33,946 bases of DNA from positions 1-33,946 of IMG/VR virus record IMGVR_UViG_3300032285_001431; one strand, given 5' to 3'. The notes under the pieces are model-generated. The model ran no database searches. It was not told where the DNA came from and was given only the letters and a program-made list of their open reading frames with translations. Shown here in pieces: positions 1 to 33,946 of the stretch (the stretch's first letter is position 1; every line of letters begins with the position of its first letter). A program made the position numbers and the translations under genes. Source of the stretch: a virus.

Positions 1-422
1 CTGAATTCACTACCACAGGTTCTGCACTTGAAGTTGCATATGTTGCTGAAACGAATGTCAAAGTAATGCATTTTAAAGTCAGGAACTGTTCCATCAGCTT
101 GAGTAGTAGGAACAGTCGTATCAAAGTGTTTACCAAAGTGTTCTTTACTATAGTTTCTGAAACTATGAGGACCTGCTTCTTCGTGCTTATAGCAGAAGTT
201 ACATATCTTGTTTGGTTTATCGGCTAACATATCCAGACGTAATTGTTTCATCTGTTCATTGTTGAATGCTTCTTTAAGACTGGTCTGTTTAGTGTTACCA
301 AACGGAACAGTATAATCATTGCTACAGCAAGGATAGATATCCCCTTTAGGTGTTACATTTAAATGTACCCAAGGGAACATACAGAAAGTTTTACTTTCAT
401 TTAATAGATATTCTTTGTTCAT
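1..422 (-). CDS. Third radical SAM protein, cut by the window edge
   Basis: The ATG at 422-420 overlaps the TGA of the preceding gene (ATGA), and the frame stays open for 140 codons to base 1. It begins 'MNKEYLLNESKTFCMFPWVH' and continues 'GDIYPCCSNDY', 'ICNFCYKHEEAGPHSFR' and 'FDIRFSNICNFKCRTCGSEF'. The last is the radical SAM C-x3-C-x2-C motif. It parallels the upstream 409-aa protein segment by segment (same 'MNKEY' start, 'MKQLRLDM', 'FDIRFSNICNFKCR'), so the two arose by tandem duplication. The C-terminal part, including the GGEP motif, is outside the window. Confidence 0.85.
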   Translation of the reverse strand, partial: MNKEYLLNESKTFCMFPWVHLNVTPKGDIYPCCSNDYTVPFGNTKQTSLKEAFNNEQMKQLRLDMLADKPNKICNFCYKHEEAGPHSFRNYSKEHFGKHFDTTVPTTQADGTVPDFKMHYFDIRFSNICNFKCRTCGSEF

Positions 423-1648
423 AATAATCCTGCTAGTTCTGGGAATGTTTCACTAAAATCTTCCCCGCGTAGATTGTCTACTCTGTGTATTTCACTTCTA
501 AATTCATTTTTATTTTGTTCCCAAGTATCTTGAGAAAACAACCATGCAAGTGATTGTTCAGGTTGTGATTTATGCCAGTCATTAAAATTATTTTTATTCA
601 ATAAATTAATATATTTTTCTAAACTTTCCTTACCTTTAATTTTATATTCAGTCGGTAATATATGAGGTGATAAAAATGTAGGGTGTGACATGTTATATAA
701 TGAGTAGGTATGATCTGTTGAAGTATACATTTGTTTGTCTATTAAGTATTGATAGAATTCGTGTATAGTCAACAAATTAAAAATACTCAATACAGTATTG
801 GTTTGAAGTTTTATATTGGGCATCTTTTTTGCATTTATAAAGTTTTCTTCAACAATTGCCCAATCTGTTCCATGCCGTATGTACTCAGCCCGTTTACCAT
901 AATGATCTATACTTGCGTAAATATCAATTTTCTTATCAAAGTGTTTCCACAAACCAAGCAAATCTTTATCTTTAAATTTTAGATTACTTAGGTTCGTGTT
1001 ATATCGTAAAGAAATATCAGTACGACCCTGCTTTATCATTTCTTCTAATAAAATATAATGTTCTTCAGTAATTAATGGTTCTCCGCCTGCAAAATATGCA
1101 GTTTCCATATATGGTATTTGGTCTACCACCTCTTGCAAAAATTTTGGATTATCATTCTTAGGAATAATTCTAGCATAAGGTACTTTACTCTTTAAATCTT
1201 CTTGTTCCCATTGAGTACTGAATTCGGAGCCACATGATCTGCATTTGAAATTGCATATATTACTAAACCGAATATCAAAATATTTCATTTTAAATTCAGT
1301 TACTGCACCGTCGGGGGTTGTATTTTTTAGTGCTTCTTCATAGTATTCAGCATATGTTCCGTTCATGTCTTTACGAAAACTCATAATATTAAAGTTTTCT
1401 TGTTTATAGCATTTACTACACTCATGATTAGGAACTTCATTAATCATATCCAACCGCAATTGTTTCATTTTTGTAGAATTTACTATCTCCATCAATGATT
1501 GCGTTTTAGAATTGCCTACACCTTCTCGGGTAGAGCATGATTCTGCTATGCAGCACGGTGCAGCTACTCCCAGCGGGGAAGTGTGTATATGTATCCACGG
1601 CACTATACAAAATGTTTTGCTTTGTGTTAAATGATATTCTTTGTTCAT
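419..1648 (-). CDS. Radical SAM protein with twitch/SPASM-like N-terminus (409 aa)
   Basis: The N-terminal 80 residues are Cys-rich: C14 in 'TFCIVPWIHIHTSP', C32-C33 in 'APCCIAESC' and C77/C80 in 'HECSKCYK'. The radical SAM motif is 'NICNFKCRSCGSEF' (C132, C136, C139) and the SAM-binding motif 'AYFAGGEPLITEE' (G188-G-E-P). The order (auxiliary cluster domain first, SAM core second) matches twitch-domain radical SAM proteins frequent in phages. It starts in an ATGA overlap with the 464-aa gene and ends in an ATGA overlap with the third radical SAM gene. It looks more AT-rich than the 464-aa gene by eye. Substrate unknown. Confidence 0.82.
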   Translation of the reverse strand: MNKEYHLTQSKTFCIVPWIHIHTSPLGVAAPCCIAESCSTREGVGNSKTQSLMEIVNSTKMKQLRLDMINEVPNHECSKCYKQENFNIMSFRKDMNGTYAEYYEEALKNTTPDGAVTEFKMKYFDIRFSNICNFKCRSCGSEFSTQWEQEDLKSKVPYARIIPKNDNPKFLQEVVDQIPYMETAYFAGGEPLITEEHYILLEEMIKQGRTDISLRYNTNLSNLKFKDKDLLGLWKHFDKKIDIYASIDHYGKRAEYIRHGTDWAIVEENFINAKKMPNIKLQTNTVLSIFNLLTIHEFYQYLIDKQMYTSTDHTYSLYNMSHPTFLSPHILPTEYKIKGKESLEKYINLLNKNNFNDWHKSQPEQSLAWLFSQDTWEQNKNEFRSEIHRVDNLRGEDFSETFPELAGLL

Positions 1649-3039
1649 TTTGGATTTAATTGGTTAACTTCTTGACATAATCTATAGAAGTTCATGTACT
1701 CTGGAAATACAGCTAGCATATCTGTGTCGCGGCGTTCATCTAATTCATTGAACCAGTTGTAGAAATCTCTACGACCTTCAATCAATTTACTTTCTGGATA
1801 GACTGTTTCTGCCATGTAATCTACTACACGCTTGAATTTCTCATATTCAACTGTGGTAAACTTATTACTTGCATTGTCATCTACATTAGCTAACATAAAT
1901 TCTAGTGCTTCGTGCATGTAGGGCATGAATTCTTCTTTAGGAAGAATGTTCATATCATACTGAATTGGGTCACGCAAGTATGGAGTATCAAAACGAACAC
2001 GATGACTTTTTATGTCATCATACCAACCATATTGATTACGCCATTCTAAAAACTTAGCCAAATACTCTTTGAATGTAGTTACACTAAAAATATTAAATGT
2101 AATCATAAATGTGATAGGGCTATTAGTACGTTGTAGATATGTGTGAAAATTCTTTTCCCACAATTCTAAGTCTAACCCTGTACGAATGTATTCAGCTTTG
2201 GGACCCCATGTATCTAAACTAGTGAATAATTTGAATGAGCGAATCTTTCCGTCATCACACAACTGTTTAACACTATCACTTAACTTTTCAATTAATGCTG
2301 TTTTGGTTCCCAAATTACTATTGATATTTAGTTCCAACCAAGGCATAGGATCATTGTCAATCTCTTTTAACAACTTCCATGTGCTTGTGTGCATCGTTGG
2401 TTCACCACCTGTTACACGCATGATGTTCAATGTCTTGCGTAATTCAGGCCACCACTTCCAAAATGCATCAACATAAGGATTTTCTTCTTCACGCTGATAT
2501 AGTTTCATCCAGTCAATATCACAGCGATGATTCTTAACTGTAGTCACAGGACCATTAGTTTTAATTTCATTGTAAAAACTTGTGCTATACTTTGGATGAC
2601 AGTAACCACACTTGAAGTTACATTCGTTACCAAAGTTAATCTCTAAGTATTCTGGATTGATGTTTTGATCCCAGGGTCCTTTAACAGTCTGTTCATAACG
2701 TTCTTCTGTAAAAATACTTGCATTACGTATATGACGGTCACTGATATATTCTGGACCCATTGCTTCAATGTTCCAGCAGTATTGACAACCAGTTGGCTTG
2801 CCGCCCTCTAACATTAGTTTACGTTCTTCTTTTTTCTGAATTGTATTGTGTAATGCAGAAGGATTATCTTTTAATTCAGCGAGAGGAATCTTGTGCGGTT
2901 GAGGATGATAACAACTATGTGTCTCCCCTGATTGTAAGTACATAGTTACATGATGAAATTTAGCAAGACAGAAGGTAGGTCCTACTTCATTGTCAATTTT
3001 TATCTTTATATCTTGTATTCGTTGGTGTTCACTACTCAT
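1645..3039 (-). CDS. Radical SAM protein with Cys-rich N-terminal extension (464 aa)
   Basis: The radical SAM cluster motif C-x3-C-x2-C is seen in 'NECNFKCGYCHP' (Cys 142, 146 and 149 counted from an ATG at 3045) and the SAM-binding motif in 'RVTGGEPTMHT' (G213-G-E-P). Before it, Cys 26, 45, 87 and 90 ('TGCQYCWN') form a Cys-rich N-terminal part like a SPASM/twitch domain placed in front, which would bind a second iron-sulfur cluster. I place the start at 3039 (third codon of the longer frame): AAGGATGGTA gives it a ribosome binding site at good spacing and its ATG overlaps the upstream stop (TAATG), while the ATG at 3045 has none. Substrate unknown; relatives act on peptides or sugars. Confidence 0.8.
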   Translation of the reverse strand: MSSEHQRIQDIKIKIDNEVGPTFCLAKFHHVTMYLQSGETHSCYHPQPHKIPLAELKDNPSALHNTIQKKEERKLMLEGGKPTGCQYCWNIEAMGPEYISDRHIRNASIFTEERYEQTVKGPWDQNINPEYLEINFGNECNFKCGYCHPKYSTSFYNEIKTNGPVTTVKNHRCDIDWMKLYQREEENPYVDAFWKWWPELRKTLNIMRVTGGEPTMHTSTWKLLKEIDNDPMPWLELNINSNLGTKTALIEKLSDSVKQLCDDGKIRSFKLFTSLDTWGPKAEYIRTGLDLELWEKNFHTYLQRTNSPITFMITFNIFSVTTFKEYLAKFLEWRNQYGWYDDIKSHRVRFDTPYLRDPIQYDMNILPKEEFMPYMHEALEFMLANVDDNASNKFTTVEYEKFKRVVDYMAETVYPESKLIEGRRDFYNWFNELDERRDTDMLAVFPEYMNFYRLCQEVNQLNPK

Positions 3040-3992
3040 TACCATCCTTCAATTCTACGGATAACATCCATCTCAGTTACGAGTGGACCTAAATTATGCT
3101 TGTCAGCGTTGTAGTGACGTTTAAAAAACTTACTTTGTTCTTTGCTCAATGTACACATAGGTAACCCAAGTTTGTCGTGTAATGCTGCACCTAATAGTGT
3201 AGCTTCACGTTCTGGATCTCTATATTCTTGTTCTTCCCACAATGTAATATAGTTATCAAACCATTGAACATTAGTATGTTCCCAATCAGTTAACATAGTC
3301 ATGTATGTACCTAATCGTGCGCCATAGATAGCCCAAATGCCATTCTCAACATCAGCGCCTACGTTATGCCAAATAGTCAAGTTGTTTAAGTTACGACTAG
3401 CGACTGTAACTTTGAATGTGTCAATGTCAGGCTTAGCACCCTTATCAAGAACCATCTTTACACCTTCACGAAAGCCTGCACGCCATGCTTGAAACGGAGT
3501 ATAGTTAGGATAAGTAGTAGAATAGCAGTCATACATTGCCCAATATAAGTTATCTTTGCTATCTAAACAGAAGTCAGCGATACGTGACACATCACCATCA
3601 GTTTGATTTTCATGTGTTTTCATATTAGCAACATAGGTCTTAGTCCAGCTACTCATACCACCGTTGCCATAACGCAATCCATTGATACTGTTAACAGCTT
3701 TCCAACGAAATTGTGCTAGTTGATACTTAGGGTCTTTATCAGTAAAGTCTAGTTGCATATTGAAGAAACTTTCATCTGGCATGTTATCACCGTCAATCAA
3801 AATGAATCGTTCAGTATCACTGGCTTCACCTGCTGCCTTATGTGCAGCATCACTACCTTTAACTCCGTCAACACGCTTTGCCCACGGAATCATGTTCTTA
3901 ATCTTTAGCCAGAATTCTTCTTTCTGTGGCTCATCATAGCTAAGATAGATACAATCTAAATCCGCTACGTCAATAATATCATTGGAGTTCAT
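3039..3992 (-). CDS. GT-A-like glycosyltransferase (317 aa)
   Basis: It begins 'DVADLDCIYLSYDEPQKE' (about residues 8-25), continues 'MIPWAKRVDGVKGSDAAHKA' (about 34-53), and has 'ERFILIDGDNMPDESFF' (about 61-77) with D67-G-D69 as the metal-binding D-x-D. Later 'FQAWRAGFREGVKMVLDKG' and a C-terminal part with 'GARLGTYMTMLTDWEH' follow. The layout fits a family 2-like or related GT-A transferase; it differs clearly from the two GT8-like proteins upstream. It overlaps the 113-aa gene by 14 bases. The start has only a weak ribosome binding site (TGGAAA), in line with translational coupling. Confidence 0.72.
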   Translation of the reverse strand: MNSNDIIDVADLDCIYLSYDEPQKEEFWLKIKNMIPWAKRVDGVKGSDAAHKAAGEASDTERFILIDGDNMPDESFFNMQLDFTDKDPKYQLAQFRWKAVNSINGLRYGNGGMSSWTKTYVANMKTHENQTDGDVSRIADFCLDSKDNLYWAMYDCYSTTYPNYTPFQAWRAGFREGVKMVLDKGAKPDIDTFKVTVASRNLNNLTIWHNVGADVENGIWAIYGARLGTYMTMLTDWEHTNVQWFDNYITLWEEQEYRDPEREATLLGAALHDKLGLPMCTLSKEQSKFFKRHYNADKHNLGPLVTEMDVIRRIEGW

Positions 3993-4320
3993 ATACGTTT
4001 AATTTCCATTTAGTCACTGAACCTTGATTAGTGATTATGCTAACATCATCACTTGCACACATGATAGCATCATCAACATCACTAGGCATCAATTTATAAA
4101 CAACCGCATTAGGTTGTGCCCGTGATATCTTTCCGTCAATTACTCTAACATCTGGGCGCCCTTCAGCGAATGTTATTGCATCTACAACAATATAATTACC
4201 CTCTACAGATTTATCACCCGTATAGCAAATTACTGCGCCCTTGTCATCATAATATAATCTAAACTCAGGAGCTTCAATCTTGGGTGCTTCCCACGTAATT
4301 ACATAATCTTCTTCGTTCAT
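3979..4320 (-). CDS. 113-aa hypothetical protein of the cassette
   Basis: A small beta-rich acidic protein: 'APEFRLYYDDKGAVICYTGD' (about residues 17-36), 'GNYIVVDAITFAEGRPDVRV' and 'WKLNVYELQ' at the end. No known domain, signal peptide or membrane segment. I have seen similar short proteins next to glycosyltransferases in aquatic phages, but the role is unknown. It sits between two transferase genes and overlaps both (4 and 14 bases), which suggests a partner function, perhaps binding an enzyme or acceptor. Confidence 0.7.
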   Translation of the reverse strand: MNEEDYVITWEAPKIEAPEFRLYYDDKGAVICYTGDKSVEGNYIVVDAITFAEGRPDVRVIDGKISRAQPNAVVYKLMPSDVDDAIMCASDDVSIITNQGSVTKWKLNVYELQ

Positions 4321-5072
4321 AATACTATCTTATCACAAAAATTCTTCACATGATAGTGAAATGGATACTGCTGTGGAACAGTTTGTACTCTAATCTGATT
4401 AGGTAAGCATTCATAAATGAAAGTATCTGTCCAATCCTCTGTGGGATTACCATTGATATATTGCTTCATATGAACCATACTCATTTCAGTAAAGTTGGGT
4501 AATGTAGTTTTTTCGTGCCCTATAATATGAGATGCAATAGCGTAAACCCAGTCAGTAGTTGCTGTTTCATCTGGATTACATTTTAATATTTTTTTATACT
4601 CTTCCCAATTAGTAAAAACATCTTTAACTATATTAAAAAATTCTTTTGCTGTATCAGATTTTTTAAAATAAGTTATAGCATTATAAACGTCTGGTAACTT
4701 ATTATCATCAATAAATCTTCTATAGAATCTTATGTCAGATATTTCTTGCTTAAAGTTTCTAATTGTCCCTGATATTACAACATCTCTATCTTTGAGTACA
4801 TCCCACCAATGGTCAATATTTCTTGGGATATACATATCTGCTTCTAACTTTATTGTATAATCATATGGACTTGCTTCATACACTTGCCAGTCATTGATTA
4901 GTTTCCAATCGCTATCTGGTGCTAGATCACCGTAGGGTAGCATGTCAGTTGTAATGATTGTTATGTTGGCGTCAGGCATTACTCTGTGTATGCTTTTCTT
5001 CAATGTTTCTGCACACTTAGTGTAACTAGTACTCTTGGTGTCTTGAGCCATTATTACGAAACCTTTATTCAT
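4317..5072 (-). CDS. GT8-like glycosyltransferase, second paralogue (251 aa)
   Basis: GT-A type: 'GFVIMAQDTKSTSYTKCAE' at the start, 'NITIITTDMLPYGD', then 'WQVYEASPYDYTIKLEADMY' (about residues 62-81), where the D-x-D position of its neighbour is E77-x-D79. 'VYNAITYFKKSDTAKEFF' (about 129-146) corresponds to the family's second conserved block. 'YEASPYDYT' against 'YELSPYDET' in the upstream protein shows common origin. Glu-x-Asp can still bind metal in some GT-A enzymes. The gene ends in ATGA, shared with the 113-aa gene. Confidence 0.75.
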   Translation of the reverse strand: MNKGFVIMAQDTKSTSYTKCAETLKKSIHRVMPDANITIITTDMLPYGDLAPDSDWKLINDWQVYEASPYDYTIKLEADMYIPRNIDHWWDVLKDRDVVISGTIRNFKQEISDIRFYRRFIDDNKLPDVYNAITYFKKSDTAKEFFNIVKDVFTNWEEYKKILKCNPDETATTDWVYAIASHIIGHEKTTLPNFTEMSMVHMKQYINGNPTEDWTDTFIYECLPNQIRVQTVPQQYPFHYHVKNFCDKIVL

Positions 5073-5874
5073 AATTAATCAACTCCATAAAGTTTTCTTT
5101 ATTCATTACATGAAAGTCCATATCTTTTATGGTAGTGTATTCTTTGCGAATTTTACCCCTATTCCAGTTATCAAACATCACCGTGTATTCAGTATTAAAT
5201 TCATCATCATTGTTGCGATATACACTGGTGTTTTTTCCAACATGTAATAAGTTCCATGGTATTACATCTTCAATCGGGGTAGTATGTCCATTTGCAATTC
5301 TAGTAGCAAGTGTAAGTGCATAATCATTGCGGAAGGTTACTGATATGAAACCATGAATATTTGCATAGTGTTCAAAATTCTTTTGAACCATTTCCAAACA
5401 TTCAAAGATTTGTTTCGCTCTTTGTGTTTTCTTAAAAGTAACTACCGTAGCCCATAATGTATTAAAACTATATACGCTTAAAACTTCTTGGGGAACTTTG
5501 GGGTGCATTAAGAAACTAGTTGTGTCGTGACAGCAAAAGTCAGTAGGTAAGTCAAATGTTTTTAATAACTTATCCGAGTTAACCATATAGTCAGTATCTA
5601 ATAGTAATGTTTCGTCATATGGACTTAATTCATATGCACGATATCTTCCTTTATTGATCCAAACGCCCCAATCTCGTCTATTGTTTTTGTCAGCTTCTAC
5701 TATAGTAACTGAATCAAAACTGTATTCTTCATATTCCGGCAATGAATCAGCGTCTGTTATCAATGTAACAGGTAGACCCAAAAAGTGATTTACACGTTTA
5801 GCAGTTGCTACTGCCATTTCATAGTAGTTATATTTTGGGCTATTAAATGCAAAAAGTAATACACCTCTGCTCAT
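5065..5874 (-). CDS. GT8-like glycosyltransferase (269 aa)
   Basis: An alpha/beta protein of GT-A type. The N-terminus 'GVLLFAFNSPKYNYYEMA' is a nucleotide-binding strand-helix start, followed by 'VTLITDADSLPE'. The metal-binding D-x-D is seen in 'ETLLLDTDYMVNS' (D93-x-D95), preceded by 'RYRAYELSPYD'. Later 'FNTLWATVVTFKKTQRAKQI' (about residues 138-157) is typical of the family. The likely reaction is transfer of a sugar from a nucleotide sugar; the donor and acceptor cannot be read from sequence. It overlaps the 101-aa gene by 4 bases and the next transferase gene by 8, so they are probably translated together. It is a paralogue of the next protein. Confidence 0.78.
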   Translation of the reverse strand: MSRGVLLFAFNSPKYNYYEMAVATAKRVNHFLGLPVTLITDADSLPEYEEYSFDSVTIVEADKNNRRDWGVWINKGRYRAYELSPYDETLLLDTDYMVNSDKLLKTFDLPTDFCCHDTTSFLMHPKVPQEVLSVYSFNTLWATVVTFKKTQRAKQIFECLEMVQKNFEHYANIHGFISVTFRNDYALTLATRIANGHTTPIEDVIPWNLLHVGKNTSVYRNNDDEFNTEYTVMFDNWNRGKIRKEYTTIKDMDFHVMNKENFMELINYE

Positions 5875-6176
5875 CTTTTCTTCTCTAGTTCAGACCATTC
5901 ATTGTGCCATTCTTCCATAACGGTTTTATAAGTGTCGTTAAGTTTGTGAAGCAGATCAATTCTATTAACTTTGACTGGGTTATTAAAGGTATCTATTAAG
6001 ATCACCCGTTCATCAGTAGATGCGTTTAAAAAGTTTATAGTTTCTAAATTGGCTTTCCAAAGACCAGACTGGTCGGCTACGATAAATTTACTATCGTACT
6101 TGTCTTTAAGATATGCTTTGGCTGAGTTATGATTGAAGCGGGCTTTGGCTTCACTGATTAATGTCTTTGTATCCAT
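5871..6176 (-). CDS. 101-aa conserved-type hypothetical phage protein, first gene of the cassette
   Basis: Mostly helical, with 'ISEAKARFNHNSAKAYLKDK' (about residues 7-26), a short alpha/beta middle with 'FIVADQSGLWKA' and 'ERVILIDTFNNPVKVNRIDL', and a Trp/Glu-rich helix 'EEWHNEWSELEKKR' at the end. No known domain; I recall similar short proteins beside sugar-transfer genes in T4-like aquatic phages, without a known role. The stop overlaps the next ATG (ATGA). A strong AGGAG ribosome binding site lies 5 nt before the ATG but within the hairpin at 6164-6211. Confidence 0.75.
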   Translation of the reverse strand: MDTKTLISEAKARFNHNSAKAYLKDKYDSKFIVADQSGLWKANLETINFLNASTDERVILIDTFNNPVKVNRIDLLHKLNDTYKTVMEEWHNEWSELEKKR

Positions 6177-6211
6177 GAGTACTCCTATGAGTATTTAGAT
6201 GGATACAAAGA
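6164..6211 (-). promoter_or_regulatory. Long hairpin covering the ribosome binding site and start of the 101-aa gene
   Basis: Bases 6211-6199 of the coding strand (TCTTTGTATCCAT) are the exact reverse complement of 6176-6164 (ATGGATACAAAGA), a 13-bp perfect dyad. The second arm contains the ATG and the first four codons (M-D-T-K). The 22-nt loop holds CTAAATACTCATAGGAG plus TACTC; within it TACTC-ATAG-GAGTA can form an inner 5-bp stem that hides the AGGAG ribosome binding site. As mRNA this would occlude both initiation signals of the first cassette gene. It also contains the TCTAAATA motif. There is no T-run after it, so it is not a classical terminator. Confidence 0.7.
6192..6199 (-). promoter_or_regulatory. 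Late-promoter-like TCTAAATA inside the hairpin
   Basis: The coding strand reads CATCTAAATACTCATAGGAG, 15 nt before the ATG at 6176. If this is a promoter, transcripts starting just downstream lack the 5' arm of the hairpin, while read-through transcripts from the structural genes contain it. The start codon would then be hidden only in the longer RNA. Confidence 0.4.
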
Positions 6212-6223
6212 GACCAAGAAAAA

Positions 6224-7180
6224 TTATGATACGGTTACAGTTCCGGTAACAGAGATTGTACCCCAACTATTACTCAAATATGTTGTTTCGGGCGCTTGTG
6301 CAGTTACAGTAGTTGTTGAACCTGTACCAACTACCAATCCGTCGGGTACTTCATCCCAAAGTGTATAGATAGTAACGACACTACCTGCATCACCGTTTGA
6401 TCCCTGTGTACCATTTGATTTAACAATTACACGAATAAATGTGCTTAAGTATCCTGATGGGCCAGTTGATGCTAATTGAGTGAATACATTTGCATTACTA
6501 GTAGTAAGTGCATAATAACCTGTGTTAGTACTAATGGTAGGAGCATTGCCGCCTCCGCCAACTTTAGTAACACCGTTGTATGATACTGCGGAAATAGTTA
6601 CCGCACCTGAAGTAGGAGAACTTAATACTACTGTACCAACATTGCTTGCTAAGTTATTGAACAATAAATTAATACCTGCTGTGCTGTTAGCATGAGCACA
6701 TGTAACTTTTAATTGTCCACCTGAATTAAAGAAATATCTGGCTGCATCACCGTTTGCAAATGTCACTGTATGAGTAAATAATGCATTTGCACTCCAAGTA
6801 GAAACTGTCGTAGCAGTGTTGGCAGTAGTTGATCCTTGTGTCGCTGCGTTACCTTTACCATTATAGATAGAGGTCAAGTTAGTTGGTATAGCTGACAAGT
6901 AAGTAATTGTGCCACCTGATACAGGTGCAGTTACTGCGGTAATTGAAGTACCTTGATGTGACGCACAATTACTTGTGTAAGTTACTAAGTTACCCCATTG
7001 CCCTGTCGCGGCTACAGTATTACCTGCGCTTACAGTAGCTACTGCTGTTTGTCCATATCCTGCAGCAGTTCCACCAGTAGACCAAACTGTGTTTAGTGTA
7101 CCGCTTGTTGTGTTAGGATTTGTACCTACTAGGGTATTAAAATCCGTTGCTGATATTGTTCCATATTGTGCGTATGACAT
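6224..7180 (-). CDS. 318-aa Thr/Ser-rich virion structural protein
   Basis: The N-terminus 'YGTISATDFNTLVGT', 'LNTVWSTGGTAAGYGQTAV' and 'HQGTSITAVTAP' belong to a type of phage virion protein that I have seen beside fibre genes in T4-like aquatic phages; its role is not defined. It is very rich in Thr, Ser, Gly and Asn and has a 'GDAARYFFNSGGQLKVTCAH' segment (about residues 144-163) and a 'GGGGNAPTISTNTGYYALTT' segment (about 210-229). It is the last clear structural gene before the accessory cassette. An AAGGA ribosome binding site precedes the ATG. Confidence 0.7.
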   Translation of the reverse strand: MSYAQYGTISATDFNTLVGTNPNTTSGTLNTVWSTGGTAAGYGQTAVATVSAGNTVAATGQWGNLVTYTSNCASHQGTSITAVTAPVSGGTITYLSAIPTNLTSIYNGKGNAATQGSTTANTATTVSTWSANALFTHTVTFANGDAARYFFNSGGQLKVTCAHANSTAGINLLFNNLASNVGTVVLSSPTSGAVTISAVSYNGVTKVGGGGNAPTISTNTGYYALTTSNANVFTQLASTGPSGYLSTFIRVIVKSNGTQGSNGDAGSVVTIYTLWDEVPDGLVVGTGSTTTVTAQAPETTYLSNSWGTISVTGTVTVS

Positions 7181-7189
7181 TTATAATCC

Positions 7190-8437
7190 TTATTTAGATA
7201 CAGTAACAATTGCTAAAACTGTTCCAATACTAGTTGTTGTTTTATTTTCTAATGCTCGTCCAATAACATTAAATGCAGTTGCTTCATTTGATTGGGCGGC
7301 ACGTGCCATTCCATTGCCTGCACTAACTAGACGATCACCTTTCTTTACTATACCAGTGACTTTTACTTGAACACGTCCTGTCATAGCGACTGGCGGGTGA
7401 GTTGTATTGTCTCCGGCGCCTGAATTCATCAAGTAAGCAGCAGTATCAGAGATAACACCAAATATATCTTCACTTAATTCATATCTTACGCTAGTGATTT
7501 CTTTTTCACCGCCCAATTCAACAACAGTCCCTGCATCATAGTATGCATCAGCCTCAAAGCGTTCTGCCAAGTCAGCGTATGTTGCTTGCAATCTACTAGC
7601 ACCAACTAGTGACCAAGTACCTGTAATTTGACCAGCAGTTCCTGCCGCGCCTGTTGTGATATTTGCAGTAGTTACACTACTAGGAGCAATAGCACCGGCA
7701 AATTGTGATACTGAATTTGCTCCAGTTAAGTAATCAAAAACGTTTGCATTATTATAAGTACCTGCAAAACTGATAGGTGTACCGTTTGCGTACATATATT
7801 TGTCAGTTCTAATACCGTATGTATTACCTGCATTGTTAATAACGATATTACCTGAATTGACATAAAGACCTGTACCAGCAACAGAGTTTGCTGTTCCTGT
7901 ACCATTTAATGTCCAAGTTCCTGTAACTGTACCAGCAGTTGTTGCAGAGCCGGTTGTTATTACAGTAGTGTTTAATGTTCCAATATTACCTGTAGTAATA
8001 TTTGCAGTTGCAATAGTAGCATTAGAAGTTGCTGTAATTGTTGCGGCTGTAATTGTATTGGCAGTAATTGCATTGCTAACAGCTAAATTACCTGATGAGA
8101 TATTTCCAGTAACTGTAACAGCACCAAATGTTGTTGCTCCACCGCTAGAAGTTGAAGTCAATGCTAACCAAGCATTTGCGTTAGATGTACCGTCTGCTGG
8201 ACAAACATACAATGTATTTGCGTTTGTATTGTACCATAATTGACCTTGAAGCGGGTTAGCAGGGGGACTTGTATTAGCGTAATTTTCTAGCTGATGAACA
8301 AAGTTTGTGTCTACGTATTGACCATAACCAGCATAATTTCTGCCCGGTAATGCTAGTGAAGTACTACTTGTGTTAATAGTACCATCGGCAATAGTTGTCA
8401 ATATTTGACCATTGCTTTTTACGATTGTATATGCCAT
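7190..8437 (-). CDS. 415-aa tail fibre-like protein
   Basis: The N-terminal 90 residues contain 'FVHQLENYAN' and 'NPLQGQLWYNTNANTLYV' (about residues 61-78), a pattern I associate with N-terminal domains of phage fibre and neck proteins. Residues about 95-280 are low-complexity Thr/Ala/Asn/Gly repeats typical of a fibrous shaft, with an internal duplication: 'ITTGSATTAGTVTGTWTLNG' and later 'ITTGAAGTAGQITGTWSLVG'. The C-terminal domain starts near residue 283 with 'YADLAERFEADAYYDAGTVV' and continues 'DIFGVISDTAAYLMNSG', a common end domain of aquatic phage fibres that resembles Peptidase_G2-like self-cleaving domains. I cannot confirm a catalytic site. It probably works in host recognition or as a fibre-linked virion part. 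Confidence 0.78.
   Translation of the reverse strand: MAYTIVKSNGQILTTIADGTINTSSTSLALPGRNYAGYGQYVDTNFVHQLENYANTSPPANPLQGQLWYNTNANTLYVCPADGTSNANAWLALTSTSSGGATTFGAVTVTGNISSGNLAVSNAITANTITAATITATSNATIATANITTGNIGTLNTTVITTGSATTAGTVTGTWTLNGTGTANSVAGTGLYVNSGNIVINNAGNTYGIRTDKYMYANGTPISFAGTYNNANVFDYLTGANSVSQFAGAIAPSSVTTANITTGAAGTAGQITGTWSLVGASRLQATYADLAERFEADAYYDAGTVVELGGEKEITSVRYELSEDIFGVISDTAAYLMNSGAGDNTTHPPVAMTGRVQVKVTGIVKKGDRLVSAGNGMARAAQSNEATAFNVIGRALENKTTTSIGTVLAIVTVSK
7191..7198 (-). promoter_or_regulatory. Late-promoter-like TCTAAATA before the 318-aa gene
   Basis: The coding strand reads TATCTAAATAAGGATTATAA up to the ATG at 7180. The 8-mer TCTAAATA overlaps the last codons of the preceding gene and lies 10 nt from the start. 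AAGGA just after it is a good ribosome binding site. The same 8-mer precedes the 101-aa gene. Confidence 0.4.
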
Positions 8438-8460
8438 TTTTAAATTACTCCAATATCTTT

Positions 8461-8468
8461 TATTTATC
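8461..8468 (-). promoter_or_regulatory. Late-promoter-like GATAAATA before the fibre-like gene
   Basis: Right after the TAA of the 206-aa gene the coding strand reads GATAAATAAAAGATATTGG, followed by AGTAATTTAAAA and the ATG at 8437. The motif is 23 nt from the start, and a TTGGAG ribosome binding site lies between. This is the best-spaced example in the window. Confidence 0.6.
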
Positions 8469-9089
8469 TTAAATTGTTACTAAGTTCGTCAAACTCTGTA
8501 TTCTGACAGTGTAATCAATTTGAATCTGTCTGTTTAAACTTTTTTGCACCGGGTGAAATATAACGTGGGTCAATAACCTAGTAATAACTGCCCCGGCAGC
8601 ATCAGTTCCGTAATTAGCAAGCAAACCCAATTCATCAAAAATATAGCTAGAGTCCGTTTGGGTACTATTGTCAAATGCTGCTTGACCTGCAGGTTCGCCG
8701 TAATCTAACAAACATTGTACCAAAATGTCAGTATAATACTTCCCGGTGGTATGGGTAACAGTCATCTTATTGCGTGTGGGATCCAAGTTGAAAACACTGG
8801 TGTCATCTACAATCTTAGCGTAAGTTTGATTATATAATGCTGCATTTTGACCAGTTACATTTGGGGGCAAATAAGTTATAACCCCGGTGTCAGAAACGCT
8901 TGCTCCGCCATTTCCAAACGCCATTTCGTATATTTCTCCATACCCGCGACTACTTAATGTGTCAGCAATTGACTCTGACATATTTTCGTAATTAATAGCA
9001 TTTTTCTTATCTACAAATATTTCCCCGTCGTTGGGGTCATAGATTTTCAAAAATCCTTCTATTTTATATGATAGTGTTATTACTGACAT
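8469..9089 (-). CDS. 206-aa virion structural protein (probably baseplate)
   Basis: The protein begins with a short beta segment containing 'KIYDPNDGEIFVDKKNAI' (about residues 15-32), continues with 'YGEIYEMAFGNGG' (about 50-62), 'DPTRNKMTVTHTTGKYYT' (about 104-121) and 'LDYGEPAGQAAFDNS', and ends with 'TRLLTHVIFHPVQKSLNRQ' (about 168-186) and a strand 'IQIDYTVRIQSL'. I recall proteins of this type as conserved virion proteins in marine T4-like phages but cannot give a T4 gene number. The position after the giant gene is where T4 has gene 8 (334 aa), yet length and motifs do not settle that. Its start overlaps the stop of the 50-residue gene, so translation is probably coupled. Confidence 0.75.
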   Translation of the reverse strand: MSVITLSYKIEGFLKIYDPNDGEIFVDKKNAINYENMSESIADTLSSRGYGEIYEMAFGNGGASVSDTGVITYLPPNVTGQNAALYNQTYAKIVDDTSVFNLDPTRNKMTVTHTTGKYYTDILVQCLLDYGEPAGQAAFDNSTQTDSSYIFDELGLLANYGTDAAGAVITRLLTHVIFHPVQKSLNRQIQIDYTVRIQSLTNLVTI

Positions 9090-9241
9090 TAATTATCGCC
9101 TCGCATTTGAACCAAAACTTCTTTGGTGTTTGGATCTGTTATTTTTATCCCGGAAGAAAAATAAAACCCCCCGTGTTCGTTGGGTTTCGTCTCTGGTTTT
9201 GCAGTAGCTTGATTCTTATTTTCTTCCATTTTTTCGTTCAT
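9089..9241 (-). CDS. Small 50-residue protein coupled to the next virion gene
   Basis: An ATG at 9241 opens 50 codons ending in TAA at 9091-9089; the last A is the first base of the ATG of the 206-aa gene (TAATG). A second in-frame ATG lies at 9229. The first 20 residues are Lys/Glu/Asn-rich and probably disordered; the second half reads 'GGFYFSSGIKITDPNTKEV' followed by 'LVQMRGDN'. This half matches the N-terminus of the downstream protein ('GFLKIYDPNDGEIFVDKK') in the pattern K-I-x-D-P-N-x-x-E-[VI]-x-V. No clear Shine-Dalgarno sequence is seen for either ATG. Tight packing and the shared motif argue for a real gene, probably a small baseplate-associated part. Function unknown. Confidence 0.65.
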   Translation of the reverse strand: MNEKMEENKNQATAKPETKPNEHGGFYFSSGIKITDPNTKEVLVQMRGDN

Positions 9242-9246
9242 ATATT

Positions 9247-9254
9247 TATTTATC
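9247..9254 (-). promoter_or_regulatory. Late-promoter-like GATAAATA before the 50-aa gene
   Basis: The coding strand reads AAAGATAAATAAATAT directly before the ATG at 9241, just after the stop codon of the giant gene. GATAAATA is only 5 nt from the first ATG. A transcript made from it would therefore start at or after that ATG and favour the second ATG (9229) or the following gene. As a promoter for the 206-aa gene the position is comfortable. Confidence 0.45.
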
Positions 9255-9255
9255 T

Positions 9256-12200
9256 TTAGTTTCTATCCGTTCTTAAGAAATTTGCTCCGTCTGTAACACT
9301 AATCTGTAAAGGATCACCGTCAGTAGTATTATATACATAAGAATTCCATTCAGAAGAATATAATACATCAGACATGCGATTATTAGGAATTAATCCAAAT
9401 ATTTCTGAATATAACGGGATATAATTTTGTGCTCCTGTACCATTAGCACCTCTAGTTAGCTGACTGACAGTATTTGCTACTAAATCACATTCACCAAACC
9501 CAATTTGTTCTCCGTTGATATATAACAATCTACCCTCAACTGAGGTGACTGTCAAAGAATTTCCAGCAGAAACTTGGGCAGAAATCTGTAACACCGGGGC
9601 AGAATCTACAATAACTATTTGATAATTTGCAGGATCTACTGTAGTAGAAGTTGTGTTGTTGTATACTGTTATGTGACAAATTACATTTTTGTTAGAAGTC
9701 AAACCAATATTGTATAATCCAGACACTGCTGCAGGACATGTTACCACTTGAACAACATTATCAGTAATACGAGTTACATCATTAACATAAATTGTACTAT
9801 CTGTATAATATAACGGCTGTGTTAACCAAGTTCTAGTTTGTGTATTTGCTCGGTAAACTGATGGTTGATTTGAAGTAGTTACATTTAGTAAGTAAACTTC
9901 TTCATTGGGAGTAGCAGTTGGCATCATACTGGTTACTATAACTTCATCACCTGTCTGTACTACAGTTAGTATACTTAAATTATTGTATGCATTAAGTTTT
10001 AGTGATGATGAAGGAACTCTATAACCATTTACAGTTACCCACAATCTATCAACATTAACTTGCTCAAACTGAGAAACATTTATAGTTATACCACTAGTAG
10101 TTGTAGCATTTGTTAATAAAACTTCAGCTTCATTTGGATAACGATTTGCACTTATTGTAAACTCTTGCAATCCAAATGCAAGACCTGTTCCAGTTTGTCC
10201 AGAACTATTACAAGTAAATGTTCCACCTATTACCGGAGTTCCAACATAGCCAATTGTATTCCAGTTAGTAGTACCAAGTATAGAAATTTCATATGTATTG
10301 CCAGAAATAAAACTTCCTGCCTCAATTTCGGGTCTTACTTGTAGAATGTAATATGTAGTTTTTGCTAATATTCCACCAAGTAAGTTTTGCCCAGCTAGAG
10401 CACCAATTTCTGTAAATATAACCGGGGTGCCTTCAACTAGTGTAGTGGTACTTGGTACTGTAATTCTATTTCCATTAGCAGTAGTAGATGTTACAGTGGT
10501 ATCTGCAATAGTGAATAATTGATCTATCCAAGCATACCCGCCTGAGATGTATGTTGATGAATATGTTACTGGATAATTTACAGCAGTTAATGCAGGATTA
10601 TATGGTTGTAAATATAAATCAAACACCTTATTAGTTATTACGTGAACATAATAAACATTATTGTTTAATTGAGTAGCACCAACAATACCATCAAGTCTAA
10701 CTAATTCATTTTGTGTAAAATAATTGTTTATTCCAGTTGTTACACGAATAGCAGGAGTTCCTCCCATATAACCAACTACTACACTAGATGAAGTAGTTAA
10801 TGTGATTACATTATTAAATTGATCTACTATAGTAAACTGTGTTGAACTTACAATAGTACCAACAAAATATACTTGACCAGTTGTATCTATTCCACCATCA
10901 TTAGCAAATAATGCATCACCTGTACCAGAACCAATTCCCGTAGCAGTAAATATAACACCCACTGTATTAGAACTTGCGCCAATTAAAGTAAAATCAGTAG
11001 TACCAACTGTTGTGATTTGATATTGTGCGCCCACAACAAAAGAACCGGCATTAACTATACCTGCTTTAAATATTATAGGTTGACCGGCTACTAACAAAGA
11101 AGTAGAATTACAAGTTATATAGTTTGTTATAGCAGTAGTAGCAGTAACAGTTACTGTTGCAGCCGGTGGAGTTATAGTGTTATTAATAGCTGTAATATTA
11201 GATACTGTAATTCCATTAATGACGCCAGTCATAGTTCCACTTGCGCTGGTTACTACAATTGGTGATCCTCCTAGTTGAGTAGAAATTTGAAAGTCTGTTG
11301 AATTTAATATTGCTGTTACAAAATATGTTTGTCCAGCAATTATGCCACCTATCGCGGGGCTATTGAATACAACAGGATAACCAATTGTCAATCCACTAGT
11401 ACTTGAGGTAGTTAAGTAATTAAGTTCCTCATCAAATGGTCCTGCAGAATATGAATAAGCAGATCCGTTTCCTAATCCTGTACCAACATTAGCACAAGTA
11501 AAAATACTTCCAACTGCATAAGTTATACCGGTTGTTCCTGCAATAGTATTCCATTGAGTATTAGTAGTTGTTCCCAAAGTTACAATAGAATACACATTAC
11601 CTAGAACAAAAGATCCAGCAGTCTGCAAACCTGTTTGATTGATAGCATCAAACCCTTCACCTGCAATGATCGCTGATCCTGTTCCAGTACCTACGCCCGT
11701 TGCAGTGAATGTTAGTCCAATTGTATTTGAAGTTGCACCAATAGCGGTGAAGTCTGTATTTGCACCTGGAGTAGGGTATGCATTGTCATTGAGTGACTGT
11801 ATAGTGTAAAGTTGTCCAACTACAAAACTGCCAGCAAGTATGGCATAATCAAACGATACAACAAAATTAGTAGTACTAGTAACTGTTATTGTAGACAATG
11901 TTTTACTTCCAGTAATATTATACTGTGTATTAAAATATTGACGTTCAGGTAAATTGTATGATGTTACGGCGACTGTTGACCCGTTGCTAGGAGGAGGCGT
12001 GAATAATATTGAGTTAGTATTAGGATTAATTGAATACTTACCTTGATTTAAACGTAACCCATCAACTTCTACTACTGCGTTAGTAGCATTTGTGGTACCT
12101 ATATAGTTTGTCAATGAGAATGAAGCAGATGAACCATCACCAACAAATTGTTGAGTTTGAGGTAATGTATAACCATATTGAATTGGTAAAGTTTCACCCA

Positions 12201-15200
12201 TTAATGTATAGGTTATGTAATCTATTGTATTGTCATACACACTTGCTAATATTATTGACGCAGAGATTCCGTTGTCTGCAAGACCAATTGCATAATCATT
12301 GGTTACAAATATTGCACCACCTGTTGCATTCGTTAATGTCAATGTTGTTCCGCCCGCAGTTTGTGATATTGTAAATTCATTCCCGTCATATATTGATTTA
12401 ACATAATACACTTGATGAGGTATAATTACGCCACCAAACATAGTATCACTGAATACGATTGGTTGATTAACAATTAATCCACCGGTTGAAATAGTTGTAA
12501 CTGCATTGTTACTAGCTTTCGTTCTTACGACAGGAGCAGTAGTACCAAGAACCATAGTTGTTCCGTTATGATATACTGAAGGCGGAGTCCAAACTACGCC
12601 TGTACCAACTCTAATTACGGCTTCCATTTGTCCAGTAGCAGTTGTCAATACAACAGTTTCACCAGCAGTACCGGTACTTGAATTATAAGTAGCAGAGATA
12701 GTTATTCTATTTGAATATCCACCAATAGATTTAACATAATACACTTGATCTTCAACGATACCACCAAATACTGCACCGCTGAATGTTATTGGACTATTTA
12801 GTATAAACTGGTTAACACTTTCGCATGTAATTGTATTGTTTGTGCCATTAGTTGCAACAGCATAAACATATACAGGATCAGTTCCCGGTCTAATTACCCC
12901 AGAACCCTGATACACCGTTTGACTATAATTTGCATTTACATATATTTCTTGGAATCCTGTAACATCATTATTTCTAATAGGATCAGTTTTTGTATTTGCC
13001 TTAACTAATTGATCTCCGTTACCAACTTCATATACATCTATTTTTAATGTATCTGTACCGGGAACAATATAATTCAAAGGAGTAACTAACGTGATTGTGT
13101 TATTAATCCAATTTACAGTATAATTTGTTCCATTGTATATTCTAGTAGCTAATCCATTAGTATAACTAATTATATAAACACTTAACTGTGCAGGAGTCAT
13201 TACTAGATTATCAAAACTATATACGGTTTGATTACCACTAGTTGGTTGTATCTCAGTTGATACTACATTATATCCAACATGTTGATATATTGTTTCATCC
13301 CAGTCTGTTCCGGGACGAGTAGCAACAGTCATCATAATAGTGTCAGAAACTACACCAGGCACTAATTCTTCCGGACCATATCCAGCAGTAAATGCGTCAC
13401 CTTCTACAGTATAAGCTGCAGGATCTGATATAAAACTAGAATTTGAAGTCCATGTAACAGCATTAGAACTAATTAGTACAGTATTTTTATCACCCACTAT
13501 TACATACTTACCGGCAACATTATTCCAAACAGTACTTTCTAATGTCTCTGTAGTGCCAGATGTACGTTGAGTCCAAGGTGATCCGTATATTGGTGCAGTT
13601 AATATAACTCCATTTTCACCCACTGCAATGTATATATTATTATAACTATCCCAAATTACATTGGTTAATTTAGTAACTACTCCGGATGATTGGGCATTCC
13701 AAACAATGGTATTGAAACTTGTGTATATTGATCCATTGTCACCCACTGCTACAATACTTTGTGTACTTGAAGCAACACTATTAAATCCTGAATGGGTGGC
13801 GCTAAAAGAAACTTGTCGCCAAGTAAGTGAGTCTGTGCTAGTATATATTATAGCATAGTTAGTTGCTATTCCTGATACCAATTGTTGACCTAAACCTACC
13901 GCCACAAATCCAGTATAACCTGCTGTAGATACGTGTGCTACACCATTAAAAATATTAGTTAGACCATTAGTAAACGCATAACGCATAGTCCACGTATATA
14001 AATCAGTAGATGTAACAATGTCATTTCCTACTGCAACATATATACCGTTGTTATAAGTTACACTATTTAATGCAGTTGCAGGTACACTTATTGAAGATAC
14101 ATCAAAATTGGTGTCATTAAACGGAGTACTGTCATAAGGAGTGAAAGTTCCATTAGTAATCCATTCATATCCATTTGTGCTTATTAGTATAGGTGTAGCA
14201 TTATTATTAGTTGTAATAACATAATTCCCACCGGCATAAATTAAATCAGTAATGTTAAGAGTTTGATTAGCCAAATTATTAATAGCCCAATCAAGCCCAT
14301 TGCTACTTATATTGAACAATGAATTGTTATTGGTATCTGAACCGGCTAGATAAAATAATCCATTCCAAACAATAGCTTTCAAGTTAATCCCTGCAGGATA
14401 GAATGGCTTATCTGTTAATATTGTATCTAATGTATACTGCTCTGCCGGAGCAAAAGCATTACCTTCATATGTACTATTAGGATAAGTTATACCAGATACC
14501 AATTGAGTTAAATCTACCCCGGGCATATTAACTGTTGGTTGATAATATCCAATAATTCTATCTAAGGCATTTAATTTCTTACTACCAGAACTTAATAATT
14601 CCCACTTGCCAAAAATAAACTCAGGATCATTGTTACTTACAATACATTGATATAAACGATTATTGTATTTTACAATACTAGCATTAAAGAAGAACGGCTC
14701 AGGTAAGAATGCATAATCCCCTGATTTAGCCATTGTCATTCCAGTTCCAACTGTTGTAGCTAATTGGAATGTACTTCCTCCTAGTGTCTCAGAAATTGTA
14801 ACTGTAGTAGTTGTTGGTTTAGTTAATATATAATATGTTTGACCTAATACTATATTACCAAATACAGAACCAGTAAACACGACGGTATCATTAATATTAA
14901 AACTTGCAGAACTTGTTACTGTAACTTGATCAGTTAATGAACTAGTAGCAGTAGCAGCGGTTGTAGTTGCACCTTGATATGCAAAATTTTCTCCTGATAC
15001 AGGAACTGTACAATTAGGATTACTATAAACACCAACTTGATTTTCAGATATAACCTTCAAATAATATTGTGATACGTCACCTGCAGGAGTTCCATTTGCA
15101 ATACCTGATGTTATGCCACCGGTACTATTAACTGTTAATACAGTTAATTGTAAATTATTTGCAGGCTTTGTTCCACCTAATAGATCGCCAGTAATAGTTA

Positions 15201-18200
15201 CAATGTTATTAATTGCATAACCAGATCCAGCAGTTGTAATTATGGTGCTATACCCACCTAACTTATAATTTACGTCAAATACTGCATTAGTTAATACTGC
15301 CTGTGTTAACTGTACTGGATTTTGTTCTACTGTATGAACCCCAGTACCAGCAGTAGTTGTTCCAATTGCAGAACCAGTTGTAGTATATGCTAAATTAAAT
15401 GTGTTCCCGCTTAAATTAATTACATAGTATGTTGTAAAATCATTTAACGGTGCAGGTAAAGTTCCAGTAGTATGTAAAACCACACTTGCACCGTTGACAA
15501 ATGCACTTCCAGTTGTAACTGTAAATACAGCCGGGCTAGCATTAGAGATAGTAACAGTTTGAGCAGAATTCTTTAAAGAATACCCGCCGCTAATTGTTAA
15601 ATAATTATCCCCGGTGCCTGTCATTGTTCCGTTATCAGTGGTTACTTGATATACACTACTTAAATTTATATCTGTTGAAATTGTAAATCTACCGGTGCCA
15701 GCTGGAGGGCTTGAGTCAATTGAATAAACATAATAGACTACTCCAATTGCTACTCCTCCCAATGAGGTGCCTGAGAAATATAACGGCATTCCCACATATA
15801 GTACATTAGTAGTATTTGCATTTGATGCGATTGGTAAAGTTAACCAATACCCTGTGCTACTTGTATTAGTAACAGTTATTGTGGTTGTTCCAAAACCATT
15901 TACGGTATAAGGACCTGCACCAACTGTCAATCCACCAATACTAGATGCAATATTAAATTCTAAATTATTGTATATATTGGTTAATCCTGCACCACCGGCA
16001 GTCAAACAAATTCTATTAACGGTTGCCAAGGTTGCACTAATTTCTCTTGTTAACAAGTTAGAAACTGTTCCGGTTTTATTAACGTATTGATCGGATGTTT
16101 GATATAATGTAAATTCTTGTCCAGTGATTTGTCCTGGGCTTATTGGTAAGCCAACGTTCAATGTCATTGATTTATTAGAAACAGTAGTTAATACCACAGT
16201 ATCTGCTTGACTAGTACAAGTGCAAGACCCTGAATCAGTAGTTAAAGTAACAATATTACCATTAATACCATCAGCAATTGTGAATGAAGTATTTGATATT
16301 ATTGCTCTTACATAATATGTAGTGCCAGCAACTATATTACCAAATGTTGTTCCAGTAAATATTATTGGTTCATTTACAGTTAAATTTGTTGTACTTGAAC
16401 AGGTAATATAATTAGTTCCTGAAGTTGTTGCAGTTACAGTAAAGTTAGTAGGAGAATTATTTGTAGATGCTGTAAATGTTTGATTATCAACTACTGTAAT
16501 TACATAATAAATTTCATTTTCAACTACACCACCAAATACATCTCCGGTAAAGAATATAGGAAGACCCAAATAGAATCCACTTGTACCATTTTGACCAGTA
16601 ACAGTTAACGGTGTTGTAATATAGTTTGTTGTTGCGGTAGTTGCTGTAACTGTTCGTATACCATCATAATTAATAGTCAATACTGCAAGATTGGTTAATT
16701 GACCTACATAAAGTGTAAGACCAGCTGCACTTATATTTGTAGTGTTTTGTGCTACTACTGCCCCAGGATTACCGTTACCATCAACTGAAGCCGAAATAGT
16801 AAATCCAGTATCTTCTAATAAGTATGCTGTACCAGTTCCAATTGCAGTTGCTTTGATAATTATCACATTACCTACAGAGTAAGTTACTCCTGTAGTACCT
16901 GCTACGGTATTCCAATTTGTTGTACCTAAACTGCCAATTACATAATTGTGTCCAAGTTTTAAGTTAGCAGAAAGAGTAACAGTTGCGTTTGGTAATTGTA
17001 CTAAAGACTTTACGTAATAAATAGTTTCACTTTGTGGTGATGCTTCAGGTGGTGTACTGCTTACTAAAGGAGTTCCTGTAGTTGATCCTATAAATTTAAC
17101 TGGCATGCCTATATAGAAACCAGTTGTTGAACCTATACTACCCGCAACTTCTGCTCCACCGGCATTAGGATTAATTCTAATAGCATTGCGATACGCTGCT
17201 ACAGAGTACGCTGACCCGTATGTTTGTACAGTATTTCTTGTTCTTGATGACCAAGTTAGCGACTGTTGATTTTGACTATCTAAAATTTCAAAAACTGCAC
17301 CATGGGCACTAGCTAATATGCTATTGATTGGTGGAGATGTACTTTCTAATGTTATAGAAGATGATGAAATTTGATTACTATTGTTTAATGAACCGGCATA
17401 AAATGATCCATAAAAATTACCAGGCAACCAGTCTATAACTTGTGAATTATAAGAAGTTCTATCAAATCGTAACGATATACTATTTTCTCTAACAGGGATA
17501 GCACTAGTTACACAACTAGCAACAGCGCCAACACTAAAATATTGTGTTCCGGACCCTTGTGATTCAAACACAACACGGTTGGCATTATTGATTGCATCCA
17601 AGTAAGTAGAATATAATGCAAAAACTGGTGAAGGAGATATTTCTAAAAGATTTACATAATATCTTTGACCAACAATCAATCCACCAATAGCGGTTGAATC
17701 AGCTCCAATAGAATAAACAACTAAATCACCAGTTTGTAATAACTCGGCTGAGCCAGTTAAATCAATAGTATCACTTACTATGTCTACATTAGTACTGCTA
17801 ATATTTAAAGTAAATGCAGGGTCAATGTTAATTGTTGGTAATACAGCATAACCTTCACCCGGATTAATTAAGTTTATCCCTACAACATAACCAAGACTCA
17901 TTATAGGTTCAAATTGTGCAGGAACTCTTGGTGCAGGATAGATAGTAGTATCTATATAAGCAGTAACTCTAGGAGGATTAGCATATCCTCTTCCTTCATT
18001 TAATACTACGACAGGTGGCAAATCAATGAAAATATCTTCGCCAGGAATATGTATAGTAATTGTTGTACCGTTTGCTCCGCGAGATAATCCTGTTAATTCA
18101 TTTGTTGCTAAGTTTCTATTAGCATATCCAATTTGCTCTTCACCAATCATTATAGTACCAGTTACTGGCAATCCATTAACATTGTCAATAAAACATGAAT

Positions 18201-21200
18201 TTGAATTTAATGATAGATAAGATGCTAAAACTGATATTTGATAGCCTTCTTGACCCGTAATACTCAATCCGTAATTATTGTACCATTGGCTATATGGGGC
18301 AGTTTGCCATATTGCATCAGTGTATAAATATTGGGTATCTAAACTTGGATTAGAATATACTAATTCAGGAGTAACAAATTGTTCTATACTTGAATTGTAT
18401 TGTGCCGGTAAATCAAAATCAGTTATGTCACCTTCAAATATTTCAGTACGTGTATATTTAAATATGAACTCTTTAATTACTACATGATAAGGTTTAACTT
18501 CATTCAAATAACCTTCTAAGAACAATTGGTTATCAGAACGGAATACTTCTAATGGAAGCAATTCACGAATAGTATGTGAAACATCAATGAATGATGTTTT
18601 GTTCAACCAATCTAAGTAATTCTGACTTTCAATGGTTTCGCTTTGAATGTATTCAAATAGTAAGATTAAACTCTTATTTCTAAAAACTAATAATTCATTT
18701 GTGTAAATTTCTTCATTCAATGCACGAATGATATAACGAGTTTCTGTACTTGGATATTCATCATACGGAGTTGTATCAAAGAAGTTATCACCAAAGCCTA
18801 ATTTAGCTTCAGCATAATCCCAAAGTTTGCTACTGAATTCAATAGTTCCGTTAGCTAGACCAATACGTGTCCAAACACCAGCACCAGAATATATGTATGT
18901 TTCACTATTACCAGCACTATTTGCAGCAACAGTCACAATAGTTCCAACAGCTACACTTAATGTAGACAAATCAGCATATAAAGGAACTTGCAATGCAGAT
19001 TTGGTGTTATTATTATATCCGGGCGCCCACCAATTTATTGTATTCCAATAATTGCGAGTATCAAAGAATTCACCAGACTGATACAAGAATTGCGAATTTC
19101 TTATTTCAATGATGGGGAATTGTGCCAACACAGTATTAGCGTATATTAAGTAATTCTTTAATGCTCCAAACCTATTATAGAAGAAGCCCTGTCTTGGTCT
19201 AGCTAATATACCAGTTTGTACTGCTTTTGGTAGTAATGGGTCAGGTACAACGCCACCTGCGTTATCAACACCACTCATACTATCTAGCATTCTGTTGTAT
19301 AGACCAATTGGTTCAGTTATGCCCACTGCTGCATGATTTTGATATCCGGCACCTGAGCCAGGCACTCCGGATAAGAAGTCATCTGGATAATTAGCACGAA
19401 TTAAACTATATTGATTATGTGCTACATCATCACTAACTGTAATTGAATAACCAATATGTAAAACTGTATCTTTAGCATTTATATAATCAAAGCAATTATA
19501 CAAAGCAAATACATTTGGTAACAGAGGAGTAAAGTAACCAATGCCAGTGGCTGACGGGAATGCAATATATGATTGCAAAGTAGAATCAGCTAATGTTTTT
19601 CCTAACTCTGAAAAAACAATATTTGAATTTCTAACCCAGAAATAATATACTGGGGTAATTAATCCTTCTTGATTTATTATTCCGCGAATTGAATAGGTGT
19701 TTATATCATACGGTGTACCTGGACCTGTGTATTGGGAAGGTGTTACATTACTACCAATCCATGAATATACTGCTACATCACTACCGGGGAATACTCTACC
19801 CCACCAACGACTATTATAACTAACATCATTTTGATGATAATTCATAAAACGAACATTGGTTGTATCAAACCAAAGTTGTCCTATTTTATCTGCTCCCCAA
19901 ACTAAACCGCCTTGGGCATTATTTGTTGTAGTATATCTTGCAGGATCAGTATTAGCAACAATGTCAATATTTTCAACCACTGCACCTAATAATTTACCTT
20001 GCAACGGATCAATATAATCTAAGTTTTCTATTGTCTGATTAGTCATTGCACTAAACAATTGTATGTTAAATACACCATTAATATCTACAACAGGAGCAGA
20101 ACTTCTAAATACTGCCCAATCAGGTGAACTACTTGTGCTTATATAAGTTACTACTTGACCATTAGTATCATTAGCATTAGTAGTTGGCATAAAGTTTGGT
20201 GTACCAACTGTAACACGGTTACTATTAAAGTCTAACGCTCCCCCATAATATGGTTGTGAACCATAATCTAAATCTCGTGCGTTTGTACTTTGTGCATAAA
20301 CAAACTTTCCAGGAGCATTTAAGTTTTCATTATACGTAGACAGATAATCAAACATGTACACTGCGCCCGCATTGCGGAATGTGTCAACCCACTGTGTTGC
20401 GTTATTGTCAAATACAGTATCGTTATCTAATTCATCATCTGTAAAATCAAACGTTGTAGCACTATATCTTGTACCAACCGGTGCACTAGCAATAAATGAT
20501 CCTGAATTAGATTTATCAAATTTAACTACAGTGCCAAACTGAGTGCGACCCTGTACGTGAGGACAAGTTATTTTTTGTGTCTGAGTATATAATTTCATAC
20601 CCATTTCACCTAGTGTAGCGGTATCTAAAATAGTTAATGTTAATTTATTTCCAGCTATACCTAATTCATTATTAATCAATGATATTGCTAGTTTACCTTG
20701 ATCGGTGGCAGATGCATATATATTAGTTAATGCTAACAAATTAATACTAGCAGCTACGGTAGCAGCGTTGCCGACTGGCAATATAGCTTTATACCCATTA
20801 AGTAAAATTGTTCTAGGAGTAGTGATGTTACAAGCATCATTACCAAAAATGATACCATATTTTTCTCCACCATTTGTATATCTATGAACAGCACCTTCAT
20901 AATTTTGATCTGATAATTCAAATGGTGCACCAATCAATATTTCATTAGCAAATCTATTAGTGTCAGTGCTTAAGCCAAATTGAACACCGACTCTTGGTGT
21001 TTCTTCATTAGTTAATGTTTGTGCTAACACAAAATTTGACCCGCCTACATTAAGTATATCACCTGCATTCAATGTTGGGGTATCGTTGCTGTATATACTT
21101 AGGGTAGAACCTATAACTGAATAATAGTTGTCTGTTAATACTGTTCCATTAATTGTTACGGTTAAAGGAGTTGTTTGTACCGTCACTGTCATAGTACCAC

Positions 21201-24200
21201 CAGTATCATTTCCAAGCTGTATGACACTGCCATATCGTGTAGAAGATATCGTAAATGTAGTTGACGTTGGCTTAGATTGTACGTAATACACAGTATTTTG
21301 TGATATTGCCCCAGCAGATATTATAGAGCCAGAGAATACTACAGGGTCTCCTACACTAAAGACAGTGCTATCACTTATTGTAATTCTATCATTAGATGCG
21401 TTCGTATCGGTTGCAGTTTGTGTTACTGTAACCGGTGACCATGCTAGCGGGAATGTCAATGGAATATATGCTTGACTGGTAGATTGTGATTCAAAGTTTT
21501 GTACCGTTCTGGAAAATACATATGTGTATCCATAATTAGCAGTATTAAGGTCATAGTCTTTTTGTGGAGTACCAATTACTACAGTATCACCGTAATAATC
21601 AGTAGAAACAGAATAACCAAATTGATCTCCAGGAACTGTTAATCCTAACGCATCACCGTCAATAATATACGAAAATGCATAAGTTGTATCTTCTGCGACA
21701 CCCGTACCTGCACCTGCACCTGTAGCAATGAATGCTGTTCCTACATTATTGCTAGTAGCACCAATTAAAGTAAAGTCGGTTGTACCTACACTAACAATAG
21801 TATAAGTTTTACCTGACACAAAACTACCAGCAGTGATATTGTAATTTGCTTTACGATAAGCATATACGCTATTGTTATCTATATCAGAAACATAAAGCCA
21901 ATTTTGATCACCTGACAATGCAGTAGAGGTTCCCCAAGTTGTAACTCCACCGGGCGCAGCAATAGTTTGATATAATGCTAATGTGTTTAATTCTCTAGTG
22001 TTTATTAATTGATAGATATAAACAGTCGGTGTAGTTGTTGGTTGTGAAATAACAAACAAATTATCAACATAAGATATATTTGCACCAAACGTTGTGGCTT
22101 GTGTTATTGTTTGTTGCGGTGAATATGCGTCTATAGTCGCATTATATGCATAGCGATACACTTCTCCGGCAGCACTATCACTTATTAAATATCCTAAATT
22201 ATTAGTGTATGCTACTGCACTACCAAATGTGTCACTCGCTGGTTTAACTATTTCTTTATTATATTGATAGTTTATGCTCTTACGGAACACAGCCCAACTA
22301 CCGTCATTATTAGTATCAACCCAAACTTTTACTTTATTAAATTCATTATCTAATAACGGCAAGTTAACAATTTCAGGTGCTGTGGCAACACGTTGAGACT
22401 GCATTCTAAATCCAATACCCAACCCGTTAATATTAGTTATTTGCGGGTTTAATGCTAGATTAATAATCACATTGAATGGATCTACTATTGCACTAACAAT
22501 ATAATAATTGTCAATATTTACGTTAAAATTAACAATTGCAAAAACTTGATATTTGGTTAAATTATGAGCCTGGCTAAAAGTAATGGTAACTGTGTTATTT
22601 AAATTATTTTTAGCATTGATAATTGAACCTAAACTAGCAGGCGTATAAACTTGCCAATCTGCCAAATAATTTGCTAACCAAACATAATCACGAACATAAA
22701 ACTCATTGATTGGAACTACGGTTCCAGCAGCGTTTTGTGCGTTAGATAATCCAGAATAGAAATAACTAGCCATTTTAACATCATCAAAGTTTACGTATCC
22801 TGCAGTAGGATACAATGATGATGGTTGTGAACTAGATATAGTAGGCAATATATCAGGAGATGATATTGGTGTGCCATAGTTAAACACACTGTACAATGGT
22901 ACTTCTTGTTGAACCCCGTTTGTATATGTTCCGTTAGTTAATCCAACAATAGAAGGATTGCCTGTTAAGTCGGGCTGGCTTAATCTAAATTCAATAAAGT
23001 TATTGTTAAGTGTTCCACCAAACTCACCTGACTTAATTGCCCAGTTTTCATACAATTCATAATCAATTCCACCTTGAGGCAAGTTAGCACCCTTAAATGC
23101 GCTAGCTGCATTTTTTGTACCCTTATCTTTAATTAAATTTTTATAAACATTAACTTGTGTAATGTCTGTCAAATCTACTAACGCAAGATAGTCTCTTGGA
23201 CGATAACCAATTAAAGAGAATGACAATAAATCAGCATCATTTTCTAAATTAGCTTTATCTACATCATAGTATAATGTACTTTCATATGAACGTGTTTGAC
23301 TATTAGGTAATAGTCCTTTTTGTATTTCAGAGTAAGGAGTTTCTTTCCATTCACGTTCATCAAATACTTCTTTTGCTTGAACTATAGTGATTGCTGACCA
23401 ATACTTGTTTTTATATTTTACTATTGAACCTTTGGTATACTTAATTTCTTTAGTCCATTCAACAACGTTATCTTGGTTAAGAATAAATCCATAAGCATCT
23501 AATATACCGGTCCAGTCAGCAGTTTTTGCACCGTTGACTGTGATTCTGTTTTGACGCAATCCGGTAATCAAATTATATATTATATCATTGAACAATGTTA
23601 CATTATCAAAAATTATACTATTCTCAATATTACTAATATTAAATTGTCCATAACTAATTGCATCACCTCTATTCAGCGGTACAGCAACGAAACTAGTACC
23701 ATCACGAACTACAGATAATTGGTCAGATGGAATAGGATACAGGTCTTGATTTAAAACAAAATTAGTTTGTCTTAATGTCAACGGTTGAACTATTCTGCTA
23801 TCTTTATTAATAGTCAATGAACCAGCAGAGGGATTGATTGTTGTTATACTACCCAATTCCCATCCAGTTTGTGCCCAATATAGATATTCAGCAACCATTT
23901 GTTGCCAATTAATTGGAATGCCACTTTCTACTATTTCATGCAACACACCCTGACTGGTCAAGTAAGCGCCATAACTCATTATAAATTGAGCAACTTGTTG
24001 TGCATTATAAAATTCAGTACCGTATGGTATTGTTTGAACTTTATCATAGTATTCATTACTTATTTTTACTGTTAAGTTTTCAACAGTAATAGTTTCAGTA
24101 AACGTGCCGGCTTTTGGGGTAAGAACTTTAAAGTAAGCATTGGTTTGTGAGTTACCGTATACTTTGTAACCATTTTCAGATATTTGAACTACTATACCAC

Positions 24201-27200
24201 TATAAACAATTCTATCAAATGGTTGATTTTCGTATAATATTAACCCATAACTTTCGTCTGGGATTAATAGTGAACTATTGTTACTATTTGCTGAACTCTT
24301 TTCAACATAGAATTTTAATAGATTCTTGTCACTAAATCCCGCCATGCGATATACTAAACGAACATCTAAATTATCTAACAGCGTGGTTAAGTTAAGTGTA
24401 GCATTAACACCAACTTGTTTTTCATAATCAACAATCCAATTAAGATAACTGGTTGCAGGAGTACCTTGTCCGTAGATTGGTATGTTAGTTAGAACTAAAT
24501 GGCTTCTATCATTTACAAGATATTGATTAAATTCAGTATTAAATTTGTAATTGTCTACATCTACACCTAGATTAAAGAAATCGGCGGGTTTAGTCAATGC
24601 TAATATACGCATCAAGTCAAATGGCCATGTGCTACTTCTACGATAGCTAAATTCAGCTGGGCCTACATCTCCCACTTGCCAATCTTTATTGAATGTTTGT
24701 TCGGTATAGTTACCTACAATAGCATCAAAAGGAGACAATAACTCACCGTTACTATTTACTGGTATTATATCCAGTAAACCAGGACGTGCATAATTTGGTT
24801 TTATATAAGGATTGCCGTTGTTCCAAACAGTACCTGTTTCTAAATCTCCCCACAATACTAAGTTATCACTTGTATACGGTGCTGCACCGTATCTAGTTGT
24901 CCACCATGTTGGTTCGTTTGCTAAACCTAACATTTCCCAAGGAGTTTCATTTGGAGTGCTTGTATCATAGAAATACAAATATGCACCTCTAAAATAACCT
25001 TGTTCAATTGGTTGATTGTTTAGTTTGTTACCACTGTCTCTATAGTTATAAGTAAATTGTTTTGTTTTATTATAGAATTGAGTTTTGTAATCAATTCTAT
25101 TTTGCCCTACCCAATTTAAAAATGATTCACTATATATTTGCAAAAATTCATCATATGTGTAATCTGTTTGTCTAAAGAAGCCGGGAATTATAACACCTTG
25201 GTATGAACCAGCCGGTGCTGTTTCACTTAATTTTAAGTTGTTATATACACGAGTTTCATACTCTAATAACACCTGATCTCTAAAATCAACTAAAGTGCCT
25301 GTAATTGTATTATATGTACCGTACAATTTATTGAATGAACCATCGTGTCCTACAATGAAATATGTTTCCGGGTTGTAGGCAGTATCTAATACTACAGCAG
25401 GAATAGTTGCAGGATACAAGCCTAATTTGGTAGGAGTGTTAGGAGCATAACTTCCATATGTTTGATTGTATTCATTAATTGTAATTTGGTCATTGGCTTG
25501 TAAATCTTTGGTTACAGTTAACGAAGGACTATCTGTACTTACAGTATAATCAACTCCTTTTACTAGTTGAGTTTGAACTCCATTACGAGTCAAGTAAACC
25601 AATACGCTATTGTAATTAGCAGTAGAAAAATTATATATATGACTTAAAGGGTAAACACTTACATCTAATGTGTTTGCAAAACTATAAGTGTTGCTGATGT
25701 ACGGCGCCTTAGATGGAATCATGTCACTCCAAAAGAATGGCTGATCATCAGTATGTGATGCATTCATTTTATCTAATGCATCATCTAACATTTGTGAGGG
25801 CGTTAATCTTATTGAATAATCTGCGTTATTAACTGTATCAACTAATAAAGTTTTAAAGGTGATGTACTGTCTGCTATTGAATAACAACGAATTGAATATA
25901 TTATGTGCTTGATTGCGTAAAATTGTGCCAGGCATTACTAACGAAGCACTATTTTGAATAATTCTATTACCCCATGGCACTAAATTACCCAAATCACGAT
26001 AATTATTAGGGCCAAATACTTCACCTGTTGTATTTGGATTATTGTAAAATATACTTTGATACTGCCCGCGTATTTCACCAATGTTAGCTGTTGTTAAATC
26101 CCCATTGAATGGGTTATTATTTAAATTGATTGGAGTTTGATAATATGCAGTTGCACTTACTTGATCGCTTAGTATTAAAATTTGAACTACAGTTTGTGGT
26201 TCTGCAATTGTTGTTATATTAATTGATGTGGTAGTATCTGTGGTTGTTGCTGTCCAATATTTATTAGGCAAATATACATTATTAATGTAAACTTGTATTA
26301 GTGGCCAGTTAGTAGAGATAGAAAGTACAGGTGCTATATCACATACAAATGTATTAGTTTGATTTACTATAACATCATAATTAAATTCAAATATTTGATA
26401 TTGAACGCTAGGTGATACTGCTGTTTGCCATCCTAATTGTCTAACTACTGTAGGAGTAGATGGAGTTGGTAATGTATAATTATATACATAACCTGTATTT
26501 ACTTTTTCAGTTTTAGACGTTGTTCCATTTACATATGTAAAGGTATCGCTATTTAAGGTAACATCAAAACTTATATCACCTACATTATCTACTGAACTAT
26601 ATCGTAGTGGAAAACCTAATACAGTATCATTACCACCTGTACCTATACCATACGAGAATAAAGTACTGCCAACAAAAGAAGTACCAACATAAACAAACTT
26701 ATCACCAAAACTTATACCATTTGAATCATATACATCAAATTTAGGAGATTGATTAAGTTGCGTTTTTTGTTGTCCCGGATTCCAATTCTCACCAGTAAAA
26801 TAAAAATCTTGTCCCTGATAGTAATATCCCCTAAACACCACGGTTTGTTCATTTGGTAAAACTAATCCATCTTCTGCTTCAGTTAAAGTAATTACAGGAG
26901 TACTACCCGGTGTAATAGTTGAGAAGCGAGAAACATAAATTTTATTTTTTACATTTATATCAGTATCGGCAGTAAAAACTACTCTAGCACCGTCAAATAA
27001 AGCATAATTATCTAATGGAGTATCTGCGGTAACCACTGATGCTACTGATGTTGCATTGATTATTGATTGATCATACCAAGAAACAGTAATTACAGTATTG
27101 TTACCAACAATTTCAACATTGGTAATAAATGTTATTGAAGGTAGTAATTCAGTTGAATCTGTTATATATTGTCCAACTTTAAACAAACCAAACACATCAG

Positions 27201-29400
27201 TAGTAAGTGCAGTAATTGTTGTACTATATGGATAGATACTAGTAGTAACGGAAGCTGATGCAGAAGTTAACGTTAATGCAACCCCTTGCTTTGAGGTAGA
27301 GATAGTAATATTATTACCAGATATATCTGTAATATAATATTTTGTGCCAGAAGTTATTCCACCAAATGATGAACCAAATGTTATAGTATCATTTACATAT
27401 AATCCTGTAGTACTACTTAATACAACTTGATTAACTAATGCAAGTGTTTGAGTAGCAGTGATGCTGGTATTTGGCCCGGTGACCGGTGCTATAGTTGAAG
27501 TATAAGTAGTGTAGCCGGCAGTATCAGGATAATAATTTGGTTGACCTGCTACAAACGTAAAGGCATCAGTTGTTTTTGTGTCAATAAAATCAATTGGATT
27601 TTTACCTACAACGCCTGAATCAAATAATTTAAGATTAGGATAAAATTCAATAATAGGACGTTTTGCTTTATTTTGTAATTGAGTGTACTCAGTTATTAAT
27701 GCAGGATTATTGTTGTATGCTGCTGAGGCATTAATTACATCTATATGAAACCAACGATTACTTCTTGACCATGGGTTTCTATTAATTGAATTTCTAGCAA
27801 TAGTTATATAATCAGGATCTATTGGGACATATAAACTAGAATCAAAATTACCAACATCATATGGTGTTGTGTCATATGGAATATATGCTGCTTGTGAGAA
27901 TAGCCCCGGAGAAATTAAAGTAGAGACCGGAATCAATTCAATAGCAGTACCTACACCCTCAACATAATATTCTACATTGTTGTAACTTGCTGGATAAATA
28001 TTACCTTGAAATAAAACTTTTAATCCATTCGTAAACACAACACCGTTTGGTGCAGTATATTGTTTCTTACCTAAAATTTGTGTTAATACATCAATTTGAT
28101 TTGTAATATTGTTTTCAATGATATTGATAACACCAACTCTACCAGGAATAGTTCCATCTTGATAATATAGTGTATTTAATATAGCACTGTTATAAGGTAC
28201 TGCTGTTATTACCCCTGTTGTACTTCTAAAAAAGTTTTTATTAACCCATTGTGTTCCTTGAGTTACAGTTATGTTTTGTTCTGAGGGGATAGCACTAGTT
28301 GGAGTTAATTGTATAAATGGATTATCTAACTCCCCCAATAAAGTTATTGTAAAGAAATTTGCAGATATAGTTGAGTAATACCCACCTTCAAAATTATAAT
28401 TAAATGTTGGTGATCCGGGATAATTTATGTTTTCATTATATGGAACACCACCGTTTGTATCATACGTAGTTTGGTCATAAAACTGATTTACATATCCAAT
28501 TTCATCTGGTTCACCTGTGTTGTAGAACATTACGGTAAGACCATTCAATGCGGTTATTCCATCTATGCCACCTATATCTCTTACAAAGGCGCCATTAACT
28601 TGACTGAACGGTAACGTAGAAACAACATTTACTGTGTTATTTCCTGGATATGTGTAATCGGCTAATGCATTTTTTTGCGGAACATAAAATGTTATTGTTC
28701 CGTTTGAGGCACCGTTGTTTGTTACCCCATATACATCACGAGTTTGAGTGTTTGGTTGAGTTTTGCTATAGCCTGTTACGCCTGGCTCACCCTGTATCCA
28801 AAAATCAGTAGCTTGATTTACATTAAATGTATATGTGCCACCACGTAATAATGTCAACGTTGGATTAGAAGTAGGTGTAGTATTTGTGTCAGATGATATT
28901 AGATAAAAATCAGGAGCAGCTTGAACATTAAAATTGTCAGAATTATATACAATATCTGTAGTAATGGTTACACGCTCAGGCCCTTCGGGTAACCAATAAT
29001 ATTGGTTAAAATTAATGATTGGATCTAAATTAGTAAATGAATCCCATGAATAGAATTCACTGTTAAACAATCTATTATTGTTATTAGTTATTCCCCCTTC
29101 AAGTGCTAACGCATCAACTATGCCGGGATAGCTAATAAAATCTTTTGCAGTTGAGGTGTTTTCTTTTAAGAATATAACACCAGGATCTAATTGATAATCT
29201 GTTCTTGTTTTTGTTGGTTCAGTAACATAGTAATCAGTCGCATTAACACCATACCCAAATTTACTACCAATATAACCCTGAATCTTTCTAGTATTGGGTT
29301 GCGCTACTAGCTGATCCAAAGTTGCTGCTAGAAATTGAGCATTGGTCGTGGTTTTAAATATTTCTGGAAGAAAATCTAGTGTTCTAATTCTTGTTGCCAT
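9256..29400 (-). CDS. Giant 6714-residue tail/baseplate-region structural protein (gp7 position)
   Basis: One open frame of 20,145 nt, without internal stops, from ATG 29400 to TAA 9258-9256. The product is beta-rich and dominated by Thr, Ser, Asn, Gly, Val and Tyr, with few Cys; I estimate about 700 kDa. No signal peptide or membrane segment is evident. Approximate layout in residues: 1-640 conserved-looking start ('RIRTLDFLPEIFKT', 'NFNQYYWLPEGPE'); 642-720 an A module; 720-2390 tail-like backbone with Trp/Tyr-rich segments; 2387-3095 FG-GAP-like propeller; 3095-3740 second backbone part; 3790-6620 repeat tract of A, B and other beta modules, including a YCF48-like propeller at 4990-5325; 6620-6714 a C-terminal module homologous to one at 3740. 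Its place after gp6 is that of T4 gene 7 (1032 aa), but I see no specific gp7 signature. It may be a wedge protein fused to a fibre, or a very long tail fibre or tape-like adhesin. The structural role is well supported; the exact identity is not. Confidence 0.85.
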   Translation of the reverse strand: MATRIRTLDFLPEIFKTTTNAQFLAATLDQLVAQPNTRKIQGYIGSKFGYGVNATDYYVTEPTKTRTDYQLDPGVIFLKENTSTAKDFISYPGIVDALALEGGITNNNNRLFNSEFYSWDSFTNLDPIINFNQYYWLPEGPERVTITTDIVYNSDNFNVQAAPDFYLISSDTNTTPTSNPTLTLLRGGTYTFNVNQATDFWIQGEPGVTGYSKTQPNTQTRDVYGVTNNGASNGTITFYVPQKNALADYTYPGNNTVNVVSTLPFSQVNGAFVRDIGGIDGITALNGLTVMFYNTGEPDEIGYVNQFYDQTTYDTNGGVPYNENINYPGSPTFNYNFEGGYYSTISANFFTITLLGELDNPFIQLTPTSAIPSEQNITVTQGTQWVNKNFFRSTTGVITAVPYNSAILNTLYYQDGTIPGRVGVINIIENNITNQIDVLTQILGKKQYTAPNGVVFTNGLKVLFQGNIYPASYNNVEYYVEGVGTAIELIPVSTLISPGLFSQAAYIPYDTTPYDVGNFDSSLYVPIDPDYITIARNSINRNPWSRSNRWFHIDVINASAAYNNNPALITEYTQLQNKAKRPIIEFYPNLKLFDSGVVGKNPIDFIDTKTTDAFTFVAGQPNYYPDTAGYTTYTSTIAPVTGPNTSITATQTLALVNQVVLSSTTGLYVNDTITFGSSFGGITSGTKYYITDISGNNITISTSKQGVALTLTSASASVTTSIYPYSTTITALTTDVFGLFKVGQYITDSTELLPSITFITNVEIVGNNTVITVSWYDQSIINATSVASVVTADTPLDNYALFDGARVVFTADTDINVKNKIYVSRFSTITPGSTPVITLTEAEDGLVLPNEQTVVFRGYYYQGQDFYFTGENWNPGQQKTQLNQSPKFDVYDSNGISFGDKFVYVGTSFVGSTLFSYGIGTGGNDTVLGFPLRYSSVDNVGDISFDVTLNSDTFTYVNGTTSKTEKVNTGYVYNYTLPTPSTPTVVRQLGWQTAVSPSVQYQIFEFNYDVIVNQTNTFVCDIAPVLSISTNWPLIQVYINNVYLPNKYWTATTTDTTTSINITTIAEPQTVVQILILSDQVSATAYYQTPINLNNNPFNGDLTTANIGEIRGQYQSIFYNNPNTTGEVFGPNNYRDLGNLVPWGNRIIQNSASLVMPGTILRNQAHNIFNSLLFNSRQYITFKTLLVDTVNNADYSIRLTPSQMLDDALDKMNASHTDDQPFFWSDMIPSKAPYISNTYSFANTLDVSVYPLSHIYNFSTANYNSVLVYLTRNGVQTQLVKGVDYTVSTDSPSLTVTKDLQANDQITINEYNQTYGSYAPNTPTKLGLYPATIPAVVLDTAYNPETYFIVGHDGSFNKLYGTYNTITGTLVDFRDQVLLEYETRVYNNLKLSETAPAGSYQGVIIPGFFRQTDYTYDEFLQIYSESFLNWVGQNRIDYKTQFYNKTKQFTYNYRDSGNKLNNQPIEQGYFRGAYLYFYDTSTPNETPWEMLGLANEPTWWTTRYGAAPYTSDNLVLWGDLETGTVWNNGNPYIKPNYARPGLLDIIPVNSNGELLSPFDAIVGNYTEQTFNKDWQVGDVGPAEFSYRRSSTWPFDLMRILALTKPADFFNLGVDVDNYKFNTEFNQYLVNDRSHLVLTNIPIYGQGTPATSYLNWIVDYEKQVGVNATLNLTTLLDNLDVRLVYRMAGFSDKNLLKFYVEKSSANSNNSSLLIPDESYGLILYENQPFDRIVYSGIVVQISENGYKVYGNSQTNAYFKVLTPKAGTFTETITVENLTVKISNEYYDKVQTIPYGTEFYNAQQVAQFIMSYGAYLTSQGVLHEIVESGIPINWQQMVAEYLYWAQTGWELGSITTINPSAGSLTINKDSRIVQPLTLRQTNFVLNQDLYPIPSDQLSVVRDGTSFVAVPLNRGDAISYGQFNISNIENSIIFDNVTLFNDIIYNLITGLRQNRITVNGAKTADWTGILDAYGFILNQDNVVEWTKEIKYTKGSIVKYKNKYWSAITIVQAKEVFDEREWKETPYSEIQKGLLPNSQTRSYESTLYYDVDKANLENDADLLSFSLIGYRPRDYLALVDLTDITQVNVYKNLIKDKGTKNAASAFKGANLPQGGIDYELYENWAIKSGEFGGTLNNNFIEFRLSQPDLTGNPSIVGLTNGTYTNGVQQEVPLYSVFNYGTPISSPDILPTISSSQPSSLYPTAGYVNFDDVKMASYFYSGLSNAQNAAGTVVPINEFYVRDYVWLANYLADWQVYTPASLGSIINAKNNLNNTVTITFSQAHNLTKYQVFAIVNFNVNIDNYYIVSAIVDPFNVIINLALNPQITNINGLGIGFRMQSQRVATAPEIVNLPLLDNEFNKVKVWVDTNNDGSWAVFRKSINYQYNKEIVKPASDTFGSAVAYTNNLGYLISDSAAGEVYRYAYNATIDAYSPQQTITQATTFGANISYVDNLFVISQPTTTPTVYIYQLINTRELNTLALYQTIAAPGGVTTWGTSTALSGDQNWLYVSDIDNNSVYAYRKANYNITAGSFVSGKTYTIVSVGTTDFTLIGATSNNVGTAFIATGAGAGTGVAEDTTYAFSYIIDGDALGLTVPGDQFGYSVSTDYYGDTVVIGTPQKDYDLNTANYGYTYVFSRTVQNFESQSTSQAYIPLTFPLAWSPVTVTQTATDTNASNDRITISDSTVFSVGDPVVFSGSIISAGAISQNTVYYVQSKPTSTTFTISSTRYGSVIQLGNDTGGTMTVTVQTTPLTVTINGTVLTDNYYSVIGSTLSIYSNDTPTLNAGDILNVGGSNFVLAQTLTNEETPRVGVQFGLSTDTNRFANEILIGAPFELSDQNYEGAVHRYTNGGEKYGIIFGNDACNITTPRTILLNGYKAILPVGNAATVAASINLLALTNIYASATDQGKLAISLINNELGIAGNKLTLTILDTATLGEMGMKLYTQTQKITCPHVQGRTQFGTVVKFDKSNSGSFIASAPVGTRYSATTFDFTDDELDNDTVFDNNATQWVDTFRNAGAVYMFDYLSTYNENLNAPGKFVYAQSTNARDLDYGSQPYYGGALDFNSNRVTVGTPNFMPTTNANDTNGQVVTYISTSSSPDWAVFRSSAPVVDINGVFNIQLFSAMTNQTIENLDYIDPLQGKLLGAVVENIDIVANTDPARYTTTNNAQGGLVWGADKIGQLWFDTTNVRFMNYHQNDVSYNSRWWGRVFPGSDVAVYSWIGSNVTPSQYTGPGTPYDINTYSIRGIINQEGLITPVYYFWVRNSNIVFSELGKTLADSTLQSYIAFPSATGIGYFTPLLPNVFALYNCFDYINAKDTVLHIGYSITVSDDVAHNQYSLIRANYPDDFLSGVPGSGAGYQNHAAVGITEPIGLYNRMLDSMSGVDNAGGVVPDPLLPKAVQTGILARPRQGFFYNRFGALKNYLIYANTVLAQFPIIEIRNSQFLYQSGEFFDTRNYWNTINWWAPGYNNNTKSALQVPLYADLSTLSVAVGTIVTVAANSAGNSETYIYSGAGVWTRIGLANGTIEFSSKLWDYAEAKLGFGDNFFDTTPYDEYPSTETRYIIRALNEEIYTNELLVFRNKSLILLFEYIQSETIESQNYLDWLNKTSFIDVSHTIRELLPLEVFRSDNQLFLEGYLNEVKPYHVVIKEFIFKYTRTEIFEGDITDFDLPAQYNSSIEQFVTPELVYSNPSLDTQYLYTDAIWQTAPYSQWYNNYGLSITGQEGYQISVLASYLSLNSNSCFIDNVNGLPVTGTIMIGEEQIGYANRNLATNELTGLSRGANGTTITIHIPGEDIFIDLPPVVVLNEGRGYANPPRVTAYIDTTIYPAPRVPAQFEPIMSLGYVVGINLINPGEGYAVLPTINIDPAFTLNISSTNVDIVSDTIDLTGSAELLQTGDLVVYSIGADSTAIGGLIVGQRYYVNLLEISPSPVFALYSTYLDAINNANRVVFESQGSGTQYFSVGAVASCVTSAIPVRENSISLRFDRTSYNSQVIDWLPGNFYGSFYAGSLNNSNQISSSSITLESTSPPINSILASAHGAVFEILDSQNQQSLTWSSRTRNTVQTYGSAYSVAAYRNAIRINPNAGGAEVAGSIGSTTGFYIGMPVKFIGSTTGTPLVSSTPPEASPQSETIYYVKSLVQLPNATVTLSANLKLGHNYVIGSLGTTNWNTVAGTTGVTYSVGNVIIIKATAIGTGTAYLLEDTGFTISASVDGNGNPGAVVAQNTTNISAAGLTLYVGQLTNLAVLTINYDGIRTVTATTATTNYITTPLTVTGQNGTSGFYLGLPIFFTGDVFGGVVENEIYYVITVVDNQTFTASTNNSPTNFTVTATTSGTNYITCSSTTNLTVNEPIIFTGTTFGNIVAGTTYYVRAIISNTSFTIADGINGNIVTLTTDSGSCTCTSQADTVVLTTVSNKSMTLNVGLPISPGQITGQEFTLYQTSDQYVNKTGTVSNLLTREISATLATVNRICLTAGGAGLTNIYNNLEFNIASSIGGLTVGAGPYTVNGFGTTTITVTNTSSTGYWLTLPIASNANTTNVLYVGMPLYFSGTSLGGVAIGVVYYVYSIDSSPPAGTGRFTISTDINLSSVYQVTTDNGTMTGTGDNYLTISGGYSLKNSAQTVTISNASPAVFTVTTGSAFVNGASVVLHTTGTLPAPLNDFTTYYVINLSGNTFNLAYTTTGSAIGTTTAGTGVHTVEQNPVQLTQAVLTNAVFDVNYKLGGYSTIITTAGSGYAINNIVTITGDLLGGTKPANNLQLTVLTVNSTGGITSGIANGTPAGDVSQYYLKVISENQVGVYSNPNCTVPVSGENFAYQGATTTAATATSSLTDQVTVTSSASFNINDTVVFTGSVFGNIVLGQTYYILTKPTTTTVTISETLGGSTFQLATTVGTGMTMAKSGDYAFLPEPFFFNASIVKYNNRLYQCIVSNNDPEFIFGKWELLSSGSKKLNALDRIIGYYQPTVNMPGVDLTQLVSGITYPNSTYEGNAFAPAEQYTLDTILTDKPFYPAGINLKAIVWNGLFYLAGSDTNNNSLFNISSNGLDWAINNLANQTLNITDLIYAGGNYVITTNNNATPILISTNGYEWITNGTFTPYDSTPFNDTNFDVSSISVPATALNSVTYNNGIYVAVGNDIVTSTDLYTWTMRYAFTNGLTNIFNGVAHVSTAGYTGFVAVGLGQQLVSGIATNYAIIYTSTDSLTWRQVSFSATHSGFNSVASSTQSIVAVGDNGSIYTSFNTIVWNAQSSGVVTKLTNVIWDSYNNIYIAVGENGVILTAPIYGSPWTQRTSGTTETLESTVWNNVAGKYVIVGDKNTVLISSNAVTWTSNSSFISDPAAYTVEGDAFTAGYGPEELVPGVVSDTIMMTVATRPGTDWDETIYQHVGYNVVSTEIQPTSGNQTVYSFDNLVMTPAQLSVYIISYTNGLATRIYNGTNYTVNWINNTITLVTPLNYIVPGTDTLKIDVYEVGNGDQLVKANTKTDPIRNNDVTGFQEIYVNANYSQTVYQGSGVIRPGTDPVYVYAVATNGTNNTITCESVNQFILNSPITFSGAVFGGIVEDQVYYVKSIGGYSNRITISATYNSSTGTAGETVVLTTATGQMEAVIRVGTGVVWTPPSVYHNGTTMVLGTTAPVVRTKASNNAVTTISTGGLIVNQPIVFSDTMFGGVIIPHQVYYVKSIYDGNEFTISQTAGGTTLTLTNATGGAIFVTNDYAIGLADNGISASIILASVYDNTIDYITYTLMGETLPIQYGYTLPQTQQFVGDGSSASFSLTNYIGTTNATNAVVEVDGLRLNQGKYSINPNTNSILFTPPPSNGSTVAVTSYNLPERQYFNTQYNITGSKTLSTITVTSTTNFVVSFDYAILAGSFVVGQLYTIQSLNDNAYPTPGANTDFTAIGATSNTIGLTFTATGVGTGTGSAIIAGEGFDAINQTGLQTAGSFVLGNVYSIVTLGTTTNTQWNTIAGTTGITYAVGSIFTCANVGTGLGNGSAYSYSAGPFDEELNYLTTSSTSGLTIGYPVVFNSPAIGGIIAGQTYFVTAILNSTDFQISTQLGGSPIVVTSASGTMTGVINGITVSNITAINNTITPPAATVTVTATTAITNYITCNSTSLLVAGQPIIFKAGIVNAGSFVVGAQYQITTVGTTDFTLIGASSNTVGVIFTATGIGSGTGDALFANDGGIDTTGQVYFVGTIVSSTQFTIVDQFNNVITLTTSSSVVVGYMGGTPAIRVTTGINNYFTQNELVRLDGIVGATQLNNNVYYVHVITNKVFDLYLQPYNPALTAVNYPVTYSSTYISGGYAWIDQLFTIADTTVTSTTANGNRITVPSTTTLVEGTPVIFTEIGALAGQNLLGGILAKTTYYILQVRPEIEAGSFISGNTYEISILGTTNWNTIGYVGTPVIGGTFTCNSSGQTGTGLAFGLQEFTISANRYPNEAEVLLTNATTTSGITINVSQFEQVNVDRLWVTVNGYRVPSSSLKLNAYNNLSILTVVQTGDEVIVTSMMPTATPNEEVYLLNVTTSNQPSVYRANTQTRTWLTQPLYYTDSTIYVNDVTRITDNVVQVVTCPAAVSGLYNIGLTSNKNVICHITVYNNTTSTTVDPANYQIVIVDSAPVLQISAQVSAGNSLTVTSVEGRLLYINGEQIGFGECDLVANTVSQLTRGANGTGAQNYIPLYSEIFGLIPNNRMSDVLYSSEWNSYVYNTTDGDPLQISVTDGANFLRTDRN
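9435..9555 (-). repeat. EQIGF...RGANGT module, copy 2 (end of the repeat tract)
   Basis: Residues about 6616-6655: 'GRLLYINGEQIGFGECDL', then 'VSQLTRGANGTG'. It pairs with the copy at 18050-18190. The protein then ends with a short non-repetitive tail rich in Asp, Asn and Tyr. Confidence 0.65.
10176..10327 (-). repeat. B module copy 6, nested in an A module
   Basis: Residues about 6359-6408: 'AGSFISGNTYEISILGTTN', 'WNTIGYVGTPVIGGTFTC', 'GQTGTGLA'. It splits an A module between 'TTYYILQVRPEI' and 'QEFTISANRYP', the same loop that is occupied in copy 2. Confidence 0.75.
10908..11055 (-). repeat. B module copy 5, nested in an A module
   Basis: Residues about 6116-6164: 'AGSFVVGAQYQITTVGTTD', 'FTLIGASSNTVGVIFTATG', 'GSGTGDA'. 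It splits an A module between 'LLVAGQPIIFKAGI' and 'DTTGQVYFVGTIV', i.e. in the loop before the YYV strand. Ten residues, GTTDFTLIGA, are identical to copy 1, yet five of the ten codons differ silently. Confidence 0.8.
11455..11625 (-). repeat. B module copy 4 (second of a tandem pair)
   Basis: Residues about 5926-5982: 'AGSFVLGNVYSIVTLGTT', 'QWNTIAGTTGITYAVGSIF', 'GNGSAYS'. It is of the 'NTIAGTTG' subtype, like copy 2. An A module starts right after it ('ELNYLTTSSTSGLTIGYPVV'). Confidence 0.75.
11672..11838 (-). repeat. B module copy 3 (first of a tandem pair)
   Basis: Residues about 5855-5910: 'AGSFVVGQLYTIQSLND', a 10-residue insertion, 'TDFTAIGATSNTIGLTFTAT', 'GTGTGSA'. It follows an incomplete A module start ('STITVTSTTNFVVSFDY') and is separated by about 15 residues from copy 4. 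Confidence 0.75.
11935..12180 (-). repeat. Family C beta module with VDGLRL (one of several in the giant protein)
   Basis: The segment reads 'QQFVGDGSSASFSL', 'AVVEVDGLRLNQGKYSI', 'NSILFTPPPSNGSTVAV'. This is a strand pattern common in phage tail proteins: a predicted ligand-like strand, V-x-V-x-G, a Tyr turn, then x-I-x-F-x-x-x-P-x-x-G-x-x-I-x-V. Relatives can be seen near 26170-26330, 25470-25620, 21040-21175, 13010-13230 and 9885-10090. Confidence 0.55.
13420..14420 (-). repeat. YCF48/Asp-box-like seven-bladed propeller
   Basis: Residues about 4990-5325. Seven blades each end in an S-x-N/D-G/x-x-x-W type motif: 'ISSNGLDWAINN', 'ISTNGYEWITNG', 'TSTDLYTWTMRY', 'TSTDSLTWRQVS', 'TSFNTIVWNAQS', 'APIYGSPWTQRT' and 'ISSNAVTWTSNS'. 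Each is preceded by a strand such as 'GIYVAVG', 'SIVAVGDNG', 'IYIAVGENG' or 'KYVIVGDKN'. This is the pattern of sialidase-type Asp boxes and of YCF48/Hcf136-like propellers. I see no catalytic sialidase set (Arg triad), so a binding role is more likely than an enzyme. Confidence 0.65.
14545..14692 (-). repeat. Aromatic carbohydrate-binding-like module, copy 2
   Basis: Residues about 4903-4952: 'ASIVKYNNRLYQCIVSNN', then 'EFIFGKWELLSSG' and 'LDRIIGYYQP'. It matches copy 1 at 23310-23460 in the order of Tyr and Trp residues. It directly precedes the YCF48-like propeller. Confidence 0.4.
16812..16968 (-). repeat. B module copy 2, nested in an A module
   Basis: Residues about 4145-4197: 'LGHNYVIGSLGTTNWNTVAG', 'TTGVTYSVGNVIII', 'ATAIGTGTAY'. 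It splits an A module between its strand 'TIYYVKSL' (before) and 'TGFTISASVDG' (after). This copy is of a subtype with 'NWNTVAGTTG' where others have 'DFTLIGATSN'. Confidence 0.65.
18050..18190 (-). repeat. EQIGY...RGANGT module, copy 1 (start of the repeat tract)
   Basis: Residues about 3737-3784: 'TGTIMIGEEQIGYANRN', then 'TNELTGLSRGANGT'. The same pattern (x-I-x-x-E-Q-I-G-[YF] ... L-x-R-G-A-N-G-T) ends the giant protein at 9435-9555. It is directly followed by Gly-Tyr motifs 'GRGYANPPRV' and 'GEGYAVLPTI' at 17815-18010. Confidence 0.65.
21178..21432 (-). repeat. A module inside the FG-GAP propeller
   Basis: Residues about 2657-2741: 'NDRITISDSTVFSVGDPVVF', 'GAISQNTVYYVQSK', 'TTFTISSTRYGS' and 'GGTMTVTV'. 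It sits between the blade 4 strand 'YTYVFSR' and the blade 5 motif. It is followed by a family C strand module ('LTVTINGTVLTDNYY'). Confidence 0.7.
21697..21835 (-). repeat. B module copy 1, inside the FG-GAP propeller
   Basis: Residues about 2522-2567: 'AGSFVSGKTYTIVSVGTTD', then 'FTLIGATSNNVGTAFIATG' and 'AGTGVA'. It lies between 'SVYAYRKANYN' and 'TYAFSYIIDGD', two strands of propeller type. This is the only B copy not associated with an A module. Confidence 0.75.
23310..23460 (-). repeat. Aromatic carbohydrate-binding-like module, copy 1
   Basis: Residues about 1980-2030 of the giant protein read 'KGSIVKYKNKYWSAITI', then a short acidic loop and 'FDEREWKETPYSEIQKG'. The pattern (G-x-I-V-x-Y-x-N-x-x-Y/W ... 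F-x-x-x-x-W) is that of small chitin- or cellulose-binding modules of the CBM5/12 type. A second copy lies at 14545-14692. Sugar binding is inferred only from the spacing of the aromatic residues. Confidence 0.4.
27240..27475 (-). repeat. A module, first copy (residues about 642-720 of the giant protein)
   Basis: The segment reads in outline: strand 'NQVVLSSTTGLYVNDTITF', then 'FGGITSGTKYYIT', then 'NNITISTSKQG', then 'LTLTSASASV'. This matches the repeat consensus x-ITxxSTxxLxxGxPIxFxG / FGGIxxGxxYYVxxI / FTISxTxGG / LTxATGxMT found many times in the C-terminal half. It is isolated by about 5.8 kb from the next clear copy, inside otherwise non-repetitive backbone. Confidence 0.7.
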
Positions 29401-29409
29401 TTTTATTAA

Positions 29410-29417
29410 TCTTTATC
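29410..29417 (-). promoter_or_regulatory. Weak late-promoter-like motif before the giant gene
   Basis: The 23-nt gap holds coding-strand ATAGATAAAGATTAATAAAA directly before the ATG. GATAAAGA differs from the GATAAATA seen before other genes by one base, and it is only 9 nt from the start. There is no convincing Shine-Dalgarno sequence. The gene may depend mainly on transcription coming through gp6. Confidence 0.25.
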
Positions 29418-29423
29418 TATTAC

Positions 29424-32400
29424 TTATGCTATCTGTAATTCAGCGGGTGTTAAAGCCGCAATTACAATTACGTCATTTGAGGTTGCTGCATTTACAAATA
29501 TTTCGTATGGCAAACATTTAATTTCATATAAATCTCCAAAATGTAATGAAGGATCGTTTGGTACTAATACGCAAGAACTTACAAATTCTCCAATATTAGA
29601 GTGGATGTATGCACTTAATTCACTAAAGTAAAAAGTATCACCAAAACTCCAATTGTTAATATTAAAATAATTATTCATCTGTGTTAGCACAGCACTGCGA
29701 ATTTCACTGTCACTGGCGTTAGTATTAGAATTTTTAATAACCTTAATTGTTCCTCTTAACGCTGCCGCAGCTTTAGGTCCAAACAATGGTTTAAAAACAA
29801 CACTATTCAATATTGCACTATCAGATAACATTTTAAAATCTTGTATTTGTGGATACATCGTTGTTAATTCACTAATTGTAGGTCTTGATGGTATAGGTAC
29901 CGTGTCAGTTGTATCTTGTATCCAATTTTGATACTGAGTATAATATGCCTGTGTAACTACATACAAGTCAATAATATTTGTTGTTGCAGGATCAATACGT
30001 GTGGTATTGTTGCTATTATGACGATATTGAAACTGTAATCCTTGACGACCGGGTTTCATACTATATTGAGGTTGTTCAACTAATGTAAAATAAGGTGTTG
30101 TTACCATTGGATCTTGAACAGTAATATAAAATTTGTTTTCTGAATATGCATAGAATAATTGACCAACTGGATATTCATACTTAACAACTTCAACTTGAGT
30201 TTTTGTTGAATATTGATATGATAAACTAGTTGAAGGAATTAGTACTTCTCTAGTAAGATTAATAGCATCTTGTATTTGTTCAAAGAAAGCGTATATCCCA
30301 ATATTAGTGCTACCAGTAACGTATCCGGTAATTTGATTAAAAAAGTCTGGGTTTTCTATTATGGTTCTATTATACGTATCAATACTAGCAACTTCAACTT
30401 CAAAATCATTGATATATCCGTCGCTTTCAACTGTTTGACCAATTATACTTGCAGATATAGGTTGATTTAATGCATAGTTAGAATTAGGTTTTGTATTAGT
30501 TTCTAATACTTTAACAAAATCTTGTAATATAACTCCAGAGAAAGGATCATATACTAATTTACCTGCTTCATATGTGAAACGTGTATCAGCAACACTACCA
30601 AAGTAATATGCTAATGAACGATATGTGACGGTGTATCTGTTATAACCAACACTTTCAAAATTAACAAAATAATTATTAGTATTATAAACATCAACACTCC
30701 AACGTGATTGAGCAACAGTTAATGAATTGTTAAACACTAATGAGAAATTTTGTTGTAAGTCAAGTCTGACTATACATTCTTGTATAACACTATTTGGAAG
30801 TGCATTTGCAAATGCAGGTATAACAGTAGTTAATATTGCCCCGCCCGGAACATATCCATTTAATGTGACTGGTCCTGTGCCATTTGCAAATTGTCCCAAT
30901 CCATTATTATAACCGTCACCGATTACATTTAGTACAGTAGTCCATATATATGTAATATCAGAAGGGCCGGGTATACCGTATACTAATCTATTATTTTGAT
31001 CAAAATAATAACTACTCGGTGCTACAAATTTTAACATTGCGCCTGGTGTTATGAATTTTGTGTTATATGTAGAATATGTACCTACAGGAATAGGAGTATC
31101 TGCGCCATTGGTGATGTTGTAAAAATACCCAGTTAAGCTATTGGCATCAACTGTACTAGTATGCCAATTAATCACACTTTCTCCCGGATCACTTACTATA
31201 GAAGTATCTGTTGTTGGGCCAATCGCATATCTAGGATAATTTTGAATATAATACTGCAACGATCTATTGTCTGCTAGTACAGCAGCTAATGTATCTGTTA
31301 AGAAAGTAATAATATCACCGGTTGAATTTATTGTTAATACTGCATATCCATTTGTGGTATTTAACCATACACCGCCGTCATTTGAATAACTGTTTGTACT
31401 AGAGTATTTTCCAGTTGGATCAAGCAAATCTAAATTCTTACTTACACCAACACTACTACGATTAATAGCTTTACTCTTTATAATAGAACTGTATAAGGTA
31501 TACGGGAAGTTAGTATAATCTTCTCCGTTAACCATACGATTTTGTGTGTAGTAACGACTTGGCGCACGTTGTTTAATATCAGCAAGACTTTCACGAACTT
31601 GAGCATTTGATACTGGTACTTGCAAAGCTAATCCAAGTGTCATTGTTTCTATGCGACCAACTCTACTGACATAACTAATTGAGACATTAATACCTTGCAT
31701 CTCCGTAGGCTGTATAGTATATGTTAATGCATTTCCTGCACGAACATATGCCCTGAAAGTGCCAACTGGTATTTCACTAAATACACCGTCACCAAACACA
31801 TAACTTACTTGATCATTGAATCTACTGTTAACAGAATAAATTTTCTTGACACTACCCTCAGTTTGCAAGTATGCATCTGCATAAATGTTATCAACTTTTT
31901 TCCATAATCCATATGCGCCGTTGGCTTGACTAATCTGATATAACCAAGTATCATTATTATTAATACCCTGAATATCAATATCAATTACTTGATTAGATAT
32001 TTGATTCTGTAATACAAAGTCAAAGTTTGTCAATGATCCTTGTTTGAAATAGAAGAAGAATCCTGTGTTTGGACTACCATACCCTAATTTGTCATTACGA
32101 TATAGCATATTGAATTGGTTAGTTGGCTGCGGTGGTAATTCATAAACATAATCTTCACCCACGGTAGTTACACTACATAATTCAAAATTCATATTCATTC
32201 CGTTAACTGTGGAACTAAACGGTATTGCAGGGGTTGTGCCTGCAGGGATTTGTAACGAATATTCATCAGTTTTTACACCCAATATTTGAGCAGTATTACC
32301 CGGAAGTCCAACTCGCTGAGTATTAATTAATGCTGCATTGATAATCGTGTTGAATTGCTCTTGCCAATTTGGATTTGCAGGATCATTCCATAATATAGGA

Positions 32401-32819
32401 GTATTACCTAAATTAAATCCGTTTAAATCTGTAATGTTTTGAGTAGTACGAATGTTTACTACTTTTAAATAACCCTGTGCTTCTAAATTACGCTTAGGAG
32501 TATAGCTAACAAGATTAGCCAATTTAATAACACTATCTCTACGTTCAGCAGTATCAATGAAGTTTTCGCGGGTATTTAAGTCATTACGGAATGCAAGACC
32601 TTGACCCATAAACGCCATAACGTCCAGCAATGCAATAAATTCTGAACTTTCAACATAATCGTTAAAGGTTTCAGGGTAGTATAAACGCAGATAATCTATG
32701 AAACTCTTGCGTAGGGTTTCATAATCATAGCTTCTAAAGTCGGCTTGATTGAAAGTTTGGTAAATGGCTTTCCAGTCATTTACCCCAAATAATGCTGATT
32801 GTCTTGAACTTGTAGCCAT
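29424..32819 (-). CDS. gp6: gp6-like baseplate wedge protein, enlarged
   Basis: 1131 residues against 660 in T4 gp6, the protein whose dimers build the inner ring of the T4 baseplate. The N-terminus shows the family pattern: 'YETLRKSFIDYLRLYYPE' (about residues 34-51), 'ESSEFIALLDVMAFMGQ' and a charged helix 'NFIDTAERRDSVIKLANL' followed by 'SYTPKRN'. A baseplate J-like region follows, with 'ADIKQRAPSRYYTQNRMV' (about 410-430) leading into 'GEDYTNFPY', typical of gp6/J proteins. The C-terminal part (about 960-1131) contains 'FKPLFGPKAAAALRGTIKV' and a compact alpha/beta ending. The extra length lies mainly in beta-rich stretches in the middle. No frameshift is seen. It lies between gp25 and the giant gene, matching T4 order 6 then 7. 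Confidence 0.88.
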   Translation of the reverse strand: MATSSRQSALFGVNDWKAIYQTFNQADFRSYDYETLRKSFIDYLRLYYPETFNDYVESSEFIALLDVMAFMGQGLAFRNDLNTRENFIDTAERRDSVIKLANLVSYTPKRNLEAQGYLKVVNIRTTQNITDLNGFNLGNTPILWNDPANPNWQEQFNTIINAALINTQRVGLPGNTAQILGVKTDEYSLQIPAGTTPAIPFSSTVNGMNMNFELCSVTTVGEDYVYELPPQPTNQFNMLYRNDKLGYGSPNTGFFFYFKQGSLTNFDFVLQNQISNQVIDIDIQGINNNDTWLYQISQANGAYGLWKKVDNIYADAYLQTEGSVKKIYSVNSRFNDQVSYVFGDGVFSEIPVGTFRAYVRAGNALTYTIQPTEMQGINVSISYVSRVGRIETMTLGLALQVPVSNAQVRESLADIKQRAPSRYYTQNRMVNGEDYTNFPYTLYSSIIKSKAINRSSVGVSKNLDLLDPTGKYSSTNSYSNDGGVWLNTTNGYAVLTINSTGDIITFLTDTLAAVLADNRSLQYYIQNYPRYAIGPTTDTSIVSDPGESVINWHTSTVDANSLTGYFYNITNGADTPIPVGTYSTYNTKFITPGAMLKFVAPSSYYFDQNNRLVYGIPGPSDITYIWTTVLNVIGDGYNNGLGQFANGTGPVTLNGYVPGGAILTTVIPAFANALPNSVIQECIVRLDLQQNFSLVFNNSLTVAQSRWSVDVYNTNNYFVNFESVGYNRYTVTYRSLAYYFGSVADTRFTYEAGKLVYDPFSGVILQDFVKVLETNTKPNSNYALNQPISASIIGQTVESDGYINDFEVEVASIDTYNRTIIENPDFFNQITGYVTGSTNIGIYAFFEQIQDAINLTREVLIPSTSLSYQYSTKTQVEVVKYEYPVGQLFYAYSENKFYITVQDPMVTTPYFTLVEQPQYSMKPGRQGLQFQYRHNSNNTTRIDPATTNIIDLYVVTQAYYTQYQNWIQDTTDTVPIPSRPTISELTTMYPQIQDFKMLSDSAILNSVVFKPLFGPKAAAALRGTIKVIKNSNTNASDSEIRSAVLTQMNNYFNINNWSFGDTFYFSELSAYIHSNIGEFVSSCVLVPNDPSLHFGDLYEIKCLPYEIFVNAATSNDVIVIAALTPAELQIA

Positions 32820-32836
32820 AGTTATTCTCTTTTAAG

Positions 32837-32844
32837 TATTTATC
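32837..32844 (-). promoter_or_regulatory. Late-promoter-like GATAAATA before gp6
   Basis: In the 52-nt gap between gp25 and gp6 the coding strand reads ATGATAAATACTT, 17 nt before the gp6 ATG, with an AAGAGAA-type ribosome binding site in between. The 11-mer GATAAATACTT is identical to the one before gp25, at nearly the same spacing (16 versus 17 nt). This is good evidence of a shared element of T4 late-promoter type. Confidence 0.6.
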
Positions 32845-32871
32845 ATACTTGAGAACCTGGGTTTTTTAGCG

Positions 32872-33321
32872 TTATTGTAGTACTGCTGTGTTAGTCGCAC
32901 TATTAAAGAATACGCTTAATAAATTTGCTTGATTGAAGGGTGAAATCGCTAATTCAACTTCTAATAATATGCCGTTTTCTTGCGGAAATGCTATTACACT
33001 GTTTATAATTAATCTGGGATCTTGACTAGCTACCCTACGTATTTCATTTTCTAATTGAAATTGAACATCTGCTGTGTTTGGTTCAAATATAAACGACCAC
33101 AATGTTGTTCCATATTCAGGTTTGCCTACTTTTTCACCCTGACGTATATTTAGTGCGTTAACTAAATCTTGTATAACCAGCGGAGTATCAACTAATCCAA
33201 ACTTATTTCCTACATTGTATGGATTAACCATAGATCCAGTTCCGCCGGCTGGACCTGTTTGTAAATTAGTTGAGCGGGGTTTTCCAGAATTAACGGTGCT
33301 AAATCCAATATATGACGGCAT
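32872..33321 (-). CDS. gp25: gp25-like baseplate wedge protein (GPW/gp25 family)
   Basis: 149 residues, close to T4 gp25 (132). In contractile tails this protein sits in the inner baseplate wedge near gp6 and helps start sheath assembly. The core is typical of the family: an N-terminal part with a short Gly/Ser segment, then 'IRQGEKVGKPEYGT' (about residues 69-82), 'LWSFIFEPNT', a helix 'FQLENEIRRVASQDPRL' and a final strand pair. The loop after the helix reads Q-D-P-R where many gp25/TssE proteins carry E-P-R, so Asp replaces Glu if aligned correctly. The ATG at 33321 follows an AGGATAAAAT ribosome binding site. The next gene is gp6-like, its expected structural partner. Confidence 0.92.
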   Translation of the reverse strand: MPSYIGFSTVNSGKPRSTNLQTGPAGGTGSMVNPYNVGNKFGLVDTPLVIQDLVNALNIRQGEKVGKPEYGTTLWSFIFEPNTADVQFQLENEIRRVASQDPRLIINSVIAFPQENGILLEVELAISPFNQANLLSVFFNSATNTAVLQ

Positions 33322-33337
33322 ATTTTATCCTATAAAG

Positions 33338-33345
33338 TATTTATC
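33338..33345 (-). promoter_or_regulatory. Late-promoter-like GATAAATA before gp25
   Basis: Coding-strand GATAAATACTT lies 16 nt before the gp25 ATG and overlaps the stop codon of the preceding gene. A second related 8-mer, TCTAAATA, lies at 33358-33351. Both resemble the T4 late core TATAAATA. The same GATAAATACTT string recurs before the gp6 gene. Between motif and start there is an AGGA ribosome binding site. The leader would be very short, so the motif may have another role. Confidence 0.5.
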
Positions 33346-33946
33346 AACTATATTTAGATGCTACTAGTGCATCACGTTTTGCTGCAAACTTATCATATGC
33401 ATCAAATCTAGCATCTATTTTGGTTCTTGCGTCTAATCTTAAATTTTCTATTTCTGGATCACCTTGTGGTAAAGTTTTTTTAGCCTCTTTGAATTTTGCA
33501 ATAGCATCATCCATTATTTTTTGTAACCCAGCTTTTTCAGTTTCCCAATCAGCAGTTAGTTTATCATATGTAGCTTGCCATGCTCTATCTTTATCTATAA
33601 AAGCCTGTGTTTCAGCAGACGGAGCAAATAACGAAAAGTTTGGTGCGGGTACTTTTTTGTCTCCCAATATACTTCCAACCTGAGCCGATATTTCACCTCT
33701 ATCTACTGTACCAATCGCCACAGTTGGCATTTTAATTGGAAACGGACTAGATGTACTGAGTGAGTTTAAACTTGCAGATAATGCTGCGGCTGCGCTAGCT
33801 GGTAAACCTGCACTAGCCAATGATGCCAATCCTTGTTTTCCTGCTTCTAACCCTTTAGTTAATTTATCTAATGGGTTGCCGGTTAGTAAATTCTTTGCTG
33901 CATCTAATGCTCCGCCACCTGCTTTAGTTAGTGAATCTAATCCGCC
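33344..33946 (-). CDS. Partial unrecognised Ala-rich virion-region protein (C-terminal part)
   Basis: The frame is open from the right window edge to a TGA at 33346-33344, giving about 200 residues; the true start lies outside. A TTG at 33829 could be read as a start, but 39 in-frame codons continue upstream of it to the edge, so an internal start there is unlikely. The visible N-terminal part is Gly/Ala/Leu-rich and probably helical; a middle Pro-containing stretch (PNFSLFAP) separates it from a charged helical tail rich in Lys, Asp, Glu and Ala that looks like coiled coil and ends DALVASKYS. I recognise no family. Its place directly before the gp25 and gp6 genes suggests a baseplate, hub or spike-associated part, but this is context only. 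Confidence 0.75.
   Translation of the reverse strand, partial: GGLDSLTKAGGGALDAAKNLLTGNPLDKLTKGLEAGKQGLASLASAGLPASAAAALSASLNSLSTSSPFPIKMPTVAIGTVDRGEISAQVGSILGDKKVPAPNFSLFAPSAETQAFIDKDRAWQATYDKLTADWETEKAGLQKIMDDAIAKFKEAKKTLPQGDPEIENLRLDARTKIDARFDAYDKFAAKRDALVASKYS

Follow-up and report, generated by a model that had tools for sequence, protein, structure and literature searches.

A short protein segment, here called B, recurs six times in one giant phage protein and appears nested inside its other modules. The question raised by this locus is whether B is a portable unit or an ordinary part of the folds that carry it. It is likely that B is a portable domain on the evolutionary scale, which inserts into loops of exposed virion or cell proteins. 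The sharp edges of B, its unrelated hosts, its filled and empty sites, the variation of its subtypes at single sites, the insertion of B into loops of B itself, and one DNA copy confined to B are shown below.

The giant protein and its six B copies

The window, that is, the whole stretch of 33,946 nucleotides that was analyzed, is a fragment of a contig from a T4-like phage. A single ORF on the minus strand (9256..29400) encodes a protein of 6714 aa, which matches PHROG 10938, "virion structural protein", with an E-value of 2.4e-192. The gene is located directly downstream of gp6-like and gp25-like baseplate genes. Elsewhere in the window, tandem Radical-SAM-like CxxxCxxC proteins adjoin glycosyltransferase-like genes beside the tail module (3-3045); as read from sequence alone, a role in modifying the virion or the host is possible. 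The protein encoded at 7190-8437 shows a C-terminal match to Peptidase_G2, an intramolecular-chaperone-like domain, and is likely a fibre.

A profile was built from the six B copies and scored along the whole 6714-aa protein. Each copy was found with 58.6-62.8 bits (E 3e-20 to 1.5e-21), whereas the next-best stretch outside them reached only 3.8 bits. All six copies are on the minus strand. B1 (type I; 21694..21831; 60.8 bits) is inserted in the hairpin turn of a blade of an FG-GAP propeller, and an FG-GAP_2 match is present just downstream of it. B2 (type II; 16822..16965; 61.3 bits) lies between the YYV and FTIS strands of a degenerate copy of the A module. B3 (type I with a 9-residue insert; 11671..11835; 58.6 bits) and B4 (type II; 11458..11619; 60.9 bits) form a tandem pair, B3 first, within the first hairpin loop of one A module. 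B5 (type I; 10912..11049; 62.8 bits) precedes the YYV strand of its A module, and B6 (type III; 10177..10320; 62.1 bits) lies between the YYV and FTIS strands of another.

To evaluate the splitting of A, the sequences on either side of each B were joined and compared with a profile made from uninterrupted A modules. The score rose from 17.5 to 45.4 bits for B5, from 21.7 to 39.4 bits for B6, from 3.5 to 19.6 bits for B2, whose A module is degenerate, and from 48.0 to 54.6 bits for B3 and B4 together. Therefore, three loops of A carry B: the first hairpin (B3-B4), the loop that precedes YYV (B5), and the one between YYV and FTIS (B2 and B6). A sequence-only reading had proposed six copies, all of which are confirmed within a few bases of where it placed them. 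Its claims that three copies split A modules and that one lies within an FG-GAP blade also held, the former by the scores for B2, B5 and B6 and the latter by the FG-GAP_2 match and the empty-site alignment described below. Its claim that the tandem pair stands beside an incomplete A module failed, as the pair sits inside the first hairpin loop, and the number of A loops used is corrected from two to three.

Uninterrupted A modules exist in the same protein. The one at residues 2661-2739 matches the A profile with 103.7 bits, and one is included with the FG-GAP propeller in the region used for the empty-site comparison of B1 (21001..22500, minus strand; aligned with L129-L139). The A module is a widespread repeat with an E1 FCCH-like barrel, spread over residues 648-6059 of the giant protein, and the L052 phage carries it in a second protein as well.

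The A module split by B5 (residues 6075-6235; 10696..11178, minus strand) was modelled with AlphaFold2, with a mean pLDDT of 88.4, and 93-98 over B. The A part aligns to E1 FCCH, phage tail and EF-Tu-like beta barrels (Z 7-8.0, VIA-align). About 74 residues were aligned between model residues 5 and 138, fewer than this span holds, which is consistent with B being skipped. A weak Pfam E1_FCCH match in the giant protein is below the cut-off. Thus, in the predicted structure, the A barrel is complete without B.

Modelled alone, B gave a pLDDT of 95.4 and a pTM of 0.79. The 55-residue model contains strands at 2-4, 13-18, 37-39 and 49-52 and a short helix at 24-27. B is thus predicted to be a small, compact and independently folding domain of 46 residues, with a short helical turn and four short strands. 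The compactness expected from the sequence-only reading held in this model; the expected closeness of the two ends is only suggested by the terminal strands, and no distance was measured. Independent models of uncultured phage proteins show the same fold, with an rmsd of 0.3-0.6 A. The B profile found nothing in a PDB sequence search (best E 0.49), and neither Foldseek (best E 4.8) nor VIA found a PDB fold match for B alone, although this does not by itself prove a new fold. No model in Pfam or NCBIfam covers B, so it is missed in annotation, and no Ig family was found among the 54 B hosts scanned.

Alternatively, B could be a normal constituent of A, or a variant A repeat, and the nesting would then be an effect of alignment. 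This view is favored by a weak likeness between B and the latter half of A (GxxxxGxxYxVxxxxxTxFT; hhalign, 24 columns, probability 8%). However, A barrels are complete without B, uninterrupted A modules are present, B occurs in hosts without A such as a major capsid protein, and sites empty of B are found. This alternative is very unlikely. Two outcomes had been named in advance as refuting portability, B strands integral to the A fold and B always at the same A positions in relatives. Neither is the case, since A aligns to known barrels with B skipped and several relatives are empty at A and FG-GAP sites.

Filled and empty sites, subtypes and self-nesting

Among relatives of the giant protein, the B1 site is filled in the window, L129-L133 and L135, and it is cleanly empty in L134 (56% identical) and in L136-L139 (44%). 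In L133, and in no other of these relatives, the next A module contains an additional B. The B5 site is empty in L144, L146 and L147, the B6 site is empty in L144-L147, and the B3-B4 pair is absent in L141, L142, L148 and L149. At least a dozen insertion sites are used across the family.

The subtype of B varies at a given site. The B2 site is occupied by a type I copy in the relative L140. The B5 site carries type I in the window (TTDFTLIGASSNTVG), type III in L141 and L149 (TTNWNAIG...GTPVVGG), and type II in L140, L143 and L151 (NTIAGTSGVTY-like). The subtypes at the B6 site are distributed differently from those at the B5 site. The B5 copies of the window and L141 are 48% identical, whereas their flanks are 66% identical, and the B5 copy of the window shares up to 80% identity with B copies of unrelated proteins. 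Exchange between B copies is the simplest reading of this pattern, but it is inferred without a tree of the copies. Residues about 1700-1850 of L143, at the B3-B4 site, contain a complex pile-up of truncated and nested B copies.

B is also inserted into B. When the flanks of full B copies were joined, a second B match (28-75 bits) appeared across the junction in about nine lineages (L099/L018, L066 twice, L088/L056, L016/L113, L076, L123, L110/L038 and L041). As a control, 20,285 random junctions with B regions excluded gave 5.7 bits at best. The nested copy splits the host B after about residues 17, 28, 36-38 or 40, and these points fall in loops of the B model.

B in unrelated proteins

Viral contigs were scanned with one degenerate DNA pattern (TDFTxIGA), and the scan was partial (at least 120 stretches), so the counts are lower bounds. 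Such a scan does not give the true frequency and does not exclude intracellular hosts. At least 118 B-containing ORFs were found, belonging to at least 49 host clusters when B was masked. In this sample, the viral hosts that can be named are virion proteins in every case. They include a major head protein (L030), head-tail adaptors (L025 and L104), a head closure protein (L065), an internal virion protein, minor and distal tail proteins, central fibre J, a baseplate wedge protein and many tail fibres. B is thus optionally present on virion proteins that are unrelated, which is one of the two features of a promiscuous virion-surface domain.

The edges of B are sharp. Columns within B reach 4 bits, whereas flanking columns are mostly near 0-0.3 bits, with the exception of V/I-T just before B (0.98 and 0.63 bits). 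Two pairs of homologues with and without B are available. The capsid proteins L030 (with B) and L280 (without B) show 87.2% protein and 83.6% DNA identity and have a net difference of about 46 residues at the B site, where some linker residues are replaced. The adaptors L283 (with B) and L285 (without B) are 79% identical; B is present in 2 of the 80 best adaptor loci. With such matched homologues, at 79-87% identity, the gain, tolerance and function of B are directly testable. B can be numerous in a single genome: 17 matches are distributed over several genes of a 53 kb contig (L363) and 15 over several genes of a 345 kb jumbo phage contig (L364-L370).

Among cultured and deposited phages, only three records contain B, namely two spring podoviruses and cyanophage S-TIM54. 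When the DNA of the S-TIM54 fibre was searched for a relative without B, only the fibre itself was returned, and a plasmid search gave no B match. In genomes of bacterial species, 8 of 119 pattern stretches are real B; most of the stretches are chance matches. The bacterial hosts with a Pfam match contain fn3/GEVED, FG-GAP_2, Lcl_C, autotransporter (PATR) or Peptidase_S74 domains, which are secreted or surface-type domains. It is possible that some of these bacterial contigs are phage DNA.

DNA-level evidence, mechanism and known systems

In the L052 contig, the B copy in the giant gene and that in a second gene, on opposite strands, are identical at 126 of 145 bases (87%). The two copies are at L372 608-746 (plus strand) and L371 1350-1494 (minus strand). 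Their identity stops at both edges of B and includes 49 consecutive identical bases towards the 3' end; this gradient suggests gene conversion. The site in the giant gene (LTS|VTT-B-Y|AGDNFG) is empty in every relative compared; the host sequence there runs S|AGD, and that of B begins with AGS. The pair may represent a recent copy or a conversion between copies that are possibly older, and both remain possible.

It could be argued that B is an old domain whose sites are fixed and whose inheritance is mainly vertical, that it has moved little laterally, and that its presence and absence reflect loss. Many relatives retain B1 at a single position, and the position of B in a DNA-stabilisation-type host is shared by several phages. 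Against this, there are at least 49 unrelated host clusters and extra copies unique to one relative (in L133 and in L052). Subtypes differ at the same site, yet unrelated proteins contain copies with up to 80% identity to B5, and the 87% DNA match extends across two genes. Mainly vertical inheritance is therefore considered unlikely.

Most B copies are old. Between host clusters, the DNA identity of B copies is 77% at most. Only 39% of shared residues have the same codon, and silent sites are saturated in almost all copies. Within the giant protein, B1 and B5 encode GTTDFTLIGA with different codons at five of its ten positions, which agrees with the sequence-only reading. Purifying selection acts on most of these ancient copies, and it may reflect no more than the need of B to fold. 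Since silent sites are saturated in nearly all copies, the act of transfer is seen clearly in only one pair.

Another alternative is a selfish DNA element: B would move by itself and in frame, in the manner of the Rickettsia palindromic elements, and the protein would merely tolerate it. The sharp edges at many sites, the insertion of B into itself, the 15-17 copies in single phage genomes, and the one pair with DNA identity confined to B are compatible with this view. However, no strand hairpin or palindrome was detected in the DNA of eight B copies (z -0.86 to 1.63), and B as a DNA hairpin element is rejected for these eight. The silent sites of B are saturated, its GC3 follows that of its host (r 0.82), the nameable hosts are all exposed structural or surface-type proteins, as far as the partial scan goes, and no linked mobility gene was recognised beside B. 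The absence of hairpins, together with the great age of most copies and the purifying selection on them, gives no support to a DNA transposon. The selfish element is thus an unlikely explanation.

The evidence favors a portable domain. In this model, a B coding segment of ~138-150 bp would be copied in frame into loops of exposed proteins that tolerate insertion. Its movement is inferred to occur by ordinary phage recombination, through illegitimate insertion and exchange between existing B copies, and B would be retained by selection, for its display on the particle, and not by a mobility enzyme. B may decorate the particle surface and make weak contact with cell surfaces or particles; this is inferred by analogy with phage Ig-like domains, and there are no binding or display data. 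The proposal of the sequence-only reading that B is a portable in-frame unit, moved or copied into surface loops, is supported by the unrelated virion hosts, by B within B and by one clean DNA-level copy between two genes, but mobility of its own as an active element is not shown. A bolder reading is improbable at present: B would be a mobile element at the protein level, and its copying into loops of folded virion proteins, its own loops included, would continue today within and between phage genomes by a dedicated or phage-recombinase-driven route.

The sequence-only reading knew of no described module with this behavior, which is partly right. The B motif was not found in the paper texts searched, but the promiscuous Ig-like domains of tailed phages are a close behavioral precedent. 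These domains are optional, occur on many virion proteins, in some cases inserted directly in capsid proteins, and have been proposed to bind weakly to bacterial carbohydrates (Fraser et al. 2006, cited in PMC10385173 and PMC8718954). B is similar in being optional on unrelated virion proteins. Unlike them, B has only 46 residues, shows no detectable relation to Ig in sequence, has a predicted fold with no PDB match that would link it to Ig, is usually in internal loops rather than at the ends, and nests within B.

A survey of phage protein mosaicism showed that fragments are shuffled between proteins of different function (Smug et al. 2023, PMC10684548). The survey was sequence-based with a minimum fragment of 50 aa, so B, with 46 aa, falls under its limit, and no B-like unit is described in the passages of that paper bearing on it. 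The E1 FCCH, EF-Tu-like and phage tail beta barrels correspond to the fold of the host A module and not to that of B. Rickettsia palindromic elements and MITE-like inserts are short in-frame inserts in protein genes. B resembles them in this respect, but it has no palindrome or hairpin, it is conserved at the protein level with saturated silent sites, and its hosts in this sample, which comes from a partial scan, are exposed structural proteins only.

Environmental phages thus make widespread use of the loop insertion of a whole mini-domain, self-insertion included, in building their virion proteins, and B is a natural, very small, loop-compatible cassette accepted by major capsid and head-tail proteins. 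Among known systems, B is likely to belong to the promiscuous virion-surface domains, as a new and very small member of this class that inserts into loops and for which surface display and weak binding are inferred. This is a functional class and not a homology family, and B joins the phage Ig-like domains in it by behavior.
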